Positions 1-64,000 of a stretch of 64,000 nt of DNA are shown in pieces. Each line of letters opens with the position of its first letter. The stretch's first letter is position 1. Origin of the DNA: Candidatus Magnetocorallium paracelense (GTDB lineage Bacteria; Nitrospirota; Thermodesulfovibrionia; Thermodesulfovibrionales; Magnetobacteriaceae). Position numbers and translations under genes: made by a program. The notes beneath the pieces are model-generated. The model saw nothing but the letters and a program-made list of their open reading frames with translations. It ran no database searches and was not told the origin of the DNA. Location: positions 1 through 64,000 of the forward strand of contig JAREWP010000049.1 of the NCBI GenBank assembly GCA_029001845.1, written 5' to 3'.

Positions 1-579
1 TTTTAACAGCTCGCCAATCTTTTGCTCAGACACCCACCCCCAACTGCCGGCGACTCCGCCCAGCCTCATTCGCTGTCTGCTTTGCCACACAAGGGCGGCT
101 ATCAGATTTTCCCAGGAAATTATATTGGAATAATAGAGATATTCTCCGAATCGAAGTCTCCTGGAAGGCAGACGCCTTCTCTTATAATTATATGGCGACG
201 TCTTTCTCTCTCTCTTTCCGTACCTGTTTGCAGGACGACTTTGAGCGCGCCTCTGCCTGGCGCATGCACTGCCGGGATATATGCCGGAAGAAGGAGCGGA
301 CTGTATTACAAATTTCTTCCCCCTATCCCTTGCTTTCAGAAAGCAGCTGATCTTCTCGTAGGCCTGAGCCACTTCTCTGAATATGTCGGAGTAACGCCTC
401 TGATGCTCCTCGCCGTATACGGCGTATCTGTCAGGGTGCGTATCCATGGCCCTCTTCCTGTAAGCGCTCTTTACTCCTGAGGACTGTATATAATTCAAAA
501 ACATCCTGTCTATCTTTATATCGTCTCCAAAGAGTATTTTACAGGCATCTATCAGATCAGCTTCGCGAAATATCTCCAT
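1..579 (-). CDS. J-domain protein, 3' end cut by window edge
   Basis: The minus-strand frame opens at ATG 579 and runs 193 codons without a stop to the window edge, so the C-terminus is missing. The start of the protein carries a J-domain: helix II with basic residues is followed by the HPD motif at residues 48-50 and a helix III with AQAYEKI. J-domains stimulate the ATPase of Hsp70 (DnaK). The middle is Arg-rich and low-complexity. Residues about 145-190 form a second conserved-looking block (LRFGEYLYYSNIISW, then ALVWQ and RLGGVAGSWGW), a tail I associate with small J-domain proteins of delta-type bacteria; that association is from memory. The gene is not full-length DnaJ, because no G/F-rich linker or zinc finger follows the J-domain. 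It is divergent from amtB. Confidence 0.8.
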   Translation of the reverse strand, partial: MEIFREADLIDACKILFGDDIKIDRMFLNYIQSSGVKSAYRKRAMDTHPDRYAVYGEEHQRRYSDIFREVAQAYEKISCFLKARDRGKKFVIQSAPSSGIYPGSACARQRRAQSRPANRYGKRERKTSPYNYKRRRLPSRRLRFGEYLYYSNIISWENLIAALVWQSRQRMRLGGVAGSWGWVSEQKIGELLK

Positions 580-669
580 AGGTAACACTATTTTATTTTA
601 ATGGGTAAAAACCGGTCAACCCTTGCATGGCTATAGTTGCATTTTGCTTTTTAATACTCTTTTTCATTT

Positions 670-686
670 TTGGCATGATAATTGTA
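670..686 (+). promoter_or_regulatory. sigma-54-like promoter upstream of amtB
   Basis: TTGGCATGATAATTGTA matches the sigma-54 -24/-12 layout: GG at -24 followed ten bases later by GT instead of the usual GC. It points toward the amtB-PII-glnA cluster, and nitrogen-assimilation genes are classic NtrC/RpoN targets. It lies about 430 bp upstream of amtB, and a 134-bp mobile palindrome sits between promoter and gene. No convincing NtrC enhancer pair was found by eye. Confidence 0.4.
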
Positions 687-790
687 AGAAGTAATCGACC
701 TGGCAAAACGCTGAACTAAGGATTTATTCACTAATGATCTGAGGTCAGAGACCTGTTCAGGAAACAGCAGATTAATTGTAAGTTCTCAGA

Positions 791-924
791 CAATACTATT
801 AACTTAAGTGGTGAAGCGCCTTCCGACGGAAGCGGGTCATGTTTGAGAAGGCGCAGCGAAGCGGAGCCTTCGAGTTTAGCCGCTGAAGGCAGAAGGTGCT
901 TTACTCCTTAAGTTAATGACATTG
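791..924. repeat. MITE-like palindrome, copy 1, with 10-bp target duplication
   Basis: This 134-bp element has long imperfect terminal inverted repeats: the left end reads TTAACTTAAG then GTGAAGC and CCTTCC, mirrored on the right as GGAAGGTGCTTT and CTTAAGTTAATGACATTG. The 10-mer AGTTCTCAGA occurs immediately outside both ends (781-790 and 925-934), which is what a target-site duplication looks like. A nearly identical copy is at 22134-22266 and a left-end fragment at 54223-54261. It carries no ORF of its own. The remaining 580-1114 gap holds the sigma-54-like promoter and otherwise nothing recognisable. Confidence 0.85.
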
Positions 925-1114
925 AGTTCTCAGATATGAGTCACAAAGCAATATGTAAGCAGAGGTTGTACCGAGAGTTTTTGAAGCTATCTCTTCAACA
1001 GCTCACTAATCCCCGTCTGCTGTAACATACAATGCAATGCTCAATTATTTACCACAGAGTGATTAATTATTGGGCAATATTGTTCTATATTTGATTTTTT
1101 AAAAGGAGGGTACT

Positions 1115-2431
1115 ATGAAATTTCCGTGGCTTATTTTTTTATTAATTTTTTGCACCCCTCTCTCTCTTTATGCAGAAGAGGCGGATACAATCAATGCCGG
1201 CGATACGACCTGGATACTGGTTTCAACTGCATTGGTAATGCTTATGACGCCGGGGCTTGCATTCTTTTACGGCGGAATGGTAAGAAGGAAGAATGTCCTT
1301 GGCACGATTATGCACAGCTTTATTCTTCTCTGTCTCATAAGTGTTGTATGGGTTCTTTGGGGATACTCTCTGGCCTTCGGGCCTGACAAAGGGGGAATCG
1401 TTGGAGGCCTTGAGTGGTTTGGCTTAAATGGTGTCGGACAGGAACCTGCGCCAATGTCGCCGAATATACCACATCTGGTTTTTATGATGTTTCAGGGAAT
1501 GTTCGCTGTCATTACACCTGCCCTCATAACAGGCGCATTTGCTGAAAGAATAAAGTTTTCTTCTTTTCTGGTCTTTTCGGTTATATGGGTAACAATAGTC
1601 TATTCGCCTCTTGCTCACTGGGTCTGGGGAGGCGGATGGATCGGTTCCAAACTTGGCGCGCTGGACTTTGCCGGCGGAACGGTTGTACATATCAGCTCGG
1701 CTGTGGCTGCTTTAACGGCTGCTGTTGTAATCGGTAAAAGACAGGGCTATCCTCGCGAGCAAATGCATCCTCACAACCTTCCCATGACCATATTGGGAGC
1801 GGCTCTATTATGGTTCGGCTGGTTCGGATTCAACGCAGGCAGCGCTCTGGCCTCAGGCGGTCTGGCAGCCCTGGCTTTTGTCACGACAAACACAGCCGCA
1901 GGAACAGCCGCTCTGGCTTGGTCATTTACAGAATGGCTTCACAGAAAGAAGGCGACAGCCCTTGGTGTTGTCAGTGGAGCAGTAGCAGGATTGGTTGCTA
2001 TTACTCCGGCAGCCGGCTTTGTCAGCCCTCTTTCGGCTATACTAATAGGCATCGGCGCCGGTTCGCTCTGCTATCTTGCCGTTAATCTCAAATCCGTACT
2101 CGGATATGACGACTCCCTCGATGTATTTGGTATTCATGGAGTTGGCGGTACCTGGGGAGCTGTTGCAACAGGTCTTTTCGCCTCTGTCGCAGTGAATCCC
2201 GGCGGTGCGGACGGGTTGTTTTTCGGCAATCCCTCCCTTCTGATGACTCAGATAATAGCCATTGCCGCAAGTTATGTATTTGTGTTTGTTTTTACTTTGA
2301 TCATATTGAAAATTGTAGATTGGACCATGGGGCTGAGACTGTCGGAAGATGATGAATATACAGGACTCGATCTCTGCGTGCATGGAGAGTGCGGTTACGA
2401 TTACGGAGTCGCCCACGGCAAAAATATATAA
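1115..2431 (+). CDS. amtB: ammonium transporter AmtB
   Basis: This protein conducts ammonium or ammonia across the inner membrane. The 438-residue length is usual for AmtB with a cleavable signal peptide, and residues 1-20 are a typical signal sequence ending near LYA. The family signature DTTWILVSTALVMLMTPGLA begins the first membrane helix, followed by FFYGGMVRRKN. The twin pore histidines are visible as H192 (GGTVVHISS) and H341 (VFGIHGVGGTWG). About 11 hydrophobic segments follow the signal. The start is supported by AAGGAGGG seven bases upstream. The PII gene follows after 23 bp, the standard amtB-glnK pairing in which PII docks on the transporter and blocks it when nitrogen is plentiful. 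The C-terminus is short and ends in a Cys/His-containing tail. Confidence 0.97.
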   Translation: MKFPWLIFLLIFCTPLSLYAEEADTINAGDTTWILVSTALVMLMTPGLAFFYGGMVRRKNVLGTIMHSFILLCLISVVWVLWGYSLAFGPDKGGIVGGLEWFGLNGVGQEPAPMSPNIPHLVFMMFQGMFAVITPALITGAFAERIKFSSFLVFSVIWVTIVYSPLAHWVWGGGWIGSKLGALDFAGGTVVHISSAVAALTAAVVIGKRQGYPREQMHPHNLPMTILGAALLWFGWFGFNAGSALASGGLAALAFVTTNTAAGTAALAWSFTEWLHRKKATALGVVSGAVAGLVAITPAAGFVSPLSAILIGIGAGSLCYLAVNLKSVLGYDDSLDVFGIHGVGGTWGAVATGLFASVAVNPGGADGLFFGNPSLLMTQIIAIAASYVFVFVFTLIILKIVDWTMGLRLSEDDEYTGLDLCVHGECGYDYGVAHGKNI

Positions 2432-2448
2432 ATATAATAAGGAGGTGA

Positions 2449-2793
<345 letters not shown>

Positions 2794-2885
2794 GAGAGAA
2801 AAGGCTGACTTTCCAGAGCCGAACAGTTTTACACAAAATCAATATTTACATATCAAATATTTATTAATATTAAGGAGGACAGTTT

Positions 2886-4298
2886 ATGACACCAAAAGAA
2901 GTTCTTGAATTTGCAAAAAAGAACAATGTAGTAATGGTAGACATGAAATTCATCGATTTTCCGGGGATATGGCAAAATTTTTCCGTGCCTATAAGTGAGC
3001 TGGAAAAGGAATCCTTTGAAGAGGGATTCGGTTTTGACGGTTCTTCCATCAGGGGATGGCAGGCGATCAATGCATCGGACATGCTTGTAATACCCGATCC
3101 GAAAACCGCGATTCTCGACCCCTTCAGAGAGTATCCCACCCTCAGTCTTGTTTGTAATATTGCCGATCCCATAACAAAGGAGTTTTATTCAAGAGATCCC
3201 AGATATATCTCCCAAAAGGCGATTAACTATCTCAGTTCCACCGGTATTGCAGACACTGCTTTTTTCGGGCCTGAGGCTGAATTTTTTATCTTTGACGATG
3301 TCAGATACAATCAGACCAGTAACAGCGGTTACTACCATGTCGATTCGGTAGAGGGAATATGGAATTCCGGCAGAGCGGAAAATCCTAATCTCGGATATAA
3401 GCCCAGGCATAAGGAGGGTTACTTCCCTGTGTCACCTACCGATACAATGGAGGATCTCAGAACGGAAATGGTTATGGTGATGCAGAAATGCGGCATCAGA
3501 GTAGAGGCTCAGCACCATGAAGTCGCTACAGCAGGACAGGGAGAAATAGACATGAGGTTTTCTCCTCTTGTTGAGATGGCCGATAATTTGATGCTTTTTA
3601 AATATATAATAAAAAACATCGCCAAAAAATACAACAAAAGTGCGACGTTTATGCCGAAACCTCTGTTTGGAGATAACGGCTCCGGCATGCATACGCACCA
3701 GAGTCTGTGGAAAAACGGCAAGCCCTTATTTGCAGGAAGCGAATATGCCGGGTTGAGCGAAATGGCGCTTCACTATATAGGGGGCATATTAAAGCATTCG
3801 CCTGCGCTGGCGGCAATCACCAATCCTACGACAAACTCTTACAAGAGACTGGTTCCCGGCTTTGAAGCCCCTGTGAATCTTGCATACTCGGCAAGAAATC
3901 GCTCGGCGGCAATCAGGATACCTATGTATACGCAGAGCCCAAAAGCAAAAAGATGCGAAGTACGCTATCCCGATCCGTCCTGTAATCCTTATCTTGCCTT
4001 TGCCGCTCTGTTAATGGCAGGTCTTGACGGTATCGAAAACAAGATAAATCCGGGTGAACCTCTTGATAAGGATCTTTACGATCTCGAGCCGGAAGAGCTC
4101 GCATCGGTTCCACAGATGCCCGGCAGTCTTGACGAAGCATTGGACAACCTCGAAGCTGATCACGACTTTCTTTTAAAGGGCGACGTATTTACTGAAGATG
4201 CTCTTATGACTTGGATCAATTATAAGAGAGATAATGAAGTAGACGCTTTGAGACTGAGACCTCACCCATACGAATTTTTTATGTACTACGATATATAG
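2886..4298 (+). CDS. glnA: glutamine synthetase, type I
   Basis: This enzyme makes glutamine from glutamate, ammonium and ATP, and is a dodecamer in the cytoplasm. The 470-residue length is that of GSI. Signatures visible in order are [11 protein letters not shown], the metal-binding [10 protein letters not shown], the [16 protein letters not shown] block, the ATP-binding [17 protein letters not shown], and the glutamate-site [18 protein letters not shown] contains Tyr398, in the position of the adenylylated tyrosine of the GSI-beta class, so control by GlnE-type adenylyltransferase is likely (inference). The start follows TTAAGGAGGACAG. It lies 92 bp after the PII gene and is probably co-transcribed with it; a strong hairpin terminator follows. 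Confidence 0.98.
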
Positions 4299-4329
4299 AG
4301 AAAGCACTTATACAACATCTGCACAATAT

Positions 4330-4360
4330 AAGGGGACGACTCACTACAGTTCGTCCCCTT
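4330..4360 (+). terminator. intrinsic terminator after glnA
   Basis: The arms AAGGGGACGA (4330-4339) and TCGTCCCCTT (4351-4360) pair perfectly over 10 bp around an 11-nt loop and are followed by a T-rich stretch. It lies 32 bp after the glnA stop. Confidence 0.85.
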
Positions 4361-4665
4361 GACTTTCTTTGCCGACCCCTCTAAACAGCCTCGTTAACCT
4401 CCTTTAAGATTTTTCGATCTGTGCAATCGGAAAAAGCAAAGAAATAGTTTATCCTTAGGTTGAAACCACAAAATTTCCTTCTTTGATTCTTCTCCCATCA
4501 GGTGAGTCTCCTGGGTGGTTTTTTAGGCTTCAAAGCCTTGAAAACTCTATTGCTATACAGTTATGTCACCTATGTAAATGCCGTTTTAGTAACTGATTTT
4601 AATAGATTAAAGGGTTTGAATAATAGGACGTGAGCGTGATTTTAGTATACGCTTTGCTTCTCAGG
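4361..4665. other. gene-free stretch between glnA and the lipoprotein gene
   Basis: No ORF, RNA gene or repeat is recognised. A weaker imperfect hairpin at about 4495-4524 (CCCATCAGG against CCTGGGTGG, then six Ts) could be a second, back-up terminator reading on the plus strand. Confidence 0.35.
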
Positions 4666-5301
4666 TTACTCCACTTTCAGCTTATGGAAAGTAAAATTTA
4701 CGGAAAGATAGGTATTAAAGTATTTATTTACAGAGCAGGTTATTTTTTCGAGATTTTGTTTTCCCGAAGGAGACGATAAATAGTTGTAGGTAATAAACAT
4801 TTTTTCGCCGCCGGGGAGCTGTACCTTCTGGTCGATCGGTATAAAGATATCCTTATCTTGTCTGAGAGTGACAACGACATCCCGAGCTGACAGGAGATAC
4901 TCATCTTCCGTTTTGACGACGCCCGAAAAACCGCTCTCCCACCATCGCATGGATTTCTTTATTATCTCAACCATAATTTTTCGTTCATATTCGCCGGTAA
5001 CCGGCGTTGTATAAACGAAATCACCTTTACTAAAAAGCCTTCCCGACAGAAAACCGAAAGAGTAGACTCTGACATCGATCGTTTTGTTATCTATTTTTAA
5101 TGAAGCAGGACCCGATAATTTATAATCTTTGCTGAGAATATCGATTTCCCCTGTGCCTGAAATTCTTTTTGTTTCTTTCAGATCAGTTATAAAGTCGGCG
5201 AGATGACCATATTCCGAAACAGGGCGTATGGTTGTTCCCAAGGAGCAGTTTAGAGTCAGCAGAGTGATGCTAACGAGGAAAAAGAGACTGAATCGCTTCA
5301 T
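4666..5301 (-). CDS. outer-membrane-type lipoprotein, LolB/DUF4292-like
   Basis: The 211-residue protein has a lipoprotein signal peptide: a basic start, a hydrophobic core, and Cys19 in LLTLNC as the likely lipidated residue. After it comes a beta-rich pattern with no enzyme motif: GTGEIDILSKDYKLSGPASL, then FSKGDFVYTTP and a final run of alternating strands. This resembles the half-barrel fold of LolB and DUF4292 lipoproteins, which bind acyl chains, but the similarity is by pattern only. Its start lies inside the radA 3' end with a 32-bp overlap on the same strand, so the two are probably translated from one message. The function is not established. Confidence 0.6.
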   Translation of the reverse strand: MKRFSLFFLVSITLLTLNCSLGTTIRPVSEYGHLADFITDLKETKRISGTGEIDILSKDYKLSGPASLKIDNKTIDVRVYSFGFLSGRLFSKGDFVYTTPVTGEYERKIMVEIIKKSMRWWESGFSGVVKTEDEYLLSARDVVVTLRQDKDIFIPIDQKVQLPGGEKMFITYNYLSSPSGKQNLEKITCSVNKYFNTYLSVNFTFHKLKVE

Positions 5302-6658
5302 TGATGTTAGACACGCCTGTTATCTTTATTTTAGGTTTTATATTTAATCTCTCTACATTGGACATCGGTATGAGAGCTTCTTTAAATCCAATCTTTTCCG
5401 CCTCGTTTATTCGATTTTCGACTCTCGATACTGCCCGCACTTCTCCTGAAAGACCTACTTCTCCAAAGACAAAGATGCGATCGTTGATAGGAATATCTTT
5501 GAATGACGAAACGATTGTCCCTACTATGCCCAAATCAATGGCAGGCTCCGTAACCTTCAGACCACCTGTAATATTTAAAAAGATATCCATTCCCCCGAGA
5601 GAGAGACCGCCGATTTTTTCCAGTACAGCAACCAGGAGGTTTACTCGATTAACATCCACTCCGATAGCTGTTCTTCTTGGAATACCAAGATTTGTTTGCG
5701 ATACCAGGGCCTGGACCTCTACCATCAGGGGCCTTGTGCCTTCCATTGTGGAGACGACTGTTGTCCCGGCCACGCTGTCCGGACGTTCCGCCAAAAAGAG
5801 TTCCGAGGGGTTCGGGATTTCGATCAGTCCGAGTTCCCGCATTTCGAAAACGCCTATTTCGTTTGTTGAACCGAACCTGTTTTTCACTGCCCTTAAAATT
5901 CTGTATGAATGTCCTCCCGTTCCTTCGAAATACAATACCGTATCTACAATGTGCTCAAGAATTCTCGGCCCTGCAATAGCGCCCTCTTTTGTTACATGTC
6001 CGACAATAAACACAGGCACATTATAGCTCTTGGCGTATATCATTAATTTTGCGGCGGACTCCCTTACCTGGGCGACAGAGCCGGGCGCCGAGGTTATCTC
6101 CTGAGTAAAGACAGTCTGAATCGAATCGATTACAAGAACCGACGGACATACCTCCTTTGCATGTTCTGTTATATTCTCGATACATGTCTCGGCGAGTACG
6201 TTTATCTTTTCGTTATCAATATTCAATCTGGAGGCTCTGAGCTTTATCTGCTTTAACGATTCTTCGCCCGATACGTAGAGAGCCGGGCCGGGAACGGCTT
6301 TATCGGAAGCGTTTTTCTTCGCCTTACATATTCCGTCCAGCATTTGAAGTATTATCGTCGATTTTCCAATTCCCGGGTCTCCTCCGATCAGAACGAGAGA
6401 ACCTCCTACTATACCACCGCCAAGAATTCTGTTAAGTTCGTTAATTCCTGTATCGATCCTTTCGTTCTCGTTAACGGTTATATCGGGCAGTGCAACGGGT
6501 TTTGAATCACCTCCGATTCGTAAGAGAGCCTTCTTCTCCTCCTTCTCCTCGACAAAGCTGTTCCATGAGCCGCAATCCGGGCACTTACCGAGCCATTTCA
6601 AAGCCCTGTAACCGCAGGACTGGCACTGAAAAAACATTTTTGTTTTAGAAGATTTCAT
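5270..6658 (-). CDS. radA: DNA repair protein RadA
   Basis: RadA is a RecA-like hexameric helicase that drives branch migration during recombinational repair. The 462-residue length is usual. There is a four-Cys zinc finger at residues 12-29 (CQSCG and CPDCG), Walker A GGDPGIGKST, Walker B-like VLVIDSIQT, the RadA-specific KNRFG motif (VKNRFGSTNEIGVF), and a C-terminal Lon-protease-like domain lacking the catalytic pair. Met8 (MFFQCQSCG) is an alternative start; the longer one is kept because no better Shine-Dalgarno decides. The lipoprotein gene follows with a 32-bp overlap. Confidence 0.96.
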   Translation of the reverse strand: MKSSKTKMFFQCQSCGYRALKWLGKCPDCGSWNSFVEEKEEKKALLRIGGDSKPVALPDITVNENERIDTGINELNRILGGGIVGGSLVLIGGDPGIGKSTIILQMLDGICKAKKNASDKAVPGPALYVSGEESLKQIKLRASRLNIDNEKINVLAETCIENITEHAKEVCPSVLVIDSIQTVFTQEITSAPGSVAQVRESAAKLMIYAKSYNVPVFIVGHVTKEGAIAGPRILEHIVDTVLYFEGTGGHSYRILRAVKNRFGSTNEIGVFEMRELGLIEIPNPSELFLAERPDSVAGTTVVSTMEGTRPLMVEVQALVSQTNLGIPRRTAIGVDVNRVNLLVAVLEKIGGLSLGGMDIFLNITGGLKVTEPAIDLGIVGTIVSSFKDIPINDRIFVFGEVGLSGEVRAVSRVENRINEAEKIGFKEALIPMSNVERLNIKPKIKITGVSNINEAIQSLFPR

Positions 6659-6886
6659 AATGATGTGAAGGGCCTGATAGAAGTTATCGTTGATTTTAGT
6701 TTAGATAAATAAATGTTTAAAAAACTCCGGCCTAAACTGTTAATTATACTTTAGTTTAGTTTATTTCTTCGTCTGTTGTAAACAACAACACCGATCGGGA
6801 ATACCTGCCAGACCTGAAATCATGCCATGAATAGTCTGTGGAAAACAGCCATTGCCTGTGGAGTTTCAATGACGTTACTCGCAGAC

Positions 6887-6915
6887 TTGACAATTACGTT
6901 TTTGAGTTGTAAACT
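6887..6915 (+). promoter_or_regulatory. sigma-70-like promoter before the PilT-like gene
   Basis: TTGACA (6887-6892), a 17-bp spacer and TAAACT (6910-6915, 4 of 6 matches) lie about 105 bp upstream of the PilT-like start. The rest of the 6659-7018 gap, which separates divergent radA and pilT, shows nothing else recognisable. Confidence 0.45.
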
Positions 6916-7018
6916 AATATCCTGACTGATCGGGTATTTGGACCAAAGTTATCAAATATCCTTGGGGACGGATGAAAAATGGTTATTTTTTACCTGACCC
7001 TTATTCGGAGGATTCGCC

Positions 7019-8200
7019 ATGAGGAAACCTGAACTGGATTATATCCTTTCTACAATGATGGAGAGCGAAAAGAATGTGTCCGATCTTAACTTCACAGTGG
7101 GAAAACCTCCCCAAATCGAGGCATCCGGTCAATTGATGCCGGTTAAATTCGATAAACTTACCATAGATTCTCTGACTCCCTATCAAAACGAGATGATCGC
7201 CCTTAACCTCTTAAATTCTGACAGACGACTGTCCGAGACACTGGTCAACGAGGGCTCCTGCGACTTATCGTACTCTTTACCGGGAAGGGCCAGGTTCAGA
7301 ATTAATATATTTTCTCAAAGAGGCTCATACTCCATAGTCTTAAGAAAGCTGGAATCCAGGATTCCCACAATTACCGATTTGGATCTCCCGGAAGTCCTTT
7401 CCGAGATTTCACACGAAAGAAACGGATTGGTTCTGTTAACAGGAGCAACCGGTACCGGTAAATCTTCTACTCTTGCCGCTGTTCTGAATATAATCAATGA
7501 AACAAAGTCCGTCCATGTGGTAACTCTGGAAGATCCGGTGGAGTTTCTTCATCCTCACAAAAACGCCACATTCAACCAGAGGGAGATGGGTACGGATTTC
7601 GATACTTTTTCCAGTGGTTTGCGCGCTGCTCTGAGGCAGGCGCCCAAGGTAATTCTCGTTGGTGAAATGAGAGATCGCGAAACCGTGGAGATCGCCATGA
7701 CCGCCGCGGAAACAGGTCATTTGGTTCTGTCCACGTTGCATACGATAGACGCCGGTCAGTCTATTAACAGAATCATTGGTATGTTCAGCAAAGATGAAGA
7801 GGAGCTTATCAGAATCAGGCTGGCCGATACGCTGCGATGGATTGTCAGTCAGAGGCTGCTCCCTAAAAAAGAGGGAGGCCGAGTTGCCGCTTTGGAAATA
7901 TTAAGAGCCAATATCAGGGTAAAAGACAGTATACTGCACGGTGAATCCGAGGGAAAAACCTTTTATGAGATAATCGAAGCCGGTGATCATTCCGGAATGC
8001 AGACTTTTGACAAAGGTATACTCCAATGGTTCGAAAAAGATGTTATAACGGAAAACACGGCAATGGGCTATGCATCGAGAAAAAATATCGTTGGCAGAGG
8101 AATTGATGTCATAAAAAGAGCCAAGGGAGAAACAACTACCGATATTGAGGAACTCGATATGGATAAGGAATACGGGAAAAAAGGAAGAGGCAGGTTTTAA
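7019..8200 (+). CDS. PilT/PilU-like type IV pilus retraction ATPase
   Basis: This is a hexameric cytoplasmic ATPase of the secretion-ATPase superfamily, of the class that disassembles type IV pili during twitching. The 393 residues contain an N-terminal PAS-like regulatory half (SDLNFTVGKPPQIEASG) and a C-terminal RecA-like core. Visible motifs are Walker A GATGTGKSS near residue 141, the Asp box VTLEDPVEF, Walker B-type VILVGEMRDRET, and the His box TAAETGHLVLSTLHT. The canonical AIRNLIRE PilT signature is replaced by LRANIRVKDSIL, and a C-terminal extension is present, which points toward PilU or a divergent PilT paralogue. No other pilus genes are in the window. The start follows TTCGGAGGATTCGCC. 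The next gene begins two bases after its stop, so the pair is translationally linked. Confidence 0.88.
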   Translation: MRKPELDYILSTMMESEKNVSDLNFTVGKPPQIEASGQLMPVKFDKLTIDSLTPYQNEMIALNLLNSDRRLSETLVNEGSCDLSYSLPGRARFRINIFSQRGSYSIVLRKLESRIPTITDLDLPEVLSEISHERNGLVLLTGATGTGKSSTLAAVLNIINETKSVHVVTLEDPVEFLHPHKNATFNQREMGTDFDTFSSGLRAALRQAPKVILVGEMRDRETVEIAMTAAETGHLVLSTLHTIDAGQSINRIIGMFSKDEEELIRIRLADTLRWIVSQRLLPKKEGGRVAALEILRANIRVKDSILHGESEGKTFYEIIEAGDHSGMQTFDKGILQWFEKDVITENTAMGYASRKNIVGRGIDVIKRAKGETTTDIEELDMDKEYGKKGRGRF

Positions 8201-8201
8201 T

Positions 8202-8846
8202 ATGGAAATAACATGTAAAAATTGTCAGAAAAAGCTCAATATTCCTGACGAAAAAATACCGAAAGCCGATGCTTTCGCCATAACTTGTCCACAGTGCAGC
8301 GAGAAGTTTACCGTTAATTTAAAGGAGGCATCCTCAGAGGAGAGCGCAACACAGCCTCAGATTACAGAGGAGGAAAAATCTCTTTCCGAGACGTCTCAAC
8401 TTGATTTTGACGAAGATATGCAATCCGCCCTGATTTGCGAGGATAATGCAGATGTAGGCAACACGGTCGCCAAAGTATTAAAAAGCCTGAAATACAGAGC
8501 TGATATGGTCATGTCTCTTGATGAGGCCTTTGACAAACTCAGATTCAACTCCTATGATATTGTTGTACTAAATGAACTTTTCGACGAAAGCACCCCACAA
8601 TACAACGAAATTCTCGAGCACTTTCAACTGATGCAAATATCTGCAAGGCGTCATATTCTTATAGTTCTCCTTGGTTCGAAATTCACGACAATGGACAATA
8701 TGCAGGCCTTTGAAAAGAGCGTTAATCTGGTGCTGAACCTGAAAGATCTGTCAAAACTCACCGGCGTACTTAAAAAGGCTCTGAAAGAAAACCGCCTTTT
8801 TTACAGGAATTTTAAGGAGATTTTGAGGGATAAGGGGAGAGGGTAA
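8202..8846 (+). CDS. zinc-ribbon protein with a pseudo-receiver domain
   Basis: The start at 8202 is chosen because it follows the PilT stop by one base and begins directly with MEITCKNCQKKL; a longer frame from 8145 would overlap pilT. The 214-residue protein opens with an MJ0042-type zinc ribbon: CxxC at 5-8 and CPQC near residue 30. An acidic linker follows. Residues about 75-205 resemble a CheY receiver: the ICEDN acidic pair is present, but the phosphoacceptor Asp is Asn in VVLNELF, so phosphorylation there is unlikely. Its role is inferred only from the PilT neighbour, perhaps regulation of the retraction motor. Confidence 0.7.
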   Translation: MEITCKNCQKKLNIPDEKIPKADAFAITCPQCSEKFTVNLKEASSEESATQPQITEEEKSLSETSQLDFDEDMQSALICEDNADVGNTVAKVLKSLKYRADMVMSLDEAFDKLRFNSYDIVVLNELFDESTPQYNEILEHFQLMQISARRHILIVLLGSKFTTMDNMQAFEKSVNLVLNLKDLSKLTGVLKKALKENRLFYRNFKEILRDKGRG

Positions 8847-8913
8847 AGTCGGCTTTTATAAGAAGAAAGCCCGTAACTCCCTTTATACCAACGTCCAAAT
8901 AAATTTATTCAAA

Positions 8914-9681
8914 ATGAAAAAGTCCTTTTTAGCAGTATTTACAGCTCTTTTTATGTTGGCGGCCATTTCAGAGGCATCGTCCACCAAAGTGGTCGTAAGA
9001 GCCCTGGCCAAAGACGCCAAGTTTATCGGCGCCTCGATGGGAGGCGCCCTGGTAATTATCAGGAACAGCGAAACAGGTGAAATCCTTTCCAAAGGACTTA
9101 CATCGGGCGGAACAGGTAATACAGATGTTTTAATGAAAACACCAATTAGAAGACATTCATCTGTCACTGATGAAAAAACCGCAAAATTCGAGACTACCAT
9201 CGATATCTCCGAACCGGTTTTAGCAACAATAGAGGTGTCAGGCCCTCAGGGTCACAAGCAGGCATCGATAAAGAGTTCAACCCAGGTTTGGTTAATCCCT
9301 GGTAAGGATATAACAGGAGATGGGATTGTAGTGGAGATGCCGGGATTTGTAGTGGATGTTATGGCGCCACAGGCTCACGACGATACCAATCTCAACGATA
9401 CAGAGGCATCTGTTCAGATAAAGGCCAAGATTGTAATGCTCTGAGGTTGTGCTATAACCCCGGGCGGGTTATGGGACGCCGATCAATATGAGGTTAAAGT
9501 GATTGTTAAACACAATAAAAAAATAATCGGAACATTTCCTCTCTCTTACGCCGGCACAAAGAGCACCTTTAAAGGCGCTTTGAAAGTCTCGGAAAAGGGA
9601 GTCTATGAATTAACTGTTTACGCATACGATCCGGTTACAGGCAATACAGGAGTAGATAAGATAACCCATGTTGTAAAATAA
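8914..9681 (+). CDS. candidate secreted selenoprotein with Sec-Gly-Cys motif, read through UGA at 9442
   Basis: The first part, 176 codons from ATG 8914, has a signal peptide (residues 1-22, MKKSFLAVF to the AISEAS region) and a beta-sandwich-like pattern. It reaches TGA at 9442-9444. The same frame then continues without a break for 78 more codons to TAA 9679-9681, giving 255 residues with selenocysteine at position 177. The junction reads KIVML-U-GC-AITPGGLWDAD, so UGA forms a UxC redox-type pair with Cys179. The downstream part has folded-protein character (YEVKVIV, GTFPLSYAG, YELTVYAYDP). A hairpin starts nine bases after UGA, and selB is in this window. The alternative is a point nonsense mutation of a Cys codon (TGT/TGC to TGA). 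The function is unknown; it is likely a periplasmic or surface redox protein. The ATG has no clear Shine-Dalgarno. Confidence 0.72.
9442..9472 (+). promoter_or_regulatory. candidate bacterial SECIS hairpin at in-frame UGA
   Basis: UGA (9442-9444) is followed by nine bases and then ATAACCC (9454-9460), loop CGGGC (9461-9465) and GGGTTAT (9466-9472), a perfect 7-bp stem. The apical loop starts 17 nt after UGA and contains G residues, within the spacing known for bacterial SECIS elements bound by SelB. Folding energy was not computed. Confidence 0.6.
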
Positions 9682-9762
9682 TTACAATAACTACCCCCTC
9701 CATATCCCCTGTACCTCCACACCCTCCCTGCCTGCCTACAGTATCGAATTAATTTCCCTGAA

Positions 9763-10130
9763 AATTGCTGCTACTTCCGGTGCGCTTCGTCTATTTTCGG
9801 GACAAACGCCCATGACTCTCCCAGTCACCACAAAGCATGAAAATCGTTAGAAGCATCAGTGATGTCCTGCCAAAACAAGGTGGTGTTTGAGTTTACGAGT
9901 TTCAGCTTGTTTTGGCAGGACATTACTGATGCTTCCGGTTCGCATTAGTCTATTTTCGGGATAAACGTCCATGGCCCTCCGGGCCACCACAAAGCATGAA
10001 AATGGTTAAGAAGGAGCAGTGATGTCCTGATGAAACAAGGTGGTGTTTGAGTCTGCGAGTTTCAGCTTGTTTCAGCAGGACATTGCTGCTCCTTCCGGTA
10101 CGCATCAGTTTATTTTCGGAGTAAATTGCA
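9763..10130. repeat. tandem array of a 160-bp two-hairpin repeat (partial unit plus units A and B)
   Basis: Units begin at the motif CTATTTTCGG at 9791, 9950 and (degenerate) 10110, a period of 159-160 bp; a fragment of an earlier unit lies at 9763-9790. Each full unit has a small hairpin (arms 9813-9817/9823-9827 in A; 9972-9977/9981-9986 in B), a conserved linker CCACAAAGCATGAAAAT, and a 30-bp long stem (9850-9879/9906-9935 in A; 10010-10039/10066-10095 in B) closing a conserved 26-nt loop that starts GTGGTGTTTGAGT. Stem bases differ between units while pairing is kept. No convincing protein is encoded. The rest of 9682-10395 is AT-rich spacer. Confidence 0.85.
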
Positions 10131-10395
10131 CAAAAGCCGCAATTCTGCTACAAATCAAAAACCTGAAGAAATTCTCCCATAGGGAATACTGTATTAACAG
10201 AGCCTGTTGTAAGGGAAAATAATTCTATATATAAAGCAAAAAATGCAGGTTTGACTACATAGGCAGTTGTGAAATACTCTTCTTCCAAGCGAAATATCTT
10301 CCGGCACATTAATTGCAGTAATTTTAAGGATTATGAGAATTTAGAAATGTGCTCTGAAATCGTCAATCGAAAATCGTCAATTAAAAGAGGAAATT

Positions 10396-10545
10396 ATGGT
10401 TAAAAATAAAATTGACACTGATATTTTAAAAGAAGCCGTTGGAATCTGCCTGGAAAATGAGGAGGCATATCTTGCCAGTCCCTTAAAGGAAAGATACGAT
10501 GCTGTTGTATATGTTTGTAAATGTCTGGAAAGAATACCGGCATAA
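10396..10545 (+). CDS. small 49-residue protein of unknown function
   Basis: ATG 10396 follows AAAAGAGGAAATT, a good Shine-Dalgarno. The frame ends at TAA 10543. The product starts MVKNKIDTDILKEAVGICL, is mixed-charge and probably helical, contains two cysteines in the YVCKCLE region, and has no signal peptide or membrane segment. It lies between two blocks of the hairpin repeat. I do not recognise it. Codon use and the ribosome site make it plausible, but a chance ORF is possible. Confidence 0.45.
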   Translation: MVKNKIDTDILKEAVGICLENEEAYLASPLKERYDAVVYVCKCLERIPA

Positions 10546-10670
10546 CTCATATGCAGAGTAAGGGATCAAAGGGGAGTTCGCCGGTTTGACTTTAGATTTT
10601 TGCTACTGTTAGAATCAATCATGTTAAAACTTGGTTTTATACTAAGGCTTCCCTGGAAGATACAGAGTAA

Positions 10671-10830
10671 AGTCCATGACCCTCCGGGTCACTACAAAGC
10701 ATGAAAATGGATAGAAGCAGCAGTGATGTTCTGCTAAAACAAGGTGGTGTTTGAGTTTACGAATTTCAGCTTGTTTTGGCAGAACATTGCTGCTGCTTCC
10801 GGCGCGCATTAGTCTATTTTCGGGACAAAC
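10671..10830. repeat. two-hairpin repeat, isolated unit C
   Basis: This is the same element as at 9763-10130. The small hairpin is 10677-10682/10686-10691 (TGACCC/GGGTCA). The long stem is 10714-10743/10770-10799, with all 30 positions pairing if three G-U wobbles are allowed. The loop is again GTGGTGTTTGAGT-type. The unit ends in CTATTTTCGGGACAAAC, the start of a next unit that is absent. Confidence 0.85.
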
Positions 10831-11041
10831 AGGAAGAGTTGGAAACTTCTCAGTTGACTCAGAGAGAGGAAATCACACTTTTAAAAACTCTTATCGAAAA
10901 GCTGATCCCGCCTCATCAAAACGTTTTCAACCCCCCCTGACCCTGCAAAGCCGGTTCCAAATAAGGCTTACGCCACGGATTTCACAAGTGAGAAAAAGTT
11001 GCAACCAAAGGCAGTTTTAATAAAAAAGGAGGTACCCTATT

Positions 11042-11554
11042 ATGAAAATTGCAGTATTGATCGAAGACAGTTACAATCTTCTTGAAGCCTGGTATCCCTA
11101 TATTCGGTTAAAAGAGGAAGGTATCGAGGCTCTGTTTATGGGGACAGGCAAGGAGTCCTATGCAAGTAAAGAGGGATTTCCTGCAAAGGCCGACGTTTCC
11201 GTAAAGGAGGCCGATCTCTCCTCCTTCGACGGTATTATCATACCCGGCGGGTATGCCCCTGACAGACTGAGAAGATTCATCGAAATCAACGATTTTGTCA
11301 GAGATTCCCATGAAAAGGGGAAGATGATCGCAGCCATATGCCATGCCGGATGGGTGCTCGTTTCCGCCGGCATACTAAAGGGCGAAAAGGCCACTTGTTT
11401 CTTTGCCATTAAAGACGATATGATAAATGCCGGAGCAGAATACGTCGATGAAGAGGTCGTTGTACACGGAAATTTAATAACATCGAGAACACCAGACGAT
11501 CTGCCTGCTTTTTGCAGGGAGATAATAGGGTTTTTAAGGAAGAAACAGGACTAG
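11042..11554 (+). CDS. DJ-1/PfpI family protein
   Basis: The 170-residue protein is a single DJ-1/PfpI domain, the usual length. The nucleophile is Cys100 in the elbow AAICHAGW, followed by the family histidine, and the conserved Glu15 lies in NLLEAWYP. GIIIPGGYAPD precedes the nucleophile. PfpI/YhbO members are described as glyoxalase, deglycase or general stress proteins, and the exact reaction cannot be told from the sequence. The start follows a strong AAAGGAGG. It stands alone between repeats, with no evident operon. Confidence 0.9.
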   Translation: MKIAVLIEDSYNLLEAWYPYIRLKEEGIEALFMGTGKESYASKEGFPAKADVSVKEADLSSFDGIIIPGGYAPDRLRRFIEINDFVRDSHEKGKMIAAICHAGWVLVSAGILKGEKATCFFAIKDDMINAGAEYVDEEVVVHGNLITSRTPDDLPAFCREIIGFLRKKQD

Positions 11555-11591
11555 ACTAAAGATATAGCCTGAAAAGATTATTATAAAAATT

Positions 11592-11690
11592 GAATAACGA
11601 ATATCGAACAAGGAATTATGAATATGAAGGAAGGAGTACAGAACTTTTTAATGCAATATTACCTGTTCCATATTCGTTATTCGTTGTTCC
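11592..11690. repeat. inverted repeat with AACGAATAT arms
   Basis: The left arm GAATAACGAATATCGAACA near 11592 and the right arm TGTTCCATATTCGTTATTC near 11664 are near-perfect reverse complements around about 50 bp. A single left-type arm recurs at about 45578-45603, so this is a dispersed family rather than a local accident. No gene lies within it. Confidence 0.6.
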
Positions 11691-11775
11691 TCAGTATTGT
11701 AAACATACGTCCGTGCACTATTGGAAAAGCATACCATATCGGCGCACGAACCACAGTTAAACCACATTTTTAATT

Positions 11776-12399
11776 ATGAAATACAAAATAACCAATAACA
11801 TAGGAATCGATGTTTCCTCGGTACTACTCCTTTTTGCCCTCTCTCTGTTGCTAAGCGCCTGTACTCTGGCCAAGGTGCAGGTAGATGTTGTAAGCGAACG
11901 TACGGCTCTTGAAAATCAGGTGCTCGGATCTTACAACGCCATAGACAGAGAGATGCTTCTTACTGCATCTGTGAGGGGTGTGGATTCAAAGGGCGAAATC
12001 AGGAAACCGCCTCAGAGGAGTCCCGAACAGAAGGACGCCATGATGGCCATGCGCACACTCTCCTTTCATGAAGACGATACAGAAGCATTTAAACGTCTCG
12101 GCTGGGCAGGAGAAAATATGAATGGCCTGCTCACAACCTTTCCTGTTGTCAAATCCGCTGCACCGGACGATTTAAAAGATTTTGCAGAAGGTTATTCTGA
12201 AGAAGAATTTAATGAAGTCATCAGACAGGTCAATGAGGCCAGGATGGTTGTTATGCAGAGGGTGATCGATGTAAACGAAGAGTTCTCTGACAGCGACCTT
12301 CCCGAGATTCAGAGAGTATTCGGTAAAATTAACAGAGAAAAGGCCTTACCTGGTGAAAAAATTCAAAATGAAGACAGCTCATGGATTGTTAAAAAATAG
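11776..12399 (+). CDS. lipoprotein preceding the CHAT protein
   Basis: The 207-residue protein has a lipoprotein signal: a hydrophobic run ending LLLSAC with Cys29 as the likely lipidated residue. After it comes a region (VVSERTALENQVLGSYN) and then an acidic, helical remainder without enzyme motifs. The C-terminal 47 bp overlap the start of the giant CHAT gene in another frame, suggesting translational coupling and a joint function at the envelope. I associate the VSERTALENQVLG block with small lipoproteins beside TPR/CHAT genes but cannot name the family with certainty. No Shine-Dalgarno is clear before the ATG. Confidence 0.6.
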   Translation: MKYKITNNIGIDVSSVLLLFALSLLLSACTLAKVQVDVVSERTALENQVLGSYNAIDREMLLTASVRGVDSKGEIRKPPQRSPEQKDAMMAMRTLSFHEDDTEAFKRLGWAGENMNGLLTTFPVVKSAAPDDLKDFAEGYSEEEFNEVIRQVNEARMVVMQRVIDVNEEFSDSDLPEIQRVFGKINREKALPGEKIQNEDSSWIVKK

Positions 12400-15300
12400 A
12401 CCCCTCTGTTTTGCGCCTATTTTGGTTGTCTTTTTTTTTCTGACAATTGCAGAAACCATAGGGGCTGAAATCAGCAGGGCGGAACTTACCGAACCTCGAG
12501 CACTTCCTGTTAACACACCCCTCCGGATTACATCGGAAAGCGATTCCATATTGTACTCCGATATTTCCACTGACGGGAAAAAACTTATTTATACAAAACA
12601 GAGCGAAGGCTCTCTCGATCTGTGGATTCGTTCAGCCGACCCTTCTGTTATAATTCTCCCCGAAAAAGTGACATCGGACCGATCGGACGAGTTTTATCCC
12701 GTCATCTCTCCTGACGGTGCATCCATTGCCTATGTCGGTACGGCCCATGACTCAAAGGGCGATATCTATCTCCTTGACATAACCAATAAATACAGCGATC
12801 CCCTGCGCCTCACCGGAAGAGAGACCATGGACAGCGCGCCCGCCTTTTCACCGGACGGGAAGACGTTGTTCTTTCATCGATCCGCTTCCGCCGGCGAGAG
12901 ACCACATATCGTATCGCTCGATCTTACACAGGAAGGGAGAAAACCTGTCATAATCGATACAGGCGGAGACGCATCCTTTCCTTCTCCATCGCCTGACGGC
13001 AAAAAAATCGCCTTTGTTTCATTCAGAGATGACAACAGGGGAGATATATTAATCTTTGAACCGGAAAAAGACGACGTACGATTCGCAACCAGAGGGTCTG
13101 CCGCAGATATCTATCCTGCCTGGTCAAATGATGGTGAGTACATATATTTTTCCCGTTTTACAATCGACACAAACGGAGACGGCACTGTCGATGGCAACGA
13201 CAATGCCGCCATTTATCGCATAAAGAGCAATTTGGAGAACCGACGCGCCTACCCCGTTACATCTCACAACTACTCGTCCATTCATCCTAGAGCAACCTTG
13301 GGAAAGCTCTATTTCCTGTCAAACAGTAACGGAGTTTATAACATGAGCCTCCTCCCTGCGGAAGGAGAGATTCCCCTTCTCGACAGCGCTTCCCGTCAGT
13401 ATGCACTGGCAAAGGAGATTTCAGGACGGATACCTGTTAACCCTTTCCTTACGATCACGGCTTTCTCCAAGGTAATGGAGTCTTTTCCCCAAGACAAGAC
13501 CTTTTCTGCAAAATCAGCATATCTGACAGGAACACTCTATCTGAAAACAGGTATACCCGACCAGGCGGAAACTTCCTTTCAGACAGTTGTAAATCAATAT
13601 GGAGAGGTCATGCCCGAGGGAGCATTGGCCAGGCTGGAACTGTCTTTGATTTCTATTAAAGAGGCCCTTTCCAAAAAGACAGAGGCCGACAAAAGAATGA
13701 ATATCCTTGAAAGGGGTATAACCGAATTAGATGAATTAGGCAAATCCTTTCCCGCCATCAAGGCCCGAACCCTTGTGGAAGTGGCGGGACTTTATATGAA
13801 TTACGGCAAGGGAGTATCATCCATCATAAAGGCCATAGATATTCTGGACAGAGTGATCGAGGCCTTTCCGGAAAATAGGAAAGAAACCGCCGATGCAATG
13901 CTGCTCAGGGCCAGGGCTTATGCAAGGACAGGCAGACCATCGGGCGTCTACCCTGCCTATCTTGCAGTAATCGATAACTACCCTGACTTGCAGGAACAGA
14001 GTGTCGCCGCCCTATCGGGGATTCTGAACATTTCAATGGCGGATTTCGACGCTGCCAACTTCGACGATAAAATAATGGCGCTGAGAAGGATAGACGAAGA
14101 GAACTCCAAAACAAGGCCGCGATTGTCGGCCGCCGCTCTTAACAGGATCGGCGATCTATACTACGAAGCTGACGAATGGGCCCGGGCCAAGTCTGCATTC
14201 AGAGAAGTAATGAAAAGATTTTCAGGGGACGATTACAGCAAAGCGGCAGCCGCTCTGGCCCTTGCGGAAATACTCTATATGGAAGAGAGGTTTCGTCAGG
14301 CGATCGACCTCTATGAAAGGGAATTAAAAATAAGACCTGAGGAAGATCGTATTTACAGACTTGCGCGACAGGGATATATCAGGAAATCCATTGAAGGGGG
14401 CGAACGTTTTTACAGATTCGGAGAGGTTGCATCTGCAAGAAAAATATTTAAAGAACTGATGGATTATGACAACTCCATCGTAGAGGCTCACAGAGGGTAT
14501 ATAAAGTGCGCCGTTGCTCAGGGCGAAGCAGATAAAGTGCTTGTCGGTTACAGGTCAAAGCTTGCCGAATCCCCAAACGACCCCGTTGTTCTTTATGCAA
14601 CGGCCCTGAGTCTTACCTATACGGGCAACAGGGAATCTCTGATCGAGTCAGGAGAGATGCTCGTCCGCGCCATAAAGGCTCAGGGGAGAATCGAATACTT
14701 TCACCAAACCTATGGTTATGTACTGGAAGTACTCGAGACCGTCTACAAAGAGCCCGGGAATATCGAAAAATCTCTGGAAGCTTATAAAAAAGCGTATTTC
14801 CTCAATGACCACAAAGCCAATCCGTTAAACGCGGCAAACCTTCTTTTAAACATAGGAAACGGATATTACCTCCTCGGCAGGTACGTAACTGCCCTGGAAT
14901 ACTATAAAAAACGGTTGGGAACAGGAGTGGCCTTTGAAGAGAGGGAGAGAGAAATAATATTTTACAGAAGATTCGGCGCCTCTGCCTTTCAGGCGCGCCA
15001 ACCCGATACCGCAATAAAGGGATATGAAAAGGCCATCTCTCTGATCAGAGAATCCATGGACCCGACAAGAGTGTCGGAGAGCTTTGACACTCTCATGATC
15101 TATATAAGGGAGAATGTATTGGGGCCTCTCGTGTCCAATGCAGAATACGATGAAGACATTGCCGACATTTCGGAGAGAGAATCCCATATAAATAAGAGAC
15201 TCTTTCACCTCAATAGCATGAAGATTCATAAGATTCCGGGCTCTCCGTGGGATAGCTACAAAGAGGGGATCGAGGATCTGTTATCGGAACAGGAAGTAAT

Positions 15301-18300
15301 TACCGAGGATCTTTTATCCCTTTATGAACGTAACGGCCGTCAGGTGATTCCTGTCTATGAGGCAAAACGTACAATTACCTTTCTTTCGTCAAAGGTAATC
15401 GAAGCTCTTAACGACCCGGAGCGTCTTGTCATTCTCGAGGCCGAGATGACGGACAGACTGGGTCTGGCCTATCAGGAAGCCGGTAATTGGGCCAAGGCAA
15501 TGGAAGCATTTGAAAAGGCTTATAAACTAAACAAAAGGCTTGCACTGAATTACAATCTTGCCGGGAACATGCGATCCTCCGCTTACAACGCCTATATGTT
15601 GGCTGGAACCATGTGGGGCGACAAAAGAAGGGAGATGCTGAACAGGGCGGGTGAAGGTTTTTCCGAGGTAATCGATCTTGCCAATAAATTCGGTACAGCA
15701 GGGAGGAAAGAGAAGGATACCGGCAAAGGCAGTGCTCTTATAAACATCAGACTCGGCCTTTCCCTTGACGAAGTCGGTTCCACAAAAGCGGCTTACGGAT
15801 TCGACGAAGATCAGGAAATCAGACTGGCGGAAACATTTATCGCCAAAATAAAGAGCGAACTGGGAAGGCACGGAGAGGCCCTCGATACAGTGAGGGTTCA
15901 ACTGGCCGATTACCCTTCTGACAAGCCCGTCAGGCCGGCGGACCTCTATGGTGTATCCCTGCTCTATCACAGGGCGGGTCATCTCTCGGTGTCGGAGGGC
16001 GACCTTTTACAGGCCTTTCAATATTATAAAGAATCGGCTGATATCTCTTTCACAATGAAAAATTCGATAAGTCTTATTATGAATGTTACAAATATGGCTC
16101 GCCTTCTTTCTCTCTTCCCGCCGGATCACCGGAATATGGAGAAATTCATTACAATCGTAAGGGAGACAGACAAAAAGACCTCTGCTCTTCTAGATGCCGA
16201 TCCCGTACCAATGGCGCCCTTTTTTCACAATACAATGGGCGTTCATTACAGCAAAATTGCCGATTCCATCGACTCTTCAAGTATGCGAGCGAAAGTCCTG
16301 GCCATGAATGCTCTTCATGCGGCTGTTTCTCACTTTGACAGGGGACTTGAATACTTTACGGAAACAGACAGTCGGAAAGAGACAGCCTTTAAAGCAACAC
16401 TATCTCTGAATATGGCGAATACAGCCCGACTACTGGGAGAAGCGGGCCAAGAGAGAATCTGGCTGAACAAGGCCCTCTCCCTGGCTGAGGAGGGAATACT
16501 GCCCGATCTTAAATGGAGAGCTCTGGTAAAGCTGGGCAGATTCGATGACGCTTTGGATATTCTTGAGAGCGTAACTCTGTTAAGGGCCGGATGTTCTCAG
16601 GGAGAAATCCTCTCTTTATTCAGCGGACTGGTTAACGAGATTCTCGACGAAAGCGGGTATGAAGACGCCTTTAATATGATTGAACAACTCTCGGAATTGG
16701 AAAGAGTGCATGCACTCCTGCCTTTCATAATGGGAGAAATATCCGAAAACGAACTCCTATTATATAAAAAGATATATCCCCATATTGTAAAGATCAAAGA
16801 GATTAAAGAGAGGATATCTTCTGCAGACTCAGGGCAAGTTGAATTTTTAAAAAGAAGATTAGGCAATGAAGAAGAAATCCTGACCCTGAAAACAGGCCCC
16901 GCCGGAGAGAACCTGAGATTCCTTAATACCTTAACCGATGAGAGAGAAATACAGGATCCCATGATAACTCTCATCGCACTTGCTCTTGAAGCCGAAGACA
17001 GAGCCGAGCGGATTGTCAGAGAGGATGTTCCGGAAAAAAGGGAAACCCTTGTCAATGAATACATTGCTGTTATGAAACAATACAACGAGGCCGTGAATAA
17101 TCTCAGATCGGAAAACGGAGAAAAACCTCACTGGACGACTCCGACTTTCAGACCGGAGCCTGTAGAACTTATCGATATAATCGAGACAATCGAGGACAAC
17201 GATGTTGTTGCAAGAATTTTTGATATCTCCGACAAAAAACGCCTTCTCTTTACATTAACTCCCGATGGGGTGACTTTTAACATTTATTCACACCTGGAGG
17301 AGCCGGATATTCCCCAAGAGGGGAAAGTATATATTATTAATGAAAATCCTTTGAAATTTCACAGGCCCGGGGATTTTGCATATGCATTCAGCGCAACCCA
17401 TCTCTACAGATCCCTTAACGCTCGCAAACCCTTTAAAAATTCTCTTGTCGCCTTCTCGACAGCCCCTGTAGGGCTTGAGGGCTACAGAGTAACTGCCATT
17501 GCAGGAGATGCAGGTCTGAAGAAAATCAAAGAGTCTTTGACTGACTCCGACACCTTCCTTATGCAGGGCGATATAGGGATGTTTTACAGAGTACCTGCAA
17601 GGCCCGGAGAGATTATGAGGAGATATCCCGGAGTAGATACCGGCGATGAAGTAATCCCTCTGACTTCTCTCATGGATTCTCTCTCTTCCCAATCGCTCAC
17701 CCTTCTTTTGAAACCGAATTTAAAAGACCCCTATATTACAGGGCATCTCTTATCGATTGCAGGCTGTCCCACGATACTCTTCCCTGTTAAGGGACGTAGG
17801 GATTCTGCTTTTCCCGGAACTTTTCTTACGAAATATCTCTCATCATCGGCATCGGAAACTCTTACCATCACTGAAAGAGAGAGCGGAGAGGAGTGGATGC
17901 TGCTCGGATACAGGGGCATGACTCCCGAAGAGTCTGTTGAATATGCAGGCCGAAGGTTTTCTTTATATAGTAAGGAAGGCCAAAGGAATTTTAAAGCAGG
18001 TGAGTATAGAGACGCTCTCTACAATTTTGAAAAAGCAGCGACAACGGCGGGAGAGATAGAGAAGTTACGCAAATATCTTCCAGTCCTTTATGAGTATGCA
18101 AGAGAATGCGCCGCAAGAATCGATGATTACGGGAAATCAGCCCGCTATGCCTCTCTCCTTGTGAGAGAACTGGAAAAGAGCAGGCCTGACAGTGAAAAAC
18201 ACGCAGATGCGCTTCTCAGGCTGGGAATCATTCTGGCCAAAACCGATAAATACGGAGAGGCCATTCCTCGTCTTGAGGAGTCCCTTGAAATCATGGCAAA

Positions 18301-20794
18301 CCTCGAGCTGGAAGAGAACCAGGTAAAGGCATTGATGAATACGGGAATTATTCTTGAAAACGCAGTCGAATATGACACAGCCATGAACCGATTCAGAGCT
18401 GCCGCAGATTTGAGCGAAAGTCTGGATTTGAGGGAATTACTGGCTATGCAGCATATGAACCTCGGCCGAATAAAGGATCTTCGTTTAAGTGACTTCGCAG
18501 GTGCAAAGATTCATTATCGTAAGGCCCTGGAGATTTATAAAAGTCTCGAAAATACGAAAGATCGATCTCAGGCCCTTTTAGACATTGGCCGATGCTATCG
18601 CTTTCTCGGTAACTTCAAAGAAGCTGAATCCCATTATGCAAAGGCAATGGAACTGATAGGCGACAATGAAGCCGCTTTACTGTTTACAGCCAAAATAACG
18701 ATGGAGAGAGCGAATAATGCATGGTTTCAGGGAAGGTATCAGGAAGCATTCGAGCTTCAAAGAGAGGTGCTTCATATCGCAGAGCAGAAAGATTCGTCTG
18801 TTCTAAAAACCATGGCTCTCAATACATCGGGTCTGATCTGGTGGACATTGGGAGACAATGACAAAGCTCTTGACGACCTGTCAAAGGCCCTTTCCACAGC
18901 TCGGGACCTTGAATCCGGCAGTCATGAGATATCCACAACGTACAACAATACAGGCCTCATTTACAGAGAGACCGGAGATTATGAAAAAGCTCTCCACTAC
19001 TTTGACAAGGCCCTTGAAATTGACAAGAGGCTCAAGTCCAAGTGGGCCATTGCCTATGACCTGAGAAACAAAGGACTTACCCTGCTGAGGGCCGGAATGG
19101 CGGAACAGGCCCTCCCGCTGTTCGAAGAAGCCCTTGCCATTACTCGTGAAACAGGAAATCGAATAAACGAGGCAAAGACACTCACAGGTTTGGCCGAAAC
19201 CTTGAAGATTCTCGGTAACGATACTCGCGCCCTGGATATCTGTGATAAAGCTCTCGATCTTTCTCTTTCCATGTCACTGAGAGATACTGCCTGGCGAGCA
19301 CTCCTGGGAAAGGCCGAAATATTTATAAAAAGAGGCCGCACCAAAGAGGCCGCCCGTATTTTGCGTCGGGCCATGGGAATTATTGAAGAGATGCGGGCCG
19401 ATATCAGTGTAAACAAGCTGAGAGACGGATTCTTAAACAACAAGTTGATCGTTTACGAAACTCTGATTTCACTCCTTGTAAATGAGGGAGATATTGGCGG
19501 CGCCTTCGATATTTCCGAACGCTCCAGAGCCAGAAACTTTATCGATCTCCTTGGAAATCATCGTCTCGATCTTCACAACAAGCACGAGGGAGAGCTCTAT
19601 GACAGGCAGATAAACCTGAGGGCCGTGATAAGGGAGTATGAAGAACTCATCGCTTCTTCTTCAGATGATCCGGCGATCACCGTATACAAAAAAGAGCTTA
19701 CAAATCTTTATAAAGACTACAGAGACCTGATGCTCGAAATCGAGATAAAAAATCCCGAACTCTCTGCTCTTGTGTCCGTAAACCCGCCAGGTTATAATGA
19801 AATCCAGGGATTAATGGAACCGCAAACAGCCCTTATTTCATATTATCTTCTCCCTGAGGAGGTGTTGATATGGTTATTACGGGATAAGAGTATTGACCTC
19901 TTCAGGGTCCCTGTCGATCGCGAGGCCCTTGCCGGCGAAATTCTGGACTACAGGCGTATGACGCAAAATCTCGAACCTGTAAGGACCACATCGCAGTCCC
20001 TTTACAAGCTCCTTATAGAACCTGTAGAGGAAAAGCTGAACAGAACAGAGTATCTGGCCATAACACCCCACGGATTCCTGCATTATCTCTCATTCGCCAC
20101 ACTTTATGACGGGAACCGATATCTTCTGGAAAAGTATCCTCTCTTCTACCTCCCCGGCGCCGGCATGCTCGAATATTCCATTAACAAGAGAAAAAAAGAG
20201 AAAAACACCAATGTGCTGGCCATTGGAAACCCCGACTTGGGAGACCCTGCCCTTGATCTTCCCTTTTCAGAATATGAAGTGGGCAGTATTAAGTGGAATT
20301 TCGATAACATAACCATATTGACAGGAGAGAGGGCCACAGAGGGGGATGTAAAGAAAAATATCAGTGAATTCGGTGTCATACACCTGGCTTCTCACGGAGA
20401 GTTCAATAGTGTAAATCCGCTCTTTTCCGCTATCAAACTGGCAGGAGACAGGGAAACGGACGGAGACCTGGAAGCGGAAGAAGTTTTCGGGCTCCATATC
20501 GACGCGGATATTGTGCTGTTAAGCGCCTGTCAGACAGGACTGGGAAAGGTGACAAAGGGCGACGATGTCATCGGTCTGAACAGAGCGTTCTTCTATGCCG
20601 GCGCTCACGCTGTAATATCGAGTCTCTGGAGAGTAAGCGATGTATCCACCGCCCTTCTTGTCAAGCAGTTTTACAGACAATATCGGACAAAAAACAAAGC
20701 CCTGTCACTGAGAAGCGCAGCCCTTCACGTAAAAAACAGGTACCCCCACCCCGGATACTGGGGCGCCTTTGTCCTCTCCGGTGACTATTACTGA
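12353..20794 (+). CDS. giant TolB-type propeller-TPR-CHAT protease-like protein
   Basis: The frame of 2813 codons opens with GTG at 12353; ATG 12368 is the alternative and gives a cleaner signal peptide (PILVVFFFLTIAETIGAE). Residues about 55-340 hold at least five PD40/TolB-like propeller blades (SPDG or similar with IAYV/LFFH). Long TPR arrays cover about 360-1580 and 1880-2370. Residues about 1600-1860 look like a decayed CHAT domain with no catalytic pair. The C-terminal 370 residues are a full CHAT domain, a caspase-like peptidase fold, with the His2681 (HLASHGE) and Cys2726 (LSACQTG) dyad intact and the typical end AVISSLWRVSD. Export is predicted, so it likely acts in the periplasm or at the surface with the preceding lipoprotein. 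The substrate is unknown. Confidence 0.88.
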   Translation: MKKFKMKTAHGLLKNRPLCFAPILVVFFFLTIAETIGAEISRAELTEPRALPVNTPLRITSESDSILYSDISTDGKKLIYTKQSEGSLDLWIRSADPSVIILPEKVTSDRSDEFYPVISPDGASIAYVGTAHDSKGDIYLLDITNKYSDPLRLTGRETMDSAPAFSPDGKTLFFHRSASAGERPHIVSLDLTQEGRKPVIIDTGGDASFPSPSPDGKKIAFVSFRDDNRGDILIFEPEKDDVRFATRGSAADIYPAWSNDGEYIYFSRFTIDTNGDGTVDGNDNAAIYRIKSNLENRRAYPVTSHNYSSIHPRATLGKLYFLSNSNGVYNMSLLPAEGEIPLLDSASRQYALAKEISGRIPVNPFLTITAFSKVMESFPQDKTFSAKSAYLTGTLYLKTGIPDQAETSFQTVVNQYGEVMPEGALARLELSLISIKEALSKKTEADKRMNILERGITELDELGKSFPAIKARTLVEVAGLYMNYGKGVSSIIKAIDILDRVIEAFPENRKETADAMLLRARAYARTGRPSGVYPAYLAVIDNYPDLQEQSVAALSGILNISMADFDAANFDDKIMALRRIDEENSKTRPRLSAAALNRIGDLYYEADEWARAKSAFREVMKRFSGDDYSKAAAALALAEILYMEERFRQAIDLYERELKIRPEEDRIYRLARQGYIRKSIEGGERFYRFGEVASARKIFKELMDYDNSIVEAHRGYIKCAVAQGEADKVLVGYRSKLAESPNDPVVLYATALSLTYTGNRESLIESGEMLVRAIKAQGRIEYFHQTYGYVLEVLETVYKEPGNIEKSLEAYKKAYFLNDHKANPLNAANLLLNIGNGYYLLGRYVTALEYYKKRLGTGVAFEEREREIIFYRRFGASAFQARQPDTAIKGYEKAISLIRESMDPTRVSESFDTLMIYIRENVLGPLVSNAEYDEDIADISERESHINKRLFHLNSMKIHKIPGSPWDSYKEGIEDLLSEQEVITEDLLSLYERNGRQVIPVYEAKRTITFLSSKVIEALNDPERLVILEAEMTDRLGLAYQEAGNWAKAMEAFEKAYKLNKRLALNYNLAGNMRSSAYNAYMLAGTMWGDKRREMLNRAGEGFSEVIDLANKFGTAGRKEKDTGKGSALINIRLGLSLDEVGSTKAAYGFDEDQEIRLAETFIAKIKSELGRHGEALDTVRVQLADYPSDKPVRPADLYGVSLLYHRAGHLSVSEGDLLQAFQYYKESADISFTMKNSISLIMNVTNMARLLSLFPPDHRNMEKFITIVRETDKKTSALLDADPVPMAPFFHNTMGVHYSKIADSIDSSSMRAKVLAMNALHAAVSHFDRGLEYFTETDSRKETAFKATLSLNMANTARLLGEAGQERIWLNKALSLAEEGILPDLKWRALVKLGRFDDALDILESVTLLRAGCSQGEILSLFSGLVNEILDESGYEDAFNMIEQLSELERVHALLPFIMGEISENELLLYKKIYPHIVKIKEIKERISSADSGQVEFLKRRLGNEEEILTLKTGPAGENLRFLNTLTDEREIQDPMITLIALALEAEDRAERIVREDVPEKRETLVNEYIAVMKQYNEAVNNLRSENGEKPHWTTPTFRPEPVELIDIIETIEDNDVVARIFDISDKKRLLFTLTPDGVTFNIYSHLEEPDIPQEGKVYIINENPLKFHRPGDFAYAFSATHLYRSLNARKPFKNSLVAFSTAPVGLEGYRVTAIAGDAGLKKIKESLTDSDTFLMQGDIGMFYRVPARPGEIMRRYPGVDTGDEVIPLTSLMDSLSSQSLTLLLKPNLKDPYITGHLLSIAGCPTILFPVKGRRDSAFPGTFLTKYLSSSASETLTITERESGEEWMLLGYRGMTPEESVEYAGRRFSLYSKEGQRNFKAGEYRDALYNFEKAATTAGEIEKLRKYLPVLYEYARECAARIDDYGKSARYASLLVRELEKSRPDSEKHADALLRLGIILAKTDKYGEAIPRLEESLEIMANLELEENQVKALMNTGIILENAVEYDTAMNRFRAAADLSESLDLRELLAMQHMNLGRIKDLRLSDFAGAKIHYRKALEIYKSLENTKDRSQALLDIGRCYRFLGNFKEAESHYAKAMELIGDNEAALLFTAKITMERANNAWFQGRYQEAFELQREVLHIAEQKDSSVLKTMALNTSGLIWWTLGDNDKALDDLSKALSTARDLESGSHEISTTYNNTGLIYRETGDYEKALHYFDKALEIDKRLKSKWAIAYDLRNKGLTLLRAGMAEQALPLFEEALAITRETGNRINEAKTLTGLAETLKILGNDTRALDICDKALDLSLSMSLRDTAWRALLGKAEIFIKRGRTKEAARILRRAMGIIEEMRADISVNKLRDGFLNNKLIVYETLISLLVNEGDIGGAFDISERSRARNFIDLLGNHRLDLHNKHEGELYDRQINLRAVIREYEELIASSSDDPAITVYKKELTNLYKDYRDLMLEIEIKNPELSALVSVNPPGYNEIQGLMEPQTALISYYLLPEEVLIWLLRDKSIDLFRVPVDREALAGEILDYRRMTQNLEPVRTTSQSLYKLLIEPVEEKLNRTEYLAITPHGFLHYLSFATLYDGNRYLLEKYPLFYLPGAGMLEYSINKRKKEKNTNVLAIGNPDLGDPALDLPFSEYEVGSIKWNFDNITILTGERATEGDVKKNISEFGVIHLASHGEFNSVNPLFSAIKLAGDRETDGDLEAEEVFGLHIDADIVLLSACQTGLGKVTKGDDVIGLNRAFFYAGAHAVISSLWRVSDVSTALLVKQFYRQYRTKNKALSLRSAALHVKNRYPHPGYWGAFVLSGDYY

Positions 20795-20802
20795 TTCTTT
20801 TT

Positions 20803-22023
20803 TCATCCTTGACTGTTATGAATTTGTTCCACAAGCTCCTTTAACGTCCCGCAGTCGATATACTCTGTTTTAATACCCGCCTTTTCCAATACCTGCCGGA
20901 ACCGCCCGGTATTGCTGTGTTTATTGACATAAAGAGTATCGATATCGTTACTTATAAAATAGTCTATCAGGCGAAATGCTTTTCTGCTCTTTTCTTTATA
21001 AAAAGGATTTTCCTCTATATCTGCATTTAAAATCGAATACTCCTCCCTGTTGATATTGAATAACCCGATGTAAGGCGAACAGCCGAATTCATCGGAAAGT
21101 CTCTCTTTGCTGTTGTCCAGAAGAACGGCGCTCCTGCAATTTTTTTTCTTTATCGGTTCATAGTGAATAACAACTTTCTCAACAAAAGGTATATGCTCTT
21201 TAAGAGCGGCGGCGATTGCATCCGCCAGATTATGAGCATCTCTGAAGTTCTCTAAAGAAAGGATTATATTTATGTTTATAAACAAAAACCTCCCTCCCCT
21301 TCTCGCCTCTATAAAAGTAATCTCTTTTACCTCGGAAAAGCTTGTAATGACTTCTTTAATCTCATTAATTGTTTTATTGTCCGCCGAGGCATCTAACAGA
21401 GTTTTTAAAGAATCTTTAAGAATTTCATAGCCTGTTTTAAAAATCAGCAGCAAAATAATGAAAGCAGCAATCCTGTCCATAAAGGGAAAAGAGAGTTTTG
21501 TCCCGGCAACACCCAAAGTTACAACGACCAGAGGAGCAATATCCATTTTCCAATTTTCAGCATCTGCGATTAACAGAGGAGAGCGGAGCACTTTTGCCCT
21601 TTTTTCCTCATATACTGCAAATAACAAAACAGGTATTACCATTAATAATAAAGAAATAAGAGCCATGTCCAGGCCTTCGACATTAACAGCTGACGGTGCA
21701 TATATCATCTTTGCAATGCCAAAACCCGAGAGGATTATCATTCCTCCTACCAACAGAGCACCTATATTTTCAACCTTATAGAGCCCCCACGGAAAATGTT
21801 CGGACTTTTTGTCGGATATATAAATGCCCAGAAGAACAAATAAACCGGCAATGACATCTGCCAGAGAATGCACTGTCTCCGCCAGAAGAGCCGAACTTTG
21901 TGTCATAAGGTATAGAAAGTATTTAATGGCTGTAAGAGCCATATTCAGGGCCATAGAGTATAAAGCAAGTTTTCTGCCCTCCTCGAGATTCGATATTCTT
22001 TGATTGTTCATTATCTCTGTCAT
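20803..22023 (-). CDS. CDF-family metal transporter with NifX-like C-terminal domain
   Basis: The start is placed at ATG 22023 (AAAGG eight bases upstream) rather than the TTG 48 bp further out. The 406-residue protein has six membrane helices of the cation diffusion facilitator type, a first metal site ETVHSLAD (HxxxD), and a second site DAENWKMD in which the usual His is Asn. That variation suggests iron, manganese or cobalt instead of zinc, though this is inference. A cytoplasmic ferredoxin-like domain follows. The last about 110 residues (LSDEFGCSPYIGLFNI to EYIDCGTL) resemble the FeMo-cofactor-biosynthesis (NifX/NifB-C) domain. A stand-alone protein of the same fold is the next gene upstream on the same strand. 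The gene is convergent with the CHAT gene, nine bases apart. Confidence 0.85.
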   Translation of the reverse strand: MTEIMNNQRISNLEEGRKLALYSMALNMALTAIKYFLYLMTQSSALLAETVHSLADVIAGLFVLLGIYISDKKSEHFPWGLYKVENIGALLVGGMIILSGFGIAKMIYAPSAVNVEGLDMALISLLLMVIPVLLFAVYEEKRAKVLRSPLLIADAENWKMDIAPLVVVTLGVAGTKLSFPFMDRIAAFIILLLIFKTGYEILKDSLKTLLDASADNKTINEIKEVITSFSEVKEITFIEARRGGRFLFININIILSLENFRDAHNLADAIAAALKEHIPFVEKVVIHYEPIKKKNCRSAVLLDNSKERLSDEFGCSPYIGLFNINREEYSILNADIEENPFYKEKSRKAFRLIDYFISNDIDTLYVNKHSNTGRFRQVLEKAGIKTEYIDCGTLKELVEQIHNSQG

Positions 22024-22133
22024 GGCAAACCTTTTACTGTAAATCTCATATCTGCTTGGGAGAACAGACAAAAGCTCTCACAATGATCAGACCTTCGATC
22101 TTGAAATCCTGTTACTTTTATTATTGCAGACCC

Positions 22134-22266
22134 TATACCATTAACTTAAGGGGTGAAGCACCTTCCGACGGAAGCGGATCATCTTTGAGAAGGCGCAGCG
22201 AAGCGGAGCCTTCGAGTTTAGCCGCTGAAGGCGGAAGGTGCTTTGCTCCTTAAGTTAATGACATTG
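22134..22266. repeat. MITE-like palindrome, copy 2, with 11-bp target duplication
   Basis: This 133-bp element is nearly identical to 791-924. ATTGCAGACCC flanks it on both sides (22123-22133 and 22267-22277). It inserted into the last codons of the NifX-like gene: its right end supplies the present final residues SMSLT and stop. Joining the duplicated target shows that the gene previously ended CAA-TAA at the insertion point. Confidence 0.88.
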
Positions 22267-22693
22267 ATTGCAGACCCGGTATCTTTCCTTTACCGCTCTT
22301 TTTCTCACCTTCACTGTGACAACGACGTTTTTTTCTGTTAACTTTTATTCTTTTACTTTCAACAGAATCCTGACCCCAGATGTTGTTACGACTGTCATAT
22401 TCTTTTATGAACTGCTTTAATAATGTTTTTGCATCCCCGCACAGCCATGGTTTAATGTCGATTCCATGTTGAAGCAACCTCTGTTCCGAGTCTTTATCAA
22501 TACCCCCGCAAATCATGACATCAATGTTCAACTCTTTTAGTTTTTTTATCTTCTCAAAGGATGTCATTCCACCGGTTAACAGCTTTGCTCTGTGAACAAT
22601 TCTGCCTCTTTCCGTACTAACAATAATGATCTCACCGGCGCAGTCAAATCTGGGAGATATCCGTTCTCCAAAAAGAGGAACAGCGATTTTCAT
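22250..22693 (-). CDS. NifX/NifB-C-like dinitrogenase cofactor domain protein
   Basis: ATG 22693 is chosen because GGAGG lies just upstream and the product starts directly with the domain, MKIAVPLFGERISPRFDCAGE; a 17-residue longer frame lacks a good ribosome site. The 147 residues form the small alpha/beta fold of NifX, NafY and the NifB C-terminus (VMICGGIDKDSEQRLL), proteins that bind iron-sulfur or iron-molybdenum clusters. A basic tail (KVNRKKRRCHSEGEKKSGKG) extends beyond the domain. No nif genes are present, so nitrogen fixation is not implied; homologues often sit with metal transporters, as here. The final five residues come from the inserted palindrome. Confidence 0.82.
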   Translation of the reverse strand: MKIAVPLFGERISPRFDCAGEIIIVSTERGRIVHRAKLLTGGMTSFEKIKKLKELNIDVMICGGIDKDSEQRLLQHGIDIKPWLCGDAKTLLKQFIKEYDSRNNIWGQDSVESKRIKVNRKKRRCHSEGEKKSGKGKIPGLQSMSLT

Positions 22694-22770
22694 ATTTACC
22701 AACCTCCATATATAAATAGTATTCGCATCATATGTAATTTGCATTTCACATGCCAGGAATTAAGTAAAAA

Positions 22771-22937
22771 AGATTTCAAACTAGAAACAGCAGTCAGCTA
22801 TCAGTGGTCAGCCTTCAGCTAAAGAAAGAATTGATGTTATGCCAATAATAAGCTTCACCTTACGGGTGAACCTGTTTTGAACCATAAAGTGTTGCAATTA
22901 AAGAACTGATGGCTGACTGCTGTTTTTAGTTTGAAAG
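22771..22937. repeat. AGCAGTCAGCTATCAG palindromic repeat, copy 1
   Basis: The left end TTTCAAACTAGAAACAGCAG mirrors the right end CTGCTGTTTTTAGTTTGAAA. The conserved core contains AATAATAAGCTTCACCTTA and AAAGTGTTGCAATTAAAG. Copies lie at 51781-51934 (same orientation) and 63551-63702 (reversed). There is no ORF inside. A weak hairpin with a T-run (GTCC/GGAC near 23029-23043) follows in the same gap. Confidence 0.8.
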
Positions 22938-23325
22938 GTTTAAAAGCGATTGCAGGAATGCAATCATTGCCTGTACGTACCATTGCATTTTTCATTTGAA
23001 ATCAATAAAAAACTCTCTTTGAGTTAACGTCCTTCAGACGGACTTTTCTTTTTAAGAGCACCATGAGCCGATGGCTAACTGCTGTGTTTTGTTGTATATT
23101 CATTTCTAAGTTTCTTCAATACCACACACCCTCCTATTAAAACTCTACATTCGCCCCTTCGACTTTAGTCACTACTTACGTTATTAATCCTGCCTGCAGC
23201 ACAACAAACATTAAGAAAGAAGCTCTCAGGCTTAGTCATACCAAACGTGAATTAATTTAGCTCACCTCGACTTTTTGCAATAAGCTTCTAATTTTTTAGA
23301 ATAGTAGTTCACATAATGTATGGTA

Positions 23326-23354
23326 TTGACATTACCATGGCCTTCAACTATAAT
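23326..23354 (+). promoter_or_regulatory. perfect consensus sigma-70 promoter
   Basis: TTGACA (23326-23331), an exactly 17-bp spacer and TATAAT (23349-23354) match the consensus at all twelve positions. It points toward the accessory island, whose first confident gene starts 600 bp downstream. Chance occurrence of such a match in AT-rich DNA is low but not excluded. Confidence 0.6.
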
Positions 23355-23532
23355 ATTGCAACCATGGTTAAGCCGGTCATTCAGAGGTCAAACGGATTCA
23401 TCTTCACAACTGCTCAATACATTGAGAACATAATGCCTTCAACGGACTTCTTAAATGTAACCACAGGCTACAATCAATCAGAAGAACCAGATTGCATTCA
23501 TCGACAGTGATCGCGCTACAGGGAAAAGCTTG

Positions 23533-23880
23533 ATGCTGCTTACAATGAGGTATTTGACGACTGAGCGCATTGAAGTACTTTTTGAGGGGAAATACGTCAA
23601 AGAAAAATCTTCTTCAAAGTCATCTAAGGAAAACAAAAATAAAAAGATAATTCCAAATGTGATTTGTAAATTTAACGAGGAAAGAAAACGCTTTGTGTGG
23701 CTGAGGACTTTGGACATGGAACCTATCAGCAGGCGCACCAATCTGTTTGCCGCCATCCTTGCACGAATCGATGAACTTTGCGGAAGGAAACATAACGGAT
23801 ATAAACCACCCGTATCAGCCTCTTTAGATAATACCGATCCCTATGAAAAAGTCCTTCAAAACCTTACAGGAACTACATAA
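23533..23880 (+). CDS. possible degraded ORF, unknown
   Basis: The frame is open from 23461, after a TAA, to TGA/TAA at 23880. The first ATG is 23533, and no Shine-Dalgarno is seen. Translated from the opening, the product contains AFIDSDRATGKSLMLL, which looks like a P-loop, then a lysine/serine-rich stretch and a better-structured end (FVWLRTLDMEPISRRTNLF). Another frame upstream (23316-23510) stops just where this one becomes plausible, which could mean a frameshifted gene remnant. I do not recognise a family. Confidence 0.3.
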   Translation: MLLTMRYLTTERIEVLFEGKYVKEKSSSKSSKENKNKKIIPNVICKFNEERKRFVWLRTLDMEPISRRTNLFAAILARIDELCGRKHNGYKPPVSASLDNTDPYEKVLQNLTGTT

Positions 23881-23962
23881 TAAATGTTTCATAAAGTATT
23901 CAAACAAAAAAATCAGAATAGGATCCATATGTAGGCAATATATAATTAGGAGGATATTAGTT

Positions 23963-25108
23963 ATGTCAAAAATAAAGAATTTCTTATATAAACCAATAAC
24001 AGTTCCTGTAATAATTAGCTGTTTTTTAATTTTAGCAGGATGTGTTTTTCCACTAAGGATTAATAATGCTATAAATACTGATGATTATTTAGAGAAACTC
24101 TCTTTATTTACTCATTACCTTAATCAACTTCCAAACCTGAAAAGCACTATAGAGTCACAGATATTATTCTTAAATACTTTATCTGGCTATGCTGAATCAA
24201 AAAACAAAATTATCGATAAGCAGAGAAAAGAATTTTGCAAATCACTAAATGCAATAACCTTAATGTCTGATTACTTAAAGTCGGACAATTCTACAGTTAC
24301 TTTTCAAAATCTTAAAGACAAACAGCTAAGGGACATTCAATGCCCTGGTTATATACCCAATGATTCAATTAGGGAATCTGTGAGTAAATTAAAAAAAGAT
24401 AAAGAAGATATTGAAAAAATAGCAGCCGGAAATTTTTTTCTTTCCTTTTTAACAAATATGATTCTTATTTTAGCAGGAATCGTTGGCCTTTTTTTAACCC
24501 TATATTGGCAAATGAAGGAGAGAAGAAAATATCATATAAACAATGAAATAAAGCTTCAGGAAATAAGAGATAATATAAACTCTACCATCTTTAATGACAT
24601 AACAAAACGTTATTGTTTTGATAAAAATGAAAGAGAAAATTTAATTAGCGGATTCAATCAACTTAAAGAATATTTGTATGAGAATAAGCTGCAAACAGAT
24701 AGTTGGCAGTCAATAATTCATGAAATTGATCGTCTCAAGGTATTTGTCAGTAAATTAAATAAAACTATTGAGGAACTAGATGCCTTATTGTTAAGCACAA
24801 AAAGACCCTCTAAGACAGAGTTAACATGTAAAGACAATGTTAGTATAATTAAAGGTCACTTGGAAAACATTAATAAAATTCTTATAATTATTGATTCAAA
24901 AAGGCCTAAGTATCGCATATTAGGCTTCAATGAAAGTAACAGTACAATAAATGATAGATTAAGATCTTTGCATAATATCCGTAGCATAGGCGACATAAAC
25001 AAAGATAAGAATCAACTTATAGCCGAAGAAATAAGGAAGCTTATTAAAGCTATACATGAAAATGATTCTATAATAGGTTCTACAATAAAGGAAGCAGAAG
25101 AAACATGA
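23963..25108 (+). CDS. island gene 1: membrane-anchored coiled-coil protein
   Basis: ATG 23963 is chosen because TTAGGAGGATATTAG precedes it; a longer frame from 23843 has no ribosome site. The 381-residue protein has an N-terminal hydrophobic segment ending LILAGC, which could be either a lipobox or a membrane anchor, a helical stretch of about 120 residues with a few cysteines, a clear membrane helix (FLTNMILILAGIVGLFLTLY), and a long lysine/glutamate-rich helical tail likely to form coiled coils. Its stop overlaps the start of the NTPase gene by four bases (ATGA), so the two are translationally coupled. The family is not recognised. The DNA is much more AT-rich than the flanking housekeeping genes. 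Confidence 0.7.
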   Translation: MSKIKNFLYKPITVPVIISCFLILAGCVFPLRINNAINTDDYLEKLSLFTHYLNQLPNLKSTIESQILFLNTLSGYAESKNKIIDKQRKEFCKSLNAITLMSDYLKSDNSTVTFQNLKDKQLRDIQCPGYIPNDSIRESVSKLKKDKEDIEKIAAGNFFLSFLTNMILILAGIVGLFLTLYWQMKERRKYHINNEIKLQEIRDNINSTIFNDITKRYCFDKNERENLISGFNQLKEYLYENKLQTDSWQSIIHEIDRLKVFVSKLNKTIEELDALLLSTKRPSKTELTCKDNVSIIKGHLENINKILIIIDSKRPKYRILGFNESNSTINDRLRSLHNIRSIGDINKDKNQLIAEEIRKLIKAIHENDSIIGSTIKEAEET

Positions 25109-28100
25109 GAGACCAAACACAAAAAAACCAAACCTCAGAATTCTCTTCAAAGATAAAAAATATCTTTATCGAGCTTCATGGTTATTCTTATTTTCACAGT
25201 CCCTCCGAGATCAGTAAAGTAGATGACAGGTTCATTGGGAGAGATAGGATTATTAAGAAGTTGAAATCTCTCCTTACGAATAACGAGACCAAGACCGGTT
25301 CATATCTTATTACAGGCTTCAGAGGGATGGGAAAGACAAGCTTTGTCAGCAAAGTACTTTCAGAGGTCAGCACCGAGCAGACCGAGTCGATCACTTACGC
25401 AAGATACTTTAGGATCCTTTTCTTTCTCATGGTGATTGGGATTCTGGATATTTATGGAAGTGAATTCTTTCTTTTACTGATTATACCCGCCATATTAAGC
25501 GCTGTTGCATTGATATATCTTATAGCCACTGATACAAAAAGAAATAATTTGGGATTATCAAAAAAACCGGGCATTTTTATTAATTACCTGAAAGCTTGGC
25601 TAAGAACCCTGATTATTGAAAAGTCGGAAGCACCGGTCACTACTATGAGGGTATTTATTCATGACTTCTATCTCCTGTCCGGCATCCAGGTATTATCCCT
25701 ATTAACGTTTTCTGTTTTTGAAGTAGAGAGAATTTCCGTTAGGTTTACAATATATATAATATTCTATGTGGGCATGATAATTCAAAGCAATTTCTGGATT
25801 AGATTGAGAAAGGACAAAGATTTATCGGCTGTCAGAGCAATATTCAAAAGTTTCTGGGAGACGATTAAAAGAAATGCAAATTATTCTCAACGTATTTATA
25901 TTAAGGTAAATTTCGGTCACGATAACCTGAGGGAAGTCGACATTTTAAAACTTATCGCCAGAAACATGAAATCCAGATATAACGAAATCATGGTCAAATT
26001 TTCCTTTTATTCTTTTATGAGGAGATTTGCCAGAATCATTGTAATCATATTCTTTGTAGGTATAATTTACTACTACGAACCATTATACACGAATCTCAAC
26101 TTTGGAATAAGAATTGACAGCGGCATTATACACTATTTTCCAACACAGGGGATCCCGTTGCTTAATAATAAGGAGACTTTTAATGATTTAATCCTAAGCG
26201 ATGACTTTAAAAAGGGAGAGTTTACTCTGAACAACATAGGGAAATTGTATGAAGGTATAATCGAACCAAAGAACCCGGACTTGTTTAATTTGGAAAGCAG
26301 TTCTTTTGTTTTTTCTAATGACCATTATATAAGGCAAACGATTCAAAGAGTAACTGTTTACTTCGATCTGTTTATTTATATTATCTATAAACAGCTTATT
26401 AAAAATATCTTTTGGCCTATCAATGAATTTCAGAGATCTGAACACAATCAGTTTAATAAATTCATTGGTCTTGGAATCAATATCTCCGAAACTTTCAAAT
26501 TTATACCTGACAGTCTGGATTATGCTTTTATTTCTTTTTGTATTTTGATATGGCTTTTTTCGAGACTTCTGGCCAGGTATCGTTTCCTTGGCTTAGTTAC
26601 ACACACTTACATAATCAAAAGATTAAAAGAGCTTAACGATATGATAGATTCACAAATATCCATGGAAACAGGCGGCAATATTTCTTCGAAACATGGTCTC
26701 TCATTTAATAAAAAGAAAACTAAGAATTATCCAATTGCCGATATCAGAGAGATCGAGAAGCAGTTAATCGAAATTCTTGAGGAGATCAACAGAATTCCAA
26801 GAATATGGAAGAGAACTGAGTTTATCTTTATATTCGATGAGTTGGATAAAATTGAGCCTCGCAGAAAAATTGACGAAGCTGCCGGAAATGAAAGCGATTC
26901 TAATAAAAACACAGGTGAAGAGAATCTCTATTTTACAATTGAAGGCGCCAGACACAGGCAGCAGACCATCATGAAAATCCTTGGCAATTTGAAACACTTT
27001 CTTACAACAGCAAAGGCAAAATTCATATTTATAGCAGGACCTGAGATGTATGACTTTTCCCTTGCCGACGTGTCTGACAGAGACTTTTTCATAGGCAGCA
27101 TATTTCACGATGTTATTTACGTGAATAGTTTCCTCAAAGATTCTTCAGATTGGAAACTGCCTGATGTAACCAGCTTAACAGAGGCATATGTGTGCCGTTA
27201 TTTGCTACCATCGGAATATCAGACATCAACGGAAATTCAAAAAAATATACTGACATTAAAGACTTATAATAAATATTTAAAAGACAATTTTTTTAACGAC
27301 GAGGATCCGGAACTTACAGATATTGAAAGAGAAATCCTCAAGCAGAAGCGTGAGAAAATAATTTTTTGTCTACAGAATTTTATAACCTATCTTACTTATC
27401 GAAGCAATGGAGCTCCTAAAAAACTAACGACCTATTTTGAATCTTATACTGTTGTTCTACCATCCAGGAAAGAGCTCCTCCAAAAAGATAAGAACCTGAC
27501 AGTCGGGAGAAACAACAGAAGTTTCTACCTCTTTTTCGGCTATTATGATCAATACACATTCGGCATGATAACTCACTTGATAAGTCCTGTCTTTTTTACA
27601 ATAAAGAAGTCTATTAAAGACTTTGGAGACAAACTTCTGGTTTCTACATCCTTTCTGGTAGACCATATTTACAAATTTCATAAACTTGGATTTTCCTGGC
27701 GTAATATTGAAGTGACTCCTGAAATACTTGAAATAAACAAAGCCCCTGCTTTAAGAGAGCTTATAGAAAAAATATTACAAGTACTATCTAATATGCATGT
27801 TCAGAAAATTATAACAGGAATGTATGACTTCAGGTTTGTAAAGAAAATTGTCGAGGAGATGTCTTTTTTATCAAAGATATCAGAAAAGGAAGCAGCAGCA
27901 TTTAATTTTACACTTGACGAATCTCTTGCCTTAAAAAACCATTATAAACAAAAGCTGGATGAGACTACCAAATCCTATAAAGACTTTAAAGACAATATAT
28001 CACCTGATGATTTTATATACTCTGTCAGTTTTATTTATATGATTCAAGGTGATCTGAGTTTCTACGACGAAGAATATAACGATGCCATTATTTCTTATAT

Positions 28101-30342
28101 GGATGCAGTACAAACACTTCGTTCAATAAAGAAGAATAATATGGATTTCAATAAATTCGTCTCATTTATCAGGAATATGCTGAAACTCGGCCTTGTCTAT
28201 GAAAAAAAGAAGTCTCACGCTTCTGCATATGCAACATATACTAAAATTACTGAGGTTATTGCCAATTTTTTATATATAAACGTGGAAGAGGAGAATTTCA
28301 AAATCATAGATTTGAATAAAACCAAACTAAATGGTGAATATAAGAATTACAATAAATTAAGTAAAAATGAAATAAAGAAAGTGCAGGAGTTAGAGGAAGG
28401 CAAAACTTTGCTTGCTGTAACAAGAGAACACGGACAGGGTACGAATCCCATACTTTACGGACTATACCAGAATCTACCCAGAATTTTCGATAGAATTCAT
28501 CCTACCAGAGTGAGAGTGGATTGGCTTTCAAAGAGCTCCATTGCAAAAAGCATTCGTTTTGTTTATCAATCTCTACTTGCAAAACTTCAAATTTTAGAAA
28601 AGGGAAATCTTGGAGGTATAGACTACATTGATGTGAAAAGAACTTTTGAGGAATTTGATTATTTCACATATTTGATTCAGGAAGAGAATGAAAAGTATTT
28701 GATAAAAGCTGAGTTTAACGATAAAGTCGGAGATATTCTTTTTTATAAAAACGGTCTTCTAATGATTACTGACGACGAAGACAATCCACGGAAAAAGGAA
28801 ACTCATTGTATCAAGTCTTCTCCTTTATGCTCGATCAATAGAGATGTCACAAATCGTTTCGGAGATAATGAACTTTTTTCTCCTTGCAGCGCCTGCTATT
28901 ACTATTTTAATAGTTTGAAGACAATGTGTGAGAACTACCTGGAAATCTCACTGAAGGATTATAGAAGTTCTGTTTTACTGAAGATATTTGACAGCCTTTA
29001 TAGTCTGCACAGAAGAGTGTTCATAAACCAAATGGCTGACGCAACAATGACTTTCTCAAATATACTCTCCGACATAGGAGATTCTTTTTTAAGTTGCGCA
29101 ATGAGCGATCATATTACAGAAAAATTTCTCTTAACATTGATATCAATTATTAAGGAGCGAGGATATTTAAGAAAGGGAGAAATGCTCAGTGAGTACATTG
29201 AAAACAACTTCAATGAATTAAATAAAGTCGAAGAAGTCTTTGTTTATTATTATCTTTCTGCTGTTTACTCAGATATAGGCGGAAACAGCAAGGAGTATTC
29301 CTTTCAGTTGTCAAAAATTTTGTATCTTATTAAAGAGTATGTCATAGTGAATGACAGCCGGGAACTTTTAACTGATCGACTTATCGAGGAGCTTGAGAAA
29401 GTAATCTTGAAAATAGCATTACGAGCCATGTATCGTGCATACGATAATGCACACAGACTTGAAATAGGCAAACATGAGGAAATTATTGTTGATGATGAGG
29501 AAAATAAGATTATTGATATGAATGTCACTCTCAGAAATATTTCATTGAGTGCAGAGTTAAAAGAACTTGTACTATTGTTTGATGAAATCGTTCTTTTGAG
29601 CGGAAGGAGAAATGACAAATTCAGCTACAATGTCTATAATTCCATCTCACCATACACAAACATAAACAGCATGTATAACAGAATTATTGAGCTAAGATTT
29701 AAAGTTCAAATTAACTATCTTTTTTTAAAGGAATTAGATTTTCATGAAATAACGGACGAAGAGGGAAAAGAGACTGATCTCAGTGCATTATTTGCAGGAA
29801 AGAAAGGAAGAATTTATGATATTTTCAGTATGGATATCGATGCAAGAAGTGTCTTGGAGTTCCTTATAAGTGATTCCATCTTTTGTCTTTTTGAAGTATT
29901 AAGAATAACAAAGGTCTTTGGCTCCTCCTATCTGATAAGTTATTCCCTAATTGCGGATACACATCAACAGTTTGGTAACTGGTGCAGATACTATTACGGA
30001 TATATAAAAAACAGTAGCATCAACAGGCAAAATCGCCTTCGCAAGTCAGTCGAAAGGCTTATCGGAACAGCTGAAATGCCGGAATTGGCGCCTAAATATC
30101 ACGATGAAATGGCTATTAAGCATTATAAATCTGCAATAGAGACTCACAGCGAAGGTAAGGCCTACAAAAATACAATAGAGAATATGTTTTATCTTATCGA
30201 TGAATACAATGATAATACCTATCACTTTCATGCAGCATTAGAAAGATATCGAATTAATACAGGTTATACGGCAAAACAGATGAAAATGCTAAGAAAAAGA
30301 GCTGTAGGATCATTGTTATACGAGTGGGAAAGATATCTGTAA
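25105..30342 (+). CDS. island gene 2: KAP-like membrane P-loop NTPase, 1745 residues
   Basis: An N-terminal segment leads into Walker A GFRGMGKTS at 71-79. Walker B comes only at about 573-582 (FIFIFDELDKIEP, Asp578). Between them lie hydrophobic segments near 102-117, 120-141, 190-206, 214-228, 309-323 and 470-490. Membrane helices inserted between Walker A and B are the hallmark of the KAP NTPases (Kidins220/PifA), and FDELDK resembles their DDLDR. A sensor-like KFIFIAGPEMYDF follows. The remaining about 1000 residues are helical, with TPR-like parts and a four-cysteine patch near 1234-1265 (CxxxxxxxC, CSAC) that could bind zinc. STAND-type sensing and signalling at the inner membrane is the likely mode (inference). 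It overlaps gene 1 by four bases. Confidence 0.72.
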   Translation: MRDQTQKNQTSEFSSKIKNIFIELHGYSYFHSPSEISKVDDRFIGRDRIIKKLKSLLTNNETKTGSYLITGFRGMGKTSFVSKVLSEVSTEQTESITYARYFRILFFLMVIGILDIYGSEFFLLLIIPAILSAVALIYLIATDTKRNNLGLSKKPGIFINYLKAWLRTLIIEKSEAPVTTMRVFIHDFYLLSGIQVLSLLTFSVFEVERISVRFTIYIIFYVGMIIQSNFWIRLRKDKDLSAVRAIFKSFWETIKRNANYSQRIYIKVNFGHDNLREVDILKLIARNMKSRYNEIMVKFSFYSFMRRFARIIVIIFFVGIIYYYEPLYTNLNFGIRIDSGIIHYFPTQGIPLLNNKETFNDLILSDDFKKGEFTLNNIGKLYEGIIEPKNPDLFNLESSSFVFSNDHYIRQTIQRVTVYFDLFIYIIYKQLIKNIFWPINEFQRSEHNQFNKFIGLGINISETFKFIPDSLDYAFISFCILIWLFSRLLARYRFLGLVTHTYIIKRLKELNDMIDSQISMETGGNISSKHGLSFNKKKTKNYPIADIREIEKQLIEILEEINRIPRIWKRTEFIFIFDELDKIEPRRKIDEAAGNESDSNKNTGEENLYFTIEGARHRQQTIMKILGNLKHFLTTAKAKFIFIAGPEMYDFSLADVSDRDFFIGSIFHDVIYVNSFLKDSSDWKLPDVTSLTEAYVCRYLLPSEYQTSTEIQKNILTLKTYNKYLKDNFFNDEDPELTDIEREILKQKREKIIFCLQNFITYLTYRSNGAPKKLTTYFESYTVVLPSRKELLQKDKNLTVGRNNRSFYLFFGYYDQYTFGMITHLISPVFFTIKKSIKDFGDKLLVSTSFLVDHIYKFHKLGFSWRNIEVTPEILEINKAPALRELIEKILQVLSNMHVQKIITGMYDFRFVKKIVEEMSFLSKISEKEAAAFNFTLDESLALKNHYKQKLDETTKSYKDFKDNISPDDFIYSVSFIYMIQGDLSFYDEEYNDAIISYMDAVQTLRSIKKNNMDFNKFVSFIRNMLKLGLVYEKKKSHASAYATYTKITEVIANFLYINVEEENFKIIDLNKTKLNGEYKNYNKLSKNEIKKVQELEEGKTLLAVTREHGQGTNPILYGLYQNLPRIFDRIHPTRVRVDWLSKSSIAKSIRFVYQSLLAKLQILEKGNLGGIDYIDVKRTFEEFDYFTYLIQEENEKYLIKAEFNDKVGDILFYKNGLLMITDDEDNPRKKETHCIKSSPLCSINRDVTNRFGDNELFSPCSACYYYFNSLKTMCENYLEISLKDYRSSVLLKIFDSLYSLHRRVFINQMADATMTFSNILSDIGDSFLSCAMSDHITEKFLLTLISIIKERGYLRKGEMLSEYIENNFNELNKVEEVFVYYYLSAVYSDIGGNSKEYSFQLSKILYLIKEYVIVNDSRELLTDRLIEELEKVILKIALRAMYRAYDNAHRLEIGKHEEIIVDDEENKIIDMNVTLRNISLSAELKELVLLFDEIVLLSGRRNDKFSYNVYNSISPYTNINSMYNRIIELRFKVQINYLFLKELDFHEITDEEGKETDLSALFAGKKGRIYDIFSMDIDARSVLEFLISDSIFCLFEVLRITKVFGSSYLISYSLIADTHQQFGNWCRYYYGYIKNSSINRQNRLRKSVERLIGTAEMPELAPKYHDEMAIKHYKSAIETHSEGKAYKNTIENMFYLIDEYNDNTYHFHAALERYRINTGYTAKQMKMLRKRAVGSLLYEWERYL

Positions 30343-30462
30343 TGTAACAGTTGAAACGAGAGTCATCATAATAGAGAGTAAAGAGTTGCTTTAATTAATC
30401 CCTGTATGCACTCTCCAAAAGTGAAACTTATCTTACCAACATTTCACAAAAAAGGAGAATTT

Positions 30463-31272
30463 ATGAAAATCATTGTAGATTTTATCATGAGGAGTTGGGC
30501 TTTTATTATAAAAAGAGCAGGTCGCGTTTCCGGTTTTATGCTGGCCATTTATATCACAATGATAGGAATAGATGCATTAGGGGAAATCACTGAACGTCAG
30601 AAAATTATTGAATTTATAAATAATAAAGAAAAATCTTTTATTACTGAAATTTCCACTTTAACAGTACAAACCGGTGAGCATCAAATAATTAATTTATCAG
30701 AAGTGAATGAAATCCAAAACTCCATAGAAATGCTCAAAAAACAAAAGGAGATTTTGACTTTCCTTATCATTCATGGCTCGAATAGTAATAATCAAAATTT
30801 GCAGAATATAATTGAAGCTCTACTGAAACATTCCGACAAACGCCAAGAGAATATCTTATCTAACACTGACAAAAATGAGAGGAAAGAGGCCCCAAACAAG
30901 ATGTCAATATCTCGATTATGGCACTCCTTTTTTATACGTCAAACAATTGATGAGACCAGTAGTGAACTGCTTTTAGTATACTTAATATTATGTGCTTCTG
31001 TATTAGGTGCGCTTGTTGACTCACTTAGAGATGACAACGTATCGGTTTTAGAAACCCTCGTTAATGGTGTTGGAGCCGGTATAATCTGTTTTCTTGCTAT
31101 TAAAAGCGGTACCCTTGACTATACTGCTCTTAGCAATGATTCAATGCAAAATCCATATTTCAATTCTTTTTTAGGCTTTTTAGGTGGTTTTTTCTCAACT
31201 GATGTTTTTAAGTCTTTAAGATCTTTAGCCGGCGCTATTTATAAAAAATTTCAACATAAAAAAGTCGAGTAA
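30463..31272 (+). CDS. island gene 3: membrane protein, unknown
   Basis: ATG 30463 is preceded by AAAAAGGAGAATTT, which decides this start over one 57 bp upstream. The 269-residue protein has an N-terminal membrane helix (GFMLAIYITMIGIDAL), a helical soluble middle with a poly-acidic/basic pattern, and two or three hydrophobic segments near the end (LLLVYLILCASVLGALV, GVGAGIICFLAI, SFLGFLGGFFSTDVF). No catalytic motif is visible. It sits between the KAP-like NTPase and the S1-kinase on the same strand and could be a membrane effector or channel-like partner. That role is inference from topology and neighbours only. Confidence 0.65.
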   Translation: MKIIVDFIMRSWAFIIKRAGRVSGFMLAIYITMIGIDALGEITERQKIIEFINNKEKSFITEISTLTVQTGEHQIINLSEVNEIQNSIEMLKKQKEILTFLIIHGSNSNNQNLQNIIEALLKHSDKRQENILSNTDKNERKEAPNKMSISRLWHSFFIRQTIDETSSELLLVYLILCASVLGALVDSLRDDNVSVLETLVNGVGAGIICFLAIKSGTLDYTALSNDSMQNPYFNSFLGFLGGFFSTDVFKSLRSLAGAIYKKFQHKKVE

Positions 31273-31422
31273 ACATCAGCAAGAAGGTTGTATGGGAGTA
31301 AAGCAATTCTCAGAAAGTCACAATAGGGATTGGCAAAAGCTCTGTCCAATTTTATAGAGCCGAGAAAATCTGTGTATTGTTTTATAGGGATTATACAAAC
31401 TATTACATAGTTTTAAAATTTT

Positions 31423-33738
31423 ATGAGAACTGAATTAAGTAAGAGAATAGTAAAACAGGCCACCATCATAGAGGTCAATAGATTCGGCCTTAAAGTGGTT
31501 GTAGAGGATAAAGCAGCCTTTATAAAACGGCGGGATATTGACTGGGCGAATCCTGCCTATGATGTAATGTCTTCCTACTTTACCGGTCAGAAAATAGAGG
31601 TTATGGAACTTAGGGGCCGCTCCCGGAAAGACAGCATTTACAGTATAAAGCATCTTTCATCAGACCCTTTTAAAGATTTCATAGAGATTTATGACAGCCA
31701 TAAAACATTTATTGTAGAAGGTACGGTCAGAGAGATTCTTACAGAAATTACCTTTCTGGTCTTGCAGGATTACAACACAGGAGTAATTATAAAAAATGAT
31801 TTTAAATATCTATCCAATTACAAACAAAAAGCACTATCTGATATCTTTGCAGTAGGTGACCATGTGAGAGGTGTAGTAAGAGATATCGATATTTTGCGTG
31901 AAAATCTATTAGTCAGTATCAGCTCATACATGCATTATACTTACAGCAATAAAAAAGTAAAAAAATCCGATAATACGAAACTTGAGGAAATTTGGGGTGA
32001 CTCGTTGGAATCCTATAAAAGGTATTTAGGTATAATCGAAAAGAAAGAAATCACTGCAGATAATTTCGATAAATCATTTGATCTTGATGCGCACAACATC
32101 TTGTGTATTGAGAATGAAGAGTCTCAAATAGAAATATTTAAAAGAATCTGCAATAACCTTGGCATTCACAATAGCTGCTTTTTCTTTTCAGAAGAAAAGG
32201 CGCAGGATCTGGATGTGAAACTAAAAGATATTACGAACTATACAGCAATTTTTGTTGACAACCAGCTTGGTGGTAACAACATCAACAGCAAATACAGATT
32301 TGCAGGCATTAAATATATTATAAAAATTCTTGAAATACGACCTGATTGCCCGGTGATCTTTGTATCCGGCCACGACAAGGAGAAGTCAAAAAAAATGCTG
32401 AAAACGGCAAACCTCCATAACAAAGTGTATTACATGTTAAAGCCTTACAGAACTGAGGATATTGTGGATGCCCTTAGCTGGTCTGCTAAAGCGCTTGATG
32501 AGCGATATGCCGAAATCATTGCTCATCAATACAAAGAAACTGCTCTCAACCCTGAAAAAAACTTTTTAACTGAGGAAGCTCACATAATGGACCTGCTTAA
32601 TAACCTTGTAAAAAGCAGTTTCGTGTCTGTTGCTATACTCAGAATGAACACCATAACATTGGAAGTGGATAGTCTTTTTTTTACAGGCTCTTCAGAAATC
32701 GATTGGGCTAAATATAAAAGCAAACTCATATCGAGTCCTGTTATTGATGTTTTACAGCATAAAAAGCCATGTGTTTTTTTTGATAGTATTAAAAAAGGAG
32801 TTCTAAGAAATTTTCCGAATGAGTTGCGTAATATTAGATCTTTTATCGGAATTCCACTAAAGGATTTTGGCGAAGCTAATTTTGGAGTATTTATTTTTGA
32901 CAGCTCAGGCGCAATAAAAGAAAGCGACTTTTTACAATTGTTGAATAATACTGAGAAAATAAGTCTTCTCTTAGAACGTTATCTGTTTAAAATCAAAATG
33001 AGAGATGGTCTGAAAATCCAGACTATGGGCGTTCTCTACTCATCCATGAGGCATGAGTTGGTAAGTATCATAGGAGATATAAGCGCATACAACCTTGTTG
33101 ATCAGTGGGATAGATTTAAAAAGGTAAGTAGTAAATCAAGAACAAATGAGGAGAGCCAAAAAACAATATTCAGAAAAAAACTGATGATTGTACAGGATCG
33201 TACAAGGGATTTAAGAAAACTGCTTAAATTTTACTCTTCTCTTGAAGAAAGTGGAGAAACTATTGAGAGAGTGAGTCTGATAGAGCTAATCAATAGGGTA
33301 ATAAAAAAATTAGAGAAAAGCGATGATGCCGCCTACATAGATTTGAACTTTAATAATTTCTCTGATAAAAGTGAGATTATTATAAATGTGTCTAGAACCA
33401 GGTTAAGTCAAATTATTAGAAATGTTTTATTAAACGCCTGCCAGCAGATAGATCAGAGTGAACTGCCTCATAGATTTGTCACTGTAGAATTGCATTACAA
33501 GGCAGAGGAGGATGATAGACTCCCAATAAAAATATCTGTAAAAGACAGTGGGCCTGGAATTCACAGAAAAAATTTTGAGAGCATATTCGATCTTTTTAAT
33601 ACTACCAGAGAGGGGGGGACAGGCCTTGGTTTAAATATTTGCAGACAATTTTTAAAAGAGATTGGGGGCAAAATCAGTGTGAAAGAAAGCTATATGCTAA
33701 CAGGATCGGAATTTCTGATCGAACTGAGAGAGAGGTAA
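31423..33738 (+). CDS. island gene 4: S1-S1-receiver-GAF-histidine kinase hybrid
   Basis: In the 771-residue product, residues about 8-75 and 95-170 look like two S1/OB-fold nucleic-acid-binding domains (VVVEDKAAFIKRRDIDWA; then VEGTVREI, VGDHVRGVVRDID and LLVSIS). A receiver domain spans about 223-345 with phosphoacceptor Asp279 (AIFVDNQLGG) and the late Lys in MLKPYR. A GAF-like region spans 380-525. The kinase half has His544 in MRHELVSI, an N-box LLNACQQ, a G1-box DSGPGI and a G2-box GGTGLGL. There is no membrane segment. Kinases with S1 domains are not a standard architecture, and the domain calls at the N-terminus rest on pattern. The start lacks a Shine-Dalgarno. It precedes gene 5 by four bases. 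Confidence 0.75.
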   Translation: MRTELSKRIVKQATIIEVNRFGLKVVVEDKAAFIKRRDIDWANPAYDVMSSYFTGQKIEVMELRGRSRKDSIYSIKHLSSDPFKDFIEIYDSHKTFIVEGTVREILTEITFLVLQDYNTGVIIKNDFKYLSNYKQKALSDIFAVGDHVRGVVRDIDILRENLLVSISSYMHYTYSNKKVKKSDNTKLEEIWGDSLESYKRYLGIIEKKEITADNFDKSFDLDAHNILCIENEESQIEIFKRICNNLGIHNSCFFFSEEKAQDLDVKLKDITNYTAIFVDNQLGGNNINSKYRFAGIKYIIKILEIRPDCPVIFVSGHDKEKSKKMLKTANLHNKVYYMLKPYRTEDIVDALSWSAKALDERYAEIIAHQYKETALNPEKNFLTEEAHIMDLLNNLVKSSFVSVAILRMNTITLEVDSLFFTGSSEIDWAKYKSKLISSPVIDVLQHKKPCVFFDSIKKGVLRNFPNELRNIRSFIGIPLKDFGEANFGVFIFDSSGAIKESDFLQLLNNTEKISLLLERYLFKIKMRDGLKIQTMGVLYSSMRHELVSIIGDISAYNLVDQWDRFKKVSSKSRTNEESQKTIFRKKLMIVQDRTRDLRKLLKFYSSLEESGETIERVSLIELINRVIKKLEKSDDAAYIDLNFNNFSDKSEIIINVSRTRLSQIIRNVLLNACQQIDQSELPHRFVTVELHYKAEEDDRLPIKISVKDSGPGIHRKNFESIFDLFNTTREGGTGLGLNICRQFLKEIGGKISVKESYMLTGSEFLIELRER

Positions 33739-33742
33739 CAAT

Positions 33743-36700
33743 ATGGATAATAAAATATTAATAGTTGATGATTATGAGGACACAAGGCTGGCTATTGAAG
33801 AAAATATCGCATGCGAGAATCGAGAGATTTTCTTTGCAAAAAGCTATAAGGAACTGCTAGGTCAGCTTAAGAAACAGAGAATCAATTTTGTAATCGCTGA
33901 CCTTAAACTATCTAATAGGTTTACAGTGTTAGAAAATTTACGCTCGTTAAAGGAGAAGCATAATGATACTGTGTTCATCATAATAACAGGCGTTTCTCGT
34001 AATAAGATAGCAGGCTTTGATCTTACGGAAACCAGTATTTTGAAGCAAGGAGCAGACTACTTCTTAAGAAAACCCATTAACTGGATTGCATTAAATAAAA
34101 TTCTCTCACTTAAAGATTCTGATGAGAAAGTTATTAGAGAAAAAAATCGTCAGTTCGAATTATTGGAAAAGCACTGCCTGCTTAAGAAAACAATGGAGAA
34201 TATGGATACAGCTGTTTGTGTCCTTGACCCGGCCAACAGGCTGGTTTATACCAATCGTACAATGAGAGAAATCATAGGAAACCTGGAGCTTTATCAGGAG
34301 TGTTTTAAATGTTTTGCCCCTGAAGAGAAAGCAGATTGCAAAGTATGCAAAGCTGGTAAGGGACACCCTGTGCCTGTAGTTCTTAAAGATGGTTTTTATG
34401 AGATGAAGTGTATATCAAGTAAAAAATGCAAAGAAGTTAATAACTATCATATCCTTTTCTTTAACAAGGTTAACAGTATTGACGATACATTAATAACGTC
34501 TGTTTCTGCCAATTATATTAAAAGCAAGTTGGTGATTCTTCTTTCAAGAATTATTGCCTCACGTTTTAGCCATGTATGTTTATATTTAATTACACCTTGT
34601 GAACAGAAATATGTCTGTCTTGCAGCCCAAGGAGTAAATACAGATATGATCACAGGAATAAGCGGACAGATTAAAGGGAATAAATATATTGAGAAAACAC
34701 TTAAAAGTCAATCTATTACATTACATAAAGTTGAACCCAATCAAACTTTACCATCACATGTTGAGAATCTCAAGTTGACTAAGAGAATTTCAGTGTGGGG
34801 TGAAATACCTCTACGTTCAAATAACAATAACTACGGCTTTATTACTATATTTAGATCCTTTGATGAGTATCCGGACATTGACAATATTGAAAAAGGGGAG
34901 CTGGAGAAAGTTTCAGAATTTTGCAATATCGCTGCGGATATAATCGTATCGGAAAAAAATATCAGACGAGAATCTATCAATAAAATGATTATAGATGAAT
35001 TTAGAATTATAGAAAAGCAGCCGGGTATTATTGATATGTTGAGCGCTTTAATTAACGGTTGCATTAAAACAATAAAAGAATATTGGAAATTTACTTATGG
35101 AAACAATCCGCGCTATAAGATAACAGGTCATATCATGTGGGTGGGGGGAACTATATTAAGTAAGATTGCAGGAATTGGAGAGGTATTTAATGATAAGAAG
35201 TTTAATGAGTTACATTTGCATGATGATGAGAAGTCACCTTGTATAAAGGTTATAAAATCAGGGAAACCTGTAATAATCAATAATATAAGATATGAGAGAA
35301 GCACAGGCGTTGTTAAAGACTTATTTTCTTTTATCAAACAAAAGGATGCACAGGGTGGATTCGAAAGTAGGACAGTTGATTTTTTTAAAACAGTACAGTC
35401 TATATGCTGCTATCCCATAAACTCTTTGGATAATGAAACAATCGGAATTTTAAGCCTTCAATCCACTGAAACACATTTTTTTAACAACGAAGTTGTAGAT
35501 GAGATAGTCAGTCAATTCGCGACAAAAAGCGCACCACCCATAATGACTAAACATGTGTCAAACAGAGAAGTCGTATTACTTGACAAACTTTCTCATGCAA
35601 TAGATCAAATGTTACACATTAAAGATGATGAATCAAACCTTATAAAAATTATTATCCAGTGCTTAACAAATAGAAAGGGTATAGGTTTTGACAGAGCAGT
35701 TTATTTTTCAAATAGGAATAGTAATAAATGCGTTTCTACCGACATGGCGTTACTTACTGGAGGTACTGAAGACTCAACAACTATTAGCTGTTCTCATACT
35801 AGTGACAAAGAGAAAAATGAAGCAGTTAACAAGAATCTAAGAGGAGACTTACAGAGTGAATTGCTTGGTAAGGAGCTGCCATTAAATGTTTTTCCGAAAA
35901 AACCTAAACGATATACTAAGAACATTCCTCTTTTAAAAGATTTTCCTTCAGTTAAAGAGCGGTATGTTTTCAGGCTCTTTTTTAAAGAGGAAGTTTTTGG
36001 CGGAATAATGCTTGATCGATATACTGTTACAACTTGTCTTGAAAGAGATATAAATATGTTAGAGATATCTGCTAGAACCTTCTCATTAATCTTGAGAAAT
36101 TTTCGCACCATGAAAGGTGAGGAACTGCTTCAGTCTATGATTTTTCACAGATTAAGAACCGATATCTCCGGGCCATTAAATATGATAGAGTTTGCTTCTA
36201 AGAATAACGACATGACTTGGATCGATTTGCCTTTAGTGAGAAGCAAAATGTGGGAAACACTAAATAATACAAATGATTTATTGCATTACTCACGATCAAA
36301 GTTGAAAATGCATTCCCCCCAAAAAAGGGATTTCAATGTTTTTAATTCTGTAAATAAAATAAAGGAGAATTTTTCATGGGAGCTGGACAAATCCAATAAG
36401 ACAGTCACAAACAGGGTTTCAAAAAGCATGATGATAAGGGGAGACAAGACTATGATTGAGCATGCGATAACAAACCTTATAGATAATGCTTTAAAACATT
36501 CAGTAGAAAAAGGAACCATCTATATTGATGTAAAAATAAAGAACGGATTCATAGAAATCAGTACGAACAATAAAATTAAAAGTCTCTTTAAGGATTGTAG
36601 GCTGGAGGATTTCTTTGAGATATTTAAAAAGAGAGCCGAAAGCCATGGCACCGGACTTGGTCTGTATATTGTGAAACTGATCGCTGAGGCGCATGGAGGA

Positions 36701-36763
36701 TATCCAATAGCCGAACATAGAGACAAAACGATTACTTTTGGATTCAAAATCCCTACAAAATAA
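33743..36763 (+). CDS. island gene 5: receiver-PAS-GAF-histidine kinase
   Basis: The 1006-residue cytoplasmic protein starts with a receiver domain (ILIVDD, phosphoacceptor Asp53 in IADLKLS, Lys in LRKPIN). Residues about 145-230 are PAS-like and contain a cysteine cluster (CFKC, CKVCKAG) that could bind metal or sense redox. Two or three GAF-like regions cover about 250-790. The kinase core has a phospho-His candidate in IFHRLRTDISG, an N-box NLIDNALKHS and a G2-box GTGLGLYIV; its G1 box is poor (STNNKI), so ATP hydrolysis may be altered. The start follows GAGAGAGGTAACAAT. It is four bases after gene 4, with the lone receiver gene next. Confidence 0.8.
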   Translation: MDNKILIVDDYEDTRLAIEENIACENREIFFAKSYKELLGQLKKQRINFVIADLKLSNRFTVLENLRSLKEKHNDTVFIIITGVSRNKIAGFDLTETSILKQGADYFLRKPINWIALNKILSLKDSDEKVIREKNRQFELLEKHCLLKKTMENMDTAVCVLDPANRLVYTNRTMREIIGNLELYQECFKCFAPEEKADCKVCKAGKGHPVPVVLKDGFYEMKCISSKKCKEVNNYHILFFNKVNSIDDTLITSVSANYIKSKLVILLSRIIASRFSHVCLYLITPCEQKYVCLAAQGVNTDMITGISGQIKGNKYIEKTLKSQSITLHKVEPNQTLPSHVENLKLTKRISVWGEIPLRSNNNNYGFITIFRSFDEYPDIDNIEKGELEKVSEFCNIAADIIVSEKNIRRESINKMIIDEFRIIEKQPGIIDMLSALINGCIKTIKEYWKFTYGNNPRYKITGHIMWVGGTILSKIAGIGEVFNDKKFNELHLHDDEKSPCIKVIKSGKPVIINNIRYERSTGVVKDLFSFIKQKDAQGGFESRTVDFFKTVQSICCYPINSLDNETIGILSLQSTETHFFNNEVVDEIVSQFATKSAPPIMTKHVSNREVVLLDKLSHAIDQMLHIKDDESNLIKIIIQCLTNRKGIGFDRAVYFSNRNSNKCVSTDMALLTGGTEDSTTISCSHTSDKEKNEAVNKNLRGDLQSELLGKELPLNVFPKKPKRYTKNIPLLKDFPSVKERYVFRLFFKEEVFGGIMLDRYTVTTCLERDINMLEISARTFSLILRNFRTMKGEELLQSMIFHRLRTDISGPLNMIEFASKNNDMTWIDLPLVRSKMWETLNNTNDLLHYSRSKLKMHSPQKRDFNVFNSVNKIKENFSWELDKSNKTVTNRVSKSMMIRGDKTMIEHAITNLIDNALKHSVEKGTIYIDVKIKNGFIEISTNNKIKSLFKDCRLEDFFEIFKKRAESHGTGLGLYIVKLIAEAHGGYPIAEHRDKTITFGFKIPTK

Positions 36764-36776
36764 AAGGAGAGTAGAT

Positions 36777-37169
36777 ATGTCAGCAAAACTTAAAAGAATC
36801 CTATATGTTGAAGACGATGAAGCCTTTCAAGGGTTGATTTCCAGATTATTAAGAGAGAATAATTATGAAGTTACCATAGTAGGAACTATGAATGAATTTT
36901 CCTCCATTTTCAATGAAGATCAGTACGATCTTATACTTATGGATATAATGCTGCCTAAATCGGAAGGTGAAGCAGATATTCCCGATGGTGGCATTCGACT
37001 TACAGAATCTATTATTGAGCACGGACTTCCTGTTATATTTCTTACTATGTGGAATCCATATGAGTTCGCTGAGAAGATAAAGAATCTTATGGAGCGTGGA
37101 ACTGTTGAGTGCCTCACTAAACCTGTTGATAGAGATGATCTTTTACAAAAAATAGAATATTTATTATAA
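36777..37169 (+). CDS. island gene 6: stand-alone receiver
   Basis: ATG 36777 follows AAAAGGAGAGTAG. The 130-residue single CheY-type receiver has YVEDDEA, phosphoacceptor Asp in LILMDIMLP, Thr in FLTMWN and Lys in LTKPVD. An insert after the phospho-Asp (EGEADIPDGG) lengthens that loop. It is the likely phosphate target of the two upstream kinases (inference from order). There is no output domain. Confidence 0.88.
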   Translation: MSAKLKRILYVEDDEAFQGLISRLLRENNYEVTIVGTMNEFSSIFNEDQYDLILMDIMLPKSEGEADIPDGGIRLTESIIEHGLPVIFLTMWNPYEFAEKIKNLMERGTVECLTKPVDRDDLLQKIEYLL

Positions 37170-37196
37170 AACGAAAGAGGAGATAAAATATCAAAT

Positions 37197-38879
37197 ATGA
37201 ATTTAGAAAATGATCTAAAAATGGCAGATGACTTATATTTAGAAGCATCTGAATTCCTTGCATTTTCATTGAAAATTTTTGAAGAGGTCAAGCTAACTGA
37301 CAAAAACTACCTCAACGATATTGTCAACAGGCTCAAAACCAAATATTCAGATATAATTGAAGTAGAAGTTATAGGAGACAGCATAAGTGGAGTTCAAGAG
37401 AGAGGAGAAGTGTCTCAATTAAACATAAAAAAACTGTTAATGTTACAAATAGGTGGATTTATTTACTATTTAAAAGAGGATTTTTTTTATTTGATTCAAA
37501 AATTGGACAAAAGATATTTGATTATAAAAAGCAGTAAACCCCGTTTTGTTAAAACTCTATTACCTACACTGTTAGCATATATTGGAAAAGTAGAGCAAAT
37601 ATTATCTCTTCATTACAGTGAGGAGCAGATATTTGCTACTCTTATGAAAGCCCTCGAATCCAGGGATAATTACACACAGGGACACTCTAGGCGGGTAGCA
37701 GACTATTCAATGATTATTGCTAACTACTATTTCCCTGATTTTTACGACTATATCGACTGGAGTAAGTACAAAGCTCCATGGAATTTATTAAAAATTAATA
37801 ACGCTGATGAGTTTGCTTTGCAGGTGGAAAAGGCGGCTTTGGTTCACGATATTGGGAAAATAGGGTTGGATGCCGTGCTGGAAAAGCAGGGTTCATTGAC
37901 AGACTGGGAATTTATGTCTTTGCAGACTCACCCACGGGAAAGTTACAAGATATTATCAAGCATAGACAGGTTTAAAAATGAGGAAATAGACAGAATTGCT
38001 CTTGAGCATCATGAAAAGTGTAACGGACGTGGATACATCGGTAAAAAAGGTGAGTCAATTCATATAGGAGCAAGAATAATATCTGTAGCGGACTCATATG
38101 ATGCCATGACCTCTGACAGACCATACAGAAATGGTCTGAAGTGGTATTGGGCCTTAGATGATTTGCGTATTAAAACTCTCTTCGACAATGAGTACGACAG
38201 AAATGTCTTTTTTGCTTTTGAGCTTTCATTGGTTGATTGTCTGAAAGAGGATAAGGGCCTGGAATATGGAATTCAAATGGAATTTTGGAAAGATGAGAAA
38301 TACAAATTTGACATGGAATACAAAGAGGAGCTTAAGAGATTTGTAGATGAACTTGGTGAGAATTATTTTAATGTTGAAGCATATATGACTCTATACTTAA
38401 GTGACGATTACTCAAGGTTGCGCATCTTCTCCAGAAAATCCGGTTCTATGAGTATTGCAATGAGAGGATTTTACAGACTTGTATGTAGCAATTACTATAC
38501 GAATACAATTTTAAAGGATTATTTTGAATACAGAAAGAATAATTTAACAACATTGGTATTTATGAATGAAATAACGAATCCAGATTTAATTGAGGATATT
38601 GTTACTTCTTTAAAACATTTCAAATCACCTCAAAAACTGATTGGTCATATATATAAAAAGGATGAATATGACATGTTTGTCATCATCGTTTCCCAAAGAG
38701 AGGATCAGGATGTTTTTACTCTATTGAAGCAGATTAAAACAAGGTTTACAGCCATTGTGACAGAGTTCAACAATGAGCATCCGCTTACTGAGGACAATTA
38801 TGATAAAGAACTTAAAGAGGCCATAAATGTTATAAGCAACAATAACCTTTCCGGTATTCTATATGGTAACGACTGCTAA
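37197..38879 (+). CDS. island gene 7: HD-GYP domain protein
   Basis: The 560-residue protein has an N-terminal region of about 140 residues without a clear family and an HD-GYP domain at about 145-320. The metal-binding His217-Asp218 occur in LVHDIGKIG, with upstream GHSRRVADYS and downstream LEHHEKCNGRGYIG. The GYP signature itself is GYI, so cyclic-di-GMP hydrolysis is likely but not certain. A C-terminal half of about 230 residues is unrecognised. It is 27 bp after the receiver gene and ends the island operon. HD-GYP enzymes are usual outputs of receiver signalling, which fits its place. Confidence 0.82.
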   Translation: MNLENDLKMADDLYLEASEFLAFSLKIFEEVKLTDKNYLNDIVNRLKTKYSDIIEVEVIGDSISGVQERGEVSQLNIKKLLMLQIGGFIYYLKEDFFYLIQKLDKRYLIIKSSKPRFVKTLLPTLLAYIGKVEQILSLHYSEEQIFATLMKALESRDNYTQGHSRRVADYSMIIANYYFPDFYDYIDWSKYKAPWNLLKINNADEFALQVEKAALVHDIGKIGLDAVLEKQGSLTDWEFMSLQTHPRESYKILSSIDRFKNEEIDRIALEHHEKCNGRGYIGKKGESIHIGARIISVADSYDAMTSDRPYRNGLKWYWALDDLRIKTLFDNEYDRNVFFAFELSLVDCLKEDKGLEYGIQMEFWKDEKYKFDMEYKEELKRFVDELGENYFNVEAYMTLYLSDDYSRLRIFSRKSGSMSIAMRGFYRLVCSNYYTNTILKDYFEYRKNNLTTLVFMNEITNPDLIEDIVTSLKHFKSPQKLIGHIYKKDEYDMFVIIVSQREDQDVFTLLKQIKTRFTAIVTEFNNEHPLTEDNYDKELKEAINVISNNNLSGILYGNDC

Positions 38880-38963
38880 GCTGCTAATTAAGGATTGGTG
38901 GCCCTCCGAATTAGTTATAATATTTAACCTATAAAAAAACAAATAACTAAAAGGAGGAATACC

Positions 38964-39320
38964 GTGACACAACAAAAGTATATCATAGATCGCAAGTTAA
39001 GTATAGTGAAATTATCGGAGAATTTAGGCAACATAAGTGATGCGTGCCGAAAATTGGGAGTAAGTCGTCAGCACTATTACGATATAAAGAAGGCACTTGA
39101 AGAGGAAGGAATAGAGGGTCTTTTGGAGAAGGCCCGAAACAAACCGAGAATAAGCAACCGAGTGGCTCCTGAGATAGAGGAGGCATTGTTGAGTTACAGC
39201 CTTGAATATCCGACACACGGTCAGGTGCGGGTAGTCAATGAATTGAAGAGACAGGGAATAATTCTCAATCCCGGTGGAGTACGCAGCGTATTGGACACAG
39301 ACCTGGGGACAGGCGAGAAT
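38964..39320 (+). pseudogene. truncated IS481-type transposase
   Basis: GTG 38964 follows AAAAGGAGGAATACC. The N-terminal about 110 residues read as the helix-turn-helix start of an IS481/IS3-like transposase (ISDACRKLGVSRQHYYDIKKA, then PTHGQVRVVNELKRQGI and GGVRSV). Homology stops at about 39310, before the DDE catalytic core; the following residues come from the opposite-strand remnant. The DDE region and the right end are missing, so the element is dead. Confidence 0.75.
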
Positions 39321-39564
39321 AATTTCTTTTTCTCGTTGATAGCTTCATCCAGAATCGAGTATGCCCGTTTTTCTATATTTAGATGAGTGTCCGGCGCTTT
39401 CAGGTAATAATCTAAAGGTAAAATCGTAGTATTACATCCCCTTGAATTAAGAAAACCGGTAAGACTTAACTCTCCTCTGGGAATTTCATAAGATGTAGTG
39501 AACCTCTCTCTTCAGGAGAGCATTCTATCCCCGGTACAACTTTGAGGCAGGCGATTTTTTTCAT
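39318..39564 (-). pseudogene. broken 5' end of a gene, perhaps a B12-radical SAM enzyme
   Basis: On the minus strand ATG 39562-39564 follows GGAGAGAGC and reads MKKIACLKVVPGIECSPEE. The frame is lost by one base near KFP and resumes in the next frame as RGELSLTGFLNSRGCNTTI, then ILPLDYYLKAP and AYSILDEAINEKK, until it meets the transposase fragment. The opening resembles a cobalamin-binding N-terminus, but the family call is weak. It was truncated by the insertion and is frameshifted. Confidence 0.45.
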
Positions 39565-39698
39565 GCTCTCTCCATCTTAATAAGTGTTTCTCTTTTTTAT
39601 GAAAATGTTTATAGCCCATCATTATCACCAGTCGTATAACTCATTTTTCAGACAGAATCGGTGAGTTGTGAGCCGGCCCTGTCAGCACCTGAAAGTTG

Positions 39699-39727
39699 TT
39701 GACTTTTCACCCTCCTTTTGTTATTCT
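39699..39727 (+). promoter_or_regulatory. sigma-70-like promoter of the DUF262 cassette
   Basis: TTGACT (39699-39704), a 17-bp spacer and TATTCT (39722-39727) lie about 85 bp before the DUF262 start. The 10-mer TTTTCACCCT here recurs at 43409-43418 just past the cassette, in a similar TTGAC context. Confidence 0.45.
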
Positions 39728-39811
39728 TTCGTGGCTATAGTTTAAAACGAGTAAATTCAAATATTCAAAACTTCTTGTTTTTTTATTATTCTTTTTTAAG
39801 GAGCAGTTTTT

Positions 39812-40972
39812 ATGAACAGCGTTGAGCCTGATGCCATCGATAACAACACCACCAATAAGAACAAAGACACAGAACAAATCGAAGGACTTGATATTCCTCC
39901 TGATTCTTCGGGGTGGGGAGATTATCCTCTCGATTCCGTATTCGTACGGAAAGAGCAAAGAACTGTAGGTGAAGTTGTCAGGAGAATTAAGGCTAATCGA
40001 TATATTCTAAATCCCGATTTTCAGAGAGATTTTGTTTGGCCGACAAAAAAACAATCCCGGCTGATTGAGTCCTGCCTAATGCGTATACCACTTCCGGTCT
40101 TTTACGTTGCAGAAGCTAAAGATGGTCGCATCATTGTTGTTGACGGTCTTCAAAGGCTTACTACCTTTACAAAGTTTTTGAGTAATGAATTTGCACTGAA
40201 ACAGTTGGGAGATGGAGGGGAAGTTCCCCCTCAGGAAAACCCTTTGTTGGATAAACATTTCAAAGATTTACCTCTTAATTTCCAGGAAAGAATAGAAGAT
40301 ACACAACTAACTTTGTATATTCTTGACTCTAAGGCGCCGGATCGGGCGAAGCTCGATATATTCGAGAGGGTGAATAGCGGTGAACCTCTGACACGACAAC
40401 AAATGCGAAACAGTCTCTTTAGCGGTCCTGCGACAAAATGGCTCAAAGATGCAGCTACAAATCAAGCATTTGTTAATGCAACAGATGGCAGTCTCGACAA
40501 AAAATCAATGAGGGATCGGGAAGCTATTAATCGCTTCTGTGCTTTCAGAATCCTGGGCGTAGAACAATATAATTCTGACATGGACGAATTCCTGTCAAGA
40601 GCTTTAGATGCAATGAACGGCCTGGAAAAGCAGGAGCTTACAGACCTTAGTGATGTTTTTATAAAGTCAATGGAAGCGAACTTTTTAATTTTTGACAGAC
40701 ATGCTTTCCGTAGATCCCTGGAATATACTCCTCCAGGATCGCAAACGGTTATCAATATCGCCTTATTCGATGTTTGTTCTGTCTTTTTTGCAAATATTCC
40801 TAAAAGTTTCATTATTGAAAATAAAAACGAGTTACAAAATACGGTAATAGAGTTGTTACGTGACACTCATTTCCATCGGGCAATTACCTATGCCACGAAT
40901 GGATTAAAACAGGTAAGAGTGAGATTTGAAATGATGGAAGAAGCGCTTAAAAAGGTAACATCAATATGCTGA
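39812..40972 (+). CDS. DUF262 (GmrSD/ParB-like) protein
   Basis: The 386-residue protein is a DUF262 domain protein. Visible marks are NPDFQRDFVWPTKKQSRLIESCL, the nucleotide-binding-like DGLQRLTTF motif, FERVNSGEPLTRQQ and MRNSLFSGPATKWL. DUF262 forms the S half of GmrSD modified-DNA restriction enzymes and occurs in many defence modules, where it is thought to hydrolyse nucleotides. The D half with its HNH nuclease is absent here. The start follows TTAAGGAGCAG. The ATPase gene overlaps by seven bases, and a third gene follows, so the three form one unit. Confidence 0.85.
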   Translation: MNSVEPDAIDNNTTNKNKDTEQIEGLDIPPDSSGWGDYPLDSVFVRKEQRTVGEVVRRIKANRYILNPDFQRDFVWPTKKQSRLIESCLMRIPLPVFYVAEAKDGRIIVVDGLQRLTTFTKFLSNEFALKQLGDGGEVPPQENPLLDKHFKDLPLNFQERIEDTQLTLYILDSKAPDRAKLDIFERVNSGEPLTRQQMRNSLFSGPATKWLKDAATNQAFVNATDGSLDKKSMRDREAINRFCAFRILGVEQYNSDMDEFLSRALDAMNGLEKQELTDLSDVFIKSMEANFLIFDRHAFRRSLEYTPPGSQTVINIALFDVCSVFFANIPKSFIIENKNELQNTVIELLRDTHFHRAITYATNGLKQVRVRFEMMEEALKKVTSIC

Positions 40973-42132
40973 AACAGTTGAGAATTCAAAACTTTAAATG
41001 CTTTCCTTCTCTTAGGTTGCCTTTAGAATCCCTAACATTGCTGACTGGATTCAATGCAGCCGGTAAGTCTACGTCAATACAAAGCATATTGCTGATTGCT
41101 CAGTCACTGCGATCTGGAAATCGATCGGCCAAATTATCTTTAAACGGGCCGCTTACCAGATTGGGCTCACCTGGTGAGGTACTGTATTCCGGTAGCGGCC
41201 AAGTTCTTTTTTCCATGGGAGACGATTCTCATGAGATCGAATGGTTGTCGGAAGCTGAAGACCGTGCTCATGGGGTTGCGTTACGAATTCGACAAGTAGA
41301 AATAGCAGACCGAAACGGTCATAATATTTATAAAGACCCGGAATTTTTAGAAATGCTCTTACCTGCCAATGCTAATTCTGAGGTAATGAAATTAGTAGGG
41401 CGTCTTAGAGAAACGATATTTCTAAGCGCAGTCCGAACAGGCGCTTTCGATGTTTTTCCTTCTCCCGAGGATCCTTTGCCTGTGCATGCGGATGTAGGGA
41501 TACATGGTGAATATGCTCCTTGGTGGTTTCAACGTTTTCTTGATGAAGAGGTGGATGAGACGCGCTGTAATCCATCTGACCAGGCAACCACTCTGCGACG
41601 TCAATTCAACGCCTGGGCAAACGAATTTTTTCCCGAAGCGCAGGGAAACGTACACTCTATCGAAAAAACAAACTTGTTGCGCCTTGAATTAAGAATAGGA
41701 GACATAGGAGAGTGGCGAAGGCCGTCAAACATCGGTTACGGTCTAACATACGCCTTCCCCATTATCGTGGCGGGACTTCTTGCAAAACCAAATCAAATAT
41801 TGATTATTGACAGCCCTGAGGCACATCTTCATCCAGCAGGTCAGTCCAATATGGGGCGTTTTTTATCCCAAATAGCCGCTGGCGGAGTCCAGGTTATTAT
41901 CGAAACTCATAGCGATCATATTTTGAATGGAATTAGATTGGCTGTGAGAAATCAAAATATCGATCCCGGGAAAGTATTGATTCATTTTTTTAATCAACCC
42001 GGTATATTATCAGTTGAAACAGCTCAGGTAGTATCAACTCTGGTTGATTCTCAAGGGAATTTAAGTGAATGGCCCAAGGGCTTTTTCGATCAATCTGAAA
42101 AAGATATGGCCAACCTTGCAGGGTGGGGTTAA
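40966..42132 (+). CDS. DUF3696-type AAA ATPase of the cassette
   Basis: The 388-residue SMC/OLD-like ATPase has Walker A GFNAAGKSTSIQ near residue 31, an ABC-type signature region (SNIGYGLTYAFPI), Walker B LIIDSPEAHLHP, and the switch His in IETHSDHILNGIR. The C-terminal WPKGFFDQ is the hallmark of DUF3696 proteins. Such ATPases are common in anti-phage modules, where they control a partner nuclease or other effector. No TOPRIM domain is fused. It overlaps the DUF262 gene by seven bases, and the next gene begins in its stop codon (TAATG). Confidence 0.88.
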   Translation: MLKQLRIQNFKCFPSLRLPLESLTLLTGFNAAGKSTSIQSILLIAQSLRSGNRSAKLSLNGPLTRLGSPGEVLYSGSGQVLFSMGDDSHEIEWLSEAEDRAHGVALRIRQVEIADRNGHNIYKDPEFLEMLLPANANSEVMKLVGRLRETIFLSAVRTGAFDVFPSPEDPLPVHADVGIHGEYAPWWFQRFLDEEVDETRCNPSDQATTLRRQFNAWANEFFPEAQGNVHSIEKTNLLRLELRIGDIGEWRRPSNIGYGLTYAFPIIVAGLLAKPNQILIIDSPEAHLHPAGQSNMGRFLSQIAAGGVQVIIETHSDHILNGIRLAVRNQNIDPGKVLIHFFNQPGILSVETAQVVSTLVDSQGNLSEWPKGFFDQSEKDMANLAGWG

Positions 42133-43094
42133 TGGAGTGGTACATAAACGACTTGTCTCTGGATGGGCAGTTCAAAGATCCCCGAGCATTTAAAAAAGCT
42201 TTAGAACCTCTTCTTCAGTTTCGGGCTCAAGAACCGTTATTGAAAGATCGTCTATATTGCTCAATGTTACTCCATGAGCGTCCGATTACTGCTAAGGCTA
42301 ACCTGCATCAGAGCGTTATTGCTACAAAAGACAAGACTTTCATCCGCTTAGTGCTGGAGTGGGTGTCAAGATCCGGTACATTTTGGGAGGAAAATCGTCA
42401 ACCCAACATTGACGACTACTTTGAGTATAAAACTCATGATGTAACAGATCAGGGACTGGGTGAAGCAGCAAGAAGAAAACTTACCGGCTTCGATGCATGC
42501 ACATTTAGTTTCAAAGAAAGTTCCCTCTCTTTTGATAAAAGCCCTTTATCAGTTCAACATGGCCTTTCTGAATTACCAATTGGTTACCTCTCCATTGAAA
42601 ACTACTGGGAAACATCCCAATTGACAGAGAGGATTAATTCTTCTTTTATTTGTCTTTGTTGGTCTGATGTGGAAAGGGAAATCATCCGTCGATTTAAAGG
42701 CTTGATTTTTACCTGGCATGTTATGGAGGCGCTCGCATCGACTCCTTTCAGCAAATATGTGACTGAAAGAATTTTTGAGTTGCTCAGAGTACTTGATCAG
42801 CTTGCTTTGGAAAGCGATGAAAAAGGCGAAATATCGGAAAAAGGTAAGGAATTGTACAACAACCATTTTATTGGAGAAAAAGCATGGTTCACAGATGAAT
42901 CATTACACAACAAAAATAACTTCAAACAGAAAATGACTTTCCCGGACCCTTCGGATCCAAATCAAAAAATTTTCTGCCCATGGCATGGAAAAATTAAAAC
43001 ACCCCAAATTCGCATTCACTTTCAATGGCCTCGTCCTAAAGGTCAAAGACCTATTAAAGTCCTCTATATCGGTCCTAAAATTACTAAAAGTTAA
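42132..43094 (+). CDS. third protein of the DUF262-DUF3696 cassette, unknown
   Basis: ATG 42132 overlaps the ATPase stop (TAATG), which decides the start. The 320-residue soluble protein has no motif I can assign. It is helical in the middle and ends in a compact block (IFCPWHGKIKTPQIRIHF, then YIGPKITKS) with conserved-looking Cys, His and aromatic residues. Its position as last gene of a tightly overlapping set with a DUF262 protein and a DUF3696 ATPase suggests it is the effector or the specificity subunit. That is inference; no nuclease signature is evident by eye. Confidence 0.6.
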   Translation: MEWYINDLSLDGQFKDPRAFKKALEPLLQFRAQEPLLKDRLYCSMLLHERPITAKANLHQSVIATKDKTFIRLVLEWVSRSGTFWEENRQPNIDDYFEYKTHDVTDQGLGEAARRKLTGFDACTFSFKESSLSFDKSPLSVQHGLSELPIGYLSIENYWETSQLTERINSSFICLCWSDVEREIIRRFKGLIFTWHVMEALASTPFSKYVTERIFELLRVLDQLALESDEKGEISEKGKELYNNHFIGEKAWFTDESLHNKNNFKQKMTFPDPSDPNQKIFCPWHGKIKTPQIRIHFQWPRPKGQRPIKVLYIGPKITKS

Positions 43095-43640
43095 TATTGC
43101 TTGAAAAAATGCTTATTAAACTTTATGCATACTTACTGAAAATATCTGTTTTGCTGTACAGTACTGAGAGTTTTGTGATTTGAACATTTTAAAGCCTGCC
43201 CGGCAATACACATACTTTATAGAATCTTTACTACCATAATTTTCAATTGATTCATTCCTGCTGATCGTACTCATTTTCCGAGATCACCTATTGATATAAC
43301 CATTATAAAGCGATTTTATGCAAATTAGATCGTAACTGTTCACTGTGATCTGAGGTCAGTTGAAGGTAAAAGAGACTTTTTTATTGAATTTCATGAGCAT
43401 AATTGACATTTTCACCCTTTTCCAAATTCTTATTGTGAAAAATAAAGCAATTTTTTTTAAACGGGCCACAGATATCTGAACGCTGTGAACAGTTAAATTA
43501 TATCTTAAAAACGGTTAGTGTTAATAAAGCCGGTGTATTAAAGAGAGAGTAATGAGTAGACTCAGGGGACAAGATGCGCTTATCAAAGGATCACCTTTGG
43601 AATGACTTTGCAGTAAAAATTGAGGTATGATAAAAACCTT
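43095..43640. other. gene-free AT-rich gap after the defence-like cassette
   Basis: No ORF or RNA gene is recognised. TTGACA at 43403-43408 followed by TTTTCACCCT repeats part of the promoter region before the cassette. The rest appears to be spacer. Confidence 0.4.
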
Positions 43641-45533
43641 ATGACAGTAATCGATATTATGTTTCCCCTTAATGTACCCATTCTCAGATACAAAAGCCCT
43701 GTCGAACTGGAAAGCAGGCTGAGGACGGGTATGATGGTATGGGCGCCCTTGCGCGGGAGAGTAAGAAAAGGAATCGTTGCATCGATAAAGGATCGTCATG
43801 AAAAGGAAGAACTCTTGGAAATCGCCGGTATTGCCGAAGAAGCGCCCATTTTAACGGATGAACATCTGAAGTTGATTGAGTGGATAGAAGATTATTATCA
43901 CTCCAACTCCGGTCTTCTGCTAAAGAGTATGCTTCCAAAAGAATTTTTCAAAGAGAATGAGATCAAAAGCAAAAGAAAAAGTTCCTCAGCCGCTGACACG
44001 GCGCCATTTACACCGGTGGATATCAGTGCGCAGGATACAGGGTATATAAAACAGGCAGCTTCCAAAGGCAGGGGATTCGAGGCGATACTACACCACAGCC
44101 CGTCCTTTGATTATGAAATCTCCCTTCTTATCGAAATATTGAAAAGTATCGACAGGGCGATTATCCTCTGCCCGGAGATTAATGAAGCAGAGTATGTGGC
44201 ATCCATTCTTATGGATTTTCTTGAAAGGGAGACATTTTTAATACACAGCGGCATTGGCGGAATGAAACGCGCATCGATTTATAAAGACATCATTGGTATG
44301 AATCTTTCCATTGTCCTGGGGACTCTCTCTTCTGTCCTTATTCCAATGAAAAGACCTTCCCTAATCGTAGTGTTGCAGGAACAGAGCAGGCACTACAAAC
44401 AGGAGAAGTCTCCATGCTTCAATGCCAGGGATGTAGCCGTTAAGCGAGCGTCCATAGAGAAGATTCCTGTGCTCCTGACTTCCATTTGCCCTTCAAGCGC
44501 ATCCTACTTCAATGCAATACAGGGAAAATACAGACTGATGGAACCTGAATACAGGAAAAGAAGGTTTTATATAACTGTTTCCGATACAGGCAGAGGAAAG
44601 CCTGTCTCTCCCGGTGTAATCATCGATCCGGTAAAAAAGGCGTCCGAAAAGTCTTCTAAGTCATTGATAATTGCAGGCAGAAAAGGATATTCTCTGCTCA
44701 GGTGCCACTCCTGCGGATATATAGAGGAGTGCGCAAACTGCAGCCATCCTCTGGTGTTTCATAAAGACAAGTCCCTGCGCTGCCGGGTCTGCGGAACAAT
44801 TAAAACTCCCGGCGATACATGTAAAAAATGCTCAGGCATCACAATGAACGTCTTTGGAGCAGGCACGCAGCGAATTGAAGAGATGTTATCGAGATTCGAT
44901 ATGACACCTCTCAGAATAGACAGCGATCTGATAAAAGGTAGAAAAGCCTTTAAGAAAACAATAAAGTCGATACGAAAGAGTACGGTCGTAGTCGCGACAA
45001 GCCTGATCAATAAAAATTTTATATTCAGCCGATCCTTCGATCATATAATAATAACCGGACCGGACATATCGTTTATCCTTCCCGACTACCTCTCCATGGA
45101 AAGACTTTTCCAGGAAACGGCCTCTGTTTCTGAAAAGCTTAAAGACGGGGGCAGACTCACGATCAGGACAAGTTTTGTTACCAACGAAGTTTTCAAATTT
45201 ATCAAAGCTCGTGATTATAAGGGATTTATCCGCAATGAAATCAACAAAAGGAAAGAGCTGGGGTACCCGCCTTATACCAACCTGGCCTCTCTGATATTCC
45301 ATTTAAAAGAGAATGAACTTCTTCCGGAACTCTTGGATATCTCTACAGATGTCACAATAACAGGACCGGTTCCCTCGGAGAGCAGGAGAAAGGGATACGA
45401 TTATAGTATGAGAGTCATATTAAAAGCAAAGGAACGAAATGCAATAAACGAGTGTATCAGGGAGGTGCATAAGAGATGTACCGGTAAAAACATAAGAGTA
45501 ATTACGGATATCGATCCTGTATCGTTTTACTGA
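43641..45533 (+). CDS. priA: PriA homologue with degenerate ATPase motifs
   Basis: ATG 43641 is preferred to the TTG at 43620. The 630-residue protein follows PriA from end to end but is about 100 residues shorter than usual. The N-terminal DNA-binding part is present (IDIMFPLNVPILRYKSP, GMMVWAPLRGR, EWIEDYYHSNSG). The zinc module has eight cysteines (CHSCG, CANC, CRVCG, CKKC), and the end KELGYPPYTNLA is typical. Walker A, normally GxTGSGKT, reads HHSPSFDYEI; the DEEH box reads LQEQSRHYKQE. PriA normally restarts stalled replication forks with a 3'-5' helicase. This one should bind forks and partners without unwinding, as reported for helicase-dead actinobacterial PriA. Confidence 0.85.
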   Translation: MTVIDIMFPLNVPILRYKSPVELESRLRTGMMVWAPLRGRVRKGIVASIKDRHEKEELLEIAGIAEEAPILTDEHLKLIEWIEDYYHSNSGLLLKSMLPKEFFKENEIKSKRKSSSAADTAPFTPVDISAQDTGYIKQAASKGRGFEAILHHSPSFDYEISLLIEILKSIDRAIILCPEINEAEYVASILMDFLERETFLIHSGIGGMKRASIYKDIIGMNLSIVLGTLSSVLIPMKRPSLIVVLQEQSRHYKQEKSPCFNARDVAVKRASIEKIPVLLTSICPSSASYFNAIQGKYRLMEPEYRKRRFYITVSDTGRGKPVSPGVIIDPVKKASEKSSKSLIIAGRKGYSLLRCHSCGYIEECANCSHPLVFHKDKSLRCRVCGTIKTPGDTCKKCSGITMNVFGAGTQRIEEMLSRFDMTPLRIDSDLIKGRKAFKKTIKSIRKSTVVVATSLINKNFIFSRSFDHIIITGPDISFILPDYLSMERLFQETASVSEKLKDGGRLTIRTSFVTNEVFKFIKARDYKGFIRNEINKRKELGYPPYTNLASLIFHLKENELLPELLDISTDVTITGPVPSESRRKGYDYSMRVILKAKERNAINECIREVHKRCTGKNIRVITDIDPVSFY

Positions 45534-45576
45534 AGGAGGCAAACTCCACTTTAACCGGCAGAGATTTTTTAAGAAA

Positions 45577-45604
45577 GAATAACGAATGTCGAACAAGGAA
45601 TATA
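45577..45604. repeat. single arm of the AACGAATAT repeat
   Basis: AAGAATAACGAATGTCGAAC and the following AAGGAAT match the left arm at 11592 with one change. No second arm is close by. Confidence 0.5.
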
Positions 45605-45698
45605 ATATAACCTAACCCGGCTAAGTCGGCGCCAAACACGATTTGAGGCACAAGGCATAAGTTTAAAAAATGTCAAATTTCAAAGCTCAAAGGACAAA

Positions 45699-46628
45699 TC
45701 AAATCCCCCTCAAAATCTCCTTTGCCACCCCTATATCCCTTTCTATCTGTGCTTTTAAGTCATCGGCAGAGGAGAAAACCTTTTCGTCTCTTAAGCGCTC
45801 TATAAAATATATCTTTATATCCTTTTCCCCGATATCTCTGTTAAAGTCAAATAGATGCACTTCATAACTAAAATCGTTATCACCGAATGTAGGATTTCTT
45901 CCTATATTTCCCACACCATCATACACTTTTCCATCTAAAACTACTCTGACAGCATACACTCCGATTTTGGGAATTATCTCGTTTTCGGTAGCAATATTCG
46001 CAGTAGGTGTATCAAGCACTTTGCTTCCTCTCCCAGCCCCCGATATCACCCTTCCCTTTATAAAATAAGGACAGCCCAACAGGAAAGCTGCCCCGCGAAC
46101 ATCACCGTTTAAAATCGATTCTCTGATCCTGCTGCTACTGACGGAAAAACCGCCTCTTTTTACATTTCTCACAACATTGAAACCGAATCCATGCTTTATT
46201 CCTCTCCTTCTGAGCAGTTCTGTCGTTCCTCCCTTTCCCTTGCCAAATCTGTAGTTGTGACCGACCAATACATGCCTGGCTTTTATCTTGTTGACAATGA
46301 TGTCATTAATAAAATCATCGGGACTTAATGAGGCGAACTCAAGAGTAAAATGTATGCATAAAATGACATCTATGCCCATTTTACTTATCAGCTCAGCCTT
46401 ATCTTCAAAGGGTGTGAGTATTTTAAGTCCTTTACCGGGGGCGACAACCCTTACAGGATGAGGATCGAAGGTTATTACAACAGAAGTCCCCTCGATTTCC
46501 TTAGCTCTGTCCGTAACGCCTTTGAAAATCTTTTTATGCCCGATATGAACTCCGTCAAAGTTACCGAGAGTGACTACAGGGTTTTTGTATTCATGCCGTA
46601 TGTTTTCCGATCCTTTTATAATATCCAT
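45699..46628 (-). CDS. ribF: bifunctional riboflavin kinase / FMN adenylyltransferase
   Basis: RibF converts riboflavin to FMN and then FAD. The 309 residues have the usual two domains: an N-terminal nucleotidyltransferase with TLGNFDGVHIGHKKI (GNFDGVH and HIGH) and ITFDPHP, then a switch SSSRIRESILNGDV, and a C-terminal riboflavin kinase with GAGRGSKVLDTPTAN and a late Glu-containing FGDNDFSYEVHLFDF. The start reads directly into the family's N-terminus. It is divergent from def with a 197-bp gap and is monocistronic as far as can be seen. Confidence 0.96.
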   Translation of the reverse strand: MDIIKGSENIRHEYKNPVVTLGNFDGVHIGHKKIFKGVTDRAKEIEGTSVVITFDPHPVRVVAPGKGLKILTPFEDKAELISKMGIDVILCIHFTLEFASLSPDDFINDIIVNKIKARHVLVGHNYRFGKGKGGTTELLRRRGIKHGFGFNVVRNVKRGGFSVSSSRIRESILNGDVRGAAFLLGCPYFIKGRVISGAGRGSKVLDTPTANIATENEIIPKIGVYAVRVVLDGKVYDGVGNIGRNPTFGDNDFSYEVHLFDFNRDIGEKDIKIYFIERLRDEKVFSSADDLKAQIERDIGVAKEILRGI

Positions 46629-46825
46629 TATTTAGCCCCTTAGATAATAACCTCAAACATCAGTCAGCTTACATCTGAGAATGGATGTAAAATATTTGAC
46701 TTAGCTGCAAATCGAAGTAATTATAAAGCTGATTAATAACTTCGTGAATGCTTTTTGAGATTAAAAACGTATTACTTGAACAGTACATTATACAATTATT
46801 GGGAAAAATATTGTTATAATTGATA

Positions 46826-47335
46826 ATGTCGATTTTAAACATAAAGACTTTTCCTGCCTCGGTCTTAAAGAAACAGGCAGGCGAGATTGACGAGATTGAC
46901 GGTAACTTACAAAAACTTATCGACGATATGGTTGAAACAATGTATACTGCCTCCGGCATAGGGCTTGCCGCGCCTCAGATCGGAATGTCAAAAACTCTGA
47001 CAGTTGTGGATATATCCGCCATGGAGAAAAACAATCGTTTAATCGTCATGATAAATCCGAAAATAGTCTACACCGAGGGCGAGATCATGTCAGAGGAGGG
47101 CTGCCTGAGCGTACCTGAATTCATGGCTACTTTAAAGAGGCATCAACGTATCTTTGTACGTTACTTTGACAGAGAGGGAAATCAGGGAGAGCTGGAAGCC
47201 GGAGGTCTCCTTGCCAGAGCCGTTCAGCACGAAATCGACCATCTAAACGGCGTTTTGTTCATAGACAGGTTGGATGCCGCGAATAAAGAGATATTTAAAA
47301 AGAGTTACTTGAAAAAAGTCAGGAAAAAAAGATGA
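46826..47335 (+). CDS. def: peptide deformylase
   Basis: This metalloenzyme removes the N-formyl group from new polypeptides. ATG 46826 is used rather than the TTG two codons earlier. The 169 residues carry the three family motifs: GIGLAAPQIG, EEGCLSVPE with the metal Cys, and QHEIDHLNG with the two metal His and catalytic Glu. The C-terminal basic tail is short. fmt overlaps by four bases (ATGA), so the formylation and deformylation enzymes are co-translated. The Shine-Dalgarno is weak. Confidence 0.97.
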   Translation: MSILNIKTFPASVLKKQAGEIDEIDGNLQKLIDDMVETMYTASGIGLAAPQIGMSKTLTVVDISAMEKNNRLIVMINPKIVYTEGEIMSEEGCLSVPEFMATLKRHQRIFVRYFDREGNQGELEAGGLLARAVQHEIDHLNGVLFIDRLDAANKEIFKKSYLKKVRKKR

Positions 47336-48258
47336 AGATTATATTTTGGGGGACTCCCGAATTTGCAACGCCATGCCTGGAGGCGCTAATCGATTCCTGT
47401 CATCAGGTTATTGCAGTTATTACGCAACCAGATAAAAAAAGAGGCAGAGGAGGAGGTTTATCACCTTCTCCTGTTAAGAAAACTGCCGTGAAACACGGTA
47501 TAGAAGTGTTTCAACCGACGAGAATCAGGGAAACGACATTTATCGACACTATTAAAAAGCTCTCTCCGGATCTGATCGCAGTCGTCGCCTATGGTAAGAT
47601 ACTCCCTGTGGAACTTCTGAAGATTCCTCCAAAGGGGTGTATTAATGTTCATGCTTCACTCCTGCCGAAATTTCGAGGAGCTGCGCCAATTCACTGGGCC
47701 CTCATCGGAAACGAAAAAGAGACAGGCATAACAACAATGCTTATGGACGAAAAAATGGACACAGGCTCTACGCTTTTGTGCAAAAAAACAGAGATTACAG
47801 ATTACGATACCCTGGAGACATTGAGTAAAAGACTTTCAGAACTTGGCGCCGAAGCTCTTCTTGAAACAATCGATAAAATCGACAAGGGCTGTATTACGCC
47901 AACGCCTCAATGCGGAGAAGCAAGCTACGCCAGACCCCTTACAAAAGAGGACTCACTGATTGACTGGTCGAGGCCTGCCAGAGAAATTTTTAACCTTGTC
48001 AGAGCACTCCATCCCAGGCCCTGCGCCTGTACTTCTCTAAACGGAGAGAGGGTAAAGATTATAAAAGCGAAGCCGATAAAGGGAAAAGGAGAACCGGGCA
48101 AGGTTATAGAGTGCAGCAACAAGGGTATTATCATAGGCACTTCCAGTGGTCTCATTTCTATAGAAGAGCTTCAACCGGAAAACAGAAAACCCATGTCATG
48201 CCAGGATTATATCAGAGGGAGGCTCAGGGGGAAAGGCGACTCTGTATATGTCGGTTAA
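47332..48258 (+). CDS. fmt: methionyl-tRNA formyltransferase
   Basis: Fmt formylates initiator Met-tRNA using 10-formyl-tetrahydrofolate. The 308-residue length is usual. Signatures are MKIIFWGTPEFATPCLEAL, the folate-site HASLLPKFRGAAPI with Asn and His, the catalytic Asp in MDEKMDTG, and a C-terminal OB-like domain (SLIDWSRPAREIFNLVRALHP). It overlaps def by four bases and the DUF116 gene by 11 bases, forming a three-gene unit seen in delta-type bacteria. Confidence 0.97.
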   Translation: MKIIFWGTPEFATPCLEALIDSCHQVIAVITQPDKKRGRGGGLSPSPVKKTAVKHGIEVFQPTRIRETTFIDTIKKLSPDLIAVVAYGKILPVELLKIPPKGCINVHASLLPKFRGAAPIHWALIGNEKETGITTMLMDEKMDTGSTLLCKKTEITDYDTLETLSKRLSELGAEALLETIDKIDKGCITPTPQCGEASYARPLTKEDSLIDWSRPAREIFNLVRALHPRPCACTSLNGERVKIIKAKPIKGKGEPGKVIECSNKGIIIGTSSGLISIEELQPENRKPMSCQDYIRGRLRGKGDSVYVG

Positions 48259-48775
48259 TTTTATAAGAGGCATAAGTCTCAAAGTCTTATACCCTCTGCT
48301 CATGTTTTTGGGTATGATTTACAAGGGTAAGAAAGAGGCATTTCAGCGATTTATCATAAATCTCAATAACTCCCTTGTCAGACGACAGGGAATTAAAGCG
48401 GAAAGAGTGCTTCTCCTTCTGCCCCACTGCCTTCAGATAGATAAGTGCAAAATCCGGATAACCCACGATATATTTAACTGCAAAAGATGTGGCCTCTGCG
48501 AAATAAAAGACCTTATCGGAGTGGCCGAGGAGAGGAATCTTAATCTCTTTGTAGCCACAGGCGGTACTGTGGCGAGAAAGATTGTATTCGACGTTCATCC
48601 CCAAGTTATAGTGGCTGTTGCCTGTGAAAGAGATCTCAGCAGCGGCATCGCAGACGCTTATCCCATGCCGGTATTCGGCATCCCCAATTCACGCCCCCAG
48701 GGCCCGTGCTTCAACACCAGAGTCGACTTGGACAAGGTTGTCGAGGGAATTGAGATATTCACTACTACCCAATAA
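48248..48775 (+). CDS. DUF116 protein
   Basis: The 175-residue protein has an N-terminal hydrophobic or amphipathic segment (LKVLYPLLMFLGMIY) and then the DUF116 core: LLLPHCLQ, a cysteine cluster CKIRITHDIFNCKRCGLCEIKD, VATGGTVARKIV, VAVACERDLSSGI and FGIPNSRPQGPCFNT. The cysteines suggest an iron-sulfur or metal site. The function is unknown; its constant place after def-fmt in several phyla hints at a link to translation initiation or lipoate metabolism, unproven. Its 3' end overlaps the convergent YjbQ gene by 11 bases. Confidence 0.88.
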   Translation: MSVNFIRGISLKVLYPLLMFLGMIYKGKKEAFQRFIINLNNSLVRRQGIKAERVLLLLPHCLQIDKCKIRITHDIFNCKRCGLCEIKDLIGVAEERNLNLFVATGGTVARKIVFDVHPQVIVAVACERDLSSGIADAYPMPVFGIPNSRPQGPCFNTRVDLDKVVEGIEIFTTTQ

Positions 48776-49160
48776 TTTTTACAGCCACTCTTCTGTGTCT
48801 GGGACCGTCGAATTCGCAAAAGAATATGGCCTGCCATGTGCCGAGCATCAGCTTCCCCTCTTCCACAATAAGCGTCACCGAATTACCCAGGATCGATGAT
48901 TTTATATGGGCATCGGAATTACCTTCCATGTGAGCGTAACCGCCATGGAGGGGGACTAATTTATTGAGGTAAGACACAATATCGTGCTTTACAGAGGGAT
49001 CGGCCCCTTCATTAATCGTAACCGCCGCTGTGGTATGGGGCACAAAGATGTAACAAAGCCCTGACTGAACATTATTGTCAGTCAATACCTTTTGAATCTC
49101 TTTTGTAATATCGATGAAATCCGTTCTTTTGGAACTTCTAACGTTTATATTTGTAATCAT
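48765..49160 (-). CDS. YjbQ/UPF0047 family protein
   Basis: The 131-residue single-domain protein has the family motifs HTTAAVTINEGADPSV, the HMEGNSDAHIKSS segment, and GTWQAIFFCEFDGPRHRR. YjbQ members show weak thiamine-phosphate synthase activity, and the physiological role is unclear. The length is usual. It is convergent with the DUF116 gene. The start follows GGGAGAAAG-type sequence. Confidence 0.93.
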   Translation of the reverse strand: MITNINVRSSKRTDFIDITKEIQKVLTDNNVQSGLCYIFVPHTTAAVTINEGADPSVKHDIVSYLNKLVPLHGGYAHMEGNSDAHIKSSILGNSVTLIVEEGKLMLGTWQAIFFCEFDGPRHRRVAVKIIG

Positions 49161-49248
49161 AATCTTTCTCCCTTTCAGCCTTTCGTTCTCATTGTAAACA
49201 GATGAACTTGCAAGCCCTAACCAAAGATTATTTCGCCTGCCGGATCAA

Positions 49249-50514
49249 TTACAGTTCAACTCCGTACTCTTTTAAAATTCCTTCTGCGCATCGAATCCCT
49301 GAGCACCATGCAGCCGTTATTCCCCGGGAAGTACCGGCGCCGTCGCCGCAGAGATAAACGCCATCCTTTGCCTGGAAGTAATTGTCGATAAATTGCGGTT
49401 TATTTGCATAGGTCTTAATTTCGGGATAGTACATAATCGTAGAGGGATGAAGTACGCCAGGAACAATTGTGTCCAGCTTCTTCATGGATTTCCAGATATC
49501 CCTTAAAATTTTAGCGGGAATCGCCAACGCCAGGTCTCCTGGAGTGGCGTTGAGAGTGGGTTTAAAATTATATAAATCGAGATTAAAAGTCTCTTTTTTG
49601 GAGCGTTTTCCCATCCTGAAATCTCCTACACGCTGCATCAGAGGAAGCCCCCCTCCTAACTGCATGGCAGAAAGACCAAGTATTGCGGCAAACTCATGGC
49701 CGCTTGCAACAGGATCTGTCAGTCTTATTGTCTTAAGCATGGCGAAATTCGCCAAATTATTGCGCTTCCTCTCATTGGACAGGGAATGGCCGTTAACCGA
49801 AAAATAGCTGTCATATCTCTCCTTAACCACATAAGCGGCGCCTGAATTTGTACAAAAAGTCCTGACCTTATCTTCAAAAAGAAACTTCGGATCGTAATAA
49901 TCCTCGATTATCGAATAATTATCTGCAATCATCTCTACCCGTATTCCTATATCCAGTGTATTGTCTATATAAGGAACTTCAAGCGTATCCATAATGTGCT
50001 GTAAAAAAGAAAAGCCACCTCTTCCGGGGGCCAGAATAATCTGCTTATATTCGATATCTCTCTTATTCGTACAAACACTCTTCAGTCCTACCTCTTTTAC
50101 TTCCTCTTCAGTAGATATTTTCACTCCCAGATCGTTTAACCTCTCGATAAGATCATGAATGAGAACAACAGCTCTATCCGTTCCTACGTGGGATTGTTCG
50201 ATCTCGATCAGGCGAACACCGGATTGAGAGGCTCTCTTTTTATATTTCTCCAGATTTCCTTTTGGTTTTATATCAGGCATTAAATGCTTTTGAACAATTG
50301 GCAGATATTTATACGCCTGCTTCTCGCTCCAAATATCGACAGGAAATCCGATGGGAAAGGTATAATTCTGCTTACAGTCGTTACGCAGGCCACCACTGCT
50401 GATCTTATTTTTCTCAATTATGAGAATCGTAAGCTCAGGTCGGTTTTCAACAAGATGAAAAGCAGCGCCAAGCCCTGCCGGGCCGGACCCGATAATTAAA
50501 ACATCATATTTCAT
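49249..50514 (-). CDS. FAD-dependent dehydrogenase, COG2509 type
   Basis: The 421-residue protein has an N-terminal dinucleotide fold IIGSGPAGLGAAFHL, then the family-typical SSGGLRNDCKQNYTFPIGFP, a middle domain of the HI0933/GidA-like type (ILAPGRGGFSFLQHI, GIRVEM), and a final FAD motif VYLCGDGAGTSRGITAAWCSG. The electron acceptor and substrate are unknown. A single domain of about 420 residues is usual for this group. It is followed on the same strand by nothing closer than 88 bp and preceded by the MFS gene. Confidence 0.88.
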   Translation of the reverse strand: MKYDVLIIGSGPAGLGAAFHLVENRPELTILIIEKNKISSGGLRNDCKQNYTFPIGFPVDIWSEKQAYKYLPIVQKHLMPDIKPKGNLEKYKKRASQSGVRLIEIEQSHVGTDRAVVLIHDLIERLNDLGVKISTEEEVKEVGLKSVCTNKRDIEYKQIILAPGRGGFSFLQHIMDTLEVPYIDNTLDIGIRVEMIADNYSIIEDYYDPKFLFEDKVRTFCTNSGAAYVVKERYDSYFSVNGHSLSNERKRNNLANFAMLKTIRLTDPVASGHEFAAILGLSAMQLGGGLPLMQRVGDFRMGKRSKKETFNLDLYNFKPTLNATPGDLALAIPAKILRDIWKSMKKLDTIVPGVLHPSTIMYYPEIKTYANKPQFIDNYFQAKDGVYLCGDGAGTSRGITAAWCSGIRCAEGILKEYGVEL

Positions 50515-50554
50515 TGATTTCGAAAAAGTTAGGTACTATATCCCTATCTTAACG

Positions 50555-51685
50555 TCATTGATCTCCATACTGCAAGCGACGTATAATAAACAAAGGAATA
50601 CAACTTATCAGGAAAAGCAATAGTACCGGTACGATACCCCACATAAGAGAGAATTCATCTCCGATTTTTCCTACAAACAGTGAACCAAGTCCGCCTCCGA
50701 CACAGGCCGTAAAATTGCTAAAACTCATGAACAGGCTTTTTTTATTCCCAATCTCATTCACACCATAAGATATGGTTACAGGGAAAACAGGGCCAACAAA
50801 AAATCCTCCCAATAGAATGCAAATAAGGGCCATGAGTTTTGTTGTTGCAGCCATATTAATGAGTAATATCGTTGAACCGACGACTATGCATAAGAACAGT
50901 AATGACTGATTTGATACTCTGTGGCCAATGGCAAACGTCAAAAGACGTCCTGTCATGATACCAATCCAGAAAAGGGCTGAAATACGGCTTGCCGATACTG
51001 GGTCTATACCGAGACGGCCCTCTATATATGTAGAATAAAATACAACGATCCCCTGCTCCGCCATCACATAGGTCATGACGATTAACAGCGATATGACGAC
51101 CGGCCTGCTTGTCAACATTTCGTAAAGAGCACTGAAATCGAAAGATTCTTCTCCTCTGAAGTCTTCTGCTTTTGACATAAATAAGAGTAATAAAGCAATA
51201 CCTGACATAAAGGCAAGAATGAGATAGAGAAAAGACCAGTTATTAAAGGTGTCCGATATCGCCCTCCCGCCAAAAAGCCCGGCAAAAGCACCTAAGGCAA
51301 CAGATGAATGCGCCAGATTCAAAAGTCCTGTTTGTCGTTTATTATAGAGATTAACTATAATGGCAGTACAGAAAATTATTATGCCGCTTGCACCCAAACC
51401 ACCGATAAATCTGCCCAGCAGCATGATTATATAGATGTGAAAAACGCCGCAAAGATTACCGGCGATCATGAAAATAGTTGCAAAAAGGCCAACCTTAATG
51501 GCAGGACGCTTTGTGAGAAACAATCCTGCCATAAGAGAGCCCAATAGATTTCCAATAAAAAAAGAGGTTTGAAGAAGACCTGTAAGTGTATGATTGAGCC
51601 CCATCTCACTAACCACAAGGCTCTCTATCGATCCCACCGATGTCAGAGTAGCGCCGATAATGAAAGTCGACAAGAATATAAACAT
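50555..51685 (-). CDS. MFS transporter, 12 membrane helices
   Basis: The frame extends upstream to a TTG at 51781, inside a repeat, so that start is unlikely. ATG 51685 gives 376 residues; GTG 51712 or 51700 would add a few. The protein is almost wholly hydrophobic with about 12 membrane helices. The A-motif loop GSLMAGLFLTKRPAIKVG follows helix 2. There is no extended loop or binding motif that reveals the substrate; the spacing resembles sugar/FHS-type and nitrate-type carriers alike. No linked biosynthetic gene suggests a cargo. Confidence 0.8.
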   Translation of the reverse strand: MFIFLSTFIIGATLTSVGSIESLVVSEMGLNHTLTGLLQTSFFIGNLLGSLMAGLFLTKRPAIKVGLFATIFMIAGNLCGVFHIYIIMLLGRFIGGLGASGIIIFCTAIIVNLYNKRQTGLLNLAHSSVALGAFAGLFGGRAISDTFNNWSFLYLILAFMSGIALLLLFMSKAEDFRGEESFDFSALYEMLTSRPVVISLLIVMTYVMAEQGIVVFYSTYIEGRLGIDPVSASRISALFWIGIMTGRLLTFAIGHRVSNQSLLFLCIVVGSTILLINMAATTKLMALICILLGGFFVGPVFPVTISYGVNEIGNKKSLFMSFSNFTACVGGGLGSLFVGKIGDEFSLMWGIVPVLLLFLISCIPLFIIRRLQYGDQ

Positions 51686-51780
51686 AAATTTGGATATCAC
51701 GTTTACGTTCACCGGAAAGTACGGAAAGAAAAAGTTACATAAAGTCGCTGAGACATGGAATGGCGTTTTAAAATTTATCA

Positions 51781-51934
51781 AAAAAACAGCAGCCGGCTAT
51801 CAGCGGTCAGCCTTCAGCTTAGGAAAGTTATGCCAATAATAAGCTTCACCTTATGGCTGAACCTGTTTTGAACCATAAAGTGTAGCAATTAAAGAGCTGA
51901 TAGCTGATGGCTGACAGCTAAGTGCTGTTTTTAG
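51781..51934. repeat. AGCAGTCAGCTATCAG palindromic repeat, copy 2
   Basis: It matches 22771-22937 in sequence and orientation: AACAGCAGCCGGCTATCAG at the left and TGGCTGACAGCTAAGTGCTG at the right around the AATAATAAGCTTCACCTTA core. It lies exactly between the MFS and panC genes and abuts the panC stop codon. Confidence 0.8.
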
Positions 51935-52798
51935 TTATCTGTTTAAATTCACTGAGATGTTGTCTATCAGTCTGGTTTTGCCTGCCTTAAGGGCTATTGC
52001 AAGGAGTATTGATCGGCCTACAAAGGATTTGCCATTAATCTCTTCCAAAGTCTCGGGATCATAGGCAGAGGCGTATTGAATATCTGTTATGTGACTGCCT
52101 GTGCATAAAATTTCTCTTAGTTTTTCAGATGCTTTGTCCGTGGAAATTGATCCTTCTTCTATACCTCGCTTCACTTTGGTCAGAGCCTTATTAATAAGCA
52201 GGGCATCTTTCCTCTCCTCTGATGTGAGATATTTATTCCGAGAGCTCATGGCAAGGCCGTCCTTTTCTCTGATTGTGGGGCAGGTTATGACTTCCACATC
52301 CATATTAAGGTCTTTTACCATTTTCTTAATGATGAGGGTTTGCTGGTAATCTTTTAAACCAAAGTAAGCCTTTGCGGGCTTTGTTATATTAAAGAGTTTT
52401 GTCACGACAGTAGCGACACCTCCAAAGTGTACGGGTCTGAAGGCGCCGCATAATTTATCCGACAATTTTCTGACTTCAATATGAGTGTTGAATCCTTCGG
52501 GATAAATGATATCCATAGCAGGGGCGAAAACCACATCGGTATTAAGGGGAAGGAGTTTTTCCATGTCCTCCTGCAATGTTCTGGGGTATTGATCAAAATC
52601 CTCTCCCTGACCAAACTGCATAGGGTTTACAAAGATACTTACTATCGTTACATCGTTTTCATTGACCGAAGCTCTGACAAGGCTTAAATGACCTTCATGC
52701 AAAGCACCCATCGTTGGAACCAGCCCGACGCTTTTCCCTTCAAAGGAGAGTCTGTTCGACATCTCTTTCATCTCTTTAATGGTTTCAACTACTTTCAT
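51935..52798 (-). CDS. panC: pantothenate synthetase
   Basis: PanC joins pantoate and beta-alanine with ATP, the last step to pantothenate. ATG 52798 gives 287 residues, the usual length, and follows AAAAAGG; the upstream ATG 52825 only adds nine polar residues. Motifs are VPTMGALHEGHLSLV (HIGH-type), VSIFVNPMQFGQGEDFDQYP, FGLKDYQQ and MSSRNKYL (KMSKS-type). panB and panD are not in the window. Confidence 0.96.
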   Translation of the reverse strand: MKVVETIKEMKEMSNRLSFEGKSVGLVPTMGALHEGHLSLVRASVNENDVTIVSIFVNPMQFGQGEDFDQYPRTLQEDMEKLLPLNTDVVFAPAMDIIYPEGFNTHIEVRKLSDKLCGAFRPVHFGGVATVVTKLFNITKPAKAYFGLKDYQQTLIIKKMVKDLNMDVEVITCPTIREKDGLAMSSRNKYLTSEERKDALLINKALTKVKRGIEEGSISTDKASEKLREILCTGSHITDIQYASAYDPETLEEINGKSFVGRSILLAIALKAGKTRLIDNISVNLNR

Positions 52799-52869
52799 TT
52801 TGCCTTTTTCCTGTTTCTCACACATAAAAGAAAAACATTACCATCTTTGATGATTGGGCGAAAGGATAG

Positions 52870-54207
52870 TTACTTCTTATTGGAGCCACCCACAACGACA
52901 AGTATATAATTTTTATCGTCCAGGTGAGTTTTCGCCACTCTTTGGATGTCTTCCTTTGTTATAGAATTTATGTAATCTAAATATTTTTCGTCATAGTTCA
53001 ACCCTAATCCATAGAATTCCGTCACAACGAGGAAATCTGCTATTCTGTCCATTGTCTCGATTCTGCGGGGGAAGCTTCCGGTGAGATAGGATTTGGAGTC
53101 TATAAGTTCATTGTCCGAGACAGGTTCATTTTTTATCTTTTTAATCTGACTCAATATCTCCTGTATAACAGTGTCGTTGTTTTCATTTTTAGTTTGAACC
53201 GTTATTCTGAAAGAACCTCCAAATTTTTTTGCCGCAAAATGGCTGTATATACCATATGTAAGACCCATGTTATCCCTTATTTGCTCCATCAGCCTGGATG
53301 AAAAGCCTCCGCCTCCAAGAATGTAGTTCATAACAGAAAGGGGGTAGTAGTCAGGATCATCTCTCTTTATTCCAATGTGTCCTAAAATTATGGTTGACTG
53401 AGTAAGTTCCCTTTGTATAAAAATCTCATCGCCTTTAGGAACTTTGTCAAAAGCAATTTCTTTTTTTTTGATTTTCGTGGCGGACTTCCACTCACTAAGG
53501 TATGTATTTACAATTTTATTTAAATCTGATTTACCGATATCTCCTACTACAGCCATTATACTGTTGGAAGGCCTATAATATTTTGTGTAAAATGTTTTCA
53601 GGTCATCACGTGTAATGGTATCGATAGATATCTGAGTACCTTCGATCAAACGTCCATAGGGATGATTACCATAAACCGATTCGATAAACGCTCTGTTTGC
53701 AAGAAATGAGGGAGATTCTTCGCTTTGTTTCAACGATCCCTTTATCAGTCTCTTTTCTCTGTCAAGCTCCTTTTCAGGGAATAAAGGATTAAGTAATACA
53801 TCGGTAAATATCTCAAACCCCTTAGTAAGGTCCTTTTTCAGAATAGAGAGAGATAAGGTAGTAAAATCAACACCCGCCGAGGCGGAAAGCCCTGCGCCCA
53901 TAAATTCTATCTCTTCACTTATCTCCTCTGAAGTCCTGTTTGTGGTGCCTTCAGTGATCATATCTGCAGTCAGATTCGCGATACCGGCCTTTGAAAGAGG
54001 TTCATCGGCTAACGATGCTTTTATCAGAAGACTAATCTTTACTATGGGGAGGTTATTCTTTTCAGAGTGAATAAGTATAAGGCCGTTATCCAGGACGCTG
54101 CGTTCAGCGTCTATTGCATAGAGGTTTTGGGTCGGTGCGCTCAGGAAGAAAAGAAAGAGAATCGGCAGTAAAAAAACAGGATATAATAATTTTCTTAGAA
54201 TCGTCAT
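52870..54207 (-). CDS. M16 peptidase partner lacking the zinc site
   Basis: The 445-residue protein has a signal peptide or membrane anchor (LYPVFLLPILFLFFLSAP) and then an M16 (insulinase/PqqL) fold. The HxxEH zinc motif is absent: the aligned stretch reads GIANLTADMITEGT. The C-terminal R/Y substrate-binding pair is present (GFSSRLMEQIRDNMGLTYGIYS). This is the usual inactive subunit of paired bacterial M16 heterodimers; the active subunit is the next gene upstream on the same strand, across 55 bp containing a palindrome fragment. Confidence 0.92.
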   Translation of the reverse strand: MTILRKLLYPVFLLPILFLFFLSAPTQNLYAIDAERSVLDNGLILIHSEKNNLPIVKISLLIKASLADEPLSKAGIANLTADMITEGTTNRTSEEISEEIEFMGAGLSASAGVDFTTLSLSILKKDLTKGFEIFTDVLLNPLFPEKELDREKRLIKGSLKQSEESPSFLANRAFIESVYGNHPYGRLIEGTQISIDTITRDDLKTFYTKYYRPSNSIMAVVGDIGKSDLNKIVNTYLSEWKSATKIKKKEIAFDKVPKGDEIFIQRELTQSTIILGHIGIKRDDPDYYPLSVMNYILGGGGFSSRLMEQIRDNMGLTYGIYSHFAAKKFGGSFRITVQTKNENNDTVIQEILSQIKKIKNEPVSDNELIDSKSYLTGSFPRRIETMDRIADFLVVTEFYGLGLNYDEKYLDYINSITKEDIQRVAKTHLDDKNYILVVVGGSNKK

Positions 54208-54222
54208 TATTTTAACTCCTTA

Positions 54223-54261
54223 TTCAATGTCATTAACTTGAGGGGTGAAGCACCTTCCGCA
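54223..54261. repeat. MITE-like palindrome, left-end fragment (copy 3)
   Basis: TCAATGTCATTAACTTGAGG then GGTGAAGCACCTTCC matches the outer 38 bp of the 133-bp element at 791 and 22134. The rest of the element is missing. It sits between the two M16 genes and ends one base before the stop codon of the active one. It also gives the uneroded terminal sequence of the family. Confidence 0.75.
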
Positions 54262-54262
54262 G

Positions 54263-55561
54263 TTATTTTGGAATCAATACACCTACAGTCCTGTTGTCTT
54301 CGATAAAATATTTATTAGCCACCTCTTTAACGTCTTGAGGTGAAATCTTTCTTATTTTTTTAAGATATTCATCTTTTAATCTCCAGTCTCCCAACATCTC
54401 GAATGTTCCGATTAATTCACCATGACTGTGTACGGAATCCTGTTGCATTATAAATGCCGCTTCGACCTGGTTTTTTGCCTTTTGTATCTCTCTCTCGGAA
54501 GGGAGTTCCTTTTTTATTTTCTCTATTTCTTTGTAAAATGAAGCTTCAAGCTCTGTTATCTCTTTCCCCAGAGCAGGAGTACCTCCAAAGAAAAAAAGAT
54601 ATGGATCAAAATTAATTCCGCTGTAAGATGAAAATGCGTTAATGGCCACCTTTTTGTCATTGATGAGGGACTTATAAATTCTGCCACTCTTTCCCGAGAA
54701 AATCGTATTTAGCACATCCAGTGCATAGCTGTCCTCATGGGGGATCGAAGGTGTGTGAAAGGCAATGATTATAAAAGGCATCTCAGCCTCTTTTTTTACA
54801 AAGACCCGCTTCTCTCCTCTCTGTAGCGGTTCAACCGATGATAGAGCTTCCCTGGCAGGGCCACGAGGGATTTCACCGAAATTTTCTTCTATCATTTTCA
54901 TAACACTGTCGGGATTTATATCGCCCGCCACTACAATCACGGCATTGTCAGGGGAGTAGTATTTTTTATAATAATCATTGAGAGACTCCCTCTCTATACT
55001 GCTTATATCCGACATCCAACCGATGACAGGATTATGGTATGGATGGGCCTTAAAAGCTGTCGCGTTTACCTCTTCAAAAAGTGTGCTTTGAGGATCGTCT
55101 TCATATCTGAGTCTTCTCTCTTCTTTCACGACATCCCTTTCGGCAATAACCTCTTTGGGATCAAGTACAAGATTAACCATCCTGTCAGCCTCCATCACGA
55201 TTGAAAGGTGTATCCTGTCCGATATCAGATCTTGATAATACATAGTATAATTTTTCGTAGTATAGGCATTATCAGTACCTCCGTTTTTCTTGATTATTTT
55301 GGAAAACTCCTTGGAGCCGTAATCGGGGGTTCCTTTAAACATCATATGCTCAAGAAGATGACTGATTCCGGTCTTTCCCGCCGGTTCATTCCTGGCGCCG
55401 ACTTTGTACCAAATCTGAAATGTCGCTACAGGAGCCTTATGATCTTCGATTAAAAGCACTTTAAGACCGTTGTCAAGAGCATACTCAGATACGGCGGCTC
55501 GGGATGAGACAGATGAAAATATGAATATAATAACGATACATATCAATTTTATTTTTTTCAT
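54263..55561 (-). CDS. M16 zinc peptidase, active subunit
   Basis: The 432-residue protein has a signal peptide (KLICIVIIFIFSSVSSRAA) and the M16 zinc site HLLEHMMFKGT (HxxEH), with the distal Glu in the EERRLRYEDDPQS-to-FEEV region. The C-terminal domain is the second M16 half. It is exported and likely degrades peptides in the periplasm together with its HxxEH-less partner. The start is followed by a normal signal and preceded by AAGGAGATCTA. Confidence 0.95.
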   Translation of the reverse strand: MKKIKLICIVIIFIFSSVSSRAAVSEYALDNGLKVLLIEDHKAPVATFQIWYKVGARNEPAGKTGISHLLEHMMFKGTPDYGSKEFSKIIKKNGGTDNAYTTKNYTMYYQDLISDRIHLSIVMEADRMVNLVLDPKEVIAERDVVKEERRLRYEDDPQSTLFEEVNATAFKAHPYHNPVIGWMSDISSIERESLNDYYKKYYSPDNAVIVVAGDINPDSVMKMIEENFGEIPRGPAREALSSVEPLQRGEKRVFVKKEAEMPFIIIAFHTPSIPHEDSYALDVLNTIFSGKSGRIYKSLINDKKVAINAFSSYSGINFDPYLFFFGGTPALGKEITELEASFYKEIEKIKKELPSEREIQKAKNQVEAAFIMQQDSVHSHGELIGTFEMLGDWRLKDEYLKKIRKISPQDVKEVANKYFIEDNRTVGVLIPK

Positions 55562-55616
55562 TAGATCTCCTTATTTAAAAATTAAGATACTCTCTTTTCA
55601 AAATAACAGGGCTCGA

Positions 55617-56936
55617 TTATTCGCTTTCAGGTTCACCGGCGAATTCACAGCCGCTTTTTAATTCCAGCCTAACCTTAGATACTCTGTTTTCCACCATCTC
55701 AAGTACTGTTATATGTATATTTTCAAGCTCAATAACATCGCCATTTTTTGGAATTTTCTGCATTGTAGTGACAATAAATCCTCCCAGAGTGTCATATAAA
55801 GGCGATTCGGGCACTTCAATCTCATAATCTTCTTTCAAATCTCTTAAATGGATAGAGGCGAAGACGATGTAAACACCGTCACCAATCGTAATGACAGGTC
55901 TTTCAAAGTCAAACTCGTCTCTTATCTCACCTACTATCTCCTCCAGCAGGTCTTCGATAGTCACAATACCTGTTATCATTCCGTGTTCATTAACCACAAT
56001 TGCCATATGAGTGCTCTTTTTCTGCATCTCTCTTAAAAGATTACTGATCATTAGGGTTTCAGGAACGAAAAAAGGAGCTCTCAGGAGCTTTGAGAGCTGC
56101 ATGGGCCTATTCTCGGCTACCACCCTAAATACGTCTTTAGCATAAAGTACTCCCTTTATATTGTTAATTTCCTTGCTGTACACAGGATATCTGGAAAAAC
56201 GCTCCTGCGATGTGGTTTGCAATATATCTTCCTGAGGCGTATCTATGGAAAGAGTCTTTACCTGGACAATGGGAACCATAACTTCTTTAACGGAAATATC
56301 TGTAAATTCAAAAACACTGTGTATCAGTTCCTGTTCGTCCGGTTCAAATATCCCTTTGTCTCTGCCTTCTTTAATAAGTAATTTAATCTCCTCCTCTGAG
56401 ACATACGCACGTTGCGTAAACGCCTCTTTACCAAAAGGCTTTAAAATAAAATTTGTGCTTGTAGTGAGGATAGTAACGAATATCCCTGACAATCTCGAAA
56501 ATAAAGTTATCGGCCCTGCTACGGTTAAAGCCACTCTTTCAGGGTTCATAAGGGCTATAGACTTCGGTACAAGTTCTCCCAGGATCAAAGAGAGGTAAGC
56601 AACTATGCAGACTACGATGGCTATTGCCAGAGCTTCGCTATACAAAGATATGGACTCCAACGGAATCAGTTCGATAATCGGCTTGATTTCTTTTACTGCT
56701 GCCGCTCCACCGATTGCTGAGGCAAGAGCGCTGACAAAGGTAATGCCAACCTGCACGGTTGCCAGGAATTTGTCGGGATTCTGTTTAAGGTGCAGAAGGG
56801 AGGCTGCCTTTTTATTGCCCTTTTCCTTAAGCGCTTCGATCTTACTAAGCCTGGAAGTCACGACAGCAATCTCGGAACCGGCGAAAAAGCCGTTTACCAG
56901 GATAAACAGCAGAATCAAAGTAAATTCAAGCCACAT
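55617..56936 (-). CDS. CorC/HlyC-family membrane protein (DUF21-CBS-CorC)
   Basis: The 439-residue protein has three to four membrane helices forming a DUF21/CNNM domain (LLFILVNGFFAGSEIAVV to LILGELVPKSIAL), then a CBS pair (VKEVMVPIVQVKTL, AIVVNEHGMITGIVT), and a C-terminal CorC_HlyC transporter-associated domain (DTLGGFIVTTM). Members are implicated in magnesium or cobalt efflux; the older haemolysin label is misleading. The start follows AAAGGTTAATTA. Confidence 0.93.
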   Translation of the reverse strand: MWLEFTLILLFILVNGFFAGSEIAVVTSRLSKIEALKEKGNKKAASLLHLKQNPDKFLATVQVGITFVSALASAIGGAAAVKEIKPIIELIPLESISLYSEALAIAIVVCIVAYLSLILGELVPKSIALMNPERVALTVAGPITLFSRLSGIFVTILTTSTNFILKPFGKEAFTQRAYVSEEEIKLLIKEGRDKGIFEPDEQELIHSVFEFTDISVKEVMVPIVQVKTLSIDTPQEDILQTTSQERFSRYPVYSKEINNIKGVLYAKDVFRVVAENRPMQLSKLLRAPFFVPETLMISNLLREMQKKSTHMAIVVNEHGMITGIVTIEDLLEEIVGEIRDEFDFERPVITIGDGVYIVFASIHLRDLKEDYEIEVPESPLYDTLGGFIVTTMQKIPKNGDVIELENIHITVLEMVENRVSKVRLELKSGCEFAGEPESE

Positions 56937-57018
56937 TAATTAACCTTTCATCAAAAGATAGTAAAGGAGCGAAACAAATTTTTTTCAACATGAATGACAG
57001 TAAGAATTGCAATTAACA

Positions 57019-58911
57019 TCAGAGAATTTTCCTTTTGTCTCCTACCCTTATGGTGATCCTTTTACTATCCATATATTCAAGAAATGGCAAAGCGTATTTT
57101 CTTGAAGTACCTATCATGTCTCTAAATTCGGCTACCGTTATTTCAGAGTTTGTCTTAGAAAACGCTTTAATCTTGTCGATAATTATGTTATAATGTTCCT
57201 TTAATAAATACAGCGAGTCGTTTATTCTTATTAATGCATCTTCTTTTGCAAGAAGTTTTAAAATATCTTCCATCTCCTTTTCGTTTATTGACAAATTTTT
57301 TGCCAACTCGTTTTTCAAAGGAGGCTGGCATCCTGCCTTATCAAGCGCACTTATCAGTTTTTGCCGAATGACCTTATCGATATCAGTCAAAGCTGCTTTA
57401 AAAGATTTTAAACGGACAATCTCCTTTTCGGTGACAAGTTCATCTATCTCGGACAGGAGATTTATAAAAATTTTTCGATCCAGTCCCTTAAAATGTGTTT
57501 TCAACTCTTCTCTGGTTATTCCGACCCTGACTGGAAAATTTTTGTGAAACTCCTTGACCCTGAGAGTGATATCCGACTTTAGAAAGTCAATAATTGAACT
57601 ACTGAAAAGCATACCCTGAATATCGGCAATCTTTCCTTTTACAGAAAGAGATTCGATTATACCGTGAATTACTTTCAATTCTTCGTTTTTCCAACCTTCT
57701 ATGCTTTTAGCGGTAATTCCCTCAATACCGGCGGCATTGATTTTTTCATAGATCATCTCTTTTAAAGAACCTCTGTTGTATATAACCAGGTCTGAAAGTC
57801 CGTCCTTTTTTCGGCGTCTTTTTGGGGACGGGTCTAGAACGAGACCGCCTCCAATGGTTTCTACAGGAGAAAAACGTCTAATAATAAATCTGTCCCCGCT
57901 CATGGCCACAATCTTTCTGCTTAACCTTAATTGACAATAAGCCCTCTCTCCACCTTTAATCTCCTGTCTGTTTTTTTCCTCCATGTCTAAACCGTATATG
58001 ATAACCCTTGCGGTAGTCTCAGACGTTCCTCCATGAAAATGTATTGTACTTCTGTTTTTTACGGGAGGAGAGTCCTGTAATAAAGAGAGACTTACATCGA
58101 TCTTGTCGGTAACCAAAAATCTTCCTGGCTCTGCAACTATATCTCCTCTTCTAATTTCATCTTTCTCTATGCCCTGTATATTGATTGCAGTTCTCTGACC
58201 TGCTCTTGCACTTTCTTGGGCCATGCCATGACTATGCAGACCTCTCACTTTGCCTTTCAGACCTGAAGGCAATATCTCGATGCTGCTGTCCAGAGAAACA
58301 GCCCCGGCCACTACCGTTCCTGTTACAACCGTACCAAAACCTTTGAGCGAAAAGACCCTGTCAACAGGCAGTCTGAAAAGCCCCCCAACTGTTTTTTCCT
58401 TTACTTTATTTGCCGTGCTTTTGATTTTTTCTCTAAGAACATCGATATTTTCTCCTGTTTTCGATGACACAGGTATAATTTCTGCATTTTCCAGAAAACT
58501 GCCTTTAACAAAATCCTTTGCATCATCCAATGCAAGTTCGAGCCACTCTTCATCAACAAGATCGCTCTTTGTAAGGACAACGATTCCATCCTTTATTCCA
58601 AGCAAATTACATATCGCCAGATGCTCTCTGCTCTGGGGCATGACAGATTCATCGGCTGCTATGGTAAGCAGCACCATATCGATGCCTGCGGCGCCTGCAA
58701 GCATATTTTTCACAAGTCTCTCATGACCGGGAACATCTACTATACCAACGACAAGATCATCGAATTTCAAATCCGCAAAGCCCAAATCTATAGTGATACC
58801 ACGTTCCTTTTCCTCTTTGAGTCTGTCCGGGTCTATGCCTGTTAAAGCCTTTACAAGAGTACTTTTTCCGTGGTCTATATGGCCTGCTGTTCCTAATATA
58901 ATATGACGCAT
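57019..58911 (-). CDS. selB: selenocysteine-specific elongation factor SelB
   Basis: SelB carries Sec-tRNA to UGA codons marked by a SECIS hairpin. The 630 residues have an EF-Tu-like GTPase start ([51 protein letters not shown]), domains II-III, a SelB-type domain IV region, and four C-terminal winged-helix repeats (from about residue 380 to [15 protein letters not shown]) that bind SECIS RNA. The length is usual. selA, selC and selD are not seen in the window. Its presence shows the organism decodes UGA as selenocysteine and supports the candidate at 8914-9681. Confidence 0.97.
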
Positions 58912-59078
58912 AGGGTTTGTTTCAGTCTGTTAAGAGGTCGGGGTTAGATGAAGGACAATTTGAGAGTATATGAAGATGTAAGAAAGTATATTGGTCAGAT
59001 TCCAAGTTAGACATTATTGTGGATATTATAATATAAACAAAAAAATTATGCAAGATTCTAGAGTAATTGAAAAAAACC

Positions 59079-62000
59079 TTAATCTTTGATAGCTTTTTTT
59101 ACGTCGCTGAATTCTATTTCTATTTTTTCGTATTGAATTTTCATTTTTTCCATATCCTCTTTTCTTGCTGCCATTAACAGACGGAACGTTTCGTTTTTCA
59201 ATTTTTCTGCACCAATGAAAAGAGCAGATTCCTTTAATAGAGATGCCTGCTGCTCAACTATCGATAAATTTCCCGAATTGATGGCCTTACCTATTGTTTC
59301 TATATTAGACAAAGCTCTTGATAAAAAGTCCTTTCCCTTTTTTCCGATATCTTCATTGTCTCCAATTGTTCTGGCTTCAGGCATTACCATCTTTGGTGCT
59401 ATATTGCGAGGTTGTAAGCCGGGACTCTCTTTTTTTTCGTCTTCACTTGACTTCAATAACCTGTCTATCGTTCCGAGCAACTCCTTGTCATTAAGAGGTT
59501 TCGAAACAAAAGCATTCATACCTCTATTTAGAAAACGCTCCTTATCGCCTTTCATTGCAAATGCAGTCAATGCTATTATCGGAATATCGGGGTCTATGGA
59601 TGATATTTTAGATTCTCTGATAACTGCAGTCGCCTCCAGTCCATCCATGCCAGGCATCTGAATGTCCATTAAGATTAAATCGAAGTCTCTCTCCTTTAGG
59701 GCCTCTATAACCTCTTTGCCATTGTTTACAGTAAAATAGCTGTAACTGGCCTTTTCGAGAATTCTGGTAGCAAGCATCAGGTTTGCTTCGTTATCGTCAG
59801 CAACCAGTATGCGAGCCTCCTTTTTCATCTCCTGAATCGTATAACGTGTCACAACCTGATTGGCTTTTGTGTGAGTGCCTCCCAATGCGAGTTTTATAGT
59901 ATCAAGGAGCAGCGATTTCTTAACAGGTTTTATAAGATATCCGAATATCCCGGCCTCTTTACATTTGGCGATATCACCTCTAAAGCCGGCAGATACAAAG
60001 AGTAACAACGGAATTTTTGTGAAACGTTCATCAGCCTTTATTTTTTTCGCAAGATTAAATCCGCCATCTTCAGGTATTTGGATATCTATGCAAACAAGAT
60101 CGTAAGAAATACCCTCTGCATAAGCTTCAGCAATCAATTCCAACGTCTCTTTACAATGGGATGCCTCAAAGGTCATGAAACCGTGGATAGTAAGGATTTC
60201 CTTTATTATTGCTCTGCCGGTGATACTATCGTCTGCGATCAAAACTCTTTTATCTCTGAAATCGACCTTTTTAAATTGCTCGGCAAAAGTATCGTCACTT
60301 TCTCCGCCTTTCATTTTTACTGTAAAATAGAATTTACTGCCCATACCCGGTGTACTTTCGACTTGCAGCTCGCTTCCCATAAGCTCTATCAACCTTTTTG
60401 TAATAGCCAGACCCAACCCCGTTCCGCCGAATTTTCTTGTAGTCGATGCATCAACCTGGGTGAAACTGTCAAAAATTTGTTCCAGTTTATCCTCAGGAAT
60501 TCCGATACCTGTATCAGTTATCGAAAAAGTAAGGAGGCAAAAGTCATCTTTATCGTCAGATTGCGACTCGGCGCTTCTGACCTCAATAATTACTTCGCCC
60601 TGGTCAGTGAACTTTATGGCGTTTCCCGTCAAATTCAAAACAATTTGTCTTAACCGCCCGGGATCACCTTTTACATTCTCTATAACTTCCGGTTTCATAT
60701 GGAAGAAAATATCTATACCTTTTCGATGGGCCTGCACGGCAAGAGTATCTGTAGCATTTTCTATTAATGTTCTGAGATTAAAGTCTATTTCCTCCAGTTC
60801 CAGTTTGTTGGCTTCAATTTTAGAAAAGTCGAGAATACTGTTTAAAAGTGACAGAAGAGCGTCAGAGGACTGCTTTACAATCTCTAAATACTCCTTTTGC
60901 TCTCTATTAAGGTCACTGTCCAGCGTTAGGTTCGTCATGCCGATAATTGCATTCATAGGGGTGCGAATTTCATGACTCATATTGGCGAGAAATTCACTCT
61001 TCGCCTGATTCGCTACTTCCGCCTTTTCCTTTGCCATCTTAAGAGATTCCTCTGTCTGTTTACGTGTTTCCACCTCTTTTTCAAGCGCCTCATTGCTCCT
61101 CACAAGACTATCCGTACGCTCTCTGACCATATCTTCCAAATGGTTTTTATGATTTATCAGTTCATCGTCCGCTTTTTTCCTCATAACAGCATTGACAAAG
61201 ACCTGGCTTAAAACATTTAACAAGGCCTGAATATCTTCAGGCCATTGCATTTCGGTCCACAACGAATCAAAGCGCAGAAGTCCGAACAGCACTCCTTTAG
61301 AGGTCATTGGAACTGCTATTGCAGATTGGGTATTATCAATATCTGTAAAGTCAGTTATGTCACCCCCTGCGTTTGATGAGGGCAACAGGTATATGCTTTC
61401 CGACTTCGACAGTTTATCGCTCCATCTTTTTATAGTATCAGAGGAGAGGTTATCCAACTTCTTCTTTATAGAATTCTCTTCACCGGCGCACCATTCATAC
61501 ACTTTTTCAACTTCTTCTGCGTTTTCAGAGAACAAGATAACAGCCCCCCTGTCCACAGTCAAAAACGTTCCAATATCTTTTAGCGAATTATCTATCCAAT
61601 CATCTATCTTGCTTGAAGGAACATTGATAAATGCAGCAGACAATGTTGCAAGGACTTTTACAAATTCGTTTAAAAAATAAAGCTCCTTTTCAGCTCTTTT
61701 ACGCTCCACAATCTCATTCAACATCTGTTGGGTGGTCTCGGAAAGGTTATTTATATTTTCTTCAGAGGTGCTCTTAAGAGTGTTTAGACTATCTACCATA
61801 TTATTAATAATCCTGAATACGCCTCCCAAATCGTCATCTCCCTCCGGCGCCTCAATTTTTCTGAAGTTGTCACTCTCCGTTACTCCGGAGAATGCATCAT
61901 TCAATTTTTTTAAAGGCTGTGTGAGCTTTTGAGAAATTATATATGACAGTGCGCAAGAGCCCGTTACCAAAAGGAAGGAGGTTGTTATGGTAAGCAAAAG

Positions 62001-62114
62001 AGAATCTCCAAAAACAACTGTAACAATAAAAAAAACAGCGATGGAAAGGAGTGACGGGGATAAAACCAACAAAATCGCGTGTGTATTTCTATCGAAAAAA
62101 TTTTTTAGTTTCAA
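59079..62114 (-). CDS. hybrid sensor histidine kinase with two receivers
   Basis: The 1011-residue protein has two membrane helices near the start ([19 protein letters not shown] and [12 protein letters not shown]), a HAMP-like linker, a coiled coil, a GAF domain (about 150-330), another coiled coil, a HisKA domain with phospho-His in [16 protein letters not shown], and an HATPase (N-box [35 protein letters not shown]). Two receivers follow: [10 protein letters not shown] with Asp in CIDIQIPED, and [10 protein letters not shown] with Asp in [11 protein letters not shown]. The final about 120 residues look helical, like a degenerate Hpt domain without an obvious His. It lies 70 bp after the HD-GYP gene on the same strand and may signal with it. 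Confidence 0.93.
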
Positions 62115-62184
62115 TTCCGTAATCGTTTAACCTGGAAAAAGCATTAAGCTATTGGTTTTCTTCGTTTCAACAGTTTACAGATAA

Positions 62185-63471
62185 CTAGCTCTTCAACTCT
62201 CCGAGCATCTTTACAAACTCCTTTAATATATCCGGATCATATATATTGTCACTGTTTTTTAATGCTATAAGAGCCTCGAAAGGTGACATCCCCGGCTTAT
62301 TGGGTCTGCCTGTCGTCAGTTCGTCATAGGCGTTCGTCACTGCAGCGATTTTCCCGGATATATGCATTTCGCCGCCCCTAAGTCCACGTGGAAACCCCTC
62401 TCCCGATATCGTCTCGTGGTGTTCGAGAAGGGGATAAAAGGCTTTATCAGGTATACCTTTAAAAAGTTTAAGCAGATTGTTTCCCTCTGCTACATGCTGT
62501 TTCACCATGTTCTCTTCAAATGTAGTCAGTCTCTCCTTTGGTTTATTAAGCAGCACCGGAGTAATAGTACTTTTGCCAATGTCATGAAGAAGCGTACCCA
62601 GACCAATAGCATATAACTCCCCACTATCACTTATACCAAGCTTCATTGCAAGCCCTATGGACATAACGCAGACATTTACTGAATGGGTATATGTGTAATA
62701 GTCGAGGTTATCTATTGAAAGCAAATTCGAGGCCACTCCTCCACGACCTAAGATATTGTCAACGATGTTTTCGACAGCGTCTTCGCACTCTTTAATTTTT
62801 TCACCACTTTGAGGATTATTGAATATCTCTTTGATGAGAATTTTTGAGTTTTCTCTTAAAACCATATTTCTTTTCTTTATTGTTTCCGGATCGCCTGATT
62901 TGCCGGAAGCAACATTTTTAAGGTACTGCTTATACTTTGGTAGATCAATAAAATTGATTAAAAGTTCTCCGTTGGAGTTAATAATCTTCTCATCGATTTT
63001 GATTTCTTCGCCCTTATATTCAACAAGAGATACGATTGACATATCTTGTTTCACAAAAATCTGAAAGTCTATAACATTCCCACTATAAAGTGTTGTTTTT
63101 TCTATCTGAAAAAGGGCTTCTTTTTGCGAACTGTATTGTAATGTCTCGATTTCACGACTCTGAATATCTTCTCGTGAGGTTTTAGCAGACTCCTGAGGTT
63201 TTACCGACACAGGAGATTCCATTTCAACAGGTTCCTGCTTTACAAGACGTTCTTGAGAGGGTTGCTTTTTTGAATCTTCGGAAGCGACGTCCAGACCTTT
63301 AGATGTATCGATGTAAGCATACTTTATACCTGCATCGAGAATTTTTTGTATTTGATTCCTCTCTTTTATAGGAAAGTGGTGTTTAAGGAAAGGCGTTCTG
63401 AACCATGATGCATCAACTCCATCGAGATACATTCCGACACGCAAATCGTTTACATTAACTTTCTTTTTCAT
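62185..63471 (-). CDS. HD-GYP phosphodiesterase with N-terminal DUF3391
   Basis: The 428-residue cytoplasmic protein has a DUF3391 domain (VNVNDLRVGMYLDGVDASWF) at the start, a polar linker, and an HD-GYP domain with TLLHDIGKS, the HHETISGEGFPRGL signature and NAYDELTTGRP. The GYP triad reads GFP, a known variant. The predicted activity is cyclic-di-GMP hydrolysis. It probably forms a signalling pair with the downstream hybrid kinase, 70 bp away. Confidence 0.93.
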   Translation of the reverse strand: MKKKVNVNDLRVGMYLDGVDASWFRTPFLKHHFPIKERNQIQKILDAGIKYAYIDTSKGLDVASEDSKKQPSQERLVKQEPVEMESPVSVKPQESAKTSREDIQSREIETLQYSSQKEALFQIEKTTLYSGNVIDFQIFVKQDMSIVSLVEYKGEEIKIDEKIINSNGELLINFIDLPKYKQYLKNVASGKSGDPETIKKRNMVLRENSKILIKEIFNNPQSGEKIKECEDAVENIVDNILGRGGVASNLLSIDNLDYYTYTHSVNVCVMSIGLAMKLGISDSGELYAIGLGTLLHDIGKSTITPVLLNKPKERLTTFEENMVKQHVAEGNNLLKLFKGIPDKAFYPLLEHHETISGEGFPRGLRGGEMHISGKIAAVTNAYDELTTGRPNKPGMSPFEALIALKNSDNIYDPDILKEFVKMLGELKS

Positions 63472-63550
63472 AATACTATTTTCTAAGAAGAATGTTTCAT
63501 AAAGTAGTTTGCAGTTTCCTGTTTCACGGATAAAAGTAGTTAACTAAAAA

Positions 63551-63702
63551 AGCATTTAGCAGTCAGCCATCAGCTGTCAGCTTTTTAATTGTAACACTTT
63601 ACAGTTCAAACACTTTCACACATAAGGTGAAGCTTAATATTAGCATAACATCAATACTTTCAATGGCTGAAGGCTGACCGCTGATAGCTGACTGCTGTTT
63701 AG
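63551..63702. repeat. AGCAGTCAGCTATCAG palindromic repeat, copy 3 (reversed)
   Basis: The outer arms TTAGCAGTCAGCCATCAGC and GCTGATAGCTGACTGCTG pair with each other. The internal core matches copies 1 and 2 on the opposite strand (TAAGGTGAAGCTTAATATTA), so this copy is inverted relative to them. Confidence 0.78.
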
Positions 63703-64000
63703 GATTAATTACAAAACTCTATATTATTATATAGTGTCATGTCAACCGTTAAATAACGAATTCATTAAAAGCTGTAGTGTTAATTTTTCAGGAATAGCGC
63801 TTATGTCTACAGAATTTCTTATCCTTTACAGGACAATAGGCATGAAACATTTAATTAAAAACTATTTAGCTCCTGTCGTCTTTTTATGATAAAAAGACTC
63901 GAATTTTCATATATAGACTTTTTTAGCCGCTAATCACTATGATTTACCAATTTTAAGGAACTTTATCTTAATCTTTATACATATATATTAATAGCAATAT
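63703..64000. other. gene-free AT-rich end of window
   Basis: No ORF is recognised. A perfect 21-bp palindrome (GTCTTTTTAT-G-ATAAAAAGAC, 63878-63898) could be an operator or a weak terminator for a gene beyond the edge. Confidence 0.4.

Follow-up and report, generated by a model that had tools for sequence, protein, structure and literature searches.

A probable new selenoprotein family with a U-G-C motif in Nitrospirota and its cysteine-containing relatives

The locus and its in-frame UGA codon

The window analyzed here is a stretch of 64,000 nucleotides from Candidatus Magnetocorallium paracelense. On its forward strand, a single reading frame (8914–9681) opens with an ATG at 8914, closes with a TAA at 9679–9681 and contains only one in-frame TGA, which is preceded by 176 codons. 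A preliminary description of the locus had proposed that the frame continues in phase for 78 codons beyond this TGA, that the UGA encodes the first residue of a U-G-C pair, and that SelB is encoded in the same window, and all three points are borne out (Table 1). The readthrough product has 255 residues and carries a V-M-L-U-G-C-A motif, with M-L-U-G-C at residues 175–179 and hence U177 and C179. No copy of the gene with Cys in place of the UGA was found elsewhere in the source genome. Two other regions of the window stand out by appearance. A gene at 12353–20794 (+) encodes a 2813-residue, TPR-rich, secreted-looking protein whose C-terminal region resembles a CHAT peptidase domain (LASHGEFN, LLSACQTGLG), by appearance only. 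At 25105–38879 (+), a gene for a 1745-residue P-loop-containing membrane protein precedes sensor-kinase- and response-regulator-like genes, an arrangement that resembles an unusual signaling island.

Table 1 Features of the locus and of the selB gene in the window.
Feature	Position	Strand	Basis
Predicted selenoprotein gene, 255 codons (UGA 177 read as Sec) then TAA	8914..9681	+	Open frame; homology on both sides of UGA, full-length
Signal-peptide-like N-terminus, residues ~1–20	8914..8973	+	Hydrophobic stretch; helix 2–16 in model
N-terminal domain, transthyretin-like beta-sandwich, residues ~21–143	8974..9342	+	Model pLDDT 91.8; VIA-align Z 8–11
C-terminal Ig-like domain, residues ~144–255, holding U177 and C179	9343..9678	+	pLDDT 95.2, pTM 0.87; Z 10–12 to Ig-like domains
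UGA codon, assigned to Sec177	9442..9444	+	Cys in 80/80 relatives (best 80 of 166); TGA at same codon in 19 further sequences
Cys179 codon, partner of Sec177 in U-G-C	9448..9450	+	Invariant, 65/65 aligned members
SECIS-like hairpin	9452..9474	+	Upper stem 9455–9460 with 9466–9471; apical loop CGGGC 9461–9465; lower pairs extend; silent-site conservation
selB, Sec-specific elongation factor	57019..58911	-	TIGR00475, 363 bits, over cut-off

An in-frame TGA may simply be a real stop, whether the gene is a pseudogene, the TGA arose through a sequencing error or residue 176 is the natural end of the protein. TGA does terminate 9 of the 34 window genes examined, which is compatible with such a reading and also indicates that UGA has not been reassigned wholesale. 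However, the 78 codons downstream are open and conserved and are needed to complete the second domain, and the homologs described below leave this explanation with almost no credence.

Relatives with cysteine, selenocysteine or neither

Scanning species-representative genomes yielded 166 stretches that encode relatives, and the best 80 were kept and examined. These 80 come mostly from Bacteroidota, and also from Microbulbifer, Fodinibius and two Nitrospirota MAGs, and they are up to 57% identical to the window protein over nearly its whole length. In every one of these best 80 of 166, positions 177 and 179 are both Cys (CGC), and none of the 80 contains an in-frame stop. Thus, the family does not end at the UGA, which instead occupies the site of an invariant Cys. 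The preliminary description had suggested looking for homologs with Cys at this position, and they are present throughout this set. The Cys-type family from Bacteroidota, Microbulbifer and Fodinibius (L004–L081), which has no name, resembles the window protein in full-length identity (45–57%) and in its invariant CGC motif, and differs in having Cys where the window protein has Sec. Nearly invariant residues of the family include D34, A35, K36, R80, W126, U/C177, G178, C179, G185, W187 and N244.

Homologs were also searched for in 396 genomes of the phylum and in 230 of the class. In 17 other genomes of the class, homologs carry a single in-frame TGA, always at the same codon, giving 19 further sequences and, with the window, 20 Sec-type sequences (19 distinct) from 18 genomes. 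They span four families of the class (f1, f3, f15 and f21), and one of them, L110, shares just 43% identity with the window protein, so that neither a single error nor a single recent pseudogene can explain the set. Five genomes of the class have Cys instead of Sec. Together, the 17 Sec-type and five Cys-type genomes in practice rule out sequencing error, pseudogenization and natural termination. Two MAGs (G444 and G446) have two Sec copies each (L137, L138, L143 and L144), one of which is identical between them, possibly as a result of contamination or of very close strains. No Sec copy outside Nitrospirota was seen among the best 80 of 166 relatives, which leaves Sec forms in further phyla possible.

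A tree of 55 proteins requires three changes to account for the distribution of the Sec label, and well-supported branches force at least two of them. The window protein forms its own lineage, and its nearest relatives by path are Cys forms. For one Cys form from the window's own family, L106 (G310:C22, near 187848–188564), a grouping with the main Sec clade is strongly supported. After its TGT codon it keeps the SECIS-like nucleotides TTTAACCCCGGGCGGG, with the stem broken. Sec has probably been replaced by Cys here, leaving a SECIS in decay, the direction being inferred; Sec-to-Cys changes are described as rare among bacteria (PMC13188914). The Nitrospira-type relatives, which are more distant (family f29; L112–L130 and further loci), have lost both motif Cys residues (TLSGxxVRPHGDWDSRK) and retain other conserved residues, so that part of the family has a role for which these Cys are not needed.

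Selenocysteine machinery and the downstream hairpin

Conservation across the UGA demands readthrough as such, which leaves room for an amino acid other than Sec, either Cys or Trp, to be inserted through a suppressor tRNA or near-cognate decoding. The aligned residue in the best 80 of 166 relatives, however, is always Cys and never Trp, and Cys is the usual partner of Sec. The source genome also has the machinery for Sec: selA, selB, selC and selD are all present, each over its cut-off, completing the selA/selC/selD search that the preliminary description had proposed. Its SelD contains an in-frame UGA, its formate dehydrogenase has a UGA within the classic UHSP motif, and a hairpin lies downstream of the UGA in both genes. 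Thus, the source genome uses selenocysteine. The two genes are found at G000:C80:8961-9725, - (L177, formate dehydrogenase alpha) and G000:C50:17721-18650 (L091, SelD). With this machinery, two classic Sec genes and the SECIS-like hairpin under RNA-level selection described below, decoding as an amino acid other than Sec is very unlikely. Among the 17 other Sec-type genomes, selA was detected in 14; the three without it are rated 78–91% complete, and one MAG thus lacks a detectable selA despite its Sec-type gene and a completeness of 91%. By comparison, selA is present in 4/5 Cys-type genomes of the class and in 0/5 Nitrospira-type genomes.

Published rules for the bacterial SECIS specify an apical loop of 3–9 nt with a G in its first two positions, located 16–37 nt from the UGA, an upper stem of 4–16 bp, and a minimum free energy of at most -7.5 kcal/mol (PMC13188914). 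The window hairpin has a six-pair upper stem and a predicted energy of -19.0 kcal/mol. Its CGGGC loop begins after 16 nt, such that the first loop base is the 17th nucleotide past the UGA, precisely where the preliminary description had placed it. The fit to the bacterial SECIS model extends beyond the window: all 19 distinct Sec sequences satisfy the loop, spacing and energy rules, and they have in common a hairpin 16–17 nt after the UGA. Across the six pairs of the upper stem, 96.5% of cells are paired, compared with 34–52% when the stem is slid. True covariation is scant because the stem sequence hardly varies; in the diverged L110, the stem is built from other bases, with its register shifted by one.

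Sec copies that agree in an amino acid also use the same codon for it in 44% of cases gene-wide, versus 72–100% at codons +5 to +9. The 12-codon segments that are most conserved in these copies, over the whole gene, are located at the UGA. Compared with synonymous recodings, the stretch has a mean z of -1.8 for Sec copies (-3.7 for the window itself), against an average of -0.1 for four Cys copies. When the window stretch was recoded synonymously 600 times, only 0.3% of the recodings were as stable. The silent-site conservation and the recoding z-scores speak for RNA-level selection on the hairpin. Both the recurrence of TGA at one codon in 20 sequences from 18 genomes and the stability of the fold are far beyond chance.

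By this evidence, the UGA would be decoded as Sec by SelB and tRNA-Sec, and the stem-loop just downstream would direct Sec insertion; both steps are inferred from conservation and machinery, without experiment. The proposal of a candidate new selenoprotein is thus supported by Cys homologs, independent Sec homologs, machinery and hairpin, and none of the outcomes that the preliminary description had listed as refuting it occurred. What that description could not foresee is a Sec family spread across several Nitrospirota families, alongside a far larger Cys-type family in Bacteroidota. The computational case for Sec in the protein is strong, although there is no direct evidence of it.

Novelty, fold and possible function

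Sequence searches against Pfam, NCBIfam and PDB gave no match to the family, and no model of NCBIfam release 20.0 (June 2026) came near its cut-off for the three members compared. A 2026 review lists 119 prokaryotic selenoprotein families and subfamilies (PMC13188914), and the window family is absent from that list, the literature considered being open-access papers. A 2025 deep-Sep study reported nine new families (PMC12013277); those with NCBIfam models do not match the window family. Two entries in Table 1 of the review have a UGC motif, DUF1573 (PF07610) and TlpA-like (cd02966) (PMC13188914). DUF1573 selenoproteins have the same U-G-C spacing as the window protein (PMC13188914), and the source genome's own DUF1573 protein likewise begins with a signal-peptide-like sequence. 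Identity with DUF1573 was rejected, since PF07610 was unmatched in the members scanned up to E 10 or E 1 and hhalign gave a probability of only 0.8% against the source genome's own DUF1573 protein. UGC TlpA-like selenoproteins share the motif and a predicted redox role with the window protein (PMC13188914). They have a thioredoxin fold, in contrast to the two beta-sandwiches modeled here.

Modeled by AlphaFold2 with Cys substituted for Sec, the readthrough product gives a confident structure (mean pLDDT 95.2, pTM 0.87) that consists of a signal helix and two beta-sandwiches. This model is all-beta and lacks the thioredoxin helices, and by it the protein does not belong with the thioredoxin-fold selenoproteins. 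Residue 177 lies between the strands formed by residues 164–175 and 193–200. Fold searches returned only generic Ig-like and transthyretin-like matches, neither of which tells function. The C-terminal domain shares its general fold with Ig-like domains such as the C-terminal domain of sulfite oxidase/dehydrogenase (Z ~10), but the window protein has no catalytic domain, identity is ~13%, and unrelated Ig-like proteins score alike. The N-terminal domain resembles a small subunit found in the hydrazine dehydrogenase complex (Z 9.5, 16% identity).

Within the scope of open-access papers, the species-genome scan (best 80 of 166 relatives) and one phylum, we consider it highly probable that UGA 177 encodes Sec and that the protein represents a new selenoprotein family, a finding of a known kind. 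Almost certainly, one secreted protein with Sec is made from a gene that standard annotation would divide at the UGA. The family was previously not known to use selenium, and its function is not known.

Across 101 loci, no operon is common to the family and no neighbor is conserved family-wide. Lineage-specific neighbors include MarR in nine Flavobacteriia loci, YkuD in eleven, MBL-rhodanese in four and a methionyl-tRNA-synthetase-like gene beside four Nitrospira-type loci. Two further candidate partners, an upstream EF-hand gene (L145/L146) and a DUF4079 gene (L154), were set aside because each is lineage-specific. The MBL-rhodanese gene directly adjoins L024, L047, L051 and L080, a gene for a four-rhodanese protein directly adjoins L011, DsrE and multihaem cytochrome genes directly adjoin L162, and a multihaem cytochrome gene adjoins L161. 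Because rhodanese, DsrE or multihaem cytochrome genes are adjacent in several lineages, a redox or sulfur role is favored; with no family-wide conserved neighbor, support for any function is weak.

By analogy with CXC motifs in general, a U-G-C pair would be able to form a selenenylsulfide. The product is predicted to be secreted, with a signal peptide followed by the modeled transthyretin-like N-terminal and Ig-like C-terminal domains. A loop of the second domain would hold Sec177 and Cys179 as a U-G-C pair, at the site where the Cys-type family has CGC. By inference, this pair may cycle between selenenylsulfide and reduced forms, possibly relaying electrons or sulfane sulfur. A periplasmic selenol/thiol redox or sulfur-relay protein is our tentative, unproven inference. 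It is also conceivable, if somewhat more doubtful, that the selenoprotein does not work as a redox or sulfur relay. Its U-G-C pair would then bind a soft metal (copper, mercury or similar), or the protein would serve a multihaem cytochrome as an adaptor or in its assembly. Such roles would suit a fold that is not thioredoxin-like, the likeness of the N-terminal domain to the hydrazine dehydrogenase subunit, and the multihaem cytochrome c gene adjoining in two Cys-type genomes of the window's family. However, that neighbor is found in only those two genomes, a fold match shows no function, and there are no metal-binding data.

The thioredoxin fold is the fold of most characterized selenoproteins, and the new family lies outside it. 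It is one more selenoprotein family beyond the 119 listed for prokaryotes in 2026 (PMC13188914), and standard gene callers would split or truncate all of its Sec copies. Since its close relatives include Sec forms, Cys forms and forms that lack both, the family is well suited to the study of Sec/Cys exchange. More broadly, and with less than even confidence, we suggest that a widespread, unnamed periplasmic family of two-domain beta-sandwich proteins represents a new, non-thioredoxin kind of selenol/thiol redox or sulfur-relay protein, in which selenium use may have been gained or lost several times in Nitrospirota, with L106 retaining a decaying SECIS. The U/C-G-C motif offers a residue-level active-site hypothesis for a large unannotated family of cultured Bacteroidota, and its function is thus testable by simple knock-outs.
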